Positions 1-57,230 of a stretch of DNA of 57,230 bases are shown here, in pieces; within the stretch, counting starts at the first letter, position 1; each line of letters begins with the position of its first letter. The position numbers and the translations under genes are program-made. The DNA comes from Chloroflexota bacterium (GTDB lineage Bacteria; Chloroflexota; Anaerolineae; Promineifilales; Promineifilaceae), in assembly GCA_022616275.1 (NCBI GenBank), contig JAKEFB010000210.1:1-57230 (forward strand). Reading direction: 5' to 3'. A model generated the notes under the pieces. That model had not been told where the DNA came from. It saw only the letters and a program-made list of their open reading frames with translations, and made no database searches.

Positions 1-63
1 CTCGATCATCTTGAGCACTTCTGGCCCACCAAACGCGGTAATGACAACACGCTTATAGCTCAT
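1..63 (-). CDS. MDR/zinc-type quinone oxidoreductase, N-terminal fragment (runs off the window)
   Basis: Only the first 21 codons are inside the window. They read MSYKRVVITAFGGPEVLKMI, the typical first beta-strand of medium-chain dehydrogenase/reductase quinone oxidoreductases (a GGPEVL-type motif follows the first strand). A strong ribosome binding site (AAGGAG) lies 8-9 bases upstream of the ATG. The gene follows an attC-like site (96-221) and its probable promoter spans that site, so it may be the next cassette of the small integron-like array. Family members reduce quinones or enones with NADPH; the substrate cannot be told from this fragment. Confidence 0.7.
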   Translation of the reverse strand, partial: MSYKRVVITAFGGPEVLKMIE

Positions 64-85
64 TTCTTTCTCCTTTGTCACCAGG

Positions 86-113
86 ATTATAGCCCGCCTA
101 AGCTTGAGTTCAA
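86..113 (-). promoter_or_regulatory. Candidate promoter of the MDR gene, spanning an attC-like site
   Basis: On the minus strand TTGAAC (113-108) and TATAAT (91-86) are separated by 16 bases, a good match to a housekeeping promoter. The -35 lies in the L' arm of the attC-like site and the -10 just inside the next cassette, so cassette insertion at this site would assemble or break the promoter. Confidence 0.5.
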
Positions 114-221
114 GCGATTGGCAAGGGTGGCGAGATTACATCGCCTAAATGTGCCTTTGCTGGCTTAATACGGTTGATTAAAAACCCAGCTTGCCAATTC
201 GCTTGCAACGATTTGTTAGCC
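96..221 (-). other. attC-like recombination site 1 (integron cassette)
   Basis: Read on the minus strand, the R'' box GGCTAAC (221-215) contains the TAA stop codon of the TetR gene, as is common in gene cassettes. The R' box CTTAGGC (102-96) differs from the GTTRRRY consensus at the first base. Between them two arms pair: 190-205 (16 bases) with 111-125 (15 bases), complementary except for one extra base in the R''-side arm. An unpaired base in the L'' arm is what gives attC sites their polarity. Length 126 bp is within the attC range. The degenerate R' may mean reduced activity. Confidence 0.6.
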
Positions 222-839
222 CGCACTTTGCCTGAGATACGGCATCTCTGGACTAAAGGAGCCGTACAAACCTCCAATAATCAATGACAAAACTTGATCT
301 GATATTTCTTCTGCCGAGTATTTCTTGCCATCTCGACTCCAATGTAACCCCGCACCAAAAATCGCCCAACTTATGGCAGAAGCTATAACTTCCGAGGCGG
401 TTAGCGAATTCGGTTTATCTGTCTGCATTTGTATGACCCACTTCAAAACCATGTCATATACCTGACTTTGAACCTCTTTTTCTATGAGTGGTTCAACCTG
501 TTTGGTAGATGAGCTACACTGAAGACCATGGAACTGTTTCAGATATTCACACACAGTCAAAATTAGAACTTGTAAGTTATCCAAACTAAAACTTGAATCT
601 GGTGATAGTTTTCTCTGCAACATTTTCTGAAACGACTCACGAATAACATGATCAAGTAGTGCAAACTTATCATCAAAATGCGCGTAAAACGTGGCTCGAT
701 TGATGGTTGCTCGATCCGCAATATCTTGCACTGTAACGGCTTGAAAACCCTTTTCTGCTAACAATTCCATAAACGATTGCTCTATAAGCTGCCGGGTTCG
801 TTTCACCCTTGGGTCCAATCCACCTTCTCTAAACGACAT
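216..839 (-). CDS. TetR-family transcriptional repressor
   Basis: A 207-residue protein with an N-terminal helix-turn-helix of the TetR type: RTRQLIEQSFMELLAEKGF, then VQDIADRATINRATFYAHF with the diagnostic T-FY-HF turn. The C-terminal half is a helical ligand-binding and dimer domain without a recognisable ligand signature (TetR_C-like). An in-frame ATG at 866 also exists, but the start at 839 has a better ribosome site (AGAGGG, 5 bases away). The first codons of the two candidate starts are alike (MSFK and MSFR). The gene is divergent from the DoxX gene with an inverted repeat between them, so it probably represses doxX and itself. Its stop codon lies in the R'' box of attC-like site 1, making it part of an integron-type cassette. 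GC content is lower than in the rest of the window. Confidence 0.9.
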   Translation of the reverse strand: MSFREGGLDPRVKRTRQLIEQSFMELLAEKGFQAVTVQDIADRATINRATFYAHFDDKFALLDHVIRESFQKMLQRKLSPDSSFSLDNLQVLILTVCEYLKQFHGLQCSSSTKQVEPLIEKEVQSQVYDMVLKWVIQMQTDKPNSLTASEVIASAISWAIFGAGLHWSRDGKKYSAEEISDQVLSLIIGGLYGSFSPEMPYLRQSAG

Positions 840-889
840 TTTTACCCTCTGTTGTTTAAACGACATTATGCGATTTTTGCTTATTGATT

Positions 890-948
890 TTGTTTGCCAA
901 ATTATCTATCATTATACACAACACTTGTTGCTTTAGCAACAGATGTTG
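890..948 (+). promoter_or_regulatory. doxX promoter and candidate TetR operator
   Basis: TTGTTT (890-895) and TATACA (913-918), 17 bases apart, form a moderate promoter for doxX. Immediately downstream is an imperfect inverted repeat, CAACACTTGTTGC (919-931) and GCAACAGATGTTG (936-948), with 11 of 13 positions complementary around a 4-base centre. Its location at the expected transcription start between divergent tetR and doxX is typical of a TetR operator. Confidence 0.5.
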
Positions 949-988
949 GGGAACAACTATTATTTTGAAGTGAGAGGATTTTGGAAAG

Positions 989-1363
989 ATGAATATTGCA
1001 TTATGGATTGTTCAAATTTTATTGGCCATTGTCTTTTTAATGGCTGGCGTTACGAAGATAACCCAACCTACAGAAAAATTAGTCGAAAGAGGAATGGGAT
1101 TCGTTGAAGATTTTTCACCAAACACAATACGTTTGATAGGCGTATTAGAAGTGTTAGGGGCAATCGGAGTTGTATTACCTGCCTTAACCGGAATTTTGCC
1201 CTGGCTGACACCGCTGGCTGCCGTCGGATTAGCCCTGACGATGGTCGGTGCGGCTCTCACGCATCTGCGGCGGGGTGAATATCCCAATATTATCGCCAAT
1301 GTCATCCTGTTTGCGCTGACTGTTTTTGTGGCCTACGGTCAATTTGTACTGATACCTCTGTAG
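989..1363 (+). CDS. DoxX-family membrane protein
   Basis: A 124-residue protein with four predicted membrane helices: residues about 4-22, 45-65, 70-88 and 97-117. The opening IVQILLAIVFLMAGVTKI is characteristic of the DoxX/DoxD superfamily (small quinone-linked or stress-related membrane proteins; biochemical role unclear for most members). It is preceded by GGAAAG and by the TetR operator region, so it is likely inducible. It lies between two attC-like sites together with tetR, making a two-gene regulated cassette. The orientation is opposite to that of the cassette array. Confidence 0.85.
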   Translation: MNIALWIVQILLAIVFLMAGVTKITQPTEKLVERGMGFVEDFSPNTIRLIGVLEVLGAIGVVLPALTGILPWLTPLAAVGLALTMVGAALTHLRRGEYPNIIANVILFALTVFVAYGQFVLIPL

Positions 1364-1419
1364 TAGAGGCAAATCTGAACCTCAAATGGCAGTGTTTTCT
1401 TTTTGGGTGAATTGTAGCG

Positions 1420-1549
1420 GGCTAACGGCTTGCGTTACCCGCTGGTGGGTGGGACGAGATAACGCTGCTTTGACGGAACCAGGCTTGGGCCCAGAAACAT
1501 GCCTGAAAACGCGGTGACTCCCACCAGTCGGGTGCACGCTGTGTTAGGT
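1420..1549 (-). other. attC-like recombination site 2 (integron cassette)
   Basis: Read on the minus strand, R'' is ACCTAAC (1549-1543), a perfect RYYYAAC match, and includes the stop codon of the RibD-like gene. R' is GTTAGCC (1426-1420), one base off GTTRRRY. The internal arms 1520-1539 (20 bases) and 1432-1449 (18 bases) are complementary apart from two unpaired bases, both in the R''-side arm, the same polarity as site 1. The 130-bp length and the ~70-base variable centre are typical of longer attC sites. Confidence 0.7.
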
Positions 1550-2119
1550 GGCTTTTCCCTGCTTTGTTCGATAACGGAGGAAAACCGCGCCATTTCCAAA
1601 GCGGCGCTCCTCCAAAAGCTCGAGCTCCAATCGCACGTTGTCAGGCAGGGCTGGTTTGCCGCCTCCCACTATGATCGGTACGAGGAACAGATGACACTCG
1701 TCGATCAACCCTGATCGAAAGGCGTGGGCAGCCAGCTCAGGACCACCGATGAGGATATCCTGTTCGACAGCCTCTTTTAGTTGTCGAATGGCTTCCGGAT
1801 TGAAGTTTCGCTCAAGTTGCGTCTTGCGAGTGGATACAGCCTCCAACGTTCTGGAGTACACGATTTTGTCAGCAGCCTGCCAGATCTCGGCGAAGTCGCG
1901 ATTGAGGGGAGACTCAGCGGCTAAGTTAGGGTCGGTCTCCCAAACCATCATGGTCTCATACATTCGACGTCCATAGAGATGAGTGCCGGTCGCACGTACG
2001 AGGTTGGTAATAAATCTGAACCCTTCCTCGTCTGGGTGGTCTGTCCAGTCAAACTTGCCTTCCATGTCCTCGGTGTAGCCGTCGAGTGACAAGTTCGCAA
2101 TGTAGATCAAGTGAGCCAT
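1544..2119 (-). CDS. Dihydrofolate reductase-family / RibD C-terminal domain protein (cassette gene)
   Basis: A 191-residue single-domain protein of the RibD-C/DHFR superfamily. The N-terminus MAHLIYIANLSLDGY is the standard first strand, followed by a GRRMYETM helix-strand motif at about 70-77 (NADPH-binding region) and ILIGGPELAAHAFRSGLIDE near residue 120, also conserved. These enzymes reduce pteridine- or pyrimidine-like substrates, but most members are uncharacterised. The ATG at 2119 has AAGGAG 8-9 bases upstream; a longer in-frame opening from 2194 lacks a ribosome site. It is bounded by integrase-type core sites on both sides (1543-1549 and 2193-2199), so it is a complete cassette of about 650 bp plus attC. 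Confidence 0.85.
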   Translation of the reverse strand: MAHLIYIANLSLDGYTEDMEGKFDWTDHPDEEGFRFITNLVRATGTHLYGRRMYETMMVWETDPNLAAESPLNRDFAEIWQAADKIVYSRTLEAVSTRKTQLERNFNPEAIRQLKEAVEQDILIGGPELAAHAFRSGLIDECHLFLVPIIVGGGKPALPDNVRLELELLEERRFGNGAVFLRYRTKQGKAT

Positions 2120-2192
2120 ACGGAATCTCCTTTTGTGAGTAGTACCTGTAATTGAAATCGCGTTAATAAACCGCGTAAATTGCTCAAGAGCC

Positions 2193-2199
2193 ACCTAAC
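2193..2199 (-). other. Integron core site at the 5' end of the RibD cassette
   Basis: The minus strand reads GTTAGGT, a perfect GTTRRRY core. It marks the expected 5' boundary of the RibD cassette and matches the GTTAGGT at the other end (1543-1549, plus strand). No complete attC lies on its far side because the neighbouring gene ends only 4 bases away. It could therefore be the scar of a deletion or insertion, or an attI-like site. Confidence 0.45.
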
Positions 2200-2202
2200 T
2201 AT

Positions 2203-2436
2203 TTATTCAACGGACTCGTTGTGTAATGAGTCTGCATAAATCAACTGCTCAAGGTAAGCTGAAAAAGATAATCCTGCTGTGGTCGCTGCGGTCTTACCTA
2301 CTTGATGCCAGTAAGGTGACAACGAAATATTTACCCGTCTCTTTTTTACATGTTGCGGTAGCGGTTTTGGTCCCGGCTTTTTGTATTGCAGTCGGACCAC
2401 GCGCCCGGTAATTGTTGTCATTATCCTGTGTGCCAT
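2203..2436 (-). CDS. Ribbon-helix-helix (CopG-like) small protein
   Basis: A 77-residue basic protein. Residues about 33-67 (VNISLSPYWHQVGKTAATTAGLSFSAYLEQLI, cited here as a span) fit the ribbon-helix-helix fold: a short beta-strand with alternating hydrophobics, then helix A, a GLSFS turn and helix B. The N-terminal KKPGPKPLPQ stretch is a basic/proline linker. Such proteins are DNA-binding antitoxins or plasmid and transposon regulators. No toxin gene is adjacent. A GAGAGG sequence precedes the ATG at about 12 bases; an internal Met at residue 6 is an alternative start. Confidence 0.5.
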   Translation of the reverse strand: MAHRIMTTITGRVVRLQYKKPGPKPLPQHVKKRRVNISLSPYWHQVGKTAATTAGLSFSAYLEQLIYADSLHNESVE

Positions 2437-2598
2437 TGCGCTTTCTATTCCTCTCTCATCAACGTGCCTGTTGCCGGGCTACTTTTAGAGATTCGCCACG
2501 CTACTACGGCTGTTGACGATGTCTGCATTATAAACCGTTTGCTATCCAACTCAAGCGGAAAACCATTGACTCAGATTTGGCAGTATCGCCAGTTCTTC
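2437..2598. other. Intergenic stretch with no recognisable feature
   Basis: I see no supported gene, promoter or repeat here. Base composition is closer to 45-50 percent GC than to the rest of the window, in keeping with mobile-element debris next to the transposase remnant. Confidence 0.4.
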
Positions 2599-3282
2599 TT
2601 AGTTTTCAATCGCCATACCAGATGTTGAAGGCATTTCATGCTTCCCACGCATCAATCTACCCCATTGGTGAATTGCAATACCAACCACAGAAACAGCCGG
2701 TTCGCCAGCAACGAGTTGTTGGCGAACCATTTCGTTGATATGTTCAAACTGTGCATTGCGCTCTGGATGCTGGGCACCTTCTTGCTTCTTTCGATTGCCT
2801 TGCAGACTATACCCCAGTTCCTTCAGGAGGTTTGCTAGGCTATGCTTACTTATACGATAGCCTTTGCTCTCTAAGACCTCAACCAGATTCCGCTGACTCC
2901 GTGCCGTCCACAGTAAGGGGGATTCTGGATCGCCACGAGTCGTCGATTCAACCACTTTCTTGAGCGTTGGCAAGAGCTCCGGATACTTTTCAGTTAGTTT
3001 CTTGCGACCACCACCAGGCTGTCGCCTCTGATGTGGCTCTAAGGTTGGGGCAATTCCTGACTCAATCGCTTGACATTCTGCCAGACCACGCCGCACCACC
3101 ATGACGGATAATCCTGTGGCTCGACTCACAGCGGCGATACCGCCATAACCAAATGCCAGGGCTTCACTCCCGGCAAAAAGCCGCCGACTTCTTTCGGTCA
3201 ACGTCCCTTTTAGACTTTCATACCGGACTTTGATCTCGGCTTCCGCTTGCCTCCGTTCGGGCATCGTTTTGGTTTGCTTCAT
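2599..3282 (-). pseudogene. ISAzo13-type transposase, 3'-truncated remnant
   Basis: The first ~190 residues match the N-terminal half of ISAzo13-family transposases: RSRRLFAGSEALAFGYGGIA, an HTH-like VSRATGLS segment, RRQPGGGRKK, SPLLWTARSQRNLVEVLESKGY and the NAQFEHINEMV stretch. Intact members are about 400 residues and continue with a D-x-x-K-K-E segment holding the first catalytic Asp, then the DDE domain. Here the sequence departs from the family right after GEPAVSV and stops about 35 codons later, so the whole catalytic core is missing. It is a dead copy. It lies between the cassette array and the HicB-like gene. Confidence 0.8.
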
Positions 3283-3344
3283 GTGTACCTCGCTTTCTCA
3301 ACGAGAGACTATCCCATGTCTTGCCGCAACAAAAATTGTCTAAC

Positions 3345-3716
3345 TTATTCTTGGACAGACCCTAAGCGACCTATAAACTGCTCTCTCTCTTTTTCTTCCG
3401 GCACTGTCTCGCCTCGACGTAACAACTCTTCGCAATATATTTTGATGGCCTGCCGGATATTGGTAGTCACCTCTTCTAACGTTTCCCCGTGAGCCTCACA
3501 ACCAGGTAAAGCAGGCACGTAAGCCCGGTAATCATCGGCCGTTTCCCGCCAAAAGATGACTGTGAAGTCATATTCTCGTGTCTGCCTATAACCGGGGCGG
3601 GCTTCATCTGGACTAACTTCTTCCATCTCATCTATGTAATCAGCAAAATCATGCTCGTCCCAAAACGCGACTAATTCATCAAGCGTTTTAAATTGAGGAA
3701 GTTTTTTCATCTTCAT
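3345..3716 (-). CDS. CopG-antitoxin domain fused to HicB-like antitoxin
   Basis: 123 residues with two parts. Residues 4-35 (LPQFKTLDELVAFWDEHDF...) resemble the short CopG-type antitoxin domain usually found as a separate small protein. Residues about 48-105 (FTVIFWRETADDYRAYVPALPGC, then GETLEEVTTNIRQAIKIYCEELLRRGE) are a HicB-like UPF0150 domain, including the ALPGCEAHGET signature. HicB proteins neutralise HicA RNases; no HicA is seen on either side. The start codon overlaps the stop of the upstream ATP-grasp gene (ATGA), suggesting translational coupling. The C-terminus may have been altered by the neighbouring IS remnant, since the last codons run into low-GC sequence. Confidence 0.75.
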   Translation of the reverse strand: MKMKKLPQFKTLDELVAFWDEHDFADYIDEMEEVSPDEARPGYRQTREYDFTVIFWRETADDYRAYVPALPGCEAHGETLEEVTTNIRQAIKIYCEELLRRGETVPEEKEREQFIGRLGSVQE

Positions 3717-4906
3717 TTACCTCTAGCCAGTAGACGGCCGATTGTAATGGCTATATCGGCCGCAAAAGGAACAGGATCGCGCCAGGAAAAGATGGCGTCT
3801 ACTTTCCGGCCGCGCCAGGAGCGCCACCACTCAGCCAGGCTCAACTCACCCCTCCGCCAGTAGTAAAAGGCCGACCGGAGATCGTAGTGCCAGTGAACCC
3901 ATTTGACGCCCCGGTACTGTTGCTCCCGCTCGGCCGGTAGCGGCCAGCCGACCGCATCGCAGTAGGCGGTGTAAAGTAGCTCTACGCCACCCGCTTCGGC
4001 AATGGCCGACCGGACGGTGGGCCGGCCGACGTTGGCTTCCATGATGAACTGTTCCCCTGTCCGTTTGTCCTGCTTCATCTCCAGGTAGCCCAGGCCATAG
4101 TAACCCGCCTTTTCAAACAACCGCACCGCCGTCTCCCGCACCACGTCATTGCGGCACTCCTGCCCCAGGCAACTGACGCCGACTTGGGGCGGCCACTGCC
4201 GCAATTTGCGAGCCACAAAGGTAACCGGCGGCCGCCCGGCCGCGTCGAAGTAGCAATTACACGAAAAGAGATTGGCGTCCGGCCCGGCAATCCATTCCTG
4301 GGCCACAAGCGTCTCCGTCCAGCGGGCGCAACGATCATAGACGGCTAATAGTTCCGTTGCGTTAGCCACCTGGTACACCTTATGCTCACTGTGCGTTGTC
4401 CAGGCCGGGGTTCGCAAGGCTGGCTTCAACACGGCCGGATAAGCCAGCGCCGCTGCGGCCGCTTCAGCTTCCGCCCGGTTATGAAGGAAAAAGGTGCGTG
4501 GCAGCGGCAGTCGCTCCCGTTGGGCGTAAGTGTAAAATTTGACCTTGTCCATCAGCGTTTCGACCACGTTGTGCTCCGGCAGCATGACGTAATAGCAAGG
4601 CTCAAGAAGTTGGCGGCTGTGAGAAACGTGCCAGACAGCCATGTCGGTACAGGGAAAGAGGACCGCTTTTTGTGGCAGCCTGGCTCCCAACGCCAGCAGG
4701 GTCTGGATAAAGGCCCCGTTTTGCGTATCGGCCAGGAGGATTTGCTGGCAAACGTTGGTGCGGCAACAGTAGTGATCAGGGCGCCGGGCAATAGCCAGGA
4801 CGGGAATACCCCGGCCGGCCAGAATACGGGCGGCCTGGATACCTGGTAGCGAGTCCAGCCCAATAACAATGGCTGGGGGAGGTTGATTGCCAGCTATTAA
4901 ATTCAC
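3713..4906 (-). CDS. ATP-grasp carboxylate-amine/thiol ligase-like protein
   Basis: 397 residues. The N-terminal third is a Rossmann-like pre-ATP-grasp domain (AIVIGLDSLPGIQAARILAGRGI, residues 12-34). The ATP-grasp fold follows: the YPAVLKPALR strand near 181 supplies the ATP-binding Lys, VAQEWIAGPDAN is at about 220, and the metal-binding end FIMEANVGRPTVRS near 288 carries the E and N that bind Mg. The C-terminal ~70 residues are Trp- and Arg-rich. The family joins a carboxylate to an amine or thiol via acyl phosphate; the substrate is unknown. GTG is the apparent start. It is the first gene of a two-gene unit with the HicB-like gene (4-base overlap). Confidence 0.8.
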   Translation of the reverse strand: MNLIAGNQPPPAIVIGLDSLPGIQAARILAGRGIPVLAIARRPDHYCCRTNVCQQILLADTQNGAFIQTLLALGARLPQKAVLFPCTDMAVWHVSHSRQLLEPCYYVMLPEHNVVETLMDKVKFYTYAQRERLPLPRTFFLHNRAEAEAAAAALAYPAVLKPALRTPAWTTHSEHKVYQVANATELLAVYDRCARWTETLVAQEWIAGPDANLFSCNCYFDAAGRPPVTFVARKLRQWPPQVGVSCLGQECRNDVVRETAVRLFEKAGYYGLGYLEMKQDKRTGEQFIMEANVGRPTVRSAIAEAGGVELLYTAYCDAVGWPLPAEREQQYRGVKWVHWHYDLRSAFYYWRRGELSLAEWWRSWRGRKVDAIFSWRDPVPFAADIAITIGRLLARGK

Positions 4907-4976
4907 TGCTGGTTCATTTTACCCCATAAAGATCTGCTTGACCTGTCACCGTGAAGCATGATAAACTCCCAACATC

Positions 4977-5063
4977 ATGAACTCAGGCACTCTTGTTTTT
5001 GCTGTTCCCATGACTGCCCTCTTGTTGGCTGGGGTCTCACCTTGCCGGAGTGTGCCTGGGTAA
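4977..5063 (+). CDS. Possible leader peptide upstream of the ABC-F gene
   Basis: A 28-codon reading frame starts with ATG at 4977 and ends with TAA at 5063 (MNSGTLVFAVPMTALLLAGV...). It lies in the long leader of the ABC-F gene, before three successive hairpins. Genes for ABC-F proteins are often controlled by ribosome-mediated attenuation through such leaders. There is no convincing ribosome binding site, so this is weak. Confidence 0.25.
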   Translation: MNSGTLVFAVPMTALLLAGVSPCRSVPG

Positions 5064-5095
5064 AAGTGCTTATGTTAACTCGTTAGATAGAGGTT

Positions 5096-5128
5096 AACGG
5101 CCACGGGCACACGCCCCGTGGCCGTTTT
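5096..5128 (+). terminator. Terminator-like hairpin 1 in the ABC-F leader
   Basis: AACGGCCACGGG (5096-5107) pairs perfectly with CCCGTGGCCGTT (5115-5126), followed by TTC and further Ts. Together with the next hairpin it forms a tandem of near-identical stems (AACGGCCAC/GTGGCCGTT) before the gene. It could end transcription arriving from the left or serve as an attenuator. Confidence 0.55.
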
Positions 5129-5149
5129 CTTTTGCCTCCTGCTGTAGAC

Positions 5150-5183
5150 AAACGGCCACGCGACCTGCCTGTGGCCGTTTTTG
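5150..5183 (+). terminator. Terminator-like hairpin 2 in the ABC-F leader
   Basis: AAACGGCCAC (5150-5159) pairs with GTGGCCGTTT (5171-5180) and is followed by TTTG. The stem shares its sequence with hairpin 1, so the two arms could also exchange partners (1-left with 2-right), which is the geometry of an attenuator. A TATAAT at 5193-5198 lies just downstream and could give an independent start. Confidence 0.5.
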
Positions 5184-5210
5184 TTTGTCAGTTATAATTG
5201 GAGGTTAGTC

Positions 5211-7238
5211 ATGTCTATTCTCACTGCATCCAACGTTGGCCACTCTTTTGGCGCTTTCGATCTATTCAGCAACATCTCTGTCTCAATCCCCAAAGACGGT
5301 AAGGTGGGATTGGTCGGCCCTAACGGGATCGGTAAGACCACCCTCTTACTGATCCTGGCTGGCCTGAACAAGCCCACGGCCGGCTCCGTCCACCGGGCGC
5401 GGGGAACGCGCCTCGGCTACCTGCCCCAGGAGGCGACCCAGGCTTTTGCCGGGCAGGCCCACTCGGTTTATGAGGAGATGCTGGCCCTCTTTGCCGACCT
5501 GCGCCGGGAGGAAGCCCGGTTGCGGCAAATGGAAGCCGACATGGCCGCCGGGAATGCCTCCGACGAGCTAATGGAAAAGTACGGCGCGGCCCTGGAGCAA
5601 TTTGAACTGGCCGGCGGCTACGACTATGAACTCCGCATCCAGCAGGTATTGGACGGGTTGGGGTTTGGCCAGGAGAACTGGGGCCTGCCGTTGAATCACT
5701 TGAGCGGCGGCCAGAAGACGCGCACCCTGTTGGCCCGCCTGTTGCTGGAAAAGCCGGACCTGCTGATCCTGGACGAGCCGACCAACCACCTGGACGTGGC
5801 CGCCGTCGAGTGGCTGGAGCAAACGTTAAAAATGTGGGACGGAGCCATCCTGCTGGTCAGCCACGACCGTTACTTCCTGGACCGGGTGGCCAACACCATC
5901 TGGGAAATGGGCCGGAACACCATCGAGAGTTACCGGGGCAACTACAGCGCTTACCTTGGGCAGCGCCAGGAGCGTTGGGAGCAGCGGCGCCAGGTTTTTG
6001 CCGCCGAAAAGGAACGGCTGGAAAAAGAGTTGGACTACATCCGGCGCAACATTGCCGGCCAGCGGACGCAAGCGGCGAAAGGGAAATTGAGCCGGATTAG
6101 CCGCGAATTGGACGCTATCCAGCGCGGTGGTGGCTTGGAGGCTATCCAGGGTAAGAGCTGGGCCGAAGTCAGCGGCGAGTTGCTTCCGTCACGCCACACG
6201 ATGAGCGTGGCCGAAGCGGCCCAGGCGATCAAATCGCTCCAGCGGCCAGACGGCGTCCACCGCACCTTCCAGGTCCGGCTAAAAGCCAGCCGGCGCAGCG
6301 GCAACATCGTACTGCGGACCAAAAACCTGACCGTGGGCTATCCCGGCCGGCCGCTCTTCACCGCCGAAGATATCGAGCTGCACCGCCTGGAATGTGCGGC
6401 GCTGATTGGACCAAACGGCAGCGGCAAGACCACTTTCCTGCGCACCCTGCTGGGCCAGCAGCCGCCCCTGACCGGCGCTATCCAACTGGGGGCCAGCCTG
6501 GAGATCGGCTACTTTGCCCAGGCCCACGAGCAGTTGAACCCGGCCAACAGCGTCATAGACGAGTTGACGCGCCATCATCCCATGTTTACCAGCGAGGCGC
6601 GCAATTACCTGGGCCGCTATTTCTTCCGGGAAGACGACGTCTTCAAGCCGGTCAGTGCCCTGAGCGGTGGCGAGCGCGGCCGGCTGGCCCTGGCCATTCT
6701 GGCCTTACAAAACGCTAATTTCTTGCTGCTGGACGAGCCGACCAACCACCTGGACATCCCGGCCCAGGAAATGCTGCAGGAGGTCCTGGAGCAGTTTGAG
6801 GGAACTATTCTGCTGGTCTCCCACGACCGCTACCTGGTGGACCGGCTGGCCACACAAATCTGGTCTTTGGAAGACGGCCGGCTGGCCGTCTTCCGAGGGC
6901 CTTATCAGGAGTACCTGGCCGGGCGCGAGCAGGAAAGGGAAGTGGCCCGGGAAGCGGTCGCCGGGCAACGTGGGGAGGAGCGGAGAGCAGCCAATCAGGC
7001 CCGGGCCGGCGAGCTGGCCAGCAAAAAACGCGCCGAGCGGCTGGCCCAGTTAGAAGAGAAAATTAGCGTCCTGGAAACGACGTTAGACCGTTTGAGCCAA
7101 CACCTGCAAAAAGCCAGCGAAAAAGAGGCTTTTGACAAGATACAAAGCCTGGGCATAGAATATGCCGAAACCGAAAGCCAACTGGAAGCCTTAATACAAG
7201 AATGGGAGAATCTGGCTCGTGAGCAAACGCTGGCCTGA
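5211..7238 (+). CDS. ABC-F family ATPase (duplicated ABC domains)
   Basis: 675 residues with two ABC ATPase domains on one chain and no membrane segments, the ABC-F layout. Domain 1 has Walker A GPNGIGKTT at 36-44, signature LSGGQKTR and Walker B LLILDEPTNHLD. Domain 2 has GPNGSGKTT, LSGGERGR and LLLDEPTNHLD. Between them lies the charged linker (about 260-330, rich in R, Q and E) that reaches into the ribosomal E/P site in characterised members. The C-terminal ~90 residues form an Arg/Glu-rich coiled coil, as in Uup/YdiF-like proteins. Likely role: rescue of stalled ribosomes or antibiotic protection. GGAGG precedes the ATG at 5211. The 3' end overlaps the next gene by 20 bases. Confidence 0.9.
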   Translation: MSILTASNVGHSFGAFDLFSNISVSIPKDGKVGLVGPNGIGKTTLLLILAGLNKPTAGSVHRARGTRLGYLPQEATQAFAGQAHSVYEEMLALFADLRREEARLRQMEADMAAGNASDELMEKYGAALEQFELAGGYDYELRIQQVLDGLGFGQENWGLPLNHLSGGQKTRTLLARLLLEKPDLLILDEPTNHLDVAAVEWLEQTLKMWDGAILLVSHDRYFLDRVANTIWEMGRNTIESYRGNYSAYLGQRQERWEQRRQVFAAEKERLEKELDYIRRNIAGQRTQAAKGKLSRISRELDAIQRGGGLEAIQGKSWAEVSGELLPSRHTMSVAEAAQAIKSLQRPDGVHRTFQVRLKASRRSGNIVLRTKNLTVGYPGRPLFTAEDIELHRLECAALIGPNGSGKTTFLRTLLGQQPPLTGAIQLGASLEIGYFAQAHEQLNPANSVIDELTRHHPMFTSEARNYLGRYFFREDDVFKPVSALSGGERGRLALAILALQNANFLLLDEPTNHLDIPAQEMLQEVLEQFEGTILLVSHDRYLVDRLATQIWSLEDGRLAVFRGPYQEYLAGREQEREVAREAVAGQRGEERRAANQARAGELASKKRAERLAQLEEKISVLETTLDRLSQHLQKASEKEAFDKIQSLGIEYAETESQLEALIQEWENLAREQTLA

Positions 7239-8580
7239 TAAAAAAGTGGTTGGCCTGACCGGCAATATTGCCACCGGAAAGTCAGCCATCATGCACATGG
7301 CCGCCGAAAACGGGGCGCTGACCCTGGATGCCGACAAGATCGTCCACCAGCTCCTGGATACCAACCACGACATCCAGGCCGCGGTGAGCAACGCCTTTGG
7401 CGACGAGGTGCGCCGGCCAGACGGCCGGATTAACCGCCCGGCGCTGGCGGCCGTTGTCTTTAACAGCCCCGAAGCGCTACGCACGCTGGAAAAGATCGTC
7501 CACCCGGCCGTGCGCCAGGTCATTTACGAGCAGGTAGATAACAACCCGGCCACGATCGTCTTTATCGAGGCCATCAAATTGCTGGAGGGCGGGCTGGCCA
7601 GCGAATGTGACCAGGTCTGGGTCACCCGCTGCCTGGAGGTTACCCAGATTGAGCGGCTGATGGTTTGCCGGGGAATGGACGCCGAAACGGCCGCCCTGCG
7701 GGTCAAGGCCCAACCCTCTCAGGAAGAAAAGGTGGCCCGGGCCGACGTGGTCATTGATACCTATGGCACGATGGCCGACACGCGGGAATATTTTGACATT
7801 GCCTGGGGCCGTCTCATTCAGGACTTGCCGGCGCCGCCCCGGCCAGCCGCCCCGGTTGTGCCGCTGCCCGGGCCAGAACCGGCCGCGCCGGCGGTTGAGC
7901 CAGTGGTCGAAGAAACGGCGGCGGCCGGTGAACCACCGGCGGAAACTCCGGCCCGCAAACCACCCGAACGGCTAAGTGGGGCCAGGGCGGCTGAACTGCG
8001 CAAGAGATTCCAATCCCAACGGGACACGGCCGGGGAACCAGAGACGGCCGAAGAACCGGTGGCCATACCGGCCGAGCCTCGACAGGCGGGGGACGTGACG
8101 GTGCGCCGTGCCCGGCCGTCGGACGTGCCTTCCATTTTGCTGCTCATCCAGCGGGCGACCAATGGCGCGGTCAAATTGAAACGGGCAGAATTGCTGATGT
8201 CCCTGGGGGATCGAGGCTACCTGATCGGCCAGCGGGGCACGGAGATTAGCGTCATTGCCGGCTGGAGCAGCGAGAACCTGGTGGCCCGGATTGACCAGTT
8301 TTACGTTTATCCACCGGATGCCCTGGAGGTCACCGGGACGGCCGCGCTCCAGGAAATTGAGGACACTGCCAACGAGCTGATTTGCGAGTGCATCCTGGCT
8401 TTCCCGCCCCACGACGTGCCGGCCGACGTCCGCCAGTTGTTCGAGCGCCGAGGCTACGTGGAAGTGGACCGGGAAGTGCTACCGGCGGTGTGGAAAACGG
8501 CCGCCGAAGAATCGCAACCGCCCGGCACATTTGTGCTGCTTAAAAAGTTACGCGATACACGGATTACGTCGCCTGTGTAG
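7219..8580 (+). CDS. coaE: Dephospho-CoA kinase fused to a GNAT-like domain
   Basis: 453 residues. Residues 9-200 are a CoaE domain: P-loop GLTGNIATGKS at 12-22, LDADKIVHQLL at about 36 with the conserved Asp, and VHPAVRQ near 95. CoaE adds the 3'-phosphate to dephospho-CoA, the last step of CoA synthesis. Residues about 205-290 are an Ala/Pro/Glu-rich flexible linker. Residues 291-453 begin TVRRARPSDVPSILLLIQRAT, the first strand and helix of a GNAT acetyltransferase fold, although the acetyl-CoA pyrophosphate loop is not obvious. Normal CoaE is about 200 residues, so the C-terminal half is an addition that could use or sense CoA. GTG start, coupled to the ABC-F gene by a 20-base overlap. 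Confidence 0.85.
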   Translation: MSKRWPDKKVVGLTGNIATGKSAIMHMAAENGALTLDADKIVHQLLDTNHDIQAAVSNAFGDEVRRPDGRINRPALAAVVFNSPEALRTLEKIVHPAVRQVIYEQVDNNPATIVFIEAIKLLEGGLASECDQVWVTRCLEVTQIERLMVCRGMDAETAALRVKAQPSQEEKVARADVVIDTYGTMADTREYFDIAWGRLIQDLPAPPRPAAPVVPLPGPEPAAPAVEPVVEETAAAGEPPAETPARKPPERLSGARAAELRKRFQSQRDTAGEPETAEEPVAIPAEPRQAGDVTVRRARPSDVPSILLLIQRATNGAVKLKRAELLMSLGDRGYLIGQRGTEISVIAGWSSENLVARIDQFYVYPPDALEVTGTAALQEIEDTANELICECILAFPPHDVPADVRQLFERRGYVEVDREVLPAVWKTAAEESQPPGTFVLLKKLRDTRITSPV

Positions 8581-8668
8581 CGCCACCGGCCCTCCCAAAG
8601 GCTGGCGATTTCATCGGCTTTCCTCGCTTGAGCCTCCGGGAGGGTGAGAGGTTTGGTAAAGGTGAAAG

Positions 8669-8896
8669 ATGGGACCTGTGAAAAGTTGGATCAGTAGCCA
8701 CCCCAACCTGGCCGCCTGGATTGTCCTGGCCCTGGGTATGGTAGCCATCCTGGCCTGGGAGGCGCGCGACGTGGGCCTGGCTGCCATGCAGTGGTTCTGG
8801 CTCGTCGTCATCACTATCCTGGTGGCGGGGGCTTGTATCTGGATCATCAGTTGGGGAGACGAAGACGAGGAAGAAGAAAAGCCGGAGCAATCTTAA
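8669..8896 (+). CDS. Small two-helix membrane protein, unknown
   Basis: 75 residues with two predicted membrane helices (about 14-31 and 40-62) and a strongly acidic tail (GDEDEEEEKPEQS). A GGTAAAGGTGAAAG sequence precedes the ATG. No family recognised. It sits between coaE and the site-2 protease gene and may be cotranscribed with them. Confidence 0.6.
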   Translation: MGPVKSWISSHPNLAAWIVLALGMVAILAWEARDVGLAAMQWFWLVVITILVAGACIWIISWGDEDEEEEKPEQS

Positions 8897-8958
8897 CCAC
8901 CCCCAGGCACGGCCAGAGACCGGCCTGAGCAATTACCAGCAATCCTGACAAACCACCG

Positions 8959-10071
8959 ATGCTACCACAACGATCCGCCCCTTCAGCGACATTTGAACAG
9001 GCTACCGCCCTGCAGCAGGACATTGCCGACTTATTTGCTGTCGAGCATTTCACCCTGGACCGGCCGTACCCCGGCTACATCCGTTTTAACGGGCAACTGC
9101 TCGTGGACCCGGCCGACCGTTACGATGAGCTGCGCCGCCGCTTTGAGCAGCACGGCTTCACCCCCTGGCTGCGCCGCCAGGAGGGGGAACTGTTTGTCGT
9201 CGGTATGCCGGGGGTGATTGACCCTCCGGCCTCAGACTGGCGGATTAACCTGCTTTTATTCCTGGGAACCATTCTTTCAACGTTATACGTGGGGGCAATG
9301 GGCGAGGAAGGTTTTACCGGCTACCAGATCTGGCTGGGCTGGCCCTTCAGTCTGAGCGTGCTGCTAATTTTAGGCGCCCACGAATTAGGTCACTACCTGG
9401 CAGCCCGCTACCACAAAGTGCCTGTGACGCTGCCTTATTTTATTCCTTTGCCAATTTCCTTGTTTGGCACGCTAGGGGCGTTTATTCGGCTGAAATCACC
9501 AGCCACAAACCGGCGGGCGCTGCTAGATATCGGCGTGGCCGGGCCGCTGGCCGGCCTGCTCTTTGCCGTGCCGGTCGTCCTTTATGGCCTAGCTACTTCT
9601 GACGTTCTCCCCCTGCCGACCGGCCAACCGTATTTCTTGGAAGGCAATTCACTGCTCTATGCCTTCTTCAAAATTCTGGTTTTTGGCCGGATGCTGCCCG
9701 ATAGCAATAACCTGGACGTAACCTTGAACCAGGTCGCCTGGGCCGGCTGGATTGGCCTGTTCGTCACTGGACTGAACCTGATCCCGGTCGGCCAGTTGGA
9801 CGGCGGCCACGCCGCTTACACGCTGTTTGGCCGCCGCGCCCGCGTCTTCTTCTGGCCGGTGATTATTGGGCTGATAACGGTATCCGTCTTTTTCCTGACC
9901 TGGCAGTGGGGCATCTGGATCGTCCTGCTGATGTTTTTAGGCCGCTTCCACGCCGAACCCCTGGACGACGTTACCTCGCTGAATGGCTGGCGGCTACTGG
10001 TAGCCATCCTGACCTTGCTGATCTTTTTCCTGGTCTTTGTGCCGGTTCCCCTGCGGCCTATTTTCCCCTAA
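8959..10071 (+). CDS. Site-2 protease family (M50) membrane metalloprotease
   Basis: 370 residues. A soluble N-terminal domain (1-95) is followed by about six membrane helices. The zinc site is HELGH at 141-145 in helix GAHELGHYLAARYHK, and the third ligand is in LNLIPVGQLDGGH around residues 273-287 (the LDG motif of S2P proteases). The gene resembles the plant EGY/cyanobacterial S2P-like subgroup (AGPLAGLLFAVPV and PYFIPLP segments are typical). Such enzymes cut membrane proteins within the bilayer, often anti-sigma factors; no obvious substrate is encoded nearby. Confidence 0.9.
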   Translation: MLPQRSAPSATFEQATALQQDIADLFAVEHFTLDRPYPGYIRFNGQLLVDPADRYDELRRRFEQHGFTPWLRRQEGELFVVGMPGVIDPPASDWRINLLLFLGTILSTLYVGAMGEEGFTGYQIWLGWPFSLSVLLILGAHELGHYLAARYHKVPVTLPYFIPLPISLFGTLGAFIRLKSPATNRRALLDIGVAGPLAGLLFAVPVVLYGLATSDVLPLPTGQPYFLEGNSLLYAFFKILVFGRMLPDSNNLDVTLNQVAWAGWIGLFVTGLNLIPVGQLDGGHAAYTLFGRRARVFFWPVIIGLITVSVFFLTWQWGIWIVLLMFLGRFHAEPLDDVTSLNGWRLLVAILTLLIFFLVFVPVPLRPIFP

Positions 10072-10230
10072 ACCAATGGTCCAACCCCCAGGTCCTGACA
10101 CCTTCTTTCCGGAAGAGTTGAACAAGCTGCTTTTTGAAATCCCGGGAGCGGGCGCGCGGGTTGGCGTTTGTGTCGCTGGTTATCCGGCCGATGGAATTTT
10201 CGTAACGCCTCCTCCCATAAGCAATTTTTA

Positions 10231-10260
10231 TTGGCAACCAGGTGTAATTTCGAGTATAAT
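10231..10260 (+). promoter_or_regulatory. Promoter of tRNA-Met
   Basis: TTGGCA (10231-10236) and TATAAT (10255-10260) are separated by 18 bases, close to the housekeeping consensus. Transcription would start at about 10267, eight bases before the tRNA. Confidence 0.75.
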
Positions 10261-10274
10261 TAACCCCTTGTAGC

Positions 10275-10349
10275 GGCGCCGTAGCTCAGCGGTAGAGCAG
10301 GGGACTCATAAGCCCTTGGTCGCAGGTTCAAATCCCGCCGGCGCCACCA
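10275..10349 (+). tRNA. tRNA-Met (anticodon CAT, elongator type)
   Basis: A 75-base cloverleaf with encoded CCA. The acceptor stem GGCGCCG (10275-10281) pairs with CGGCGCC (10339-10345). The D-arm is GCTC..GAGC, the anticodon loop CTCATAA has CAT in the middle, and the TTCAAAT T-loop is standard. The T-stem GCAGG/CCCGC contains one A-C mismatch where most relatives have A-T. The mature body resembles elongator tRNA-Met rather than initiator or tRNA-Ile2. Confidence 0.92.
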
Positions 10350-10363
10350 ATTGGCAATAAATG

Positions 10364-10397
10364 AAGGCCACCCCTGGGGTGGCCTTATTGTCTTTTT
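10364..10397 (+). terminator. Rho-independent terminator after tRNA-Met
   Basis: AAGGCCACCCC (10364-10374) pairs with GGGGTGGCCTT (10376-10386), followed by ATTGTCTTTTT. The T-run ends directly at the ATG of the next gene (10398), leaving that gene no room for a ribosome binding site. Confidence 0.85.
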
Positions 10398-12911
10398 ATG
10401 GCTGAGCCAATCATCGCCGAAACCCGCCCACTCGTTGCCTGGCAGACCGGGCGTGCTGTCCGGCGCCTGGCCTGGCTGCTTTTGCTGCCGGGGGCGCTGG
10501 CTTTCCTGGCCTGGGCCTGGACGGCCGGCTGGCCACCGGGCGCGATCCTGGCCGTGGACCTGAACCAGCAGCGGCTGAACACGGCCGTGCCGGCCCCCCA
10601 AGAAACGAGACAAATCCGCCAGACGTTTACACCCCGCCGGGACGGGCTGGCCGAGGTGGAGCTACTGCTGGTCCGTTACGACGGCTTGGACGATGGCGGC
10701 CGGCTTACCCTGCAACTGCTCGACCAGGCCGGCAACCTGGTCGCCGCGGCCGGCCCGGAAACCTCTACCCTGGCCCACAACCAGAGCTACACCCTGAGCT
10801 TTCCGCCGCAGCCCCATTCGGCCGGGCAGCAATACACGCTGCTCATCAGCGGCCCGGCCCAAAACCCCATTTCGGCCTGGGGCTACGACCAGGACGTACA
10901 TGCCGGCGGCGAGTTAACGCTGGTGGGCGGGGAGACGGCAGTCCAGGATTTACGCCTGGTCACCCGCTACCGCTTGACGCCGGCCGCGGTCCTGGCGGCG
11001 TTGTGGCATACGTTCTGGCCCAATGCCGGGCTGATAGCCCTGTCCCTGGCTTATTTGCTGCTGCCCGGTTGCCTGCTGTTGCTGGCCGGCCGCTTCCCCG
11101 GCCGGTGGGATGGGCTGGCCTGGTGGGGTCTGGCCCTGGCCCTGGGCCTGGCCGCCTGGCCGCTGCTGTGGCTGTGGCTCACCCTCCTGGGCGGCCGGTG
11201 GACCGGCTGGTTGTTGTGGGTATTGTTGGTCCTGGGGTGGGCCGCGGCCGGCTGCCTGTTTGTAGTCCACATGAGGCGCGGCCAACCAATTGCCGGGATT
11301 AGAGGATTTGGGGACAAAATGAGAAAAAATCCCCTAATCCCCCAATCCTCGCCAACAATGCGGTTTCATTGGCAACATACTCTGCTGCTCTTGATTCTGG
11401 CGGCCGGGCTGGGGGCGCGGCTGCTGGCGGTGCGGGACCTGGCCTTTTTGCCCTGGGTGGACGCCAGCCGCCACGGGCTGATTGCAGCGCTCATGGCCGC
11501 CGAGGGCCGGATGATTGACGACTACACGCCGCTGCTGCCGGTTGACCAGTTCCCCTACCACGCCGGCTTTCACACACTGCCGGCCGGCCTGCACCTGCTG
11601 GCTGGCTTCCCCCTGCCGGGCCTCCTACTCGTCCTGCAGCAGTTCCTGGGCGCCCTGGCCCCGCTGACCATTTACACCGCCGGCTGGCTGCTCACCCGCC
11701 GGCGCAGCGTGGGGCTGCTGGCCGCTTTCCTGGTCGCCCTGCCCTTCTTTTTTCCAGCCTATTACACCGCCTGGGGCCGGCTGACCCAATTGGCGGCCGT
11801 GATCGTCTTGCCGCCGGCCGTGGCCCTCACCTGGCTGTTGCTGCGCGGCGGCCGGGGCTGGCGGCCGGCCTGGTGGCTGGTCGGGTTGCTGGCGGCTGGA
11901 CTGTTTCTCATTCACTTCCGCGTCTTTCTCTTTTACCTGCCCTTTGCCGGGCTGGTCTGGCTGGTCACTGGTGGGCGGAATGGCCGCTGGCTGCTGGCTG
12001 CGGCCGGGCTGGCCCTGCTGGCCATCAGCCCCCGGACCGTCCAACTGGCCACCAACCGCCGCATCACCGACGTGTTCACGCCGCTGCCCGGCTACAACGA
12101 CTTCCCGGTCGGCTACCTGACGCTGGGCTGGGAACAGGCTTTTCTCTGGCTGGCGGCCGGAGGGCTGCTGCTGGCAGTCGTTGGCGGCCTGCGCCGGCAA
12201 CGGTGGGCGATGCTGCCCTTGCTGCTGGTCGGCTGGGCGGCCCTGGTTGTCTTACTGCTTTCCGGCCCGCAGTTGGGCTTGCCAGAAACGGTGCTGATCA
12301 ATCTCAATAGCGCCTACATCACCTTCTTTGTGCCCCTGTCCCTACTCCTGGCTGTGGTCGCCGGCCGGCTCGGCCGCTGGCTGGGCGGCCGCCACTGGGT
12401 GGTGCAGGCGGCCGGCTATAACCTGGCCGGGGCGGTGCTGGCGGGCGCCTGCCTTTTTGGCCTGCGCCAACAAGCGACGATCCTCAACCCGCAGACGATC
12501 CTGGCCGAACCGCAGGACCTGGCCGGGCTGGCCTGGCTGGCCGAAAATACGCCGCCGGAGGCGAAGATAGCGGTCAACGGCCAGCGCTGGCTGGGCGGGA
12601 CGTGGGCCGGCAGTGATGGGGGAGCTTGGGTGACACCCCTGACCGGCCGGCAAAGCACCACGCCGCCGATTGACTACATTTACGACTATGACCTGGCGGT
12701 TGACGTCCACCATTTCAACGAAATCGCCGCGGCCGTAGAGGACTGGGCCAGCCCGTCGGCCGGCGATTGGCTGCAGGAGCGGGGAGTGACGCACGTCTTC
12801 GTCGGGGTGCGAGGCGGCTTCTTCGACCCGGCCGCGCTGGCCCGCAACCCCTCGCTGCAACTTCTATACAGCCATGATGGGGTGTTTATCTTTGCTGTTA
12901 ATCGCGAATGA
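10398..12911 (+). CDS. Large polytopic membrane protein, GT-C glycosyltransferase-like
   Basis: 837 residues. An N-terminal membrane helix (about 22-45) leads to an extracytoplasmic beta-rich domain (50-190), then more than ten membrane helices up to about residue 680, and a soluble C-terminal domain ending in AVNRE. A motif PWVDASRHGLIAALM followed by FPYHAGFHTLPAGLHLL just after a membrane helix (first outer loop) resembles the acidic loop of GT-C enzymes that use lipid-linked sugars, but no family-specific motif is certain. No ribosome binding site precedes the ATG at 10398; translation could be leaderless or begin at a later codon. Very GC-rich coding with many GGCCGG words. Confidence 0.65.
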   Translation: MAEPIIAETRPLVAWQTGRAVRRLAWLLLLPGALAFLAWAWTAGWPPGAILAVDLNQQRLNTAVPAPQETRQIRQTFTPRRDGLAEVELLLVRYDGLDDGGRLTLQLLDQAGNLVAAAGPETSTLAHNQSYTLSFPPQPHSAGQQYTLLISGPAQNPISAWGYDQDVHAGGELTLVGGETAVQDLRLVTRYRLTPAAVLAALWHTFWPNAGLIALSLAYLLLPGCLLLLAGRFPGRWDGLAWWGLALALGLAAWPLLWLWLTLLGGRWTGWLLWVLLVLGWAAAGCLFVVHMRRGQPIAGIRGFGDKMRKNPLIPQSSPTMRFHWQHTLLLLILAAGLGARLLAVRDLAFLPWVDASRHGLIAALMAAEGRMIDDYTPLLPVDQFPYHAGFHTLPAGLHLLAGFPLPGLLLVLQQFLGALAPLTIYTAGWLLTRRRSVGLLAAFLVALPFFFPAYYTAWGRLTQLAAVIVLPPAVALTWLLLRGGRGWRPAWWLVGLLAAGLFLIHFRVFLFYLPFAGLVWLVTGGRNGRWLLAAAGLALLAISPRTVQLATNRRITDVFTPLPGYNDFPVGYLTLGWEQAFLWLAAGGLLLAVVGGLRRQRWAMLPLLLVGWAALVVLLLSGPQLGLPETVLINLNSAYITFFVPLSLLLAVVAGRLGRWLGGRHWVVQAAGYNLAGAVLAGACLFGLRQQATILNPQTILAEPQDLAGLAWLAENTPPEAKIAVNGQRWLGGTWAGSDGGAWVTPLTGRQSTTPPIDYIYDYDLAVDVHHFNEIAAAVEDWASPSAGDWLQERGVTHVFVGVRGGFFDPAALARNPSLQLLYSHDGVFIFAVNRE

Positions 12912-13009
12912 CGCAAAGGAGCGAATAGCGCGAATATTTTTGTTTTATTCGCGTCATTCGTGAAGCGTTGTACGCTCATTCGTGCTATTCGCGCTTACTT
13001 TTGCCTCAA
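12912..13009. repeat. Word-repeat spacer (GCGAAT / ATTCGYG words)
   Basis: The words GCGAAT, GCGAATA and their inverted forms ATTCGCG and ATTCGTG occur at least seven times in 100 bases, first direct and then inverted, so the transcript can fold. The same words recur at 36206-36256 and 52885-53012. Confidence 0.7.
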
Positions 13010-13039
13010 AAATTCATGACGCGTTGCGTCACAAACCTG

Positions 13040-13068
13040 TTGCCCCCCCTGGCTGGCAACGCTATAAT
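13040..13068 (+). promoter_or_regulatory. Promoter of the acyl-CoA dehydrogenase gene (leaderless)
   Basis: TTGCCC (13040-13045) and TATAAT (13063-13068) are 17 bases apart. The ATG starts at 13075, seven bases past the -10, so transcription should begin at or next to the A of the start codon. No ribosome binding site is present, which agrees with a leaderless message. Confidence 0.7.
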
Positions 13069-13074
13069 CAAAAC

Positions 13075-14286
13075 ATGATTGATTTCTCCCTGACTGAAGA
13101 ACAACTAAGCGTGGCCCGTATGGTGCGGGAGTTTGCCGAGCGGGAAGTTTACCCGACGATTAAGGAGTACGACCGCAAGCAGGAAATGAACCCGGCCGTG
13201 CTGCCGCGCATGGCCAAGCTGGGCATCCTGGGCATCAGCCTCCCGGTCCGCTACGGCGGGCAGGGCTTCGACTACCTCACCCTGGGACTGGTCTGCGAGG
13301 AGCTGGAACGGGTGGACTCGACGCTGCGGGTGGTCATGTCCGTTCACGTCGGGCTGAACAGCCTGGGCGTGTTCCAGTGGGGCACGGAAGAGCAGAAGCA
13401 GCGCTTCCTGGTCCCCCAGGCCCGGGGCGAGAGGTACGCCGCCTTTTGCCTGACCGAGCCGGGAGCCGGCTCGGACGTGGCCGCCATGCGCTCTACCGCC
13501 CGGCACGATGGGAACGACTACGTCATAAACGGCGAAAAGATGTGGATCAGCCTGGCCACCCGGGCACACCACTTTCTCTGGTTCGCCAAAACGGACTTGA
13601 GCGCCGAGCCGCACGAAGGGATCACTGCCTTTATGGTGGAATCCGACATGCCCGGCCTCACCAAAGGCGACATTCACGGCAAGCTGGGTGTCCGGGCCGG
13701 CTCCACCGGCTGGGTCAACTGCGACAACGTCCGCGTCCCGGCCGCCAACCGCATCGGAGAAGAAGGCGAAGGCTTCCGCATTGCCATGAGCTGCCTGGAC
13801 AACGGCCGCTTTACCGTTGCCTCCGGGGCCACCGGCCTGATCCGGGCCAGCCTGGAAGCGTCCATCAAGTACGCCAAAGAGCGGGAGACGTTCGGCCGGC
13901 CGATTGCCCACCACCAGCTCGTCAAGCAGAAAATTGCCTGGATGCAGCAGTGGTACGACTGCGCCCGGCTGCTTTACCTGCGCGCCGGCTGGCTGAAAAA
14001 CCAGGGCCTTCGCAACAGCCGGGAAACGTCCATGGCCAAGTGGTACGCCACCGATATGTCTTTTAAAGCGGCCCACGAAGCGCTCCAGGTTCATGGGGCG
14101 TACGGCTACTCGGACGAGTACGATGTGGAACGATACCTGCGCAACAGCCGGGGGGCGATCATTTACGAGGGCACCAGCGAGATCCACCAGTTGATGCAGG
14201 CCGGCTACGCCCTGGGCGAACGCCAGGACCGGCCGCTCCGCTGTGAGCTGCCGGCTTACGATCCGGCGTTCTGGACTGAGGAGTAG
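13075..14286 (+). CDS. Acyl-CoA dehydrogenase
   Basis: 403 residues covering the complete family fold: N-terminal helices (MIDFSLTEEQLSVARMVREF), the FAD-contacting FCLTEPGAGSDVAAM segment at about 125-140, the middle beta domain, and the C-terminal helices with VHGAYGYSDEYDVERYLRNSR and IIYEGTSEIHQL, which carries the catalytic Glu base. It oxidises an acyl-CoA to the enoyl-CoA and passes electrons to ETF, encoded 0.6 kb downstream. Chain length cannot be told from sequence alone; short or branched chains are common in this subgroup. ATG at 13075 is favoured over an in-frame codon at 12982 because the promoter lies between them. Confidence 0.92.
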   Translation: MIDFSLTEEQLSVARMVREFAEREVYPTIKEYDRKQEMNPAVLPRMAKLGILGISLPVRYGGQGFDYLTLGLVCEELERVDSTLRVVMSVHVGLNSLGVFQWGTEEQKQRFLVPQARGERYAAFCLTEPGAGSDVAAMRSTARHDGNDYVINGEKMWISLATRAHHFLWFAKTDLSAEPHEGITAFMVESDMPGLTKGDIHGKLGVRAGSTGWVNCDNVRVPAANRIGEEGEGFRIAMSCLDNGRFTVASGATGLIRASLEASIKYAKERETFGRPIAHHQLVKQKIAWMQQWYDCARLLYLRAGWLKNQGLRNSRETSMAKWYATDMSFKAAHEALQVHGAYGYSDEYDVERYLRNSRGAIIYEGTSEIHQLMQAGYALGERQDRPLRCELPAYDPAFWTEE

Positions 14287-14297
14287 GCAAGGGGCAG

Positions 14298-14819
14298 GTG
14301 GCAAGTGTGCAAGTGAAGGTTAAAGTCCGGCCGGGCCGGGTGGTGCAATTTCCGAAGATTTGTGTCCATTGCGCCCGGCCGGCGGCGGAGCGGCTGCCGT
14401 TGAAGAGGCGCATCGGCCGGGTAACCCGGTTGATTGACGTGCCCTTATGCGCCAATTGCGCCCGGGAAGCCGGCCGCCGCTCACCTGAGGAGGAGCAGTG
14501 GCTGCGGTTAAGTTGGGTGGCGGCCGTGGTCGCCGCCCTGGTGGCCGGGGCGCTGCTCGTGATCGTGCTGCCAGCGGGGATGCCTGCGCTGCTGCGCCTG
14601 GCTATTGCCCTGGTGGTGGCCGTGCCGGCCGGCCGAGCTGCCTACGATCTATGCCGGCGCCGCAGCCGGGCGGCGGCCCGGCCGGAGAAAAAGGCCGTCC
14701 TCCACGCGGCTCAGATGGTCACTTTCTCCTGGCGGGCTACGACTTTTGAATTTAAAAACGATCTTTTCGCCGAGCGTTTCATAGAACTGAACCAGCATTT
14801 GCTAATGGAGTTGCAATAA
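14298..14819 (+). CDS. Zinc-ribbon membrane protein, unknown
   Basis: 173 residues. Two CxxC pairs, CVHC at about 22 and CANC at about 51, suggest a zinc ribbon. Two membrane helices follow (about 72-90 and 95-112), then a basic linker and a C-terminal part ending FEFKNDLFAERFIELN. GTG start. It sits between the acyl-CoA dehydrogenase and the ETF genes, 11 bases after the former, so it is probably in the same transcript. No assigned function. Confidence 0.65.
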   Translation: MASVQVKVKVRPGRVVQFPKICVHCARPAAERLPLKRRIGRVTRLIDVPLCANCAREAGRRSPEEEQWLRLSWVAAVVAALVAGALLVIVLPAGMPALLRLAIALVVAVPAGRAAYDLCRRRSRAAARPEKKAVLHAAQMVTFSWRATTFEFKNDLFAERFIELNQHLLMELQ

Positions 14820-14827
14820 GCTGTGAA

Positions 14828-14872
14828 GGTAATTGAGTAACTCATTACTCATTGCTCATTGCTCATCACTAT
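14828..14872. repeat. Word-repeat spacer (ACTCATTG words)
   Basis: The word ACTCATT or GCTCATT is repeated four to five times directly upstream of the etfB ribosome binding site (CGGAGG). Confidence 0.5.
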
Positions 14873-14888
14873 TCTCGGAGGACCCTGA

Positions 14889-15689
14889 ATGAAAGTCGTC
14901 GTTTGTATTAAACAAACTCCCAGCACGACGGCCGTCTTTACCGTTCAAAACGGCGTCGTCAACTGGGATGACCCCGGCGGTAAGCCGAACGTGCTCAACC
15001 CCTGGGATGAATATGCTGTGGAAGAGGCTATTCGCCTGCAAGAAAAGCATGGCGGCGACGCCATTGCCCTGACGATGGGACCAGCTTCGAGCGACGAAGC
15101 GCTGAAGACCTGCCTGGCCATGGGTTGCACCGAGGCCATCCTGGCCTCCGACCTGGCCTTTGAAGGGTCGGACACGCTGGGCACGGCCCGGGTGCTGGCG
15201 GCCGCCATCCGCAAGATCGGCGACGTGCAGGTGGCCGTCTTTGGCAAACAGGCCATTGACGGGGATACCGGTCAGACGATTGTGCAGACGGCGCGCAAGC
15301 TGGGCTGGACGCCGTTGACCTTTGTCTCGGCCATCAAGGAACTGGACCCGGCCGGCGGCACGATTACTGTAGAACGGCTGCTGGAAGAGGGCAAGGAAAC
15401 GGTCAAGGCCAGATTGCCGGCCGTGGTCGGCGTGGTCAAGGAAATCAACGAGCCGCGCTACCCCTCCTTCATGGGCATCCGCAAGGCTAACCGGGCTACT
15501 ATCCCCGTCTGGACGGCGGCCGACCTGGACGTGGCCGGCGGCGTGGGCGCGGCCGCCAGCAAAGTAGACTGGTCAAATGTTTACACCCCGCCGCCTCGCG
15601 ATACAAAGGTTGAAATTATTCAAGCGGACACGGTCGAAGAACAGGCCCGTATCCTGGTTGACCGTCTGTTCCAGGAGAAAGTGATATGA
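14889..15689 (+). CDS. etfB: Electron transfer flavoprotein, beta subunit
   Basis: 266 residues, the usual length. MKVVVCIKQTPST, LNPWDEYAVEEAIRLQEKHGG and the AMP-binding region IDGDTGQTIVQTARKLGW are diagnostic of EtfB/FixA. It forms a heterodimer with EtfA and carries electrons from acyl-CoA dehydrogenases to the quinone pool. CGGAGG precedes the ATG. The stop overlaps the etfA start (ATGA), giving coupled translation of the two subunits. Confidence 0.95.
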   Translation: MKVVVCIKQTPSTTAVFTVQNGVVNWDDPGGKPNVLNPWDEYAVEEAIRLQEKHGGDAIALTMGPASSDEALKTCLAMGCTEAILASDLAFEGSDTLGTARVLAAAIRKIGDVQVAVFGKQAIDGDTGQTIVQTARKLGWTPLTFVSAIKELDPAGGTITVERLLEEGKETVKARLPAVVGVVKEINEPRYPSFMGIRKANRATIPVWTAADLDVAGGVGAAASKVDWSNVYTPPPRDTKVEIIQADTVEEQARILVDRLFQEKVI

Positions 15690-16663
15690 GCGGCGTGTGG
15701 GTCTGGATTGAACATCGTAACGGCGCTGTCAAGCCGATCAGCCGGGAGGCGTTGGGCGCCGGCCGGGAGGTAGCCGGGGCGTTGGGCCAGCCGTTGGCGG
15801 CGCTGGTGTTGGGCCAGGGGATGTCCGGCGTGGCCGATTCCGCTTTTGACCTGGGCGCAGACGCCGTCATTGGCTGTGATCACGCCAGCCTGGAAGGGTT
15901 CCGTGTAGAAGCGTACGGCCCCCTGGTCAGCAAGCTGGCCGGGGAGCGCCAACCGGTAGTTATTCTTGCCGGCGCTTCGACACGCGGCCGGGACCTGATG
16001 GCCTGGGTAGCGGCCGACCTGGAAGCGGGACTGGTGGCCGACGGCATCAACCTGGTAGTCAACAATGGCGTGGTCGAAGTGACCCGGCCGGTCTACGCCG
16101 GCAAGCTGCTGGCCAGGGTGAAGGCCACAGGTAGCCCCCAAATGATCACCCTGCGCAGCCGGGCCTTCCCCCAGGCCGAATCCACCGGCAAGAGCGGCCA
16201 GGCCGAGTGGCTGGAGCCGGCCGCTGTCGAAGGCGAGTTGGCGACCGAGATCGTCGGTTTTGAGAGCAGCGAAGGCAAGGTCAGCCTGACGGACGCCAAC
16301 ATCATCGTCAGTGGCGGCCGGGGCGTGGCCGGGCCGGAAGGGTTTGCCCCTATCCGCGAGCTGGCCGAGGCCTTAGGCGGCGCGGTGGGCGCTTCCCGGG
16401 CCACAGTAGACGCCGGCTGGATTCCGTACGAGCACCAGGTAGGGCAGACCGGCAAGACAGTCAGCCCGGACCTGTACATTGCCTGCGGCATCAGTGGCGC
16501 CATCCAACACCAGGCCGGCATGCGCACAGCCAAGGTCATTGTGGCCATCAACAAGGACGCGGACGCGCCGATCTTTAAGCTGGCCAGCTACGGCATCGTC
16601 GGCGATCTGTTCAAGATCGTGCCGGCCCTGGCGGCCGAATTCCGCAAGCGTCTGGGCAAATAG
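15686..16663 (+). CDS. etfA: Electron transfer flavoprotein, alpha subunit
   Basis: 325 residues. The C-terminal FAD domain is clear: VSGGRGV at about 209-215, GAVGASRATVDAGWIP, the QVGQTGKTVSPDLYIACGISGA stretch (about 251-272) and the final VAINKDADAPIFKLASYG, IVGDLFKIVPAL motif. It partners EtfB (4-base overlap). With the acyl-CoA dehydrogenase upstream this is a compact beta-oxidation electron-transfer unit. Confidence 0.95.
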   Translation: MSGVWVWIEHRNGAVKPISREALGAGREVAGALGQPLAALVLGQGMSGVADSAFDLGADAVIGCDHASLEGFRVEAYGPLVSKLAGERQPVVILAGASTRGRDLMAWVAADLEAGLVADGINLVVNNGVVEVTRPVYAGKLLARVKATGSPQMITLRSRAFPQAESTGKSGQAEWLEPAAVEGELATEIVGFESSEGKVSLTDANIIVSGGRGVAGPEGFAPIRELAEALGGAVGASRATVDAGWIPYEHQVGQTGKTVSPDLYIACGISGAIQHQAGMRTAKVIVAINKDADAPIFKLASYGIVGDLFKIVPALAAEFRKRLGK

Positions 16664-16680
16664 CCTGGGTAAATAATGTT

Positions 16681-16718
16681 TGTCGCGCGCCCGTCGACTC
16701 ATCGAAGGGCGCGCGACA
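16681..16718 (+). terminator. Hairpin after etfA
   Basis: TGTCGCGCGCCC (16681-16692) pairs with GGGCGCGCGACA (16707-16718), a perfect 12-base stem around a 14-base loop. There is no T-run, so it may be a repeat or stabilising structure rather than an intrinsic terminator. Confidence 0.45.
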
Positions 16719-16783
16719 GTACGAATTGCGTCTTCCCTCTATTTTGCCCTTTCCGTTATAATGTACCCTGGTTAAGCGTGTTC

Positions 16784-16811
16784 GTAGAATAATTTTATAA
16801 AATTGTTCTAC
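16784..16811. promoter_or_regulatory. AT-rich palindrome before rsgA
   Basis: GTAGAA (16784-16789) and TTCTAC (16806-16811) flank the self-complementary ATTTTATAAAAT. A TATAAT at 16757-16762 precedes it. The element could be an operator or a stem close to the rsgA ribosome site (GGAGG at 16816-16820). Confidence 0.4.
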
Positions 16812-16821
16812 AAGTGGAGGT

Positions 16822-17775
16822 TTGTATCTGAGTACACCAATCAAAGGACTGGTCACGAAGGCGCAAAGCGGCTTTTTTACGGTGGAAACGGAGAGCGGCG
16901 AAAAGGTGATTTGCACCATCCCCGGCCGGCTGAAAAAAGTGTGGCAAGACACAGACCTGGTGGCGGCCGGCGACCGGGTCACTATTGCCATTCACGACGA
17001 AGGCCAGGGCACGATTGAGTCGGTGGCCCCCCGGGAAAGCGTTCTCTCTCGGGCGAAGCCGAACCCGGAAAAACGCAGCCTCCTCACCGACCAGGAACAG
17101 GTGCTGCTGGCCAACCCTGACCAGGCGGTCCTGGTCTTTTCCATCCACCGGCCCGACCCCAGTTTGCGCAAGCTGGACCGTTTCCTGGTGGTGGCCGAAC
17201 GCAATCATTTACCGGCGATTATCTGCGTCAACAAGATAGACCTGGCCCGGCCGGGCCAGGCCGAAGAATTGTTTCACGTTTACAAAGAAATTGGCTATCC
17301 CGTTCTCTACACCAGTGCCGTCCGGGGCGACGGGATTGAGGCACTGCGTGAAGCGCTGCGCGGCAAAATTTCCGTGCTGGCCGGCTCCTCCGGCGTCGGC
17401 AAGACCAGCCTGTTGAACGCCATCCAGCCGGGGCTAGGCCGGCGGGTAAAAGAGGTCAGCAAGGCTACGGAAAAGGGGCTGCACACCACCCGGCACGTGG
17501 AACTGGTACCGCTGGCCGTTGGCGGTTACGTGGCCGATACGCCGGGCATCCGCGCTCTGGCTCTATATGACCTGGAGCCAGGCGAATTAGATGGTTATTT
17601 CCGCGAGATTGCCCCGCTGGTGGCCGGTTGCCAGTTCAGCGATTGCAGCCACCAACACGAACCGAACTGCGCTGTGCGGGCGGCCGTGGCCGAGGGCCGG
17701 GTCTCACCGGAACGGTACGAAAGCTACCTGCGCCTGCGCGAGGAACATGAGATGCTGGATCAGGCCGCCTACTAA
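16822..17775 (+). CDS. rsgA: Ribosome small-subunit GTPase RsgA
   Basis: 317 residues with the circularly permuted GTPase order of RsgA: NKIDL (G4), then TSAVRGDGIE (G5), AGSSGVGKTSLLN (G1) at about 187-199, and DTPGIR (G3). An N-terminal OB-fold (1-75) and a C-terminal zinc motif (CQFSDCSHQHEPNCAV, about 270-285) complete the protein. RsgA acts late in 30S maturation. The start is not ATG: TTG at 16822 is only one to two bases after GGAGG, and CTG at 16828 has better spacing, so the true start is uncertain by two codons. Confidence 0.93.
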   Translation: MYLSTPIKGLVTKAQSGFFTVETESGEKVICTIPGRLKKVWQDTDLVAAGDRVTIAIHDEGQGTIESVAPRESVLSRAKPNPEKRSLLTDQEQVLLANPDQAVLVFSIHRPDPSLRKLDRFLVVAERNHLPAIICVNKIDLARPGQAEELFHVYKEIGYPVLYTSAVRGDGIEALREALRGKISVLAGSSGVGKTSLLNAIQPGLGRRVKEVSKATEKGLHTTRHVELVPLAVGGYVADTPGIRALALYDLEPGELDGYFREIAPLVAGCQFSDCSHQHEPNCAVRAAVAEGRVSPERYESYLRLREEHEMLDQAAY

Positions 17776-17801
17776 CTTAAGGAACGATGGGCTGACGAAA
17801 C

Positions 17802-18752
17802 GTGCGACGGACAACCTTCATCCCCTGGTTGGCGCTGTTGTTGCTGGCCTTGCTGGCCGCCTGTACGGCCGGCGAGCCAACCGTTCCTCCACCTGGCCTG
17901 GCCGGCGGCACCGGCATCCAGCCCGCGCCCGAGTTCCTGACCTTTTACAACCAATACGGCGGCCTGCGCATTTTTGGTAATCCACTCGGCGACATTTACC
18001 TGGACGAAAGCACCGGCCGGCGAGTGCAATATTTTCAGCGTATGCGGCTGGAGATAGACCCGGCCGGTGGACCGATCATTATCACTCCCCTGGGGGAATG
18101 GGCGGTACCACCACCGGTGGAGCAGGCCCTGGCCTCGGTGGCCGGGGATAGCCCTCACAGCCGCTCTTTTCCGGAGACCGGGTTGGCCGTCCAGGATGCT
18201 TTCCTGGACTTTTACGAGGCCAACAATGGCCCGCTGCTGCTTGGCCCGCCGATTTCTCCCCAACTGATTGAGGGCGGCCGGCGGGTCCAATATTTCCGTA
18301 ATGCTCGCCTGGAATGGGATCCGGACGCGCCGCTTGATAATCGTATTCAGGTCAGCTTGTTGGGCCAGTCTCACTATCAGGCGGTAGGCATTTACGAGAA
18401 CCCGGTGATTGGCCAGCCGGTTCCGGCCGCCATTATGCAGGAAGCGGCGGTCACGGCGACGGTTAAGTCCCCCATTCTCTACGCCAACGAAGAGCAGGTC
18501 ATCTTTGTGACAGTGGAGACGCCTCAAGGAGGCCAGTCGGTCGCCGGGGCGCTGGTTTCTCTGGTAGTCACTTACGGCGGCCAGACACAGGTTGTCGAAC
18601 TGGGGCAGACCGGCAGCGACGGCAAAGTCCAGGGTCCGATTGTCCTCCCCAACATTGCTCCCGGACTAAAGGTCCAGGTGCAGGTCTCGGCCGCCTCCCC
18701 AGGCAGCCGGACATTGGGCAGCACCTCTCTCTCCTTCAAAACCTGGTGGTAA
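17802..18752 (+). CDS. Secreted lipoprotein, unknown
   Basis: 316 residues. GTG start, then a basic N-terminus, a hydrophobic stretch and a lipobox LLAAC (Cys about 24), so it should be anchored outside the membrane. Residues about 45-200 contain two similar repeats, each with an LTFYNQYGGLRIFGNPL or LDFYEANNGPLLLGPPI strand followed by RVQYFQRMRLEIDP or RVQYFRNARLEWDP. The C-terminal ~90 residues resemble an Ig-like beta-sandwich. No enzyme motif. It begins 26 bases after rsgA. Confidence 0.75.
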   Translation: MRRTTFIPWLALLLLALLAACTAGEPTVPPPGLAGGTGIQPAPEFLTFYNQYGGLRIFGNPLGDIYLDESTGRRVQYFQRMRLEIDPAGGPIIITPLGEWAVPPPVEQALASVAGDSPHSRSFPETGLAVQDAFLDFYEANNGPLLLGPPISPQLIEGGRRVQYFRNARLEWDPDAPLDNRIQVSLLGQSHYQAVGIYENPVIGQPVPAAIMQEAAVTATVKSPILYANEEQVIFVTVETPQGGQSVAGALVSLVVTYGGQTQVVELGQTGSDGKVQGPIVLPNIAPGLKVQVQVSAASPGSRTLGSTSLSFKTWW

Positions 18753-18788
18753 TTGATCTTGACTTCGTGTCAGAAAATGGCCAGCAAA

Positions 18789-19628
18789 CTAAGGCTCTAA
18801 TCTGTCCAGGAAGGCGAGAATCCTATCGGCCACCTCGGCCGGTTTTTCGATGGGCAGCAGGTGGCTGGCCCCGGCTATTTCCACAAAGGTAGCCTGAGGT
18901 TGGGCCATTTGCCACAATTCCCAGGCGGCCGGCACCAGCGTGTCTGTCTCCTTGCCGCGCAGGCCCAACGTCGGGTGGGTTACCCTGGGGATCAACTCCC
19001 ACACGTCGGTGGGGGGCAGGGCGTAAATGCGCGCTTCCCACTGGGGGGAGTAGCTCAAGACAACGTCGCCAGCCTCGTTTTTGTAGAAACCGTGCCAGAT
19101 GTAATCCCAGAGGGCCTCATCCGACCAGTGAGCAAAAACGCGCTTGGGCCGGAAGTGCTGAAAAGCTTCCTGGCGGCTGGGCCACTCGTTGCGCCGGCTA
19201 CGGGCAATTTTCACCAGCGGGTAATCTTCGGATAGCGTCGCGGCCGGCTGCATGGCAAAAATGCTCAAAATGGCCGGCATCAGGAAAACAGGCTCGATCA
19301 GCACCAGGGCCTTAATAGCTTCCGGTTGTTGTAGCGCGGCATACATCGTCGCCACCGCGCCCAGGGAATGGCCGACGCCGATAACCCCTTCCAACCCTTG
19401 TTGATCAAAAAAGCGGAGCAGGTCGTCGCCGATGAGGTGCCAGTTGCTTAACTCTTCCGGCTGGCTGCCAGGCCAGAGCGGCCGGTGGTGGACGGCCAGC
19501 ACGTGGTAATGGTCCGTAAGCGCGGCAATAAGCCGCCGGTAGCAGGCCGGCGGGTAGCCATTGGCGTGGGCAAAATGAAGCACAGGCCCTTGCCCACCAT
19601 AATCGTCAAACGGTATGGGTGCTGACAC
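18789..19628 (-). CDS. Alpha/beta hydrolase
   Basis: 279 residues from a GTG at 19628 preceded by AAGGAG; a longer in-frame opening from 19676 lacks a ribosome site. The fold is clear: HFAHANGYPPACYRRLI (oxyanion region), the nucleophile elbow GVGHSLGA at about 83-90, and the terminal His in GASHLLPIEKPAE. An Asp on strand 7 (near LRGKETDTLVP) completes the triad. Substrate unknown; the family ranges over esterases and lipases. Convergent with the lipoprotein gene. Confidence 0.88.
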   Translation of the reverse strand: MSAPIPFDDYGGQGPVLHFAHANGYPPACYRRLIAALTDHYHVLAVHHRPLWPGSQPEELSNWHLIGDDLLRFFDQQGLEGVIGVGHSLGAVATMYAALQQPEAIKALVLIEPVFLMPAILSIFAMQPAATLSEDYPLVKIARSRRNEWPSRQEAFQHFRPKRVFAHWSDEALWDYIWHGFYKNEAGDVVLSYSPQWEARIYALPPTDVWELIPRVTHPTLGLRGKETDTLVPAAWELWQMAQPQATFVEIAGASHLLPIEKPAEVADRILAFLDRLEP

Positions 19629-19663
19629 GAACTTCTCCTTAAAGCAGTGATGAGGACCGAGGA

Positions 19664-19792
19664 TTGAGTGTACCAATCTGCAAGTTTGCGAGTCTGCAAG
19701 TTTGCAAGTTGCTTGCCACCTGCTACTTGCCAGCTTGCCTACCTGCTACTTATCACTCGTCTACTCGCCCACTCGCAAACTCGCACACTTGC
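19664..19792. repeat. Word-repeat spacer (TTGCAAGT / ACTCGCA words)
   Basis: Words GCAAGTTTGCGAGT, CTTGCC, ACTTGCC, ACTCGCAAACTCGCACACTTGCC occur in direct and inverted order between two minus-strand genes. The core words are shared with the spacer at 25080-25193. Confidence 0.6.
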
Positions 19793-22333
19793 CTACTTTG
19801 TAACAGTCTTGGTCAAAATTGACAACAACTGGCGGGTGGCCTGGCGGGTGTCGGGGCCGATTTCACCGGGGGGGCCGACGCAGGCCGGGCAGCCGTCCCG
19901 GCAGCGGCAATCTTCCACCAGTTCCAGGGCCGCGGCCAGCAGTTCCCGGCGCAGCTCAAAGAGGCGCTGGCTAAAACCGACCCCAGCCGCCACCTGCTCA
20001 TAAATAACCAGCGTCGGGGCCTGGGTCAGGGGATTGCGGCTCTCGGCGCTGACCTGGATGTCGGCCGGATCGCACATCAGGTAGAGAGGGGCCAGGTTGC
20101 CCAGGACGTAGGCCAGGCCGCCCAGGGCTGAGCGGGCCTGCTGGCCGGCCTCGGCCCGGCGGTGGCAACTGGGGCATAACGTCGCCAGGTTGTCCAGGTC
20201 GTTGGCCAGGCGGTACGCTTCGTTCTGGCCGGGGACGTAGCCGTATTCCCGGAACGGCCGGATGTGGTGAACGTGCAACCCCTGGCCTGGCCGGGCCTCC
20301 GCACCACAGCTCCGGCAGCGGTGGTTGTCCCGGGCCAGGGCCGCCTGCCGCTGCTCCGGCCAATTGGGGCCGTAATCGTTGGGCTGGAGGAAAATACCGG
20401 CCGCTTCCAACTGCTGCGTCAGCGACTCGCCAAAGATCATCCAATAGCCGTCGGTATCCAGCTCCATTTCCGGCAGCTCGATCTGGCCAAAGCCCAGGGT
20501 CTCGTGGCTGTAGCGCTTGATTTTGCGATAGCCAGTGGCCTTGGTCACGACCAGCACTTCGCCGTGGGCGTGGAGCACGTCGCCTTCCACTACCTCTTCC
20601 CGGGGGGCCAGGCGGCGGATGACGCTGCTGACACTTGATCGGGTGTAATAGTCCACCTCCACCGGCCGGACGTTGGCCAGCCGGCCGTCCCAGTCCAGCG
20701 ATTCTACCCGGTAGGTGAGGGCCTGGTGCGTGTAAATAGCCCCTTCGTAAGCCAGCATCGGTACACTTTCCAGGTCCACTTCGCCGACGACTTGCGGGGA
20801 CTGGCCGCCGACGTCCTGGATGACGACCGTGTCGTCGCCGCTGGTACGCAGGGAAACAGCGTGGGCCGGCACGCCCTCCCCCAACCAATGGTACTGCTCC
20901 TGCACCCGGCGGGCCAGGCCGGCCTCGGCCAACGCGGCCAGCAACTCGTCCACCGGCCCAAAATTGCCGTAAGCCTCACCCTGGCGAAACGGCAGTTCAA
21001 AGGCAGCACACTCCAGATGGCGGACCATAATGCGCAGGTTGTCGGGATTGCACAAGGCGTGCTCAGGTGAGCGGCCGAAGAGGTAACGGGGGTGCTGGCA
21101 GATGTACTGGTCCAGCGGGCTGCTGCTGGCCACCAGGATAGCCGCCGATTGTTCGCGCCGCCGGCCGGCCCGGCCGGCCTGCTGCCAGGTGGAAGCAATC
21201 GAGCCGGGGTAACCGGTGAGAACGGCCGCCGACAGGCTGCCAATGTCTATCCCCAGCTCCAGGGCGTTGGTGGCCACCACACCGCGAATGACGCCGTTGC
21301 GCAACCCCTGCTCGATGGCCCGCCGCTCCAGGGGCAGGTAGCCGCCCCGGTAGCCAGCAATCACCGCTCCGTCGCCATTGTTGGCCGTGAGTTCGTCCTG
21401 CAAATAGCCCAGCAGTAGTTCCACCGTTTGCCTGGCCCGGGCAAAGACCACCGTTTGGATGTCGTGGGCCAGGAAGGTAGCGGCCGCGTCACGGGCAGCC
21501 AGAACGGTGCTACGCCGCAGACCCAGCTCCTCGTCAATCATCGGCGGGTTGTAGAGAATAAAATGTTTCTCCCCGGCCGGCGCGCCGTTTTGCGCCTCGT
21601 CTACCAGGGTAAAAGGCGTCTCCACCAGCCGCTCGGCGTGCTCCCGGGGATTGGCAATGGTGGCCGAGCAGCAAATGAACTGCGGGTCACTGCCGTAGAA
21701 GCGGCAGATCCGGCGCAACCGGCGCAGCACGTTGGCCACGTGGCTGCCAAAAACGCCCCGATAGGTATGGATTTCATCTACGACGACAAAACGGAGCTGG
21801 CTGAAAAAGTGCCGCCAACTGGTGTGCTGGGGCAGGATGCCGGCGTGGAGCATGTCCGGGTTGGTAATGACAACGCCGGCCGACTGGCGCACCTTGCGCC
21901 GCTGGCTGGTGGGCGTGTCCCCATCGTAGGCCAGCGCCGTCACCGGCAACCGCCCTTCCTGGACAATGGCCACGGTCTCGGCCAGTTGGTCGTGGGCCAG
22001 GGCCTTGGTCGGGAACAGATACAGCGCTCTGGCCTCCGGTTGGGCCAATAACGATTGTAAAACAGGCACGGTATAACAGAGCGATTTGCCGGAAGCTGTG
22101 GCCGTGGCCACCACGACGTGTTCGCCGCGCCGGGCAGCCTGGACGGCCGCCGCCTGGTGGCTGTAAAAGTGGTCAATTCCCCGGCGGCGCAAACCGGCCA
22201 GAATACGTTCATCCACAACCCCGGCTGGGGATACGGTGCACGCCGGCCGGGGCGGGAACCGTTCCCAAGCCACGACCTGGCTCATAAAATCCCGATTCAG
22301 GCGCAAGGTTGATAACACGGCCAGCAGCGTCAT
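19793..22333 (-). CDS. MrfA-like DEAD/DEAH helicase with inserted HNH domain and DUF1998
   Basis: 846 residues. RecA domain 1 has motif I TATASGKSL at about 77-85 and motif II DEIH at 186-189; RecA domain 2 ends with the QQAGRAGRRR motif VI. The C-terminal half is DUF1998, with the metal-binding C-x-C-x3-C-x2-C (CRCRDGCPACVG) near 812-823. This layout is that of MrfA/Hrq1 helicases, which unwind DNA in repair of mitomycin-type lesions. Unusual: residues about 650-725 form an HNH nuclease-like module (CRSCG, HVHHIRPFREYG, LATLCPSCHRRAE) inserted inside DUF1998. The start at 22333 matches the usual family opening; a TATAAT (minus strand, 22346-22341) ends seven bases upstream, so the message may be leaderless. 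Confidence 0.9.
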   Translation of the reverse strand: MTLLAVLSTLRLNRDFMSQVVAWERFPPRPACTVSPAGVVDERILAGLRRRGIDHFYSHQAAAVQAARRGEHVVVATATASGKSLCYTVPVLQSLLAQPEARALYLFPTKALAHDQLAETVAIVQEGRLPVTALAYDGDTPTSQRRKVRQSAGVVITNPDMLHAGILPQHTSWRHFFSQLRFVVVDEIHTYRGVFGSHVANVLRRLRRICRFYGSDPQFICCSATIANPREHAERLVETPFTLVDEAQNGAPAGEKHFILYNPPMIDEELGLRRSTVLAARDAAATFLAHDIQTVVFARARQTVELLLGYLQDELTANNGDGAVIAGYRGGYLPLERRAIEQGLRNGVIRGVVATNALELGIDIGSLSAAVLTGYPGSIASTWQQAGRAGRRREQSAAILVASSSPLDQYICQHPRYLFGRSPEHALCNPDNLRIMVRHLECAAFELPFRQGEAYGNFGPVDELLAALAEAGLARRVQEQYHWLGEGVPAHAVSLRTSGDDTVVIQDVGGQSPQVVGEVDLESVPMLAYEGAIYTHQALTYRVESLDWDGRLANVRPVEVDYYTRSSVSSVIRRLAPREEVVEGDVLHAHGEVLVVTKATGYRKIKRYSHETLGFGQIELPEMELDTDGYWMIFGESLTQQLEAAGIFLQPNDYGPNWPEQRQAALARDNHRCRSCGAEARPGQGLHVHHIRPFREYGYVPGQNEAYRLANDLDNLATLCPSCHRRAEAGQQARSALGGLAYVLGNLAPLYLMCDPADIQVSAESRNPLTQAPTLVIYEQVAAGVGFSQRLFELRRELLAAALELVEDCRCRDGCPACVGPPGEIGPDTRQATRQLLSILTKTVTK

Positions 22334-22813
22334 AACCCTAATTATAGCCGTTTCCACCGGTTGCAGAGTTATCCACGTAGCTTTTCAGTTCTTTTTAAAG
22401 GAAACAGTAGTCTCAGTAGGCCCTGTGGATATGTTTATAACCACTGATAAGGCCCTGGATAAGGGTGGTTGGCGGCCCGGCCGCCAGATGTAGCCCTTTT
22501 TAACTCCGGTGGTCACACGCAAGCTGTGGACAGCCCTGCGGAGATCATGGGCAGGTTATGTCAACCATGATGCCGGCTCTCGATACCCCTGAAATGTGCT
22601 CCAGTATATCTAGTAGCGGCCGGCTTTTATACCCCAAGATATAGGTATGCATTTTTCGGCCGGCCCGGCCGATTGGAACAACTTTTCCACTAAAAACGAC
22701 ACTTTTCCACAACTTTCTCACACTTATCCACAAAAAAATAGCAAGGCCGGCTACCTGGTAGCCGGCCTTGCTTGCAGAGAGGGGACACAGGTAGCCCTGT
22801 GCAGGGGATGAAA
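22334..22813. other. oriC: Candidate origin of replication (oriC) next to dnaA
   Basis: A 480-base gene-free stretch between mrfA and the 3' end of dnaA. It holds a perfect DnaA box TTATCCACA (22724-22732), TTTTCCACA (22703-22711) and TTTTCCACT (22683-22691) in the same direction with starts 20-21 bases apart, TTATCCACG (22369-22377) and an inverted TGTGGATAT (22424-22432). The three phased boxes lie on one face of the helix. Weaker variants occur at 22455 and 22524. AT-rich patches flank the box cluster, but no obvious unwinding element is certain. Confidence 0.65.
22741..22771 (-). terminator. dnaA terminator
   Basis: A perfect 15-base stem, GCAAGGCCGGCTACC and GGTAGCCGGCCTTGC, with a tight loop. 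On the minus strand it is followed by TATTTTTTTG, making an intrinsic terminator after dnaA. The T-run is directly next to the perfect DnaA box. Confidence 0.85.
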
Positions 22814-24169
22814 TCAGGCAGAAATATCGTATAAGGTGGCTTTAATTTCCAGAATGTCGCGGCGGATGTTGGTGTCTGTTTCTACCAGATCGGAAATCTT
22901 TTCGTAGCCGTACAGCACGGTGGTGTGGTCGCGGTTGCCCAGCCGTTCGCCAATCTGAGGGAAAGACAACCCTGTTTCCGTGCGGGCCAGGTACATGGCC
23001 ATCTGCCGGGGGAAGGCGACGGTCCGGCTGCGGCTGTTACTGCGCAATCCGTCAACGGTCACGTGGTAATAGCTGGCGACGATTTCAAAGACCTGTTCAA
23101 CAGTCACTTTTTCCGGTTTGTGGACCAGGTCGGATAGAGCCAGGCTGGCCAGGTGGCCGTCAATTTTGCCGCCGGTCAGTTGGGCGTAAGCAACCACTTT
23201 ATTGAGCGCCCCCTCCAATTCACGAATGTTCTTGCGCACGTGGTGGGCAATGGTATCCAGCACTTCGTCGGGCACGTGCAGGTTGCTGGATTCTGCCTTG
23301 GCTCGCAAAATGGCCGTGCGGGTCTCGATATCGGGCAACTGGATGTCGGCCATCAGCCCCCACTCAAAGCGGGATTGCAGCCGCTCTTCCAGGGTGACCA
23401 TAGCCTTAGGCGGCCGGTCGCTGGACAGGACGACCTGCTTGCCCCGGCTGTGGAGATCGTTGAAAGTGTGGAATAACTCTTCCTGGGTGCTTTCTTTGCC
23501 GGCGATAAATTGAATGTCGTCAATGAGCAGAACGTCCACTGTCCGGTATTTTTCCCGGAACTGGGCCATTTTCTGGCTGCGGATGGATTGGATCAGATCG
23601 TTGGTGAACGTCTCGGAGGAAACGTAGCAGACATGGCAGCCAATTTCATGGCAGCGTTGGCCAATGGCGTGCAAGAGGTGGGTTTTACCCAGCCCAACGC
23701 CGCCGTAAATGAAAAGGGGGTTATAGGTGAAACCCGGCCGCTCGGCGACCGAGAGAGCGGCGGCGTGGGCCAGGCGGTTGCTGGGACCGACGACGAAGGT
23801 AGAAAAGGTATAACGATGATTTAAGTGACCATTACTGGAGACTTCGTGGACAGGCTCGCTCATGGCTTTCTCTCCCCGGCCGTTTTTCGTCGCCAGGGAT
23901 GGCGCTACAACGGCTTCGTCCGACGAGACAATAAAACGGACGTTGACCGGGTAGCCAACCATCGTCGAAAGGGTGCGCAAAATGGTGTCTTGCAGGCGAT
24001 TTTCCAGCCAATCTTTGGCGTAATCGTTGCGCACACCAACCACGTATTCGTCGTCGGTAGAGTCAAGCAAACGGGCGTCTTTTAACCAGGTGTTAAAAGT
24101 CGCCTTGGTCATTTGCAGCTCTAACTCGCCCAATGTTGCTTTCCAGGCTACTTCTGCGTTCATGGCCAT
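22814..24169 (-). CDS. dnaA: Chromosomal replication initiator DnaA
   Basis: 451 residues with all four domains. Domain I is WKATLGELELQMTKATFNTWL (about 9-29); a short variable domain II follows; the AAA+ domain III has NPLFIYGGVGLGKTHLLHAIG (Walker A, about 148-168) and VDVLLIDDIQFIAGKE (Walker B); domain IV has the DnaA signature RSRTVAFPRQMAMYLAR and GERLGNRDHTTVLYG that reads DnaA boxes. It binds oriC and opens DNA for replication. dnaN does not follow; instead the candidate oriC and mrfA lie downstream. GAGGTGG precedes the start; the ATG two codons later is an alternative. Confidence 0.97.
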   Translation of the reverse strand: MAMNAEVAWKATLGELELQMTKATFNTWLKDARLLDSTDDEYVVGVRNDYAKDWLENRLQDTILRTLSTMVGYPVNVRFIVSSDEAVVAPSLATKNGRGEKAMSEPVHEVSSNGHLNHRYTFSTFVVGPSNRLAHAAALSVAERPGFTYNPLFIYGGVGLGKTHLLHAIGQRCHEIGCHVCYVSSETFTNDLIQSIRSQKMAQFREKYRTVDVLLIDDIQFIAGKESTQEELFHTFNDLHSRGKQVVLSSDRPPKAMVTLEERLQSRFEWGLMADIQLPDIETRTAILRAKAESSNLHVPDEVLDTIAHHVRKNIRELEGALNKVVAYAQLTGGKIDGHLASLALSDLVHKPEKVTVEQVFEIVASYYHVTVDGLRSNSRSRTVAFPRQMAMYLARTETGLSFPQIGERLGNRDHTTVLYGYEKISDLVETDTNIRRDILEIKATLYDISA

Positions 24170-24212
24170 ACCGATACCACCTCTTCCCTCTGTAGGCAGG
24201 CGCTATGAACCG

Positions 24213-24279
24213 AACGGTTGCACGGACCGCCGTTCCAAAGCTAAATTAAATTGTAGATAGTAAAATCACTGCAACCGTT
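24213..24279. promoter_or_regulatory. Inverted repeat upstream of dnaA
   Basis: AACGGTTGCA (24213-24222) and TGCAACCGTT (24270-24279) are perfect 10-base inverted copies 47 bases apart, in the upstream region of dnaA with AT-rich DNA between them. They could be paired operator half-sites for looping or for control of dnaA. Confidence 0.45.
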
Positions 24280-24707
24280 ATTTGTACCCCATGTGCCCCC
24301 CACCGCTAAGTCTGACCTTATTTTCCTGACCGCATGAAAACCAAAAGGCTACTGCACAGATTTAGGGTGTGATCTGACTGGGTACAACGGTATTGAACAT
24401 TCTAGCAAAGGGCCGGAAACAAGGCAATGAGAAACGGGTGAAAATGCCTTAAAAGGTTTGATTTTTTTAGAATCAACCAACTTTAAAAAATATCAAATTT
24501 TAACATTCCCCCCGGGCTATTCCAGCCCGTCCCTAGTTGTGGACTGAAAGGGGAGGTCATACCCCATATATATGGGCAAAAAGGCGACCTTGCGGCCGGC
24601 AGCCGCTATAGGTTGTTGCGGCCGCTGTGAGACAAAAACACCTTCTTTTTTACCGGCCAATGCAACAACGCGCATCGGCTATGCAGGCGCCGTGCAGGTG
24701 GTGAAAC
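24280..24707. other. Long AT-rich spacer between dnaA and spoVS
   Basis: About 430 bases with no convincing gene. It contains a hairpin GGTTTGATT..AATCAACC at about 24455-24480, an AT-rich run to about 24505 that could unwind easily, a GCCCGGG/CCAGCCC-type stem near 24511-24530, and a perfect palindrome CCCATATATATGGG at 24563-24576. The stretch could belong to a bipartite origin with the 22334-22813 region. Confidence 0.4.
24563..24576. promoter_or_regulatory. Perfect 14-base palindrome CCCATATATATGGG
   Basis: A perfectly symmetrical sequence in a gene-free stretch, 130 bases before the spoVS promoter. The shape, a short G/C-flanked AT core, resembles dimeric repressor sites. No regulator can be named. 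Confidence 0.4.
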
Positions 24708-24737
24708 TTGACAATTACCCGGCAAATTGTCTAGAAT
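24708..24737 (+). promoter_or_regulatory. Promoter of spoVS
   Basis: TTGACA (24708-24713) and TAGAAT (24732-24737) are 18 bases apart, a strong housekeeping-type match. Transcription should start near 24744, 60 bases before the gene. Confidence 0.75.
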
Positions 24738-24803
24738 CAAATGCAATGGGAAATTAGTCTCCCTTTCGACCGGCATTCTAGCCTAGTACATGGAGGCAAC
24801 GTC

Positions 24804-25064
24804 ATGAGTGTTATCAAGGTATCTGCCCGGTCCCGTACAGCATCTGTTGCTGGAGCTATTGCTGGCGTGGTGCGTGAGGCTGGTCGAGCCGAAGTGCAAG
24901 CAATTGGCGCTGGCGCTGTGAACCAAGCGATTAAAGCGATTGCTATTGCCAGTGGTTATTTAGCCGAAGAGGGAGTTCACGTGGTTTGTGTTCCCTCGTT
25001 TGTTGAAGTGGAAATTGACGACCAGGAACGGACGGCTGTAAGAATTTTAGTCGAGCCACGATAA
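24804..25064 (+). CDS. spoVS: Stage V sporulation protein S family protein
   Basis: 86 residues, complete, beginning MSVIKVSARSRTASVAGAIA and continuing VREAGRAEVQAIGAGAVNQA, the near-invariant SpoVS pattern; it also fits Alba-like nucleic-acid binding folds. In Bacillus it influences spore coat and septation; it is also widespread in non-sporulating Chloroflexota, Deinococcus-Thermus and relatives, where its role is unclear. ATG at 24804 has GGAGG eight bases upstream. Located across a control region from dnaA. Confidence 0.95.
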   Translation: MSVIKVSARSRTASVAGAIAGVVREAGRAEVQAIGAGAVNQAIKAIAIASGYLAEEGVHVVCVPSFVEVEIDDQERTAVRILVEPR

Positions 25065-25079
25065 GGAGAGAGTAAGTTT

Positions 25080-25193
25080 GCGAGTGGGCGAGTATGCCAG
25101 TGGCAGGTGAAAAGGTAACTCGCAAACTCGCAAACTCACAAACTCGCAAACTCGCAGACTCGCAGACTCGCAGACTTGCCGACTCAGCCGGTC
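25080..25193. repeat. Word-repeat spacer (ACTCGCAA words)
   Basis: The word ACTCGCAA or ACTCGCAG is repeated about eight times in a row after one inverted part (TTTGCGAGT, GGGCGAGT). Spacers of only 0-1 base exclude a CRISPR array. Confidence 0.75.
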
Positions 25194-25194
25194 A

Positions 25195-26556
25195 TTAGCG
25201 CATTTGGATGCGCATTTTGACACCGTATTTAGGCCGCAGCGTGACGAGGGGGTGGGGTTCTACGGGGAAGCCGGGAATTAAGTTGAGCCGCGCCTTTTGG
25301 GCGATGGCGGCCGTGATTAACCTGGCTTCCATCATCGCAAACGATTGCCCAATGCACTGGCGCCGGCCGGCCCCAAAGGGGAAGTAAGCAAAACGCGGCC
25401 GGTTCGCCGGTAGCTCAGGATTGAAGCGTTCCGGGTCGAATCCTTCTGGATTGGGCCAGTAAGCAGGATGGCGGTGCATCACGTACTGGCTGAACAGGGC
25501 CACGCTGTCGGCCGGCAACCGGTAGGGGCCACATTGCCACTCATCGGCCAGTTGTCGGGCCTGGGTCCAGGCCGGCGGGTAGAGGCGCAGTGATTCCTGC
25601 AAGACCATCTCGATATAAGCCAGATTGGGCAAATCGTCCACGGTCGGGGAACGGCCGTCCAGGACCATGTTCAATTCCGTTTCCAGCCGGGCGCGCACCT
25701 CAGGGTAACGGGACAGCAAGTACCAGGTCCAACTCAGGGTGTTGGCGGTGGTCTCGTGCCCGGCCAGAAGCAGGGTCATAACTTCATCGCGCAATTGTTC
25801 GTCGCTCATCGAGTCGGTGCCGCCTTCTTCGTCCTGGGCCAGGAGCAACATCGAGAGCAGGTCGCCGGCGTCTGCGCCGCTGGCCCGCCGCTGCTGGATC
25901 AGGTCGTAGACGATCCGGTCGAGAACGCCCAGGGCCTTCTGGAAACGCCGGTTGGCGGGGGTTGGAATTTTTTCCGGCAGGGCCAGGGGTGAGCCAATGC
26001 GCCGGTTAAACCACAGCATGGCCTCGGTAAGGGCCTGGCCAATCTCGCTGGTTTCGTCGCTAATGTCGGCCCCAAAGAGCGTTTCGCCCACAATCACCAG
26101 GGTCAGGCGCATCATCTCTTCGTGGATGTCTCGCACCTGGCCATCCTGCCAGGTCGCCAGCAGTTGTTCGGTGCGCTCGACCATCGTCCGGCCGTAGGCG
26201 GCTAGGCGCTGGCGGTGGAAAGCAGGCTGGGCCAGCCTTCGCTGCCGGAGATGAAAATCGCCCTCGCTGCGCAGTAGCCCGTTACCCAGGAATTGGGACG
26301 AGCCCGGCGGCCGGACTTTGTGAAAGTCCTGTTGCTTGGTAACGAGGATTTCTTGAATGTACTCCGGGTTGCTAATAAGGTAGAAGTCACGCGGCCCCAT
26401 CCGCAGCCTGACGACGTCCCCGTACTCGCGGGCGCTGTCTACGAGGAGTTGCAAAGGGTCTTGCTGAAAGTCGGCCAGGCTGCCCCGTAGGGGGCGTCCT
26501 TTTGGCCCAGGAATGAGTGATTTGTGGGCGTGCGCCGTCCAATTGGTCCAGAGCAT
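25195..26556 (-). CDS. Cytochrome P450
   Basis: 453 residues. The I-helix oxygen-binding motif is AGHETTANT (about 267-275), the K-helix ExxR is ESLR, the PERF-like FDPERFNPE follows, and the haem-thiolate loop is FPFGAGRRQCIGQSF with the Cys ligand near residue 402. The overall pattern resembles CYP102/CYP4-like fatty-acid or terpenoid hydroxylases, but no reductase domain or ferredoxin is adjacent. Soluble (no N-terminal anchor obvious). Flanked on both sides by word-repeat and hairpin spacers. Confidence 0.93.
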   Translation of the reverse strand: MLWTNWTAHAHKSLIPGPKGRPLRGSLADFQQDPLQLLVDSAREYGDVVRLRMGPRDFYLISNPEYIQEILVTKQQDFHKVRPPGSSQFLGNGLLRSEGDFHLRQRRLAQPAFHRQRLAAYGRTMVERTEQLLATWQDGQVRDIHEEMMRLTLVIVGETLFGADISDETSEIGQALTEAMLWFNRRIGSPLALPEKIPTPANRRFQKALGVLDRIVYDLIQQRRASGADAGDLLSMLLLAQDEEGGTDSMSDEQLRDEVMTLLLAGHETTANTLSWTWYLLSRYPEVRARLETELNMVLDGRSPTVDDLPNLAYIEMVLQESLRLYPPAWTQARQLADEWQCGPYRLPADSVALFSQYVMHRHPAYWPNPEGFDPERFNPELPANRPRFAYFPFGAGRRQCIGQSFAMMEARLITAAIAQKARLNLIPGFPVEPHPLVTLRPKYGVKMRIQMR

Positions 26557-26908
26557 GGTACTGTTCCTCCATATGTTGGGTAATTGAATAATCAGGTAAT
26601 TGGGTAATTACTCAATCACCGGATTACTTCATTTCAGAGCAGGATAACAGGTGGCGACCCCGGCCGGCAGTGCCAGGAGTCACGAGCCACCATGCCGGGA
26701 GTCACGAGAGTGTAGCCCAGGCTGTTAGCCTGGGGCTTCCGCTCAGGCTAACAGCCTGAGTTACGGATGGGTGGGCGCTCGCCACCATTTTCTGTGAAAG
26801 ACAGGTAGAATAGGAGGCCTGGCAAATTTGCAGGCCAGGCAGGAAAGAATTGCCCAATTATCCAATGACTCAATTGCCAATTACCACGGTGCAGTATGGA
26901 GGATGTAG
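26557..26908. repeat. Intergenic region with word repeats and a long hairpin
   Basis: About 350 bases without a gene. 26578-26626 and 26850-26888 carry GTAATTG/CAATTAC words in direct and inverted order. 26713-26763 is a long stem in which CAGGCTGTTAGCCTG pairs with CAGGCTAACAGCCTG; each arm is itself nearly self-complementary, so the element can form one long or two short hairpins. The two genes flanking the region are divergent, so their promoters should lie here, but I could not identify good ones. Confidence 0.6.
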
Positions 26909-27625
26909 ATGCTCCATCCGAGCGATTTTTTTGATTTAAGCGACACTTTTACGGCCGGTTTCTTTGCCGGTTGCGAGTTCGTCTGGCAGGCCCTGGCCTA
27001 CCTGGAAGAGCGTTTGTTGGTGCTGCTCAAGGGCGAGCAGGTCATCCTGGGCCAGGTCCTGCCGGGCGCGTACCTGGGCGACCGGCCGGTTTACATTGCC
27101 GAGGGGGCGCGGATTGAGCCGGGGGCTTACGTCTTGGGGCCGGCCTACATCGGTCCGGGGGTGAGCGTGCGGCACGGGGCCTACCTCCGGGAAAACGTAG
27201 TCATGCTGGCCGGCAGCGCCCTGGGGCACGCCAGCGAGGCCAAACACAGCCTCTTTTTGCCCCAGGCCCATGCCCCGCACTTTAATTACGTCGGCGACAG
27301 CATCCTGGGCCACCGGGTGAACCTCGGCGCCGGCACCAAGCTGAGCAATTTGACGTTGGTGAGCGAGAAAGACCCGCTGACCGGCCAGCGGCCGACGATC
27401 AAGCTGCACGTCAACGAGACGGAATACGACACCGGACTGATCAAGTTGGGAGCTATCCTGGGCGACGACGCCCAGACTGGCTGCAACTCGGTCCTCAACC
27501 CCGGCTGCCTGGTCGGCCGGAACACCCTGGTCTACGCCAACCTCAGCCTGCGGAAAGGGTACTTCCCCCCCGACACCGTCCTCAAGCTGCGCCAGACCAC
27601 TCGCGAGGCGCCACGACAGAAGTAA
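26909..27625 (+). CDS. Left-handed beta-helix (hexapeptide) protein, nucleotidyltransferase-like C-terminal part
   Basis: 238 residues. Hexapeptide-type repeats ([LIV]-G-x4) run from about residue 50 to 215: GAYLGD, VYIAEGARIEPGAYV, AYIGPGVSVRHGAYL, and near the end NLGAGTKLSNLT and ILGDDAQTGCNSVLNPGCLVG. It resembles the acetyltransferase half of sugar-phosphate nucleotidyltransferases (GlmU/RmlA-long types) without the nucleotidyltransferase domain. Likely a sugar-linked acyltransferase or a structural LbH protein. GGAGG precedes the ATG. Confidence 0.75.
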   Translation: MLHPSDFFDLSDTFTAGFFAGCEFVWQALAYLEERLLVLLKGEQVILGQVLPGAYLGDRPVYIAEGARIEPGAYVLGPAYIGPGVSVRHGAYLRENVVMLAGSALGHASEAKHSLFLPQAHAPHFNYVGDSILGHRVNLGAGTKLSNLTLVSEKDPLTGQRPTIKLHVNETEYDTGLIKLGAILGDDAQTGCNSVLNPGCLVGRNTLVYANLSLRKGYFPPDTVLKLRQTTREAPRQK

Positions 27626-27626
27626 C

Positions 27627-27685
27627 GAGGACTGAGAACTGACACTCGTCCCTACTCAGTCCTCAGCACTCAGTCCTCAGCACTA
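27627..27685. repeat. Word-repeat spacer (ACTGAG / CAGTCCTC words)
   Basis: GGACTGAGAACTGACACT is followed by ACTCAGTCCTCAGCACTCAGTCCTCAGCACT-type words (shown in part), inverted relative to the first part. It lies between the beta-helix gene and the M3 peptidase gene. Confidence 0.6.
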
Positions 27686-27700
27686 ATGATGGAGACAATT

Positions 27701-29482
27701 GTGAGTAAGAACAGCTATAAACAAGAACCCTGGAGCCTGGACGAGCTATTCCCGGCGCTGGAGGGGTCGGAAGTGCGGGAGGCGCTGGCCGAGGTCGAGG
27801 CGCTGGTCCAGGAATTTGAGACGTTTCGTGCCCGATTGGCGCTGGAGTTGGAACCGGCCGTCTTCCAACATATCCTCCAGGCTTACGAACAACTGGTGCG
27901 GCTGGTGGCCCGGTTGGGCGGTTTTGGCTATCTGCACTTTTCGGCCGACACTCAGAACCAGCAAATCCAGGCTTTCCTGGCCCGCATCCAGCAGTTGTCG
28001 GCCGAGGCAGACAACCGGACGCTCTTTTTTAAGCTGTGGTGGAAGGAGCTGGACGAGGAGGCGGCCAGCCGGCTACTGCCCGTGGCCGGCGACCTGCGCT
28101 ACTGGCTGGAGACGCTCCGCCTGGAGCGGCCGTATACCCTCTCTGAAGCGGAGGAACGGGTCATTAACCTGAAAAACGTCAACGGCCCCTATGCCTTGCT
28201 CAACCTGTTTACCTCCCTGACCAGCCGCTACGCTTTCAAGCTGGCCGTGAATGGTGAGTTGAAAGAGTTTAACCGTGAAGAGCTTCAGGTCTACTTCCGC
28301 CATCCCGATCCTGAGCTGCGGGCGGCCGCTTACCAGGAGTTGCTGCGCGTCTGGCAGGAAGAAGCCCCCATCCTGGGCCAGATTTACCAGTACCGGGTGC
28401 GCGATTGGTACAACGAAAACGTCAGCCTGCGCAGCTTCTCCTCGCCTATTGCCGTCCGCAACCTGTACAACGACGTGCCCAACGAGGTCGTGGACATTTT
28501 GCTGGACGTTTGCCGGGCCAACGCGCCTCTTTTCCAGCGGTACTTTCGGCTAAAGGCCCATTGGTTAGGGGTGGAGCGGTTGCGCCGCTACGATCTGTAT
28601 GCCCCGGTAGCCGAGGTGGATAAGAGCTATCCCTACGCCGAAGCGGTCGAGCTGGTTTTGGATAGTTTTCACCAGTTTGACCCTGGCGTGGCCAGCCTGG
28701 GCCGGCGGGTCTTTGACAAGCACCACGTAGACGGCGAGGTGCGCAAAGGCAAGCAGGACGGCGCTTTTTGCCTGACGATCGGCCCAGACCTGACGCCGTG
28801 GATTTTGCAGACCTATAACGGCCGGGTAGACGACGTGGCCACCCTGGCCCACGAACTGGGCCACGCCGTCCACGCCCTGCTGGCCGACCACCATGCAGTT
28901 CTGACCCAGCAGGCGTCACTGCCCCTGGCCGAGACTGCCTCCACCTTTGCCGAGATGCTCGTCACCGACCGGCTGCTGGCCGAAAACCCGGACCCGGACA
29001 CCCGCCGCGCCGTGCTCTTCCGCCAGATGGACATTGCCTACGCCACCATCGGCCGCCAGGCCTACTTTGCCCTCTTTGAGCGGGAGGCGCACGATCTCAT
29101 TCGCCAGGGCGCGGCCATTGATGATCTCTCCCGGCTCTACGCCCGGAACCTGGCCGACCAGTTCGGCGAGGCGCTGGCCGTCAGCGACGACTTTCAATAC
29201 GAGTGGCTGGGGATACCCCACTTCTACGCCTCGCCCTTCTACGTTTACGCCTACGCCTTTGGCCAATTGCTCGTCTTTTCCCTCTACCAGCAGTACCAGG
29301 AAGAAGGGGAAGCCTTCAAGCCCCGCTACCTGGCCATCCTATCGGCCGGCGGCTCTGATTCGCCGGCCACCATCCTGGAACGGGCCGGGATTGACATGTA
29401 CGCCCACGATTTCTGGCAAGGCGGGTTTGACGTGATCCAGGAAATGGTCGAGCAACTGGAGGCGCTGGAGAGGCCGCATTGA
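27701..29482 (+). CDS. M3-family oligoendopeptidase (PepF-like)
   Basis: 593 residues from a GTG at 27701 (GGAG six bases upstream); an ATG at 27686 in frame is an alternative. The zinc motif HELGHAVH is at about 384-391 and the third ligand Glu in LAETASTFAEML follows 25-30 residues later. The long helical N-terminal part (1-330) is typical of oligopeptidase F. Cytoplasmic; degrades short peptides. The HExGH form and length match the family. Confidence 0.93.
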   Translation: MSKNSYKQEPWSLDELFPALEGSEVREALAEVEALVQEFETFRARLALELEPAVFQHILQAYEQLVRLVARLGGFGYLHFSADTQNQQIQAFLARIQQLSAEADNRTLFFKLWWKELDEEAASRLLPVAGDLRYWLETLRLERPYTLSEAEERVINLKNVNGPYALLNLFTSLTSRYAFKLAVNGELKEFNREELQVYFRHPDPELRAAAYQELLRVWQEEAPILGQIYQYRVRDWYNENVSLRSFSSPIAVRNLYNDVPNEVVDILLDVCRANAPLFQRYFRLKAHWLGVERLRRYDLYAPVAEVDKSYPYAEAVELVLDSFHQFDPGVASLGRRVFDKHHVDGEVRKGKQDGAFCLTIGPDLTPWILQTYNGRVDDVATLAHELGHAVHALLADHHAVLTQQASLPLAETASTFAEMLVTDRLLAENPDPDTRRAVLFRQMDIAYATIGRQAYFALFEREAHDLIRQGAAIDDLSRLYARNLADQFGEALAVSDDFQYEWLGIPHFYASPFYVYAYAFGQLLVFSLYQQYQEEGEAFKPRYLAILSAGGSDSPATILERAGIDMYAHDFWQGGFDVIQEMVEQLEALERPH

Positions 29483-29520
29483 CGACAGACGATGGACGAC
29501 GGATCATGGTTTATTGTTCG

Positions 29521-29560
29521 TCGTCTGTCGCTGGTCCAGGCTTCGCCCTGGACACGCGTC
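29521..29560. repeat. 40-base dispersed repeat, copy 1 (inverted copy at 52389-52428)
   Basis: The segment, including CTGGTCCAGGCTTCGCCCTG, is identical over 40 bases to the reverse complement of 52389-52428. It contains an internal hairpin (GTCCAGG/CCTGGAC) and sits in a spacer rich in GACAGACGA words. Confidence 0.8.
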
Positions 29561-29570
29561 CGCCGTCTCT

Positions 29571-30725
29571 TTACCGGCTTCCCCGCTTTCCGGCCTGTCG
29601 CAGCTCCGTTGACGAGATGTCGCGGCGGAAGCGGCCGGCCGGAATGGGGACGAAGAGATCGCCGAACGACTTCGGCACAGGTAGGTCGGCGGCCGTGTGG
29701 AACCGGCCGCTCTCGTCGGCCCGGCCGGCGACCAGGAAACGGCCACCTCGTTGGCGAATCTCCTCCAGGGCGGCTTCCATTGCCTGCTGGCTGTCGTGGT
29801 AAAAGCGGGGCTGCAAAATGCGCTCAGCCGTGTCCACGCCGACGACAAAGGTGGTCTCCGGAAAAAGGCGCGCTTTTTGGACAAAGGTCGGGGCGTTGCT
29901 GGCCAGGACGGTATAGCGCCCGGCAAACTGGGCCAGCCGTTCTAGCGTCTCGGCCTGGCTCAGCGAGGGCTTGTCGGCGTTGACGGCCGCCACCTCAAAT
30001 GCCACCGGCCGGCCGGCCATCTCGCCGGCGACTTCGGCCAGCGCCAGGTGGCCTTCGTGGAGAGGGTTAAAGGAGCCGGAGAGAAGCGCGCCGGGACCGG
30101 TGTCCTCGAGCAGGAGAGAGCCGTCCGGCGCGACGCCGAAGGCGTTGATTTGGCCCTGCAGCAGTTGGGCGGTGGCCGCCGCCAGGTCGCTGACCTGCTC
30201 CACGCAGTCGTCGCCCGGAATCAGCTCGAACGCTACCTGCCCGGCCAGGCCGTAAGCCCGGGCCAGGGCGTTGAGGATGAGCCGGCTGACCATCTCTTCT
30301 TCGCCGTTGCGGTCGCGCGCCCCCTTGTGCAGGCGCAGGCTATACCAGGCAACCCGCTCGTTGGACCAGGTGGCCACGTGTGCCCGGTGCTCCCCTCGCT
30401 TCGGCCGGTCGGTAACGATTGTCGCCGTGCAGGCCAGCCCAATGACCCGCTCGCCCTCGTGGCGAAGCTGCCTGGCCCGGGTGAGAGCCCGGCCGGCCAG
30501 CAGCCCGGCCGTCGTCACCGCCACGTACTGGGCCGGCCGCTGGCCCAGGAAGTCGTTGAAAGACGCTTCGTCGTAGGGGATGAGCGCTTCCAGGAGCGTG
30601 CGGCTGGCCCCGGCCACCCCCAGCAGCCAGGCCAGCGCTTGTGTCCCGGCCCCGGCCGTGACCACGACCACGCGACCTGGCTCGTCGTGAATGGTCTGTA
30701 CCAACCGGCGGATTTCCTCGTCCAT
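29571..30725 (-). CDS. CinA-like domain fused to nicotinate/nicotinamide nucleotide adenylyltransferase-like domain
   Basis: 384 residues. Residues 1-165 resemble the CinA/PncC amidohydrolase domain (VVVVTAGAGTQALAWLLGVAGAS, and VTTAGLLAGRAL). Residues about 210-384 are a nucleotidyltransferase of the HIGH superfamily: GSFNPLHEGH at 217-226 and RRDISSTELR near the C-terminus. CinA/PncC releases NMN from its amide; adenylyltransferases convert NMN or NaMN to dinucleotides. The fusion would link pyridine-nucleotide salvage steps on one chain. It is divergent from the respiratory cluster. The extreme 3' end reaches the word-repeat zone. Confidence 0.8.
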   Translation of the reverse strand: MDEEIRRLVQTIHDEPGRVVVVTAGAGTQALAWLLGVAGASRTLLEALIPYDEASFNDFLGQRPAQYVAVTTAGLLAGRALTRARQLRHEGERVIGLACTATIVTDRPKRGEHRAHVATWSNERVAWYSLRLHKGARDRNGEEEMVSRLILNALARAYGLAGQVAFELIPGDDCVEQVSDLAAATAQLLQGQINAFGVAPDGSLLLEDTGPGALLSGSFNPLHEGHLALAEVAGEMAGRPVAFEVAAVNADKPSLSQAETLERLAQFAGRYTVLASNAPTFVQKARLFPETTFVVGVDTAERILQPRFYHDSQQAMEAALEEIRQRGGRFLVAGRADESGRFHTAADLPVPKSFGDLFVPIPAGRFRRDISSTELRQAGKRGSR

Positions 30726-31060
30726 GCCGGGGGGATTGTAACACCGTCCCCCGCTTTAGCCAGATGAGTAGGCGCGCGTTCTGGCCCGCGAAACCCGTCA
30801 GATTCTGTAGGGGTACGAACTATCATGCTCCTGCATGACGGGTCTCAAATCGAATCTGCTGAATCTTTTGATTTTATCAATCCTTTTGGTAGACTACTTA
30901 TAGTACCAGTTAGATAGCCATTGAACCTTTCAAAGTAGCCGGAGTAATTATCGCGCGAAACGCATTTTGCCTAAAAATCAAGCTAAGTTGGGGAGCTATG
31001 GGCACCGGGCGTCACGGGCAGGGCCTGTGGCCGGTGGCAAGGTTGAAAGAGGAGGCTGCC
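30726..31060. other. Promoter region of the respiratory cluster
   Basis: About 335 bases between divergent genes. The left half contains ACCCGTCAGATTC and a later TGACGGGT (30791-30845 zone), a loose inverted pair. The right half is AT-rich and includes TATAGT-like words but no unambiguous promoter. The ATG at 30998 is preceded by GGGGAG only two bases away; a TTG at 31061 has AGAGGAGG five bases away and is preferred as start of the cydA-like gene. Confidence 0.4.
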
Positions 31061-33067
31061 TTGCAAGCTCAGAATCACCCTCAAGCGGGTCTATCTACCA
31101 GTTGGCGCACAGTCCTGTCTGGCGTCGTGCTGGCCCTTTGCCTGCTGGCATTGTTCACCGGGGTTGTCTTTGCCCAGGACGGTGGGCCTGCTGAATACCG
31201 CCAGGTTTCTTTCATCAGCAGCCGGGTAGCCATCTGGCTCACGGCCCAGGTCCACCTGATGTTTGGCGCCTTCATGTTAGGCGTGCCCATGTTTGCCCTC
31301 GTCGTTGAGTACGTGGGCCTGCGCTCTGGAGACAAACGCTACGACGACCTGGCCCGCGAATTTACCAAGCTGATCCTGGTCGCCGCCTCGACTACGGCCG
31401 GCTTTGGCGCCCTGCTGACCTTCTTGCTGTTCACCCTCTACCCCAATTACATGGGCAAGCTGGCCGACGCTTTCCTGCCGACGATGATCATTTACCCCCT
31501 GCTCATCTTTGGCGAGATTTTCTTCCTCTACCTTTACTGGTACTCCTGGGATCGCCTGAACACCCCCACCGGGAAGCGCTGGCACCTGCTCATTGGCCTG
31601 CTGCTTAACGTCTTTGGCACGGTGCTGATGTTTGTCGCCAACGCCTGGCTGACCTTCGCCATCAGCCCGGAGTCCGAAGGGCAGTCACTGTACGACTCGG
31701 CCGGTAATTTCACCGGCACCGTCTGGCAGGCGGTCAACAACGCCACCTGGTGGCCAATCAACATTCACCGGGTCATTGCCAACGTCGCCTTTGGCGGCGC
31801 GGTCGTCGGCATGTACGCCGCCCTCCGTTTTCTGGACGCCCGCAACGACGAAGAGCGCGCCCACTACGACTGGATGGGCTACGTCGGCAATTTTATTGCC
31901 GTCATCGGCCTCATTCCGCTGCCCTTTGCCGGTTACTGGCTCGGCCGCGAAATTTACGGTTTTAACCAGCAGATGGGCGTGACCATGATGGGTGGTTTCC
32001 TGTCCTGGCTATGGATTCTCCAGGCCATGCTCATTGCCGTCATCTTCCTCTCGGCCAACTATTATCTATGGATTGGCATGGGGCGGATCGAGGGCGGCGA
32101 GCGTTACACCGGGGTCATCAAATGGCTGCTGCTTGTCTTAACCATTGGCGTCCTGGTCTGGGCCACGCCGCACAACCCGGTAGTAACGCCGGCCGAACAG
32201 GCCCTCATCGGCGGCGCCTTCCATCCCCTGCTGGGCGTGTTGGGCGTCATGTCGGCCAAGAACACGGCCGTCAACATCATGATCCTCAGCACTTTCCTTA
32301 GTTTTCTCCTCTACCGCCGGGCCGGCAAGGGCGAACCGCTGCCTTTTGCCAGCCACGCCCGCACGGCCGCCGCCGTCCTGGTCGTCGTCGTCCTGGTCTG
32401 CCTCGTCTTGATGCTGACGCCGGCCCTCTACGTGCTGCGCGAGGGCCTGGGCGAAACGTCGCAACTGCTGCGGGTATTGCTCAGCGCCTTGCACGGCCTG
32501 ATGATTTTTATTGGCGCAGCCTTGACGATCAAAGGCCGGGGCAAGTTGGGCCAGTGGTTGATTATGGGGTCGGCCGCCTTTGTGGTTGTCTTCTTCGGCG
32601 TCTATGGCTACTTCGTCGAAGCCGTGATACGCATTGGCTTTTCCATCTACCAGGTGTTGGCCGTCCTGACCACGCTCATTTCCGTTAGCGCCATTGACAT
32701 TCTCCTCTACCGGGGCGCACCCAACATTGGCGCCATTCGTTGGGGCCAGATGCCACTGCGCTCCCAATATATTTTGATCCTGCTGGCCGTTACCTTCACC
32801 TGGCTGATGGGGCTGATGGGCTACGCCCGCAACGCCATCCGCCAGCACTGGCACATTTACCAGGTGGTCCAGGATACGTCTGTAGACGCTTTTTCGCCCA
32901 CCCTGGGCTTTGCCGCCCAGGTCATTTCTGTCTGCGTTCTACTTTTCCTTGGCCTGGTTGGCTTCATATTCTGGTTGAGCAACCTGGGTCAAAAGAAGGA
33001 AGTAGTCGAAACTGCTCCCACCCCGGCTCCGGTTATACCGAAACCAGAGCCGGCAATCACTGACTGA
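31061..33067 (+). CDS. CydA-like membrane haem protein 1 (no CydB partner)
   Basis: 668 residues from TTG at 31061 (AGAGGAGG upstream); starting at ATG 30998 gives 689. A signal-like helix ends near VVFAQDGG, followed by about 13-14 membrane helices. The first half follows CydA of cytochrome bd: AQVHLMFGAFMLG with a His in the position of the b595 ligand (residue ~65), FGEIFFLYLYWYSWDRL with a Glu in the position of E107, and WPINIHRVIANVAFGG with a His at the b558 ligand position (~236). FAGYWLGREIYG is in the place of GRQPW. The long periplasmic Q-loop of true CydA is missing. The second half (~400-668) has no CydA counterpart. No cydB is near. Proposed role: membrane electron entry protein of the cytochrome module. 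Confidence 0.8.
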   Translation: MQAQNHPQAGLSTSWRTVLSGVVLALCLLALFTGVVFAQDGGPAEYRQVSFISSRVAIWLTAQVHLMFGAFMLGVPMFALVVEYVGLRSGDKRYDDLAREFTKLILVAASTTAGFGALLTFLLFTLYPNYMGKLADAFLPTMIIYPLLIFGEIFFLYLYWYSWDRLNTPTGKRWHLLIGLLLNVFGTVLMFVANAWLTFAISPESEGQSLYDSAGNFTGTVWQAVNNATWWPINIHRVIANVAFGGAVVGMYAALRFLDARNDEERAHYDWMGYVGNFIAVIGLIPLPFAGYWLGREIYGFNQQMGVTMMGGFLSWLWILQAMLIAVIFLSANYYLWIGMGRIEGGERYTGVIKWLLLVLTIGVLVWATPHNPVVTPAEQALIGGAFHPLLGVLGVMSAKNTAVNIMILSTFLSFLLYRRAGKGEPLPFASHARTAAAVLVVVVLVCLVLMLTPALYVLREGLGETSQLLRVLLSALHGLMIFIGAALTIKGRGKLGQWLIMGSAAFVVVFFGVYGYFVEAVIRIGFSIYQVLAVLTTLISVSAIDILLYRGAPNIGAIRWGQMPLRSQYILILLAVTFTWLMGLMGYARNAIRQHWHIYQVVQDTSVDAFSPTLGFAAQVISVCVLLFLGLVGFIFWLSNLGQKKEVVETAPTPAPVIPKPEPAITD

Positions 33068-33076
33068 CAATACTAT

Positions 33077-33859
33077 ATGAGAACTTCACTAAAAGTTTCG
33101 GCGTTCATCGTGATCGTAATTGTGGCCATTGCCGGCTTTGCCTCGCTCATTCCCCAGGTTGAATCCCCGGCTCCGGAAACATTAGAAATCAGTGGTAACC
33201 TGTCTGGCGCGGAACTGGCAGCCTTGGGCCAGGAAGTCTTTGAAAGCGCCGAAGCCGCCTGTTTAACCTGCCATGGTTTAGGCCGGGAGGGCCTGCGGGC
33301 GCCAGACCTGGCCGGCATTGGCGCGGCCGCGGCCGATCGCGTCCCCGGCCAGCCAGCCGAAGCGTATATCCGGGAGTCCATCGAGGACCCCTGCGCCCAC
33401 GTCGTCGAGGGCTTCGACTGTATCATGCCCCAGACGCTGCTCCAGACCCTTGGCCCGGCCAAGGTGACGGCCCTGGTTGCTTTTTTGCAAAGCCAGGGTG
33501 GCGAGGTGACAGTTACGCTGTCGGCCGAGGAGGCGGAGGGCGACGCCGGATCGAGCGGCGGGGGCGTTGGCGTGCCCGGTACGACGGCCGAAGAGATTAT
33601 CGCCGCTTTGGCCTGCAGCGGCTGTCACACGATTGAAGCCATTGGCGCAACCGGCGCTGTTGGTCCCGATCTCTCTCAAATTGGCGCGCGCCTCAGCGCG
33701 GACGAGATCCGGGAATCTATTTTGGCGCCAGACGCGGTGATCGCCGAGCAGTGCCCGACCGGCCCCTGCCCCGCAGGGGTAATGCCCAAGATTTTTGGCG
33801 AGCGTCTCACGGCCAGGCAGTTAGAAACAGTGGTTGATTTCCTGAGTAATCTCAAATAG
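33077..33859 (+). CDS. Dihaem cytochrome c, membrane-anchored or secreted (module A)
   Basis: 260 residues. An N-terminal hydrophobic helix (7-24) serves as anchor or signal. Two c-type haem sites, CLTCH near 58 and CSGCH near 181, each head a small cytochrome domain, with Met ligands probable in IMPQTLLQTLGP and VMPKIFGERLT. A Gly-rich linker around 155-165 separates the domains. The pattern resembles c-type domains that end MP..G..L(T/L)..Q...V..(F/Y)L. It starts ten bases after the cydA-like gene and probably carries electrons between the module's proteins. Confidence 0.88.
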   Translation: MRTSLKVSAFIVIVIVAIAGFASLIPQVESPAPETLEISGNLSGAELAALGQEVFESAEAACLTCHGLGREGLRAPDLAGIGAAAADRVPGQPAEAYIRESIEDPCAHVVEGFDCIMPQTLLQTLGPAKVTALVAFLQSQGGEVTVTLSAEEAEGDAGSSGGGVGVPGTTAEEIIAALACSGCHTIEAIGATGAVGPDLSQIGARLSADEIRESILAPDAVIAEQCPTGPCPAGVMPKIFGERLTARQLETVVDFLSNLK

Positions 33860-33869
33860 GAAGCAGGTT

Positions 33870-34673
33870 GTGGCCGCCATCAATTCCAGTCTGAAGCACA
33901 AGCTGGCCCAGTTCTTGCTGGTGCTTGTCTTAGCCTATCTCTTCTTTCGTTTTGGTATTCCTGCTCTGGCGCTGCTCCTGACGGGCACACCGGCCCCGGT
34001 CCCGACCCACTTGTTGTGGGCTATCTATATGCCGACGATGGCCCTGGTCATGCTGTTGTTCGTCTCGGCCAACGAGGCGGCCTGGCGTGAGTTCAAGGCC
34101 CCGCTCCGCACCCTGGTGGTCGAGCGTGAACGGCGCGGAGTGGTGCTGTTACGGCAGGTGATCCTGGTCGCCTTGCCCTTGCTGGCCGGCCTGTGGGCTT
34201 TTTTCCAGGTCCGGCCGAGCGCCGACCCGCCGGCCGAATTGCGTTCGGTCCATCCTGCGCCACCTGATTCGGTCACGGTGGACGGCGAAGTTATTAACCT
34301 GCGCACGGCGGTGAACCCCTTCCGTGGCCCCGATGGCCTTCCTGATCCGGAGGCGCTGGCGGCGGGCAAAGCGATTTACGGCCGGAACTGCGTTTACTGC
34401 CACGGCGACGCGCTGGACAGCGACGGGCTCTTTGCCTCTGCGCTCCGGCCACGCCCGGCCGATTTCACCGACCCGGGCACTATTGCCCAACTGCAAGAAT
34501 CTTATTTGTTCTGGCGTATTGCCCAGGGCGGGCCTGGCCTGCCGCCGGAAGGGAAGGGCTGGAATTCGGCCATGCCTGCCTGGGAAGGCACGCTCTCCAG
34601 GGACGAGATCTGGCAGGTTATCCTTTACTTGTACGACGCCACCGGGCAGCATCCACGGCAGGCGGGAGAATAA
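33870..34673 (+). CDS. Monohaem cytochrome c with three membrane helices (module A)
   Basis: 267 residues, GTG start. Hydrophobic helices at about 12-35, 46-66 and 90-112 precede a periplasmic domain with a single CVYCH near 172 and a Met-type ligand in the NSAMPAWEGTLSRDEIW segment. It has the same layout as the protein at 40919-41716. Encoded between two dihaem cytochromes with 8-10 base gaps, it is likely part of the same complex. Confidence 0.85.
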   Translation: MAAINSSLKHKLAQFLLVLVLAYLFFRFGIPALALLLTGTPAPVPTHLLWAIYMPTMALVMLLFVSANEAAWREFKAPLRTLVVERERRGVVLLRQVILVALPLLAGLWAFFQVRPSADPPAELRSVHPAPPDSVTVDGEVINLRTAVNPFRGPDGLPDPEALAAGKAIYGRNCVYCHGDALDSDGLFASALRPRPADFTDPGTIAQLQESYLFWRIAQGGPGLPPEGKGWNSAMPAWEGTLSRDEIWQVILYLYDATGQHPRQAGE

Positions 34674-34681
34674 GGTAGCCA

Positions 34682-36181
34682 ATGAGTCGTATACGCATCG
34701 GCATCGCCGTTATCACCACAGCTCTCACCATCGTCGTGGCCTTCAACTCGGCCGGTGTGCGAACCACGCGCGCAGCCACCCAGGCGCAGACGGCCGAAGG
34801 GCAGGCTATCTACAGCCAGCGCTGTGAAATTTGCCACGGGGCCGAAGGCGACGGCGCCGGGCCGGCAGCCGAGAATATGGATCCCCGGCCGCGTGACTTC
34901 CGGCGCGGCTGGTACAAAATCCGCACCACTGCCTCTGGCCAGCTCCCCACCGACGAAGACCTGGTGCAGATTATCAGCCGGGGCATGCCCGGCACAACCA
35001 TGCCGGCCTGGGAAGGTGTATTGAGTGAAGCCGAGATTCAGGCCGTGGCCGAATACATCAAGGGCTTTTCCCGTCGTTTTGAGAGAGAGACGCCGGAGCT
35101 GGTTGTGGCCGGGTCGAAAGTCGAGGCCAGCCAGGAGAGCATCGCTCGTGGCGCAGAACTCTTTGCCGGGCAGGAAGCGGAGTGTGTCAAGTGTCATGGC
35201 CCGGCCGGGCGTGGCGACGGCCCCAGCGCCGATGAACTGACCGAAGATTCCTTCGGCGATGTCATCGTCCCCGCCGACCTGACCATGCCCTGGCTGTTCC
35301 GTGGTGGGCCAACGGTAGACGACATTTATATGCGCCTTAAGACGGGCCTGACGGGCAGCCCTATGCCCGCTTACGCCGACGTGCTCTCTGACGAGGACAT
35401 CTGGAACCTGGCCAACTACGTAGACTCGCTGGGGCCGGATGCGCCGGTTGAGCCGGCGGCGGCCATAACCGCCGCTGCTTTCCAGGGCGCTCTGCCCACC
35501 GACCCGAATGCAGCAGCCTGGCAGGAAGCGACTGAATATTACTATCCGCTGGCCGGCCAGATCATGCGCGAGCCGCGCCAGTATACGCCCTCCGTGAAAG
35601 GGGTCTGGGTACAGGCTTTGTACAATGATCAGGAATTGGCCCTGCGGCTAAGATGGCATGATCGCTTCCAGGACGCCGGCGCCGGCGGCCAACCGGCCGA
35701 TGTATTGGCGGTGCAGTTTCCGGCCGCGTTGCCGGAAGGGGGCGAGCGGCCCTATTTTGTCTTTGGCGATTCAGCCAACCCGGTCAACTTGTGGCTCTGG
35801 AGCGCGCTCACCAATAGCATTGAGGAGCGCACCGGCCACGGCGTGGATACCGACGCGCCCCAGGCCAGCCAGGACGTGCAGGGAACGGCCGTGTTTGACA
35901 ACGGTGAGTACATTCTCGTTCTGCGGCGGTCCTTGAACACCGGAGACCCGGAGGACATTCACATTGAGACGGGCCGTTTTGTCCCTATTGCTTTTATGGC
36001 CTGGGACGGCTGGAGCGGCGAAGAAGGCCCGGCCGGGGCGATTACCTCGTGGCATTTGATTTACCTGGATAAGCCCGTACCGCTCACCGCCTACGTCTGG
36101 GTCCCGGTGGCCATCGTCGCCACGGCCGTGGTGGAAGGATGGGTGGTCTGGGCCGCACGGCGTAAAGAGCGAATAACGTAA
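34682..36181 (+). CDS. Dihaem cytochrome c fused to EB-dh-type haem-binding domain (module A)
   Basis: 499 residues. Signal peptide (1-32), CEICH near 49 with TTMPAWEGVLS, and CVKCH near 169 with SPMPAYADVLS give two class I haem domains. Residues about 270-465 resemble the ethylbenzene-dehydrogenase gamma-type (EB_dh, DMSO reductase-like) haem b domain: a beta-sandwich with W-x-Q-A-L-Y-N-D-Q-E-L-A-L-R type strands, FGDSANPVNLWLW and FVPIAFMAWDGWSGE, where a Met is a possible haem ligand. One C-terminal membrane helix (about 472-492) anchors it. The fusion of c-type and EB-dh domains on one chain is uncommon and is repeated in module B. Confidence 0.85.
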   Translation: MSRIRIGIAVITTALTIVVAFNSAGVRTTRAATQAQTAEGQAIYSQRCEICHGAEGDGAGPAAENMDPRPRDFRRGWYKIRTTASGQLPTDEDLVQIISRGMPGTTMPAWEGVLSEAEIQAVAEYIKGFSRRFERETPELVVAGSKVEASQESIARGAELFAGQEAECVKCHGPAGRGDGPSADELTEDSFGDVIVPADLTMPWLFRGGPTVDDIYMRLKTGLTGSPMPAYADVLSDEDIWNLANYVDSLGPDAPVEPAAAITAAAFQGALPTDPNAAAWQEATEYYYPLAGQIMREPRQYTPSVKGVWVQALYNDQELALRLRWHDRFQDAGAGGQPADVLAVQFPAALPEGGERPYFVFGDSANPVNLWLWSALTNSIEERTGHGVDTDAPQASQDVQGTAVFDNGEYILVLRRSLNTGDPEDIHIETGRFVPIAFMAWDGWSGEEGPAGAITSWHLIYLDKPVPLTAYVWVPVAIVATAVVEGWVVWAARRKERIT

Positions 36182-36205
36182 GAATTCACATGGGCCACGG
36201 CCCAC

Positions 36206-36256
36206 CACGATGAATGAAAATTAATTCGTCTAATTCGTGCAATTCGTGGCTACTTT
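36206..36256. repeat. Word-repeat spacer (AATTCGT words)
   Basis: AATTAATTCGTCTAATTCGT continuing with GCAATTCGTGG: the word AATTCGT occurs three times directly before the lipoprotein gene. Shares words with the spacers at 12912 and 52885. Confidence 0.55.
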
Positions 36257-36270
36257 TAGAGGAGAAAAGT

Positions 36271-37074
36271 ATGAAACGCATCTTGGTCTTGCTCGTTGGC
36301 ATATTAACAATTTTCCTAGTGGCTTGCGGCGGCGGAGGCGGCGAGGAACCAGACGCGGCTACCCAGCCTCCCCCTACGGTGGTGGAGGAGGGAGGCGGGG
36401 AAGAGCCCGAACCGGCCGCCGGGGGTTACCAGGGCGGCACGGTATCCGATGGGGGCACTATCTCCGGCAAGATTACCTATTCCGGCCCGGCGGTGGAACC
36501 AGAAACGGTAGAAACCGACAAGGACCAGGAGGTCTGCGGGGACTCGATTGAAATCACCCGGGTCAAAACCGACGCTTCGGGCGGCCTGGCCAACGCCATC
36601 GTCCGCATTACCGACATTTCTTCCGGCAAGCCGCTGGACACCCTGGGCAGCGACTTCGTCCTGGACCAAAACGGCTGTGAATATGTGCCCGCCGCCCTTG
36701 TTGTTCCGGTCGGCTCCGCCATCACCATCCTCAACAGTGACGGCATCCTGCACAACATTCATACCACGCCCTTCGACAATCCGCCGCTCAATATCGCTCA
36801 GCCGGCAACAGAGCCGGAAGTTTCTAGTGATCCCTTCACCATTCCGGAAATCATCCCCGTGAGTTGTGACGTCCATAGCTGGATGGAAGCCACGCTTATC
36901 GTGGTAGATAATCCCTATGCCGTTACGACCGGCGAGGATGGCTCATTTACCCTCGACGACGTCCCGGCCGGCACGTACACCATTGAGGTCTGGCATGCCG
37001 AACTGGGGACACAGACGATGACCGTCACAGTTGAAGCCGGTGGCACGGCGACAGCGGACGTAGAGTTTGAGTAG
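36271..37074 (+). CDS. Cupredoxin-like lipoprotein with carboxypeptidase-regulatory-like tail (module A)
   Basis: 267 residues from ATG 36271 (GAGGAG upstream). A lipobox LVAC places the Cys at about 19, followed by a Gly/Glu-rich linker. Residues about 80-215 look like a cupredoxin: DGILHNIHTTP gives the first His, and SCDVHSWM supplies Cys, His and Met with blue-copper spacing. The last ~55 residues (GSFTLDDVPAGTYTIEVWHAE) fit a carboxypeptidase regulatory-like beta-sandwich. It would be an outer-face, one-electron carrier. The counterpart at 43307 has the same layout. Confidence 0.8.
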   Translation: MKRILVLLVGILTIFLVACGGGGGEEPDAATQPPPTVVEEGGGEEPEPAAGGYQGGTVSDGGTISGKITYSGPAVEPETVETDKDQEVCGDSIEITRVKTDASGGLANAIVRITDISSGKPLDTLGSDFVLDQNGCEYVPAALVVPVGSAITILNSDGILHNIHTTPFDNPPLNIAQPATEPEVSSDPFTIPEIIPVSCDVHSWMEATLIVVDNPYAVTTGEDGSFTLDDVPAGTYTIEVWHAELGTQTMTVTVEAGGTATADVEFE

Positions 37075-37091
37075 ATCCAGGATCTGTTGTC

Positions 37092-37160
37092 AAACCCCGC
37101 AGGTCTCCGAGGGCACGGAACGTGCCCCGGGCACGTTTTGTGCCCCGACCTGCGGGGTTT
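37092..37160. repeat. Nested clover-like hairpin repeat upstream of the second cydA-like gene
   Basis: The outer stem AAACCCCGCAGGTC (37092-37105) pairs perfectly with GACCTGCGGGGTTT (37147-37160). Inside it are two further hairpins, GGGCAC/GTGCCC at 37111-37127 and GGGCAC/GTGCCC at 37129-37145. The outer stem belongs to the same family as 40858-40890. The result is a three-way junction between module A and module B. Confidence 0.75.
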
Positions 37161-37176
37161 CAAATAGGAGGTCGGT

Positions 37177-39228
37177 ATGCGGAAAGTACACCACTTACGC
37201 CCCTACCTGGCCATAAGCCTGGTGCTCCTGGCCCTGTTGGCCCTGGCGCCGCCAGTCGCCGCCCAGGGTGGTGGCCCGCCGGATTACCGCAATTATTTTG
37301 GGGCCGATTCGCGCCTGGTGGTCTGGGTGGTGGCCCAATTGCACCTGCTTTTTGCTGCTTTTGTTCTGGGCGTGCCCATCTTCGCCGTCATCACCGAATA
37401 CGTCGGCTACCGGAGTGGTGAAAAGCGCTACGACAAGCTGGCCCACGACTTTACCAAGTTGCTGTCGGCCGCCTTCTCGACCACGGCCGCTTTTGGTGGG
37501 TTGCTGGCCTTTAGCCTCTTTGCCCTTTACCCTACCTTTATGTCTCACCTGTCCGACGTCTTTAGCCCTACTTTCCTCTGGTACGGTCTGCTCTTCTTCG
37601 CCGAGGGTTTCACCATGTATTTCTACCTGTACTCCTGGAAACGGCTACAAGGGGACAGGAAGAAATGGCATTTGTGGACAGGTGTATTCCTCAACGTATT
37701 CGGCGTGGCCATCATGCTCATTGCCAACTCCTGGGTTTCATACATGATGAGCCCGCCGCTGGCCGAGGTGGACGCAGAAACAGGCGAGGTGGTCAGACAG
37801 GGCCTGAACGCGTTGACGCTGGAGTGGTCAGGCACCCTCTGGCAGGCGATCAATAACCCGCTGTGGTCGCCACTCAATATCCACCGTACTATTGGCAATG
37901 TGGCCTTTGGCGGCTTTATTGTCGGGGCTTACGCGGCCGTGCGCTTTCTGAATTCCAAAACGGCCGAGGCCCGCGCCTACTACGATTGGATGGGCTACAT
38001 CGGCAACTTCATCGGGGTAGCGGCGCTCATTCCCATGCCCTTCGCCGGGTACTACATGGGGCGCGAAGTCTATTCCTACAGCGCCGTCATGGGCAACAAC
38101 ATGATGGGTGGCGCTTTCTCCTGGACCTTTATCATTCAGGCTATCCTCATCGGCGCGCTATTTATCGGCGCCAACTTCTACCTCTGGAGCGGCATGAGGC
38201 GCATCCCTGGCTCAGAGCGTTACCTGAAGTACATCAAGTGGCTGGACGTGGTTCTCATCATCTGCTTTGCCATCTGGCTCACGCCGCACAACCTGCCCCT
38301 CTCGCCTTCGGAACAGGTGATCATGGGCGGGCAGTTTCACCCCACGCTCAAGTTCCTGGGCCTGATGGCAGCCAAGAACGCCGTCATCAACTTTATTATC
38401 GTGGCCACCTTCATGAGTTTCCTTTTCTACCGGCGAGGCAATAAGGGCGAGCGAGTGCCGGTCAGCCAGCAGGGCGCCGGCGCCAAGATCGTCGTGCTGG
38501 TCGCCTTTGCTGTCGTGGCCCTGGTCCTGGGCTGGTATGCCGCGGGTATCTTCTCCCTTAATCCGGATACCCTTGACCTGGATGCCAGCAAAGGCGTCTA
38601 CTTTACGCTGGTGGCTGTTTTGCTGGTGGTCCAGATCGTGGCCGGGGCTGTGGCCGTGGGATTGACGTTGACCGACCGGGGCGTTACCGGACAGTTGCTT
38701 TACCTGGCGACCACCGTCCTAAACTCTGTTTTCATCCTGGGGCCATATGGCTTCGTGGTCATGACCCAGGCCAACCCGTTTTTGCGGAACATCGCCGTGG
38801 CCCAGTGGCTGATTACCATGTCCAGCCTGGTGCTGGTCGCGGCGATTGACATCGTCCTGCTGCGGGGCGCGAAGGAGATTGGCGCCATCCGCTGGGGGCA
38901 GATGGCCGGGAGCAGCCAGTATGCCCTCATTTTACTCGTCGTTGGCGTGGTAATGCTGATGAGCTTGATGGGTTACATCCGTTCCGGCCTGCGCGAAGAT
39001 TGGCACATCTTTGGCGCGCTGCGGGACACTTCGGCCTCGGCCCTGACGCCCAGTATGGCCTACATGGCCCGCGTCATTGCCGGGATTGTGGCCGCCTTTA
39101 TGGCCCTCATTGCTTTTGTCTTCTGGCTGGCTGGCCTGGGCGAGACGGGCGAAGTGGAGGAAGGAACAATGGCCATCCCTCCTCAACCAACCCCGCAACC
39201 AGCAGCCAGCACTGTGCCAAGTGACTGA
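37177..39228 (+). CDS. CydA-like membrane haem protein 2 (no CydB partner)
   Basis: 683 residues, a clear paralogue of the protein at 31061-33067 over its whole length. Signal-like helix ends PPVAAQGGG. Conserved sites: AQLHLLFAAFVLG (His), FFAEGFTMYFYLYSW (Glu), LNIHRTIGNVAFGG (His), FAGYYMGREVYSY. As in copy 1, the Q-loop is absent and a second half of about seven helices follows (GAIRWGQMAGSSQYALI, GYIRSGLREDWHIFGALRDTS), with similar residues in copy 1. AGGAGG precedes the ATG. Function as for copy 1; the duplication suggests different partners or conditions, or a heterodimer. Confidence 0.82.
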   Translation: MRKVHHLRPYLAISLVLLALLALAPPVAAQGGGPPDYRNYFGADSRLVVWVVAQLHLLFAAFVLGVPIFAVITEYVGYRSGEKRYDKLAHDFTKLLSAAFSTTAAFGGLLAFSLFALYPTFMSHLSDVFSPTFLWYGLLFFAEGFTMYFYLYSWKRLQGDRKKWHLWTGVFLNVFGVAIMLIANSWVSYMMSPPLAEVDAETGEVVRQGLNALTLEWSGTLWQAINNPLWSPLNIHRTIGNVAFGGFIVGAYAAVRFLNSKTAEARAYYDWMGYIGNFIGVAALIPMPFAGYYMGREVYSYSAVMGNNMMGGAFSWTFIIQAILIGALFIGANFYLWSGMRRIPGSERYLKYIKWLDVVLIICFAIWLTPHNLPLSPSEQVIMGGQFHPTLKFLGLMAAKNAVINFIIVATFMSFLFYRRGNKGERVPVSQQGAGAKIVVLVAFAVVALVLGWYAAGIFSLNPDTLDLDASKGVYFTLVAVLLVVQIVAGAVAVGLTLTDRGVTGQLLYLATTVLNSVFILGPYGFVVMTQANPFLRNIAVAQWLITMSSLVLVAAIDIVLLRGAKEIGAIRWGQMAGSSQYALILLVVGVVMLMSLMGYIRSGLREDWHIFGALRDTSASALTPSMAYMARVIAGIVAAFMALIAFVFWLAGLGETGEVEEGTMAIPPQPTPQPAASTVPSD

Positions 39229-39243
39229 AATTCGGTATTCTTT

Positions 39244-39648
39244 ATGGCTCAGTGGTACGCGCAACTGGTTTTTAAGGGTGACACGCTTCTCAGCGATAGT
39301 CTTGCCGACTGGACGGAGGTGGATGGCGTGTTGCCGGCCGGTATCGAGGCCAACGGCCGCGAACGCTATACGACCGTCATTGTTTCCGGCTATGCACTGT
39401 ATGGCCGGTTGCGCGGCTACTACGCTCTGGGTGTGGCCCACGTCGCCGCGGACCCGGCCACCGGCCGGACCTACTATCTCTCTGAGGAAAGTGCCCTGCA
39501 TAAAGAGCCGGTGGACTCGTTGACGGCGACGCAACGGGCCGCCATCCGTGAGTGGTTGGTGGCGCTGAATCAAGAGGCGTGGGAGAACTCGACGGAAGCG
39601 TTTAGAGAAAGTTTAGAGGGAACTATACCTGACAAGGTGACAAGGTGA
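39244..39648 (+). CDS. Small soluble protein specific to module B, unknown
   Basis: 134 residues, no signal peptide, no membrane helix, no Cys motif. Sequence such as TVIVSGYALYGRLRGYYALG suggests a beta-rich fold. No family recognised. It follows the cydA-like gene by 15 bases and has no counterpart in module A. No ribosome binding site is obvious before the ATG. It is absent from the other copy of the set, so it may have been lost there or acquired here. Confidence 0.55.
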   Translation: MAQWYAQLVFKGDTLLSDSLADWTEVDGVLPAGIEANGRERYTTVIVSGYALYGRLRGYYALGVAHVAADPATGRTYYLSEESALHKEPVDSLTATQRAAIREWLVALNQEAWENSTEAFRESLEGTIPDKVTR

Positions 39649-39715
39649 TGGCTGCTCGAAGGGCGGGGTGACAAGGTAAAAAAATGCCACTTTATGACCA
39701 TGTTGAGTATAAGCG

Positions 39716-40858
39716 ATGTTAAAGAAAGTGGGTCGAATTCTGTCGGTTCTGGCTTGCCTGGGCACATTCCTGGCCCTTATCGCCAACTTGCCGGTTTTCT
39801 TCCTCCCCTGGATTCTCTGGTTTCTGGCAGCGGCGGCGCTGATGGTCTGGCTGTGGCCGGCCGGGCGAACGGGCGCATTTGTTTTGATCATCCTTGGCGC
39901 CTTTGTCTACATTGGCGCGCTGGTGACAGAGATTTCTGGCGGTGGTGGAACGGCCGTCGCCGCCGAAGGCGTCAACCCAGAGGCCGGCGAGGCCATCTAC
40001 TGGGGTAAGGGTAAGTGCAGCACCTGCCACAGCCTGGGTGACCAGGGGTCGGCCATTCGCGGGCCGAACCACGAAAACGTCTGCGCCAAAGCCCTGGCGG
40101 AGCGCCTGCCGGCCCGGCAGGCGGCCGGGGCCAGCCACATCCAGACCCCGACCGATTACCTGGTCGAGTCCATCGCCGATCCCCAGGCTTACATTGTCGA
40201 AGGTTTTTCCGGGGCCATGCCGAAGGTCTACCTGCCGCCCGTCAGTCTGAACCCGGACGAGATCCGGGCGGTCATCGTCTATATGCAAACGCAAGGGTGT
40301 GAAGCCGACCCCGCCGCCATCAACCTCCCGGCCGAAATCCTGAACGCGGCGACCGCGGAAGTTGCCGCCGGGGGCGAGTTTAACCTGGTGCTGGTGGGAG
40401 ATCCGGCCGCCGGCCGGGAACTGTTCTTTGACGAAGCAGAGGCGGCCGCTTGCGTCAAGTGCCACACCGTCGCCGGCGAGGGTGAAGAGGTTGGGCCGGA
40501 ACTGACCGACGTGGCCGGTACGCAGACGGCGGCTTACATCTTTGAGTCCATCATGAATCCCAGCGCAGAAATTGCCGCCGGCGACTACGAGCCAATCCAG
40601 GTGCGCTTGAATGACGGCACCGTTCTCTCCGGCATTATCGTGGCCGAGGACGAGGCCAGCCTGACTATCAAGGATAAAGAGGGGGAGGAGACAGTGGTGA
40701 ACCGGGCCGACGTTGACCGTGAAGCACGCTACCCGGACGTGCCCAGCATTATGCCCAGCAACTTCGGCGAGCTGCTCACGGTGCAACAGGTGGCCGATTT
40801 AATTGCCTTTTTGCAAGAAAGCGCGGGGGTTCTGCCCGCTGAAGAAGAAGGAGAATGA
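39716..40858 (+). CDS. Dihaem cytochrome c with two N-terminal membrane helices (module B)
   Basis: 380 residues. Membrane helices at about 5-24 and 26-45 and a third hydrophobic stretch to about 75, then CSTCH near 101 with a C-terminal AMPKVYLPPVSL, and CVKCH near 245. The last ~75 residues (VRLNDGTVLSGIIVAEDE, then SIMPSNFGELLTVQQVADLIAFL) resemble the haem-binding domain found at the C-terminus of planctomycete-type cytochromes. It is the module B counterpart of 33077-33859 but longer and with more membrane helices. Confidence 0.85.
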   Translation: MLKKVGRILSVLACLGTFLALIANLPVFFLPWILWFLAAAALMVWLWPAGRTGAFVLIILGAFVYIGALVTEISGGGGTAVAAEGVNPEAGEAIYWGKGKCSTCHSLGDQGSAIRGPNHENVCAKALAERLPARQAAGASHIQTPTDYLVESIADPQAYIVEGFSGAMPKVYLPPVSLNPDEIRAVIVYMQTQGCEADPAAINLPAEILNAATAEVAAGGEFNLVLVGDPAAGRELFFDEAEAAACVKCHTVAGEGEEVGPELTDVAGTQTAAYIFESIMNPSAEIAAGDYEPIQVRLNDGTVLSGIIVAEDEASLTIKDKEGEETVVNRADVDREARYPDVPSIMPSNFGELLTVQQVADLIAFLQESAGVLPAEEEGE

Positions 40859-40890
40859 AACCCCGTAGGTCTCAAAGACCTACGGGGTTT
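40858..40890. repeat. Hairpin repeat between cytochrome genes of module B
   Basis: AAACCCCGTAGGTCT (40858-40872) pairs perfectly with AGACCTACGGGGTTT (40876-40890) around CAA. It begins at the last base of the preceding stop codon. Outer-stem sequence is shared with the element at 37092-37160. It has no T-run, so it is unlikely to end transcription. Confidence 0.75.
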
Positions 40891-40918
40891 GACGGCGGAG
40901 TTGAGATTGGAGGTCCGT

Positions 40919-41716
40919 ATGCCCAGGCGGTTGCCACTCTTTTGGACAGTCATCCTGACTATTTTAGGCGCATATCTGTTCCTGCGCCTGGTCGTGCCCT
41001 ATGCCTCGATGTTGATCGCCGGCCAGGACAATCCCCTACCTGTGCCCGGCGCGCTCATGGGAATTTACCTGGCTCTGATTGTGGCCGGCGTCTTTGTTTA
41101 CCTGGCGGCTGACGAAGCCCGCTGGCGGGATTTTGGGGCGCCGGTAGAGGCTTTGCTGCGCGGCCGCGAAACCATCCAGACGACAAACGACCGGATTCTT
41201 CATATTGGCCGCCTGGTGATCCTGGCCGCCGTCCCCCTGCTGGCCGGCTGGATCGTCTACTCCAATACTGCCCCATCTTCGACGCCGCCGGCGGCGCTGC
41301 GCATCCAACACCCGACTATTCCCTTCGCCTATGAGAAGTTAACCAACCCATACCGCAACCCCGATGGCACGGTGGACCCTGAAATCATCGAGGAGGGCCA
41401 GGTGCTGTATCAAATTAACTGCCGCCCCTGCCACGGCACGCCGGCCAACGGCGAGGGGCCGATGGCTTACGGTTTTCGCCTGAAGCCGGCCAACTTCCGT
41501 TCGGAAGATACCATAGCCACGGTGATCGAGGCCTATGCTTTCTGGCGCGTGAAGGAAGGCGGTATTGGCCTGCCGACTGCAGGTAGCCCCTGGGACTCGG
41601 CCATGCCGGCCTGGGAGGGTACACTGACGGACGATGAAATCTGGAAGATCATTGCTGCTGAGTACGATACGGCGGGCGTGGAACCACGCCGGCCGGAGAC
41701 AGCAGAAGGGGAATAG
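40919..41716 (+). CDS. Monohaem cytochrome c with three membrane helices (module B)
   Basis: 265 residues, start at ATG 40919 (GGAGG seven bases upstream). Three hydrophobic helices (about 6-28, 40-62 and 92-112) lead to a periplasmic domain with CRPCH near 168 and a likely Met ligand in DSAMPAWEGTLTDDEIW. Same design as the protein at 33870-34673 with similar segments (NPYRNPDGTVDPE versus NPFRGPDGLPDPE). Confidence 0.85.
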   Translation: MPRRLPLFWTVILTILGAYLFLRLVVPYASMLIAGQDNPLPVPGALMGIYLALIVAGVFVYLAADEARWRDFGAPVEALLRGRETIQTTNDRILHIGRLVILAAVPLLAGWIVYSNTAPSSTPPAALRIQHPTIPFAYEKLTNPYRNPDGTVDPEIIEEGQVLYQINCRPCHGTPANGEGPMAYGFRLKPANFRSEDTIATVIEAYAFWRVKEGGIGLPTAGSPWDSAMPAWEGTLTDDEIWKIIAAEYDTAGVEPRRPETAEGE

Positions 41717-41726
41717 GCAAAAGCGT

Positions 41727-43292
41727 ATGGGGTCTCAATCACGTCGCAACTTCTGGCTGGTTTTACTGCTGGCTGTGGGCCTGGCTGGCTTCATAGTGGT
41801 AAGTCCCACAGCCACTCTGGCCGTCAGGCCGGCGGCCGCGCAGGCCACGCTGGACGGCGAAGCCATTTACCTGGAACGGTGCGCCTTCTGCCACGGCGAG
41901 AATGGTGATGGCGATGGACCGGTGGCCCCTTATCTCAATCCCCGGCCGCGCGATTTCACCTCCGGCCAGTTCAAATTTCGCACCACTGCTTCCGGCGAAC
42001 TTCCCCTGCGTGAAGACGTAATTCATATCGTCCAGGTAGGCGTCCGCAGCACGGCGATGCCCGCCTGGGAAGGTGTTTTGACCGAGGCAGAAATCGAGGC
42101 GGTCGTGGATTATCTAACCCAAAATTTTGTGCCCGATTGGGGCGAGTTTGAACCGGTGGTGATCCCTGTTGGCAACCCGCCGCGCGTGACTGCGGCCATC
42201 ATCGCCGAAGGCGAGCAAATCTACCAGGAGTTGCAGTGCTGGAAATGCCACGGCCAGGCGGGGCGTGCCGATGGTCCTTCGGCGCCTACCCTGACCGATG
42301 ATTTTGATTTTCCTATTCGTGCCGCCGATTTAACCAAAGCGTGGCGTTATAAGGGCGGCAGTGAGCTGATAGACATTTACAGCCGCTTTTCCACCGGTCT
42401 CAATGGCACGCCGATGCCGTCATTCTATGATGTCTTCCCTGAAGAGGAACGGGAAGAGAAGTTGTGGGCGCTCTCCGCCTACGTGTACTCCCTGCAAGCC
42501 CAGCAGCCGACCGAGCAAAGCGTGATCACGGCCGGGCGTATCGCCGGCTCCCTGCCCACTTCCCCAGAGGCCCCGGAATGGAACGAGGTCGAAGCCGTTT
42601 CCCTTTTCCTGACCGGCCAGGTCATTACCGGCCCGCGCTGGCAGACGCCGGGCGTGGACGCCGTGACGGTGCGCGCCCTGCACAACGACGAAAGCCTGGC
42701 TCTCCTGGTCGAATGGAGCGACCCCTTTCAAGACGCGGCCGGCGGCGGTAGCGAGGGTAACGTGGGCAACGCTACCTACGTGAACCTCGATGAGTTTCTG
42801 GGCACGGCCGGTCCCCAACCTGATGCGTTGGCGGTGCAGTTCCCCCAAACCGTGACCGAGGGAACGCAGAAACCCTATTTCTTCTGGGGCCAGCCGGGCC
42901 AGCCGGTCAACTTGTGGCGCTGGCAGGCGGATAGTTCGGTGGCCGAGTATAATGTGGCCGGCTTTAGGGAGGAATGGCAACCGCAGGAGTCGTCACAGGT
43001 CACGGCCGAGGCTTCCTGGGCTGATGGACAATACCGGCTGCTGTTTACCCGGCCGCTGACGACGACTGATCCGAACGACGTCCAATTGGTTCCGGGCGAG
43101 TTCATTCCCATTGCCTTCCAGGCCTGGGAAGGATCAAATGGGGAAGCCGGCACACGCCTGGCGCTTTCTTCCTGGTACAGCCTGGTCCTGGAAAAGCCGG
43201 CGCCGGTTTCCGTTTACCTTTATACCGTTCTCACCGTGGGGCTGGTGGCTGCAGGCGAGTGGCTGCTGGTGAGACGGGCAAGGCGAAAATAG
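41727..43292 (+). CDS. Dihaem cytochrome c fused to EB-dh-type haem-binding domain (module B)
   Basis: 521 residues from ATG 41727. Signal peptide to about 33 (PAAAQA), CAFCH near 51 with STAMPAWEGVLTE, CWKCH near 172, EB-dh-type domain about 280-490 (VTVRALHNDESLALLVEWSD, FFWGQPGQPVNLWRWQ and FIPIAFQAWEGSNGE) and a C-terminal membrane helix. In the EB-dh part the Met seen in the module A copy (IAFMAWDG) is Gln here (IAFQAWEG), so haem coordination there may differ or be lost. Otherwise the domain order is identical to the paralogue. Confidence 0.85.
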   Translation: MGSQSRRNFWLVLLLAVGLAGFIVVSPTATLAVRPAAAQATLDGEAIYLERCAFCHGENGDGDGPVAPYLNPRPRDFTSGQFKFRTTASGELPLREDVIHIVQVGVRSTAMPAWEGVLTEAEIEAVVDYLTQNFVPDWGEFEPVVIPVGNPPRVTAAIIAEGEQIYQELQCWKCHGQAGRADGPSAPTLTDDFDFPIRAADLTKAWRYKGGSELIDIYSRFSTGLNGTPMPSFYDVFPEEEREEKLWALSAYVYSLQAQQPTEQSVITAGRIAGSLPTSPEAPEWNEVEAVSLFLTGQVITGPRWQTPGVDAVTVRALHNDESLALLVEWSDPFQDAAGGGSEGNVGNATYVNLDEFLGTAGPQPDALAVQFPQTVTEGTQKPYFFWGQPGQPVNLWRWQADSSVAEYNVAGFREEWQPQESSQVTAEASWADGQYRLLFTRPLTTTDPNDVQLVPGEFIPIAFQAWEGSNGEAGTRLALSSWYSLVLEKPAPVSVYLYTVLTVGLVAAGEWLLVRRARRK

Positions 43293-43306
43293 AAAAGAGG
43301 TGGATG

Positions 43307-44095
43307 ATGAAAGGAGTAAAACTATTTTGGTTGGCAATTATTAGTCTGATCGTCTTGTTGCTGGCGGCCGGGTGCGGCGGTGGCGGAGACGGGGCTGGCA
43401 ACGGCGAGGAGAATGGCGGCGGTGAAGCGGCCGTGGAGAATCCGGTAGACCCGGCGACGGCGGCGTCTATTGCCGGGAGAGTACTCTTTACCGGCACAGC
43501 GCCCGAGCCGGAGCCTATTCTGATGGACGCCGAGCCCGTCTGCCAGGAAAAACACCCTGATGGTGCCTTTACCGAAACGGTAGTCGTCAATGGCGATGGC
43601 ACGTTGCAGAACGTCTTCGTCTACGTGAAGGACGGTCTGGGTGATCTGGAATTCCCTGTTCCCGAGGAAGGCGTTGTTCTTGACCAGACCGGCTGCCACT
43701 ACGTGCCCCACGTCCTGGGTGTCCAGGTTGGCCAGGACTTGATCATTCGCAATAGCGATGGCATTCTGCACAACATTCACCCCATGCCCACCACCAACCG
43801 GGCTTTTAACCTGGGCCAGCCGGTGGCCATGGACTCGACCAAGCAATTTACCGAGGTCGAGGTCATGATCCCCATTGAATGCGACGTCCACGACTGGATG
43901 CTCGGCTACCTGGGCGTCCTGGACCATCCTTACTTTGACACGACTGGTGAAGATGGTGCCTTCTCGCTGCCTAACCTGCCACCAGGCACGTACACCATTG
44001 CTGCCTGGCACGAACTCTATGGCGAGCAAACGATGTCGGTGACGGTCGGCGAGCAGGAAGCGGCCGAGATTGAGTTTACGTTTGAAGGTAGTTAA
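43307..44095 (+). CDS. Cupredoxin-like lipoprotein with carboxypeptidase-regulatory-like tail (module B)
   Basis: 262 residues. Lipobox LLAAGC (Cys about 21), Gly-rich linker, then a cupredoxin-type domain: DGILHNIHPMP with the first His, and IECDVHDWMLGYLGV with Cys, His and Met in blue-copper spacing. The C-terminal GAFSLPNLPPGTYTIAAWHE matches the carboxypeptidase regulatory-like fold. Pairs with the copy at 36271; both close their modules. It directly precedes the oxidase genes, so it could deliver electrons to CuA of subunit II. Confidence 0.8.
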   Translation: MKGVKLFWLAIISLIVLLLAAGCGGGGDGAGNGEENGGGEAAVENPVDPATAASIAGRVLFTGTAPEPEPILMDAEPVCQEKHPDGAFTETVVVNGDGTLQNVFVYVKDGLGDLEFPVPEEGVVLDQTGCHYVPHVLGVQVGQDLIIRNSDGILHNIHPMPTTNRAFNLGQPVAMDSTKQFTEVEVMIPIECDVHDWMLGYLGVLDHPYFDTTGEDGAFSLPNLPPGTYTIAAWHELYGEQTMSVTVGEQEAAEIEFTFEGS

Positions 44096-44148
44096 GTTAT
44101 TGGTTGTTGGTTATTGGCCCTCTGGCTAATAACCAACAACCAATAATC
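44096..44148. repeat. Word-repeat hairpin (GGTTATTG words)
   Basis: GTTATTGGTTGTTGGTTATT and onwards (44096-44119) is followed, after four bases, by its near-perfect inverted copy (to 44148), giving a ~24-base stem built from repeats of GGTTATTG/GGTTGTTG. It separates the module B lipoprotein from coxB. Confidence 0.7.
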
Positions 44149-44165
44149 CAGATAAGGAGGCAACC

Positions 44166-44825
44166 GTGGGCGGAATCCATCCTGAGGCTTCGACCTTTGC
44201 CGGTCCTATTGACCAGATGTTCATGGTGGTGCTGATTGTCACCAGTGTGGCCTTTGTGCTGGTCGAGGGCACGTTGCTTTATTTCTTGATCCGCTACCGC
44301 CAACGCCAGGGACAGAAGGCTGCCTACATTCACGGCAACCGTCGCGTCGAAGCCGCTTGGACGATCATACCGGGAATGATGCTCTTCGGGCTGGCCGTTT
44401 TCCAGTACAACACCTGGGTGAGGGCGAAACTCTTTCTGCCGGCCGAATCCGATGCGCTCGTCGTCGGCGTGTCCTCTAACCAGTTTGAGTGGGAGGCGAC
44501 CTACCCCGGTGCGGACGGGGCGCTGGATACGGCCGACGACGTTAAGGCCCCCATTAATATTCTGCATTTCCCGGTCAACCGGCCGGTCATTATCCGGCTG
44601 GAATCTGAGGATGTGCTCCACAGTTTTTGGATACCGGCCCTGCGCGTCAAGCAGGACGCCATACCGGGACGGGAGATTGAACTCTGGTTTGAAGCCACTC
44701 TGCCTGGCGAGTATGAACTGGCCTGCGCCGAACTGTGTGGCCTGGGCCATTACCGGATGCGCGGCCGGGTCACCATCGAGTCAGAGTCCGAATTTGCGGC
44801 TTGGCTGGCCGAGTTGGCTGAATAA
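44166..44825 (+). CDS. coxB: Cytochrome c oxidase subunit II (CuA)
   Basis: 219 residues, GTG start with AAGGAGG upstream. Two membrane helices (about 15-40 and 60-82) and a periplasmic domain with full CuA ligands: HSFWIPALRVKQD near 155 and CAELCGLGHYRM near 189 (Cys, Cys, His, Met, plus Glu). No c-type haem domain at its C-terminus, unlike caa3 oxidases, so the separate cytochromes or cupredoxins must supply electrons. Confidence 0.95.
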   Translation: MGGIHPEASTFAGPIDQMFMVVLIVTSVAFVLVEGTLLYFLIRYRQRQGQKAAYIHGNRRVEAAWTIIPGMMLFGLAVFQYNTWVRAKLFLPAESDALVVGVSSNQFEWEATYPGADGALDTADDVKAPINILHFPVNRPVIIRLESEDVLHSFWIPALRVKQDAIPGREIELWFEATLPGEYELACAELCGLGHYRMRGRVTIESESEFAAWLAELAE

Positions 44826-44867
44826 CGGTAGGGCTCCACATGGCTGGTAACCCACCACCACGGATAA

Positions 44868-44905
44868 AAATGCTGATAGCTAATAGCCGATAGCTGACAG
44901 CTATT
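44868..44905. repeat. Word-repeat spacer (GATAGCT words) before coxA
   Basis: AAAAATGCTGATAGCTAATA and GATAGCTGACAGCTATTTTT form an inverted pair in the 95-base gap between coxB and coxA. The end T-run (CTATTTTT) could let it act as a weak terminator. Confidence 0.55.
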
Positions 44906-44921
44906 TTTGCAGGAGGAAGAT

Positions 44922-46667
44922 ATGACCACAGGAACGATAACAGCAGTCCCCCATGAGGCGACCCATGCTGTGCCGTTGAGTTTCTGGCGTAAATACGTCT
45001 TCTCGACGGACCACAAGGTGATTGGCAAGCAATTTCTCTTTTCCAGCCTCTTCTTCTTCACTGTTGGCGGGCTGCTGGCCATGTTCATCCGCACCCAGTT
45101 GGCCTGGCCGTGGCAGGAGATTCCCGTCGTCGGCCGCCTATTGTTCAGCAGCACCGGCAATATCCTATCTCCTGAAGGCTACCCGGCCCTGGTGACAATG
45201 CACGGGACGATCATGATCTTCTTTTTCATTATCCCCATTCTCTCCGGGGCTTTTGGCAACTTCCTCATCCCGCTCATGATCGGGGCCAGAGACATGGCCT
45301 TTCCCCGCATTAACATGATTAGCTACTGGATCATGGTGCCCGCCTTCGTCGTCATGCTGCTCGGCTTTTTCGTCGAGGGCGGAACGGCCGCCGCCGGCTG
45401 GACTTCTTACGTCCCCTTGAGCGCGTTGCCAGACATGGTCCCAGGCTCTGGCATGGGCCAGACGTTGTGGTTGATTAGCCTGCTCCTGGTGGGCACTTCC
45501 TCCACGATGGGCGCGATTAACTACATTACCACGATAGTGATGTTGCGGGCCGAGGGGATGCATATGTTCCGGTTGCCCATGACCATTTGGGCGCTGTTCA
45601 TTACTGCCGTCCTGGTGGTGTTGGCCACGCCCGTGCTCACCTCAGCCTTGATTTTGCTCCTACTCGACCGCACGATAGGCACCAGTTTCTTCCTGCCCAG
45701 CGGTGGCGGCAACCCCCTGCTCTGGCAGCACCTGTTCTGGTTCTACTCGCACCCGGCGGTCTACATCATGATTTTGCCGGCGATGGGTATGGCCTCGGAC
45801 ATCATCCCCTGCTTTGCCCGCAAGCCGCTCTTTGGCTACAAGCCGATGGTCTTTTCCATTATGGCCATCGCCGGATTAGGCTTCATCGTCTGGGGCCATC
45901 ACATGTTCCAGAGCGGCATGAACCCGGTCTTGGGCATTACCTTTATGACCTCGACGATGATGATCGCCCTGCCCTCGGCCATTAAGACCTTTAACTGGCT
46001 GGCCACCCTGTGGCGAGGCCAGATTCGCCTGACGGCGCCCATGCTGAACGGGCTGGCTTTTGTCTCCACCTTTGTTATTGGCGGCTTGAGCGGTGTCTTT
46101 GCCGCGGCCACGCCGGTGGACATTTTCATTCACGACACTTACTGGATCGTGGGCCACATTCATTACGTGCTCTTTGGCGGCAGCCTGTTTGGCGTCTTCG
46201 GGGCCATTCAATACTGGTTCCCCAAGATGTTCGGCCGGATGATGAACGATACCTGGGGGAAGGTGCATTTTGCCCTCACCTTCATCTCCTTTAACCTGGT
46301 CTTCTTCCCCATGTTCATCCTGGGCGCCAACGGCATGCCGCGCCGCATTGCCGATCCCTACAATTATGAGTTTCTGGCGCCGCTGCAAGGGCTTAACCAG
46401 TTCATGACCATCAGCGCCTATGTGCTGGGCCTGGCGCAACTGGTGCTCTTTGCCAACTTTTTCGTCAGCCTGTACCGGGGCAAAACAGCGGCCGCCAACC
46501 CCTGGCAGTCCAATACGCTGGAATGGACAACCTCGTCGCCGCCACCGTTGGAGAATTTCCACACTACGCCGGTAGTACAGCGCGGGCCATACGAATATAG
46601 TTCGCCAGAGAATGGCGAAGACTGGCTGCCGCAAGACCAGCTCTTGGTTGCTGCTGCGGCCGATTAA
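44922..46667 (+). CDS. coxA: Cytochrome c oxidase subunit I, A2 (YS) type
   Basis: 581 residues, AGGAGGAAG before ATG 44922. Twelve membrane helices with all metal ligands: MHGTIMIF (haem a His), HLFWFYSHPAVYIMILP (CuB His and cross-linked Tyr), VWGHHMFQSGMNP (CuB His pair), HDTYWIVGHIHYVLFGG (haem a3 and a His). The Glu of the classical HPEVY motif is replaced by Ala and preceded by Tyr-Ser (YSHPAVY), the signature of A2-type oxygen reductases, where the Tyr takes over the D-channel exit. It reduces oxygen to water and pumps protons. Confidence 0.96.
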   Translation: MTTGTITAVPHEATHAVPLSFWRKYVFSTDHKVIGKQFLFSSLFFFTVGGLLAMFIRTQLAWPWQEIPVVGRLLFSSTGNILSPEGYPALVTMHGTIMIFFFIIPILSGAFGNFLIPLMIGARDMAFPRINMISYWIMVPAFVVMLLGFFVEGGTAAAGWTSYVPLSALPDMVPGSGMGQTLWLISLLLVGTSSTMGAINYITTIVMLRAEGMHMFRLPMTIWALFITAVLVVLATPVLTSALILLLLDRTIGTSFFLPSGGGNPLLWQHLFWFYSHPAVYIMILPAMGMASDIIPCFARKPLFGYKPMVFSIMAIAGLGFIVWGHHMFQSGMNPVLGITFMTSTMMIALPSAIKTFNWLATLWRGQIRLTAPMLNGLAFVSTFVIGGLSGVFAAATPVDIFIHDTYWIVGHIHYVLFGGSLFGVFGAIQYWFPKMFGRMMNDTWGKVHFALTFISFNLVFFPMFILGANGMPRRIADPYNYEFLAPLQGLNQFMTISAYVLGLAQLVLFANFFVSLYRGKTAAANPWQSNTLEWTTSSPPPLENFHTTPVVQRGPYEYSSPENGEDWLPQDQLLVAAAAD

Positions 46668-46670
46668 CTG

Positions 46671-46731
46671 AAGTGCCAGGCACTTGATGACTTTGCCCGA
46701 TACCCGGCCAGCCGTAACGTGCCTGGCACTT
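46671..46731. repeat. Hairpin repeat between coxA and coxC
   Basis: AAGTGCCAGGCAC (46671-46683) pairs with GTGCCTGGCACTT (46719-46731), with a 35-base loop. Same family as 47343-47375. Confidence 0.7.
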
Positions 46732-46751
46732 ATGCTCGAGAAAGGAGTCCT

Positions 46752-47342
46752 ATGACCCACACAGCTATTAGCGAACATCACGTCACCCCTACCTGGCAGG
46801 GGATCAAGACGCTTAAGTTTGCGATGTGGTTATTCCTGGCCTCAGAAATCATGTTTTTTGCCGGGCTGATCGTGGCCTATTTGTCGCTGCGTTTTAGCAA
46901 GCCGGCCTGGCCGGTGGCGGCCGAACTACTGAACGTGCCCTTGGTGGCGCTGAACACGTTCATTTTGATCTTCAGCAGTGTTACGATGGTGCTGGCCTAT
47001 GACCGGGCCGAGCACGGCGACCGCCGGCGGGCGCCCTATTTCTTGTTGGCCACGGCCGTGCTCGGTGCCATCTTCGTCACCATCCAGGGCATCGAGTGGG
47101 GCGAATTGGCGGGCGAAGGGATTAGCGTCTCCACCGACCTGTTTGGTGCCAGCTTCTACACTGTGACCGGTTTCCACGGCGCACATGTTACCGGCGGGGT
47201 TATTTGGGTGCTGTGGACGGCAATTAAGGCTTTCCGCGGCCGCTACGTCCAGGACCACCTCGGCATTGAGTTGGTAGGATTGTACTGGCATTTTGTGGAC
47301 GTGGTCTGGATTTTTCTGTTTACGATTATCTACCTGATTTAA
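46752..47342 (+). CDS. coxC: Cytochrome c oxidase subunit III
   Basis: 196 residues, five membrane helices, start at ATG 46752 (AAAGGAG upstream). KFAMWLFLASEIMFFAGLI and HGAHVTGGVIW, GLYWHFVDVVWIFLFTIIYL are diagnostic of the family. It supports proton uptake and stability of subunit I. Smaller than mitochondrial subunit III because the first two helices are absent, as is usual in bacterial A2-type operons. Confidence 0.95.
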   Translation: MTHTAISEHHVTPTWQGIKTLKFAMWLFLASEIMFFAGLIVAYLSLRFSKPAWPVAAELLNVPLVALNTFILIFSSVTMVLAYDRAEHGDRRRAPYFLLATAVLGAIFVTIQGIEWGELAGEGISVSTDLFGASFYTVTGFHGAHVTGGVIWVLWTAIKAFRGRYVQDHLGIELVGLYWHFVDVVWIFLFTIIYLI

Positions 47343-47375
47343 AAGTGCCAGGCGCTTGATAAGCGCCAGGCACTT
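47343..47375. repeat. Hairpin repeat between coxC and coxD
   Basis: AAGTGCCAGGCGCTT (47343-47357) and AAGCGCCAGGCACTT (47361-47375) pair with one central mismatch. It is the second member of the GTGCCAGGC family in this operon; the ribosome site of coxD (AAGGAG) follows at once. Confidence 0.7.
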
Positions 47376-47391
47376 GTAAGGAGCAACCGTT

Positions 47392-47670
47392 ATGAAGGAA
47401 GCGCCTGCACAAAAACGTCCTTACTGGCAGGTCTTTGCTGTCCTGGCCGTGCTGACCGCCGCCGAGGTGGGGTTTGCCAGCCTGGACATTGCCCCCGGGC
47501 TTCGGGCCGTCGTTCTCCTGGTAATGGCGGCGTCCAAAGCAGTCCTGGTAGCTATGTTTTACATGCACCTGCGCTACGACCATCGCCTGCTGGCCATCAT
47601 CGGCGGTTTCCCGCTGCTGCTGGTGGTTATTATGCTCATTATCTTGATGGTTGACCGCGTGGTGACTTAG
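47392..47670 (+). CDS. coxD: Cytochrome c oxidase subunit IV (CoxD/caa3 type)
   Basis: 92 residues, three membrane helices, with MFYMHLRYDHRLLAII and LMVDRVVT typical of the bacterial subunit IV family. It stabilises the oxidase. AAGGAG precedes the ATG. Confidence 0.88.
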   Translation: MKEAPAQKRPYWQVFAVLAVLTAAEVGFASLDIAPGLRAVVLLVMAASKAVLVAMFYMHLRYDHRLLAIIGGFPLLLVVIMLIILMVDRVVT

Positions 47671-47698
47671 GTAGGGGCATGGCGCGCCATGCCCCTAC
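47671..47698. repeat. Perfect 28-base palindrome (GTAGGGGCATGG.. type)
   Basis: The 28 bases from GTAGGGGCATGGCG onward are fully self-complementary. This kind of sequence is, to my knowledge, widely dispersed in several bacterial genomes. It contains an ATG at 47679 that is not the likely start of the following gene. Confidence 0.75.
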
Positions 47699-47708
47699 TA
47701 AACTCCAA

Positions 47709-48269
47709 ATGGCGTCTACCCGGGCTGAAATCCACTTGCCGAAAAGTACATCCGCATGGATCATTGGCAGCGTATCGCTGCTGGTCGTGCTGGTTGTAGC
47801 TGTTTTGCTGCTGGCTCCGCCCGGCCTCTTGTTCCAGGCAGCGCCGTTGGACCGGGCTGCCGTAGCCTGGCTGCCCACGCTGAACGCCGGCTTGAACAGC
47901 GCCACCACCTTTTTGCTCACGGCCGCCTATCTTTTCATTCGCCGCCGGCAGGTCAAGCGCCATCGCTTCTGTATGCTCCTGGCCTTCAGCCTGTCGGCGC
48001 TCTTCCTGGCCTCCTACGTTATTTATCACGCCGTCGCCGGTTCGACCCGCTTTCCCGGGTCTGGCTGGGCCCGGCCGTTTTACTTCACCATCCTGTTCTC
48101 ACACATTGCCCTGGCCACCCTCGTCCTGCCCCTGGGCCTGACAACCCTGTACCGCGCCTGGCGGGGGGTGTTTGCCCAACACCGCCGAATCGCCCGCTGG
48201 ACGCTGCCGCTCTGGCTCTACGTCTCGGCCAGTGGGGTGGTGATTTATCTGTTGCTCTACCATTGGTAA
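47709..48269 (+). CDS. DUF420 membrane protein (CtaM-like, oxidase assembly)
   Basis: 186 residues from ATG 47709; the ATG at 47679 lies in the palindrome and lacks a ribosome site. Five membrane helices, with LPTLNAGLNSATTFLLTAAYLFI, HRFCMLLAFSLSALFLASYVIYH and SHIALATLVLPLGLTTLYRA typical of DUF420. CtaM, a member of the family, is needed for maturation of haem A-containing oxidases in Staphylococcus. It follows coxD directly, fitting an assembly role for this oxidase. Confidence 0.88.
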   Translation: MASTRAEIHLPKSTSAWIIGSVSLLVVLVVAVLLLAPPGLLFQAAPLDRAAVAWLPTLNAGLNSATTFLLTAAYLFIRRRQVKRHRFCMLLAFSLSALFLASYVIYHAVAGSTRFPGSGWARPFYFTILFSHIALATLVLPLGLTTLYRAWRGVFAQHRRIARWTLPLWLYVSASGVVIYLLLYHW

Positions 48270-48344
48270 TTAGAGATGAGAGATGAGAGATGAGAGATTG
48301 GCAACGGACCTTACCAATCTCCAATCTCCAATCTCTAATCTCCC
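48270..48344. repeat. Word-repeat hairpin (GAGATGA / CAATCTC words)
   Basis: AGAGATGAGAGATGAGAGAT and onward is followed after a short gap by CCAATCTCCAATCTCCAATC and onward, an inverted counterpart. It stands directly before the ribosome site (AAAGGAG) of the universal-stress/PCP_red gene. Confidence 0.7.
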
Positions 48345-48359
48345 CTAAAGGAGATTCGC

Positions 48360-50162
48360 ATGATGGAAGCTGTTGCCACGACTGACCAGATGCCTGACTC
48401 TGCGCCCGCCCGCCAATGGGAATCTGGCCCGCTTTATTATAAAGCCGTAGTTCCCAGCGATAACTCGGAGCTGTGCCACGCCGGCATTGATTGGGCCATT
48501 GAGTTTGCCCGGGCCTGGGACACCACGCTGGTGGGGACACACGTCTACGCCGCCCGCCTGCACGACGATCGCTTCCGGCAACTGGAGGTCGGCTTGCCGG
48601 CCCGCTTCCAGACGGACCAGGAGCTGGCCCGCCAGCGGCGCATCCACGACAAGCTGATTGAGACCGGACTGATCCTCATCTCCGACTCTTTTCTGGATGT
48701 CCTGGACAAGCGAGGTGAGAACCACGACCTCAAGATCGAGCGCAAGTTGATGGAGGGCATCCACTTCGAGCAACTGGCCAAGGACATCAACGCCAACGAT
48801 TACGACCTGGTGATTATGGGCGCGCACGGCATAGGCCAGGTGAAACGAAGCCTGGTCGGCCAGGTCACCGCCCGTGTGGCCCGCCTGATCACCACCGACA
48901 TGCTCATCATGAAGCAGCAGGGCCGCAGCCTGCGCGGCGGCAAGATCCTGGTCTGCGTAGACAGCTCGGCCTACTCTTTCGTCGCCTTGCGCAAGGCGCT
49001 ACGAATGGCCGCCGCCTTTGGCGCGACCGTCCACTGTGTCTCCGCCTTTGATCCTTTCTACCATTACGCCGCCTTCGACAACATCCGCCACGTCCTCTCT
49101 TACCAGGCCGGCAAGGTCTTCAAGTTCGAGGAACAGGAGGAACTGCACAACAACATTATTGACCGGGGGTTGAAGAAAGTGTGTGAGGCTAACCTGATGC
49201 GGGCCGAAAAAGTGGCCGCCGACGAAGGGGCGGAAATTACCACCGAAGTGCTGGTTGGCAAACCGTTCGCCAAGATCGTGGACGTCTGTGAGCGGGACGG
49301 CTATGATCTGGTGGTAATGGGCCGCTGGGGTGCGCACCACGTCGAAGGGGCCGATATGGGCTCAAACACCGACAATCTGCTGCGCCTGTCGCCCGCCAAC
49401 CTGCTCATCGTCGGCGCGGCCGACGCCCGGCCGTTTGACATCCCGCTGTTAGAAGAGTACGAAGAGGAGCCGCTGGAATGGGACGACGACGCCCTCAAGC
49501 TCATCTTCCGCGCCCCGCCCTTTGCCCAGGCCATGGCCAAGGCTTCGGTTGAAGAGTACGCCCGCAAGGAAGGCTACGAGCGCATCACCCTGGACCTGCT
49601 TTACGGCGCGCTGAGCGGCATCCTGCCCCCCTCGGCCAAGCACCTGATGGGCCTTGAACACGAAGACCGCAAGCTGGCCGAAGCCCGGGCCAAGGCGCGC
49701 TCGCCCATCGAGGAGTACATGCCCCACGAGCGGGCCTTCCCCTGGACCCAGGAGGCGATGGACCGGGTTGACAGCCGCGTGCCGCCCTTCGTCCGGCCGA
49801 TGGCCATGTTGGCCATGGAACGGTACGCCCGCGAGAAGCAACTGCCGGAAGTGACCCTGGAAGTGACTATTGAGGTCGCCCGGCGGCTGGGCTATGCCGG
49901 CGACGACGGCCCCCAGGCGGAAATGCCCTGGACCGACCAGGCCCTGGAGCGGCTGGCCCGCGTCCCCAAATTCGAGCGGGCCATGGTCCGCGAAATGGTC
50001 GAATCGCTGGCCCGCGAGCGCGGCCACTCGGCCATCAACTACGAGGTGGCCGACGAAATGCTGCGCAAGGTCCGCGAGCTGTGGGAAGCCCAGGGCGAAG
50101 GCGCTTTTGGCTACTTCAAGGGCATGGCTGAGGATGGTACAAGAGAGAACTTGGAGAACTGA
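48360..50162 (+). CDS. Double universal-stress protein with three PCP_red domains
   Basis: 600 residues. Two UspA-type domains: residues about 20-175 (KAVVPSDNSELCHAGIDWAI, then YDLVIMGAHGIGQVKRSLVG) and about 195-350 (KILVCVDSSAYSFVALRKAL, YDLVVMGRWGAHHVEGADMG); the G-x2-G-x9-G-S-type ATP site is altered, so nucleotide binding is uncertain. They are followed by three repeats of the ~45-residue PCP_red helical domain starting near 372, 459 and 521 (for example PWTQEAMDRVDSRVPPFVRP and PWTDQALERLARVPKFERAM). PCP_red is known from the C-terminus of protochlorophyllide reductase subunit B. The array of three on a stress protein is unusual. Start ATG 48360, AAAGGAG. Confidence 0.88.
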   Translation: MMEAVATTDQMPDSAPARQWESGPLYYKAVVPSDNSELCHAGIDWAIEFARAWDTTLVGTHVYAARLHDDRFRQLEVGLPARFQTDQELARQRRIHDKLIETGLILISDSFLDVLDKRGENHDLKIERKLMEGIHFEQLAKDINANDYDLVIMGAHGIGQVKRSLVGQVTARVARLITTDMLIMKQQGRSLRGGKILVCVDSSAYSFVALRKALRMAAAFGATVHCVSAFDPFYHYAAFDNIRHVLSYQAGKVFKFEEQEELHNNIIDRGLKKVCEANLMRAEKVAADEGAEITTEVLVGKPFAKIVDVCERDGYDLVVMGRWGAHHVEGADMGSNTDNLLRLSPANLLIVGAADARPFDIPLLEEYEEEPLEWDDDALKLIFRAPPFAQAMAKASVEEYARKEGYERITLDLLYGALSGILPPSAKHLMGLEHEDRKLAEARAKARSPIEEYMPHERAFPWTQEAMDRVDSRVPPFVRPMAMLAMERYAREKQLPEVTLEVTIEVARRLGYAGDDGPQAEMPWTDQALERLARVPKFERAMVREMVESLARERGHSAINYEVADEMLRKVRELWEAQGEGAFGYFKGMAEDGTRENLEN

Positions 50163-50202
50163 GGAACTATAGTCGGTCAGCAAGCGGTGCCGGGATAAAA
50201 TG

Positions 50203-50208
50203 GTATAA
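50203..50208 (+). promoter_or_regulatory. -10 element before the DUF4258 gene
   Basis: TATAAT at 50203-50208, 33 bases before the ATG at 50241. The -35 region is not well conserved. It may give the two-gene toxin-antitoxin-like unit its own start within the operon. Confidence 0.4.
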
Positions 50209-50240
50209 TGGCGTGGCGACTATATTGACAAGAGCTTGCT

Positions 50241-50573
50241 ATGGGTGAACTGCCCAGTCTGCGATTCATTCGTAGCCATATTAGGGCAAAACGTTATCGT
50301 CTCACTAAACACGCCACTATTATTCGCCTGGAGCATGGAATTACTATTGCGGAGTTGGAAAAGGCGTTACTCAACGGAGAAATTATTGAGCGATACCCAG
50401 ATGCTCAGCCCTACACCTCTTGCTTAGTATTGGGTTGGTTGACCTCAGGTGATCCGCTGCACATCGTTTGTTCAAGAGGGGACGTCGAACCAGCTTTACG
50501 CATTGTGACTGTTTACGAACCGGAGGACGCTTTATGGGAGAGCGATTACAAGACTAGAAAGGTGCGGAAATGA
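50241..50573 (+). CDS. DUF4258 protein (toxin-like)
   Basis: 110 residues. The DUF4258 pattern is clear: HGITIAELEKALLNGEIIERYPD, then YTSCLVLGWLTSGDPLHIVCSR and IVTVYEPEDALWESDYKTRK. Family members are found next to YgiT-type zinc-finger proteins in many genomes and are regarded as putative toxins. Here the next gene overlaps by four bases (ATGA) and is exactly such a partner. Confidence 0.85.
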   Translation: MGELPSLRFIRSHIRAKRYRLTKHATIIRLEHGITIAELEKALLNGEIIERYPDAQPYTSCLVLGWLTSGDPLHIVCSRGDVEPALRIVTVYEPEDALWESDYKTRKVRK

Positions 50574-50830
50574 AGAACGCTATTGATAGATGTGACATAT
50601 GCGGAGGCGAATTAGCGCCAGGTAAAACCACCTTGGAAATCTGGCGTGGTGAAGAACTGATCGTCGTTAAGGATGTTCCGGCCGACGTATGCCAGCAATG
50701 TGGCGAAGCCTATCTTTCTCCTCAGGTTTCTGAGCGGCTCGATGATTTTCTTGACGAGTATCACCGACATAGACCAGAGCGGTATATTGCTGTACCGGAA
50801 TATTCGGCCGGGCAGGCGATGGGTGGGTAA
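50570..50830 (+). CDS. YgiT-type zinc-finger protein (antitoxin-like)
   Basis: 86 residues with CDICGG at about 8 and CQQCGEAYLS near 40, the two CxxC pairs of the YgiT/MqsA-type N-terminal zinc finger, and a helical C-terminus. No helix-turn-helix domain, so it is a short antitoxin form. Overlap with the DUF4258 gene implies coupled translation in the usual toxin-first order for this pair. Confidence 0.88.
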   Translation: MKNAIDRCDICGGELAPGKTTLEIWRGEELIVVKDVPADVCQQCGEAYLSPQVSERLDDFLDEYHRHRPERYIAVPEYSAGQAMGG

Positions 50831-50837
50831 GTGACTA

Positions 50838-51017
50838 TTGGCTAAGAAAAAGAAGCGTCCCGGCCGGCACTCCACGCAACTTGAGCGGGCCCAACCTCCC
50901 CGGCCGATCTGGCGGGATCGCACCGACATTCCAGATGATGGCGTGAAGTACGTGGATAGCTTATGGTGGGGAGGGCGCCTGTGTCGTCTGGGAGTAACTG
51001 GCCATGAAAGTGATTGA
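50838..51017 (+). CDS. Possible small basic protein
   Basis: A 59-codon frame starting with TTG (MAKKKKRPGRHSTQ...) and ending in TGA at 51015-51017, overlapping the Mrp gene by 14 bases. Rich in Lys, Arg and Pro at the start. GGGTGGGTAAG lies upstream. No family recognised; may be spurious. Confidence 0.35.
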   Translation: MAKKKKRPGRHSTQLERAQPPRPIWRDRTDIPDDGVKYVDSLWWGGRLCRLGVTGHESD

Positions 51018-51921
51018 TACTGATAACAGTAGCACCCCCAATGTACCTAACGTCCTGGATCAAGTCCTGGCCCAGCGGCAACGGGTGGCCGACCGCCTGG
51101 CGCCAATCAGCCACGTCGTTGCCGTCATGAGCGGCAAGGGCGGTGTGGGCAAAAGCGCCCTGACGGCCAACCTGGCCGCCGCCCTGGGGCTGGCCGGCCG
51201 CTCCGTGGGCGTTCTGGACGCCGACATTCACGGCGCCTCGGCCGCAGCTATGCTCGGTGCGCGTGGGCAGCAGGTCGTCATGGCCCCGGCCGGAGCCACG
51301 CCGGCCGTCGGCGTAGCCGGCGTGCGGGTCATGTCCATGGACCTCTTCCTCGACGGCGACGATACGCCGGTGGCCTGGCAACACCCCGGCGGCCTGGCGG
51401 CCGATGCCTACGTCTGGCGGGGGACGATGGAGGCCAACGCCCTGCGTGAGTTCCTGGCCGATACCGACTGGGGTTCCCTCGACTATTTGCTCATTGACAT
51501 GCCCCCTGGCGCCGACCGCTTTGACACGTTAATGCGCCTGGTTCCCGGCCTGTCTGGCGCGGTCGTCGTCACCATTCCCTCCCAGGTCTCCCACCTGGTC
51601 GTCCGGCGGGCCATTACCGCCGCCCGGCAGGCCGGCGGGCGGCTGTTGGGGCTGGTGGAAAATATGGCCGGGCTGGTCACTCCGTCGAACTCTTCGGCAG
51701 AGACGGCCGTCCAGGAATTATCCCCCAATGGCGGCCGGGCCTTTGCCGCCGAGATGGGCATTCCCTACTGGGGGCAGGTCCCCTTCGAGCCACGCCTGGC
51801 CTGGTCTACCGACGCCGGCCGGCCATTTATCCTGGAAGATAACCAATCGCCGGCCGGCCGGGCCATCCTGGCCCTGGCGCAGCAGTTGGAGGAGGCGTTG
51901 GCCAATGAAATTTCTGTGTAA
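51004..51921 (+). CDS. Mrp/NBP35-family P-loop ATPase
   Basis: 305 residues. HVVAVMSGKGGVGKSALTANLA near 37-58 holds the deviant Walker A; VLDADIHGAS follows, LLIDMPPGADRF is the Mrp signature, and VENMAGL is present. Characterised relatives carry or insert Fe-S clusters, but the C-terminal CxxC cluster-binding pair of most Mrp proteins is replaced here (ENMAGLVTPSNSS), so cluster carriage is doubtful. It lies between the PCP_red proteins and the radical SAM gene, consistent with cofactor maturation. Overlaps the next gene by 17 bases. Confidence 0.88.
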   Translation: MKVIDTDNSSTPNVPNVLDQVLAQRQRVADRLAPISHVVAVMSGKGGVGKSALTANLAAALGLAGRSVGVLDADIHGASAAAMLGARGQQVVMAPAGATPAVGVAGVRVMSMDLFLDGDDTPVAWQHPGGLAADAYVWRGTMEANALREFLADTDWGSLDYLLIDMPPGADRFDTLMRLVPGLSGAVVVTIPSQVSHLVVRRAITAARQAGGRLLGLVENMAGLVTPSNSSAETAVQELSPNGGRAFAAEMGIPYWGQVPFEPRLAWSTDAGRPFILEDNQSPAGRAILALAQQLEEALANEISV

Positions 51922-52339
51922 CGATTGCCAGCGGGTGATGGAATTTGCCGACAACACTGTGGCCGAAGGTGGTGGCTCGATGGCCATTCGCTACATCTGC
52001 CCGAACTGCGGCCGCTCCATTTCGATGATCACCAATTCTGGTGAGACGCAGGTAGTCCGCAGCCTGGGCGTGACTATCGGCCACGAGACGCTCGCCGGGC
52101 ATCCTGAGCCGATGAGCATGATTCGCGAGGCCCTGGCCGGGCAGAAGCCGGCCGCGCCGGCCGGCCCGGAGCCGGTCTGGACGGAGAGTGCCCTCAAGCG
52201 CCTGGCGGCCGCACCTGTCTTTGTTCAGGGCATGGTCCGTCGCCTCTACAGCGATTACGCCCGGCAGCAGGGCTACCAGGAAATTACCCCGGCGGTCATG
52301 ACCGAAGCCCGCGAGGCGCTGGGCATGTCAGAGATGTGA
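51905..52339 (+). CDS. Zinc-ribbon protein with C-terminal PCP_red domain
   Basis: 144 residues. N-terminal rubrerythrin-like zinc ribbon with CNDC near 5 and CPNCG near 32. The C-terminal part from about residue 91, VWTESALKRLAAAPVFVQGM then YARQQGYQEITPAVMTEA, is a PCP_red domain. The gene starts inside the end of the Mrp gene, so both are probably made together. No enzyme function visible; probably a small adaptor or metal-binding partner. Confidence 0.82.
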   Translation: MKFLCNDCQRVMEFADNTVAEGGGSMAIRYICPNCGRSISMITNSGETQVVRSLGVTIGHETLAGHPEPMSMIREALAGQKPAAPAGPEPVWTESALKRLAAAPVFVQGMVRRLYSDYARQQGYQEITPAVMTEAREALGMSEM

Positions 52340-52348
52340 GGTCAGGAG

Positions 52349-52912
52349 TTGTCCAGAAACAAGCCTGCCCTTTTGACGACAGACGACAGACGCGTGTCCA
52401 GGGCGAAGCCTGGACCAGCGACAGACGATGATCTGTCATCCGTCGCCCCTCCTCCGTCGTCCGGCCTCAAAGACCCCCACAAGGCCGCGGCCGTCGCTTA
52501 CGGCGGGCTGGGTGTGTTGGTGATTGCTATCACCTTTGCCGCCGGCCTGGTCCCGGCCAGCCGCCAGAGCGCCACCCTGGAATTGGGCATTGGCGCTATC
52601 TTCATCGTCATCTTTGCCGCGCTCATTTACCGGGGCTGGTGGCCCGTCTCGGCCATCCTGGTCTTCTCCAATGGCTGGCGGGCCTTCACCTTCTTGAACG
52701 ACGGCCTCGGCCGGCACGTCGAGCTGTGGCCCTTCAGCGTGACGCCCATCGAGCCCCGGCCGGCCGCCTTTCTCAACGCCGCCCTAATGGTCATTATTGC
52801 CTTCATGCTGGCCCGCTCCGCCTGGCTCGGCTTCTCCACCTGGCGGGCGCGCAGACAAGAAGGTGCGCGAACTGTTGAAAAGCAACGAATTGACGCGAAT
52901 TGGCGCGAATGA
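52349..52912 (+). CDS. Membrane protein with four helices, unknown (ends partly encoded by repeats)
   Basis: 187 residues from a TTG at 52349. Helices at about 47-67, 74-95, 97-115 and 138-158. The first ~40 codons, including the 40-base dispersed repeat at 52389-52428, and the final codons (ending IDANWRE) are made of intergenic word repeats read as protein. The core (AAVAYGGLGVLVIAITFAAG) looks like a genuine membrane protein. Start choice is uncertain because no in-frame ATG precedes the first helix. Confidence 0.55.
   Translation: MSRNKPALLTTDDRRVSRAKPGPATDDDLSSVAPPPSSGLKDPHKAAAVAYGGLGVLVIAITFAAGLVPASRQSATLELGIGAIFIVIFAALIYRGWWPVSAILVFSNGWRAFTFLNDGLGRHVELWPFSVTPIEPRPAAFLNAALMVIIAFMLARSAWLGFSTWRARRQEGARTVEKQRIDANWRE
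52389..52428. repeat. 40-base dispersed repeat, copy 2 (inverted relative to 29521-29560)
   Basis: Identical over 40 bases to the reverse complement of 29521-29560. It lies inside the reading frame of the gene at 52349-52912. Confidence 0.8.
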
Positions 52913-53012
52913 TTAAGAAGAACGCGAATCACGCGAATGGACGAATGGCGCGAATTTTTAAGGAAATTTATTCGCGACATTCGTTTATTCGTGTCATTCG
53001 CGATTTCTGAGA
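52885..53012. repeat. Word-repeat spacer (GCGAAT / ATTCGCG words)
   Basis: The words GCGAAT and CGAATGG occur about seven times, then ATTCGCGAC, ATTCG, ATTCGTGTC, ATTCGCG in inverted order, allowing a long imperfect hairpin before the radical SAM gene. Same word family as 12912-13009. Confidence 0.7.
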
Positions 53013-53030
53013 GGACAAGGATGGCCAGTC

Positions 53031-54257
53031 ATGGAAAGTGAGCACCGGCCGGCGCTGATCTCCTGGAACCTGACCAGGAAGTGTAATTTACGCTGCCCGC
53101 ATTGTTACCTGGACGCCGGCCGCAAGGCGGAAAATGAGCTGACCACCGCCGAGTGCCTGGGCTTGATTGACGAATTCCACGCCCTGGGCACAGAGATGCT
53201 CATCCTGACCGGTGGCGAGCCGCTGCTGCGACGGGATATTTACGACATTGCCCAGGCGGCTTCCGGCCGGGGCATGTGGGTTGTCATGGGCACCAACGGC
53301 GTGCTCATTACCGACGCCGTGGCCCAAAAAATGGTCGAATGCGGCGTCAAGGGGGTGGGCATCAGCCTGGATTCGCTTGACCCGGCCAAACACAACAGCT
53401 TTCGCGGCGGGCCAAACGCCTGGGAGTACTCCGTACGCGCCCTGGACATTTGCCGCGCTCACGGCCTGCAAGTCCTGGTTCAGACCACGGTCATGGCCAT
53501 GAACCAGCAGGAAATCCCCCGGATGATTGATTTTGCCCGCGAGAAGGGGGCCTGGTCCTTCAACCTCTACTTCCTGGTCCAGACCGGCCGGGGCCAGGAG
53601 ATGAACGACCTCTCCGCCGGGCAGACCGAGGAAATCCTTTCTGACCTGGTCGAAGCCCAGGATAGCTACCGGCCGATGCTGGTCCGCTCCAAGTGCGCGC
53701 CCCACTTCAAGCGCATTGCCTACGAGCGGGGGCTGGGCGGGTTGGAGAGCGGCGGCTGCATGGCCGGTACGGAGTACGGCCGGATTACCCCGGAGGGAGA
53801 CGTCACCCCGTGCCCCTACATGACCGCCGTCGCCGGCAACGTCCGCCAGCAAAGCTTTGGCGACATCTGGCAAACGTCGCCCGTATTGCAGCAACTGCGA
53901 GACTTGAAACAGCTCAAAGGGCGCTGTGGAGCGTGCGAGTTTAACCAGTTGTGCGGCGGCTGCCGCTGCCGCGCCTACGCCGCCTATGGCGACTATTTGC
54001 AGGAAGACCCGGCCTGCACTTACCGGCCGACCGGACGGCCATTGCACCTGGTCGGGGAGGTTCGCTGGAGCGAAGAAGCCCGCACCCGGCTGGAGCGCAT
54101 TCCCCTGGCTTTTATTCGCGAGAAGGTGAAACGGGGCCTGGAGACGTACGCCCAGCGGCACGCCATTTCGCTGATTACTCCGGAGGTGATGAAGACGGGC
54201 ATGGCCGGTATGGAGCGGCCGGATGTGTTTAAGAAGCGATTGGAGAGTGGAGATTAG
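53031..54257 (+). CDS. AhbD-like radical SAM/SPASM enzyme with C-terminal PCP_red domain
   Basis: 408 residues. Radical SAM cluster CNLRCPHC at about 18-25 (C-x3-C-x2-C), GGEPLLRRD near 61 (SAM binding), and a SPASM domain with several Cys (CMAGTEYGRITPEGDVTPCPY, then CGACEFNQLCGGCRCRAYA). These features match haem-d1/alternative haem synthesis enzymes such as AhbD, which decarboxylates Fe-coproporphyrin to haem b, and NirJ. Residues about 343-395 are a PCP_red domain (RWSEEARTRLERIPLAFIRE). The enzyme might modify a haem or a peptide; the porphyrin option is favoured by the surrounding cytochrome genes. Confidence 0.87.
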   Translation: MESEHRPALISWNLTRKCNLRCPHCYLDAGRKAENELTTAECLGLIDEFHALGTEMLILTGGEPLLRRDIYDIAQAASGRGMWVVMGTNGVLITDAVAQKMVECGVKGVGISLDSLDPAKHNSFRGGPNAWEYSVRALDICRAHGLQVLVQTTVMAMNQQEIPRMIDFAREKGAWSFNLYFLVQTGRGQEMNDLSAGQTEEILSDLVEAQDSYRPMLVRSKCAPHFKRIAYERGLGGLESGGCMAGTEYGRITPEGDVTPCPYMTAVAGNVRQQSFGDIWQTSPVLQQLRDLKQLKGRCGACEFNQLCGGCRCRAYAAYGDYLQEDPACTYRPTGRPLHLVGEVRWSEEARTRLERIPLAFIREKVKRGLETYAQRHAISLITPEVMKTGMAGMERPDVFKKRLESGD

Positions 54258-54262
54258 AGAGG

Positions 54263-54334
54263 ATGCCGGAAACTGAAGCAATTACCCGGCCGCTTCATGG
54301 GCTGAGTCGTTACGATGGCCTACCGGATTATTGA
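54263..54334 (+). CDS. Very short possible peptide after the radical SAM gene
   Basis: A 23-codon frame (MPETEAITRPLHGLSRYDGL...) starts directly after GAGAGG and overlaps the ferredoxin gene by 20 bases. SPASM enzymes sometimes act on short peptides encoded beside them. The ribosome site is too close to the ATG and no family is recognised; weak. Confidence 0.2.
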   Translation: MPETEAITRPLHGLSRYDGLPDY

Positions 54335-54494
54335 GACCTGTACTGCCTGCGGCCTGTGCCTGCCAGAGTGTCCCATTGACGCTATCTCGCCGGGCGATCC
54401 GATCTTCGTCATTGACGATACCTGCTGCGACTTTGAAGATTGCCTGGCCGTCTGCCCGGTGAACGCAATTGTGCTGTTGGACGAGGCTAAATGA
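54315..54494 (+). CDS. Small 2[4Fe-4S]-type ferredoxin
   Basis: 59 residues. Cys pattern CTACGLCLPECP (C-x2-C-x2-C-x3-C-P) and CCDFEDCLAVCP, the second with C-x5-C-x3-C-P as in several small ferredoxins. It would supply low-potential electrons, most simply to the radical SAM enzyme that ends 57 bases upstream. No ribosome site is evident. Confidence 0.88.
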   Translation: MAYRIIETCTACGLCLPECPIDAISPGDPIFVIDDTCCDFEDCLAVCPVNAIVLLDEAK

Positions 54495-54546
54495 TACCCC
54501 GGCTTGACGTGGATCGAACAGCTTATCGCCAAAATAGGGCTAATTT

Positions 54547-55374
54547 GTGCCTCTTTTAGAAGACCCGACTCTATTTGCCGTCTTGCGGTCCTGGTCCTGG
54601 GAGCCGGTGATTCTGCTGGGGCTGGGGCTGGCCGCGGCCGGGTATATCTACGCTTTTCACCATTTCCGGTCACACGGCTGGCTGCCACGACTGGCCCAGC
54701 GCGGCCTGGTCCAGCGCCGCCACCCCTGGTTCTTTGCCGCTGGCCTCCTGGCCCTCTTTCTGGCCCTGCTCTCTCCGATTGACGTCCTGGCCGGTTTGCT
54801 TTTCTGGGTCCATATGGTCCAGCACATTCTGCTGATCATGGTTGCCCCGCCGCTCATTCTGTTGGGACTACCGCCGCCCCTTATACGCTGGCTGATTCTG
54901 GAAACAAAACTTCGCGGCGTCCTCAACTGGCTGACCAGCCCGCTGGTTGCTTTTGCCCTTTACAATACCAATCTCCTGGCCTGGCACCTGCCGGCCCTTT
55001 ACCAGGCCGCCTTGGCCAATGAACTCATTCACGCGCTGGAGCACGCCTTCTTCTTCTATACCGCCCTGTTCTACTGGTGGCGGCTCTTTGACCCTACACA
55101 CGGCTGGTTCCCGATCTGGCCCTGGCCACCGGCAAAATGGCTCTATCTCATGGTTGCTGCCCCGCCCAGCTATATCCTGGGTTCTATTTTGTGGGGCTAT
55201 AACCGGGTTGTGTACCCTTACTACGAGCTGGTTCCCCGGCTGTGGGGCGTAACGGCGTTGGCCGACCAGCACTACGCCGGTTTGTTGATGTGGGCCCACG
55301 GCTGGATGTTTTTTATGGCCAGCATGATTGCTTTCTTTGCCTGGTACCGGCCGGAGGTAGAGCAGGTCGGGTGA
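54547..55374 (+). CDS. ctaG: Cytochrome c oxidase assembly factor CtaG (caa3 type)
   Basis: 275 residues, GTG start, seven membrane helices. HMVQHILLIMVAPPLILLG, ALEHAFFFYTALFYWW and DQHYAGLLMWAHGW contain the His pairs typical of caa3_CtaG. The family is required for caa3 oxidase formation in Bacillus, probably by delivering copper. It belongs functionally with coxBACD although 6 kb away. Confidence 0.93.
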   Translation: MPLLEDPTLFAVLRSWSWEPVILLGLGLAAAGYIYAFHHFRSHGWLPRLAQRGLVQRRHPWFFAAGLLALFLALLSPIDVLAGLLFWVHMVQHILLIMVAPPLILLGLPPPLIRWLILETKLRGVLNWLTSPLVAFALYNTNLLAWHLPALYQAALANELIHALEHAFFFYTALFYWWRLFDPTHGWFPIWPWPPAKWLYLMVAAPPSYILGSILWGYNRVVYPYYELVPRLWGVTALADQHYAGLLMWAHGWMFFMASMIAFFAWYRPEVEQVG

Positions 55375-55997
55375 CTCAGGCGCTACCAGAGACAATCGTT
55401 ATTCCGGCTGGGCCTTTTCTCATGGGCGAGGTGCCGGAGCCGGTGGATCTGCCGGCCTTTCGTATCGCCAGGTATCCCGTCACCAACGCCGAATATTACC
55501 GGTTCGTCGAGGCTAGTGGCCACCGCCGGCCGGATCATTGGCTGCGGGACGGCCGTTACCCACCGGAACGGGCCGGCCACCCGGTCGTCTTTACCAGTTG
55601 GGAAGACGCCGTTGCCTACACCCAATGGCTGGGCGCGCGGCTGCCCACCGAGGCCGAATGGGAAAAAGCGGCCCGGGGCGAAGATGGCCGGCTGTACCCC
55701 TGGGGCAATGAGTTTGTCGCTGAAAATTGCAATACCAGCGAATCCGGCACCGACGGCACGCAGTCCGTGGACGCCCACCCGGGCGGCGCTTCCCCCTATG
55801 GGGTTATGGATATGGCCGGCAACGTTTGGGAATGGACGGCGACCTTTTACGCCGAGGGTGAAGATTGGCGCGTCCTGAAAGGCGGCGCCTGGGACTACAA
55901 AGGCCTCAAGGACGCCCGTTGCGCCAATCGTGTCTACTTCCGCCCGGCCTTCCGCAACAATGCCGTCGGCTTCCGCTGCTGTTGGGACTTAACCTGA
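55371..55997 (+). CDS. FGE-sulfatase (SUMF1/EgtB-type) family protein
   Basis: 208 residues from a GTG that overlaps the ctaG stop (GTGA). The fold signature is complete: IPAGPFLMGEVPE, YPVTNAEYYRFVEA, RLPTEAEWEKAARG, YPWGNE, SPYGVMDMAGNVWEW, RVLKGGAWDYK and NNAVGFRCCWD. True formylglycine-generating enzymes use a Cys pair upstream of the C-terminus; here only GFRCC is seen near the end, so sulfatase activation is uncertain. Shorter than human SUMF1. Coupling to ctaG suggests a link to the oxidase cluster. Confidence 0.85.
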   Translation: MTQALPETIVIPAGPFLMGEVPEPVDLPAFRIARYPVTNAEYYRFVEASGHRRPDHWLRDGRYPPERAGHPVVFTSWEDAVAYTQWLGARLPTEAEWEKAARGEDGRLYPWGNEFVAENCNTSESGTDGTQSVDAHPGGASPYGVMDMAGNVWEWTATFYAEGEDWRVLKGGAWDYKGLKDARCANRVYFRPAFRNNAVGFRCCWDLT

Positions 55998-56048
55998 GCT
56001 TATACACCATCGCCGCTGTGGCCGGTCTCCGACCGCGCCACTGAGAGC

Positions 56049-57044
56049 CTACACTTTTTCCGCTTCTCTTAACGCCGCCAGTTCCCATTCCCTGGCGTGG
56101 GCCCGCGCCGAGGCATTGACCTGGTGCATAATTTGGGCCGCTTCCGAGGCGCGCGCGTCGGTTGTGTGCAGCCGGCTCAACTTGGTGCCGTGCTTGACGC
56201 TGTCGTCGTAAAGGTAAGTGTCCTCCTCGGTAATACCCTGGCCAATCAGGAAGCCCAGGATCATACCGAAGAGAGCGCCAATGATCGTACCGGTCAAAGT
56301 CACGACGGCCCACGTCTGTGCTTCGCTGCCCGACGCCACCCCGATGCCGGGGATGAGCGCCGCGCCCAGGCCGGCCGCCGCCGCGATGATGCTCCCCCAA
56401 ATGGACCCGCCAAACGCGCCCGAAATGACCGCTTCGCTGACGGCGCTGCCTTTGCCGTAATAAACGTCGGTAACCTGCTTGACGTCAACAACTTCTATAT
56501 GGGATGGATCAAACCCGGCATTGGTCAAGGCTTGAACCGCCGTGTCCGCATCTCGATCCGAATCAAAGAGCCGGACGACCAGCCGCTCGCCGGCTCGCCC
56601 TCTTAGTAGTTCAACCTGTTCCCGGGCAGCCTCAATGGCCTCGTATTGGCGTTGAACGATGGCCTGCGTTTCGGCCGGCAACCCCTTACTCAGCGCATTC
56701 TTATACGCCTTGACGGCCGCATTCTCGCCGTGCAGCGCCTCAGTTAAGACGACGTTCTCAACGCTCTGGGCGCCAATGGTGAGCGCGGCCCGAATGTTGA
56801 TGCGGCCGCGGTGGATCACCCCACGAATGCTTTTCCGCTCTGAAGCCTCGCCGCCAAGACGCTGAATTTCCTCTTTCAGCTCGTTGGCAAACTTATTGCG
56901 CCGTTGGGCATAGGACTTTAAGACGACCTTCAAGCCACGATTGCTGACATTTTCGGCAACAACTTCGTAGCCCCACTCGCCAGCCCTGCACAGCCGGTAT
57001 AGGCTATTTAATATGCCAATCGCTCTCCTTTCCTTTTCAGCCAT
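56049..57044 (-). CDS. DUF2383/PA2169-like four-helix protein with glycine-zipper membrane segment
   Basis: 331 residues from ATG 57044 (GGAGG seven bases upstream). Residues about 5-140 form a ferritin-like helical bundle (ILNSLYRLCRAGEWGYEVVA and TEALHGENAAVKAYKNAL) of the PA2169 type. Residues about 155-200 resemble the general-stress 17M-like beta-alpha-beta domain (VVRLFDSDRDADTAVQAL). Glycine-rich hydrophobic segments at about 215-260 (GSIWGSIIAAAAGLGAAL, IIGALFGMILGFLIGQ) suggest a membrane or zipper region. Probably a stress-related protein. A TATAAT on the minus strand (57091-57086) precedes it. Confidence 0.75.
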   Translation of the reverse strand: MAEKERRAIGILNSLYRLCRAGEWGYEVVAENVSNRGLKVVLKSYAQRRNKFANELKEEIQRLGGEASERKSIRGVIHRGRINIRAALTIGAQSVENVVLTEALHGENAAVKAYKNALSKGLPAETQAIVQRQYEAIEAAREQVELLRGRAGERLVVRLFDSDRDADTAVQALTNAGFDPSHIEVVDVKQVTDVYYGKGSAVSEAVISGAFGGSIWGSIIAAAAGLGAALIPGIGVASGSEAQTWAVVTLTGTIIGALFGMILGFLIGQGITEEDTYLYDDSVKHGTKLSRLHTTDARASEAAQIMHQVNASARAHAREWELAALREAEKV

Positions 57045-57085
57045 CCTCATTCCTCCAACATGCAAAAGCCATTGATAACTACCCT

Positions 57086-57114
57086 ATTATAGTCTAAATC
57101 GGTACTATTCCGAA
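57086..57114 (-). promoter_or_regulatory. Promoter of the DUF2383-like gene
   Basis: On the minus strand TTCGGA and TATAAT (57091-57086) are 17 bases apart, 40 bases before the ribosome site. The -10 is perfect, the -35 weak. Confidence 0.5.
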
Positions 57115-57170
57115 AGTCAATACTGTAATGTAACAGTTCAGAATTGTGTCAGAAGTGGTCAGGGAGCGGC

Positions 57171-57230
57171 ATGGTCGAAGACAAAGCCCAAGTGGCGCCA
57201 GCATTCAAAGAGGGGATTGAAGCCGCGGGC
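57171..57230 (+). CDS. Start of an unidentified gene (cut by the window edge)
   Basis: ATG at 57171 with AGGGAG four bases upstream; 20 open codons (MVEDKAQVAPAFKEGIEAAG) reach the end of the window. Too short to assign a family. Confidence 0.5.
   Translation, partial: MVEDKAQVAPAFKEGIEAAG

Follow-up and report, generated by a model that had tools for sequence, protein, structure and literature searches.

Genes for bd-like oxidases are known to lie beside genes for cytochromes c and for an alternative NxrC with two haem-c sites in NXR-linked gene clusters (Luecker 2013, PMC3578206; Mundinger 2019, PMC6606698), and cupredoxin-like proteins are included in the first of these accounts. Clusters of this type have been reported for Nitrospira, Nitrospina and Kuenenia, the one in Nitrospira being composed of bd-like_3, alternative NxrC_2 and two c-type cytochromes, with bd-like_4 a few genes away (PMC6606698, PMC3578206). 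The role of these bd-like proteins was termed enigmatic by Luecker 2013 (PMC3578206), where a role as an alternative complex III (ACIII) was already raised, and in Mundinger 2019 it is still to be determined (PMC6606698). A further group of CydA homologues, the OR-N proteins (CydAA'), has been classed as putative cytochrome c-oxidising O2 reductases, with the OR-N5 type found directly downstream of the ACIII genes in almost all ACIII-bearing Nitrospirales genomes (PMC10839748, PMC12342949).

The sequence analysed here (the window) is the stretch 1-57,230 (57,230 nucleotides) of contig JAKEFB010000210.1 from the MAG of a Chloroflexota bacterium of the Promineifilaceae (GCA_022616275.1), in which ORFs were read within positions 28000-50000. 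It was found to possess two consecutive gene sets, A (30998-37074) and B (37177-44095), which are best explained as copies, separated long ago, of the bd-like electron-transfer module described in NXR clusters.

Organization of the locus

Both sets are encoded on the plus strand, as are the genes that follow them, and share the order CydA-like protein, dihaem cytochrome c, membrane monohaem cytochrome c, dihaem c-EB_dh fusion and cupredoxin-like protein (genes 1-5), with haem-copper oxidase genes, including the CuA subunit, directly downstream of set B. This order, the single strand, the domain content and the position before an oxidase agree, on the basis of ORFs and Pfam matches, with what an earlier, sequence-only reading of the DNA had proposed, as do the ten CXXCH motifs (2+1+2 in each set) and the shared local sequence NPFRGPDG/NPYRNPDG, located in A3 and B3. 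The module start that it placed at 31061 was corrected to 30998, and its count of five genes per set applies to set A but not to set B, which carries an additional gene, Bx (39244-39648), for a 134-aa protein with no Pfam match at 1e-3. Homologues of Bx were detected by tblastn at the same place in loci L035 (58%) and L034 (53%). Intergenic gaps are about 8-102 bases. Promoter-like sites were fewer than in shuffled sequence (5 vs. 6.4) and terminator-like sites somewhat more numerous (28 vs. 19.0, sd 4.4).

The first oxidase gene starts 70 bases after B5 and encodes subunit II (44166-44825; COX2, E 2.8e-14), the presumed acceptor, which has no CXXCH and contains the sequence CAELCGLGHYRM, taken by us as the CuA motif. 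It is followed by subunit I (44919-46667; COX1, E 2.5e-155) and by subunits III and IV with a DUF420 protein (46749-48269; COX3, E 7.6e-29; COX4_pro, E 5.6e-14; DUF420, E 1.6e-43). The next gene encodes a Usp + PCP_red protein (48360-50162; PF00582, E 6.2e-40; PF08369, E 5.5e-32), a recurrent neighbour of the module which adjoins it in 19 of 20 Acidobacteriota regions and also in L036 and L037. The earlier statement that bc1 and ACIII genes are missing holds for the window, on whose contig no match to cytochrome b, Rieske or NrfD was found. It does not extend to the rest of the genome, in which a cytochrome b lies near a Rieske protein at two loci (contigs C288 and C172) and NrfD-like genes are present on contigs C98 and C297.

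The CydA-like proteins

A1 (30998-33067; 689 aa) and B1 (37177-39228; 683 aa) are membrane proteins with 47% identity to each other, in which the PF01654 (Cyt_bd_oxida_I) matches (E 5.7e-21 and 1.6e-23, respectively) are confined to the N-terminal half. The predicted structure of A1, computed as a single chain without cofactors or partners, has a pLDDT of 81.7, and cytochrome bd chains make up its ten best matches in the PDB. A1 is also 56% identical to two Holophagae/Acidobacteria rows. No Pfam match to the CydB family was obtained among the 11 module proteins scanned.

In cytochrome bd, Glu445 is described as a ligand of haem b595, and His186 and Met393 as ligands of haem b558 (PMC8585947). 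His19 and His186 are present in both A1 and B1 in the alignment, while the Glu445 position holds N in A1 and S in B1, and the Met393 position T and A, respectively. At Lys252 and Glu257, which we take to be the canonical quinol residues of CydA, both proteins have Met at the former and lack Glu at the latter. The losses of Glu445, Lys252 and Glu257 extend to all module-type rows examined and speak for a function other than that of a bd oxidase: Glu445 is replaced by S, N or A in all 67 module-type rows, which is newly seen here, and neither Lys252 nor Glu257 occurs in any of the 66 rows that have a letter there. Glu445 is kept in 5/5 canonical rows, 5/5 rows of a related Chloroflexota type and 15/19 rows of Chloroflexota CydA pairs. 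Its loss is not unique to the module, since it is also missing in three of the four rows of L050-L053 and in the other four CydA-pair rows. With the b595 ligand and the canonical quinol residues gone, the CydA-like protein has probably ceased to function as a bd-type O2 reductase.

Other features of the same rows are less one-sided. His19 (64/66), Glu107 (64/66) and His186 (66/66) are mostly or always kept, as would suit an oxygen-reducing enzyme, with His19 changed to Lys in both Holophagae rows. An invariant His (A1 H619) lies seven residues past the lost Glu445 and might substitute for it as a haem ligand, in which case O2 reduction would still be possible. A Glu/His pair (A1 E400/H409), placed by hydropathy in a predicted periplasmic loop, occurs in 67/67 module rows and, as a pair, in 0/33 non-module rows; at a guess, it might act at the quinone. 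Against such a role, His392, close to this pair, is replaced in 19 of the 20 rows from Acidobacteriota, by Arg in 18 and by Ser in one.

Cytochromes c, EB_dh proteins and cupredoxins

The dihaem cytochrome A2 (33077-33859; CXXCH at 62 and 180) is without an Hfq-like insert and matches 7zs2, a Kustd1711 mutant (E 8.4e-20). B2 (39716-40858) is of the Kustd1711 type with the insert, residues 292-332 giving a weak Hfq_1 match that is below the cut-off (E 0.0025), and over residues 54-367 it closely matches its homologue Kustd1711 (7zs0, E 1.7e-63), which is encoded in the Kuenenia nxr cluster. The haems of Kustd1711 lie at about +350 mV, which, given the closeness of B2, favours an exchange with high-potential carriers.

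A3 (33870-34673; Cytochrome_CBB3, E 2.7e-11) is a membrane-bound monohaem cytochrome c for which about three helices are predicted and whose haem motif and Met235 are invariant across 54 rows. Its counterpart B3 (40889-41716; Cytochrome_CBB3, E 1.7e-10) has a c-domain that weakly resembles the ACIII monohaem subunit 6f0k_E (E 3.6e-5).

A4 (34682-36181) and B4 (41727-43292, with the start picked by eye in an ORF opening at 41634) combine a dihaem c part, an EB_dh domain and a C-terminal helix, as in the alternative NxrC type. PF13442 matches two stretches of A4, PF09459 matches both proteins (E 1.6e-17 and 1.1e-24), as does 6h5l (E 1.6e-53 and 2e-54), and B4 also matches NXR-C (E 1e-7). The haem-b ligands of NXR-C are Met155 and Lys305 in its own numbering (PMC8387239). 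Neither is found in the EB_dh proteins of the window, also a new observation, the two positions being F and A in A4 and W and R in B4, and a haem b in this part of either protein would therefore be unlikely. Across 53 rows, with one incomplete row left out, the first position is Met in 2 and the second Lys in 40.

The cupredoxin-like proteins are A5 (36271-37074, the first ATG of the ORF being at 36214) and B5 (43307-44095). Two blue-copper sites had been claimed, and a His/Cys/His/Met set is indeed present in A5 (His164, Cys202, His205 and Met208, numbered on the translation from 36262) and in B5 (His155, Cys192, His195 and Met198); the Pfam copper match is weak in A5 (Copper-bind, E 0.016, below the cut-off) and absent in B5. 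By sequence only, both His are kept in 22/22 cupredoxin rows, Cys in 20/22 and Met in 21/22. As to their description as lipoproteins, the lipobox pattern fits A5, but B5 does not fit it strictly and is termed a probable lipoprotein.

Relationship of the two copies

Local identities between sets A and B are 47, 32, 41, 41 and 39% for genes 1-5, and all pairs score far above shuffled sequences (for gene 1, the score is 1541, the highest of 100 shuffles reaching 81). The split is old: a recent tandem duplication is ruled out by these identities and by separate orthologues of each copy in other Chloroflexi MAGs. The presence of a conserved unit in two copies, as proposed from the sequence, is supported.

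Quick trees, all with long-branch warnings, were also obtained. A and B do not group in the gene-1 trees, whereas they do in the gene-3 tree (support 86, not starred, with a long B branch). Forcing A and B together was not rejected by the AU test for gene 1 (p 0.40) or gene 4 (p 0.65) and was rejected for gene 5 (p 0.016), where B5 joins a Holophagae cupredoxin. The gene-1 test used 30 of 72 rows: four rows of L050-L053 and one L034 fragment were dropped, and Acidobacteriota, Nitrospirota and 'Nitrospira' rows were thinned to every third.

Occurrence in other genomes

Conservation of the gene order, on which the earlier proposal depended, was confirmed, as genes 1-2-3-4 occur in order in 49 of the 60 loci read. 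In two more, both from Holophagae, genes 1 and 2 form a fusion (gene-2 match E 1.4e-37 and 9e-38), which suggests contact between the two products. The only loci found to have tandem sets are the window, L034 and L035; the latter two come from MAGs titled Chloroflexi or Anaerolineales, with parts of both sets adjacent in each and an oxidase visible in one. None of these three genomes was found to contain NXR. The best TIGR03479 piece in the window genome reaches 184 bits against a cut-off of 985 for NxrA, and the 16 genomes of L034-L049 gave no match at E 1e-100. The MAG to which the contig is assigned has 5.5% contamination, and 52 other genomes of the same family gave no match at E 1e-30.

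In Nitrospirota, genes 1-2-3-4 keep the same order in 16 of 20 regions, with a second CydA-like gene close by in 8 of these. A single CydA-like gene is present in the module regions of Acidobacteriota (20/20), Aquificaceae (3/3) and many Nitrospirota. The module adjoins nosZ and a cupredoxin gene in Aquificaceae L047 and L049, the NosZ of L047 having a COX2-domain match, and cox genes in the Holophagae loci. NosZ and Cox both receive electrons through CuA. In Acidobacteriota, genes for ActB-like Fe-S proteins lie upstream in 16/20 regions.

Proposed function

It is proposed, tentatively and with slightly less than even confidence, that the module is not a bd-type O2 reductase but a membrane electron exchanger linking the quinone pool with periplasmic carriers of high potential, which in the window would supply CuA. 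The CydA-like protein, with His186 and His19 kept, would contact the quinone pool via a putative quinone site of its own, and electrons would pass in turn through the gene-2 and gene-3 cytochromes, the c-c-EB_dh protein and the cupredoxin, with which it may form a complex. In the window, electrons would presumably pass from quinol via cupredoxin or cytochrome c to CuA of the adjoining oxidase, with the module acting as a stand-in for complex III. The occurrence of the same four genes beside differing partners (nosZ, cox, ActB-like genes and the oxidase of the window) favours this reading, while the two cytochrome b/Rieske loci already in the window genome count against it. A new quinol- or donor-to-oxidase pathway had been suggested from the sequence; such a path remains the best reading for the unit before the oxidase, although its composition is not new.

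Whether A1 and B1 together form one heterodimer of the CydAA' kind, with A and B as a single large complex, is a separate question, and we consider this possible but rather doubtful. The sets are adjacent in the window and in part in L034 and L035, the copies are asymmetric (the insert is in B2 and not A2, and Bx only in B), and CydAA' provides a precedent (PMC10839748, PMC12342949). However, one CydA-like gene seems to suffice in the other phyla, where the module regions carry a single one. The fuller version, in which A and B would make up a single, asymmetric quinol:cupredoxin oxidoreductase of the CydAA' kind that carries ten haems c plus two type-1 coppers and docks on the haem-copper oxidase, is improbable; it would be a bd-fold 'complex III' unrelated to bc1 and without an oxygen site, in other phyla feeding NosZ or joined to an ActB-like arm. 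If true, it would add a further kind of 'complex III' built on the bd-oxidase fold.

It is less probable, though it deserves consideration, that the CydA-like protein is a terminal oxidase of the OR-N type, reducing O2 from cytochrome c or cupredoxin beside the second, haem-copper oxidase. The proposed activity of OR-N CydAA' and the place of OR-N5 behind ACIII genes in Nitrospirales (PMC10839748, PMC12342949) are in its favour, as is the retention of His19, Glu107 and His186; the ActB-like genes upstream in Acidobacteriota suit an oxidase fed by an ACIII-like complex equally well. Such an enzyme would have to work with Glu445 lost throughout and with His19 lost in Holophagae, and would be redundant beside cox in the window and Holophagae and odd beside NosZ. 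A donor-side module, passing electrons from a periplasmic or extracellular donor mostly to cox and some back to quinone by reverse transport, as proposed for nitrite oxidisers, would fit the relatives in NXR clusters, the high-potential relative Kustd1711 and the cupredoxins, but is unlikely given that neither the window genome nor those of L034-L049 gave an NxrA-level match.

Two roles, oxidase or alternative complex III, have been considered for the bd-like proteins found in nitrite-oxidising and anammox bacteria. All module-type proteins examined have lost Glu445, and the module lies next to nosZ, to ActB-like genes or to a haem-copper oxidase in genomes where no NXR was detected. With these findings, the two roles can be told apart in organisms that are not nitrite oxidisers.

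Comparison with known systems

The sequence-only reading knew of no described complex of this composition, which is already in print for NXR clusters (PMC3578206, PMC6606698); no characterised complex with the same set was met in the literature found. The literature searched, with subscription papers and preprints outside its scope, likewise contained no account of such a module in two copies next to an oxidase in Chloroflexota. Canonical CydAB shares with A1 and B1 the CydA N-terminal half and fold, His19 and His186, but the window has no CydB match and lacks Lys252, Glu257, Met393 and Glu445. OR-N CydAA' proteins are, like A1 and B1, CydA homologues with extra helices and without the canonical quinol residues; unlike them, A1 and B1 have lost Glu445 and are attached to c and c-EB_dh genes. 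ACIII resembles the module weakly in the gene-3 c-domain and through the upstream ActB-like genes of Acidobacteriota, whereas the module proteins of the window gave no match to ActA, ActB or the NrfD-like ActC and have a CydA-like membrane subunit instead. A4 and B4 differ from the haem-b subunit NxrC/EbdC in not keeping Met155 and Lys305. The NXR-cluster module has the same components, namely a bd-like protein, mono- and dihaem cytochromes c, a helix-bearing NxrC with two CXXCH motifs, and cupredoxin. It differs in that the window genome gave no NxrA-level match, the complete set occurs twice, each time with a cupredoxin, and cox follows directly. The doubled set before an oxidase, without detected NXR, is a new form of a described, biochemically uncharacterised module.

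Organization of the two gene sets

Two gene sets in the same order were found on the plus strand of the window at 30998-37074 (set A, genes A1-A5) and 37177-44095 (set B, genes B1, Bx and B2-B5), directly followed by a haem-copper oxidase locus (44166-48269, plus strand; COX2, COX1, COX3, COX4_pro, then DUF420), as a sequence-only reading had claimed. On the basis of ORF and Pfam analysis, A1 and B1 match Cyt_bd_oxida_I, with cytochrome c domains in genes 2-4 of both sets and EB_dh in gene 4. Five CXXCH sites were counted per set, giving the ten expected by that reading. Of its two blue-copper-type sites, the residues stood (a His, Cys, His and Met set in both A5 and B5), but support from a Pfam copper family is weak for A5 (E 0.016) and lacking for B5.

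Genes 1-5 share 47, 32, 41, 41, and 39% identity between sets, with scores far above 100 shuffles per pair, and the pairs are clear homologues. It is possible that A1 and B1 form a heterodimer, a question separate from function. Bx (39244-39648, plus strand), a 134-aa protein with no match to any Pfam family, occurs in set B only, with a counterpart at the same place in two Chloroflexi MAG loci (L034 and L035).

Active site of the CydA-like proteins

In the available text on the E. coli bd-II structure, haem b558 is bound by His186 and Met393, b595 by Glu445 and d by His19 (PMC8585947). These positions were compared in 100 sequences, namely 67 module-type rows (5 Chloroflexota, 2 Holophagae, 20 Acidobacteriota, 1 "Deltaproteobacteria", 36 Nitrospirota, and 3 Aquificaceae), which are related rather than independent events and take in second and NXR-adjacent Nitrospirota copies, and 33 others. 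The Glu445 position is S (64), N (2) or A (1) in all 67 module-type rows, among which the surrounding stretch MGxxRxxxR is gap-free. Among the other rows Glu445 is kept in all five canonical sequences, all five of the type found in Chloroflexota genome G285, 15 of 19 Chloroflexota pair rows, and one of four from L050-L053. Of the module rows with a letter at the position, His186 is kept in 66/66, Glu107 in 64/66, His19 in 64/66, and Lys252 and Glu257 in none. The two Holophagae rows (L036:9992-12538 and L037:9866-12532), in which the CydA-like protein is fused to a gene-2-like dihaem c, have Lys at the haem d ligand His19. A1 H619, seven residues past the lost Glu445, is invariant across the module type and could replace it.

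The predicted A1 structure (37 aligned sequences; pLDDT 81.7, pTM 0.82) gave ten PDB matches at E ≤0.001, all cytochrome bd oxidase chains. TM-scores by query length were low (0.31-0.37) and rmsd large for most, the tightest fit being the Geobacillus enzyme (260 columns, 2.5 Å). Divergent CydA homologues were also observed at Chloroflexota loci L062 and L064-L073, mostly as CydAA'-like pairs a few kb apart and most with Glu445.

The haem b of NXR-C is bound via Met155 and Lys305, according to the available text of PMC8387239. These positions are F and A in A4 and W and R in B4, so haem b is unlikely in the window EB_dh domains, barring other ligands. Among 53 aligned gene-4 rows, Met occurs at the first position in 2 and Lys at the second in 40.

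Distribution and gene order

CydA-like matches at E 1e-10 were detected in 60 of 400 Chloroflexota genomes, the window's own included. The next best (G285, G201, G329, G137, and G047; 41-45% identity) carry another CydA-like type with Glu445 kept. A gene-2-like cytochrome lies near the CydA-like gene in four of these five, and genes 3 and 4 were not found in the stretches read around it. At E 1e-30 only the own genome matched among 99 relatives, with no match in 52 other genomes of the family. A CydA-like profile at E 1e-60 matched 193 of 395 Nitrospirota and 37 of 396 Acidobacteriota genomes, these being counts of CydA-like proteins and not of whole modules.

A scan of named genomes with six exact peptide patterns of B1, which therefore finds close relatives only, yielded 20 loci; these were read for gene order together with 20 Nitrospirota and 20 Acidobacteriota regions picked from the best matches. 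The ordered set, which it had been proposed to seek in other genomes, is present there, with genes 1-2-3-4 on one strand in 49 of the 60 loci. Two (L036 and L037) read 1-3-4, their gene 1 being fused to a gene-2-like dihaem domain. The remaining nine comprise eight with a lone CydA-like gene and L187, which reads 1-2-4-3 owing to an over-long gene-4 ORF. Among the loci read, tandem sets besides the window's were found only in L034 (A4 to B5, then cox2 and cox1) and L035 (A1 to B2, where the contig ends). The L034 B1 gene (L034:2081-4108) is split into two ORFs in different frames in a low-coverage MAG, perhaps by sequencing error.

Genomic contexts and possible function

In the Aquificaceae stretches L047:3-14460 and L049:3-14410 the module lies directly downstream of a nosZ cluster, with two gene-5-like genes in between, of which only the one adjoining the module has the C..H..M motif; the L048 stretch is too short to show this context. 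The NosD-type protein of L047 bears 4Fe-4S domains. In L036 and L037 a Usp+PCP_red gene (L036:7869-9959) precedes the module, which is followed by a cupredoxin and cox1, cox3, cox4, and cox2 homologues. Usp+PCP_red is a steady neighbour, found in the window (48360-50162, plus strand), in L036 and L037, and 3' of the module in 19 of 20 Acidobacteriota regions.

In 16 of these 20 regions a large ORF upstream of the module weakly resembles the L051 Fe-S protein (26-38 bits). All four checked by Pfam (L184, L187, L192, and L203) have 4Fe-4S domains, and three of these also match a molybdopterin-binding family close to its cut-off. This ORF is accompanied by a monohaem c (checked in L184 and L203) and a multihaem c7 protein (checked in L198 and L203). 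In L184 and L203 the large protein lies too close to the CydA-like gene for an ActC-like (NrfD-like) gene to fit between them. With ActA/ActB names assigned here from domain content, the combination of ActB-like and multihaem genes with the module (L184, L187, L192, L198, L203, and others) looks like an arm of alternative complex III (ACIII) attached to a membrane subunit of bd-like type. B3 itself weakly resembles the ACIII monohaem subunit (E 3.6e-5).

What these contexts share is traffic linking the membrane to high-potential carriers in the periplasm. We tentatively favour the module as a quinone-linked electron exchanger, which would fit all of them. That it is instead an oxidase of the bd-like OR-N branch is less likely: an O2 reductase next to cox would duplicate its role, and next to NosZ it would be out of place. 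A donor-side module is more doubtful still. A quinone-linked exchanger would not be the only possible complex III, because the own genome carries cytochrome b/Rieske loci. In another unusual respiratory cluster of this genome (G000:C288:6909-19075), a third CydA homologue, ending in a weak cytochrome c domain, is accompanied by cytochrome b, Rieske and a trihaem c protein, as well as by a cytochrome with eight CXXCH sites and a protein that combines seven such sites with a b561-type domain.

Comparison with nitrite oxidoreductase clusters

No NxrA-level match was detected in the own genome (best piece 184 bits against a cut-off of 985), where EB_dh occurs only in A4 and B4. Among the 20 genomes of L034-L053, type-II DMSO reductases at E 1e-100 were confined to L051 and L052 (923 and 924 bits, just below the curated cut-off, which none of the 20 reaches); the 16 of L034-L049, mostly MAGs, gave none.

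The match of B2 to Kustd1711 (7zs0) spans residues 54-367 and takes in the insert (E 1.7e-63), while A2, without the insert, matches 7zs2 more weakly (E 8.4e-20). The dihaem parts of A4 and B4 match 6h5l (E 1.6e-53 and 2e-54), a hypothetical cytochrome protein, presumably from Kuenenia. Kustd1711 is described, in the text available, as a dihaem protein from the nxr cluster of Kuenenia, with calcium-tuned haems at ~+350 mV and an Hfq-like nose domain (PMC11791136).

The sequence-only reading knew of no described complex of this composition; the published sections available here do describe such a gene composition. In Nitrospina, Nitrospira, and Kuenenia, the NXR clusters hold a 14-helix bd-like protein that lacks the quinol residues, together with a monohaem c, a dihaem c, two cupredoxin-like proteins and an alternative NxrC, which in Nitrospina carries two sites for haem c and an EB_dh-type domain for haem b (Luecker 2013; PMC3578206). 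In Nitrospira moscoviensis, bd-like_3 is grouped with alt_NxrC_2 and two membrane cytochromes c, and bd-like_4 lies downstream at a distance of a few genes (Mundinger 2019; PMC6606698). Four of the 20 Nitrospirota regions have the CydA-like gene alone, three of them (L136, L138, and L141) adjoining counterparts of the L051 molybdopterin and Fe-S proteins (Pfam run for L136); the labels "Nitrospira-type" and "nxrA/nxrB-like" for these regions rest on gene layout. The other 16 have genes 1-2-3-4 in order, matching the N. moscoviensis layout, and in eight (L135, L137, L139, L140, L142, L143, L151, and L153) another CydA-like gene lies nearby. As far as these sources go, the composition of the module is already known from NXR-linked clusters.
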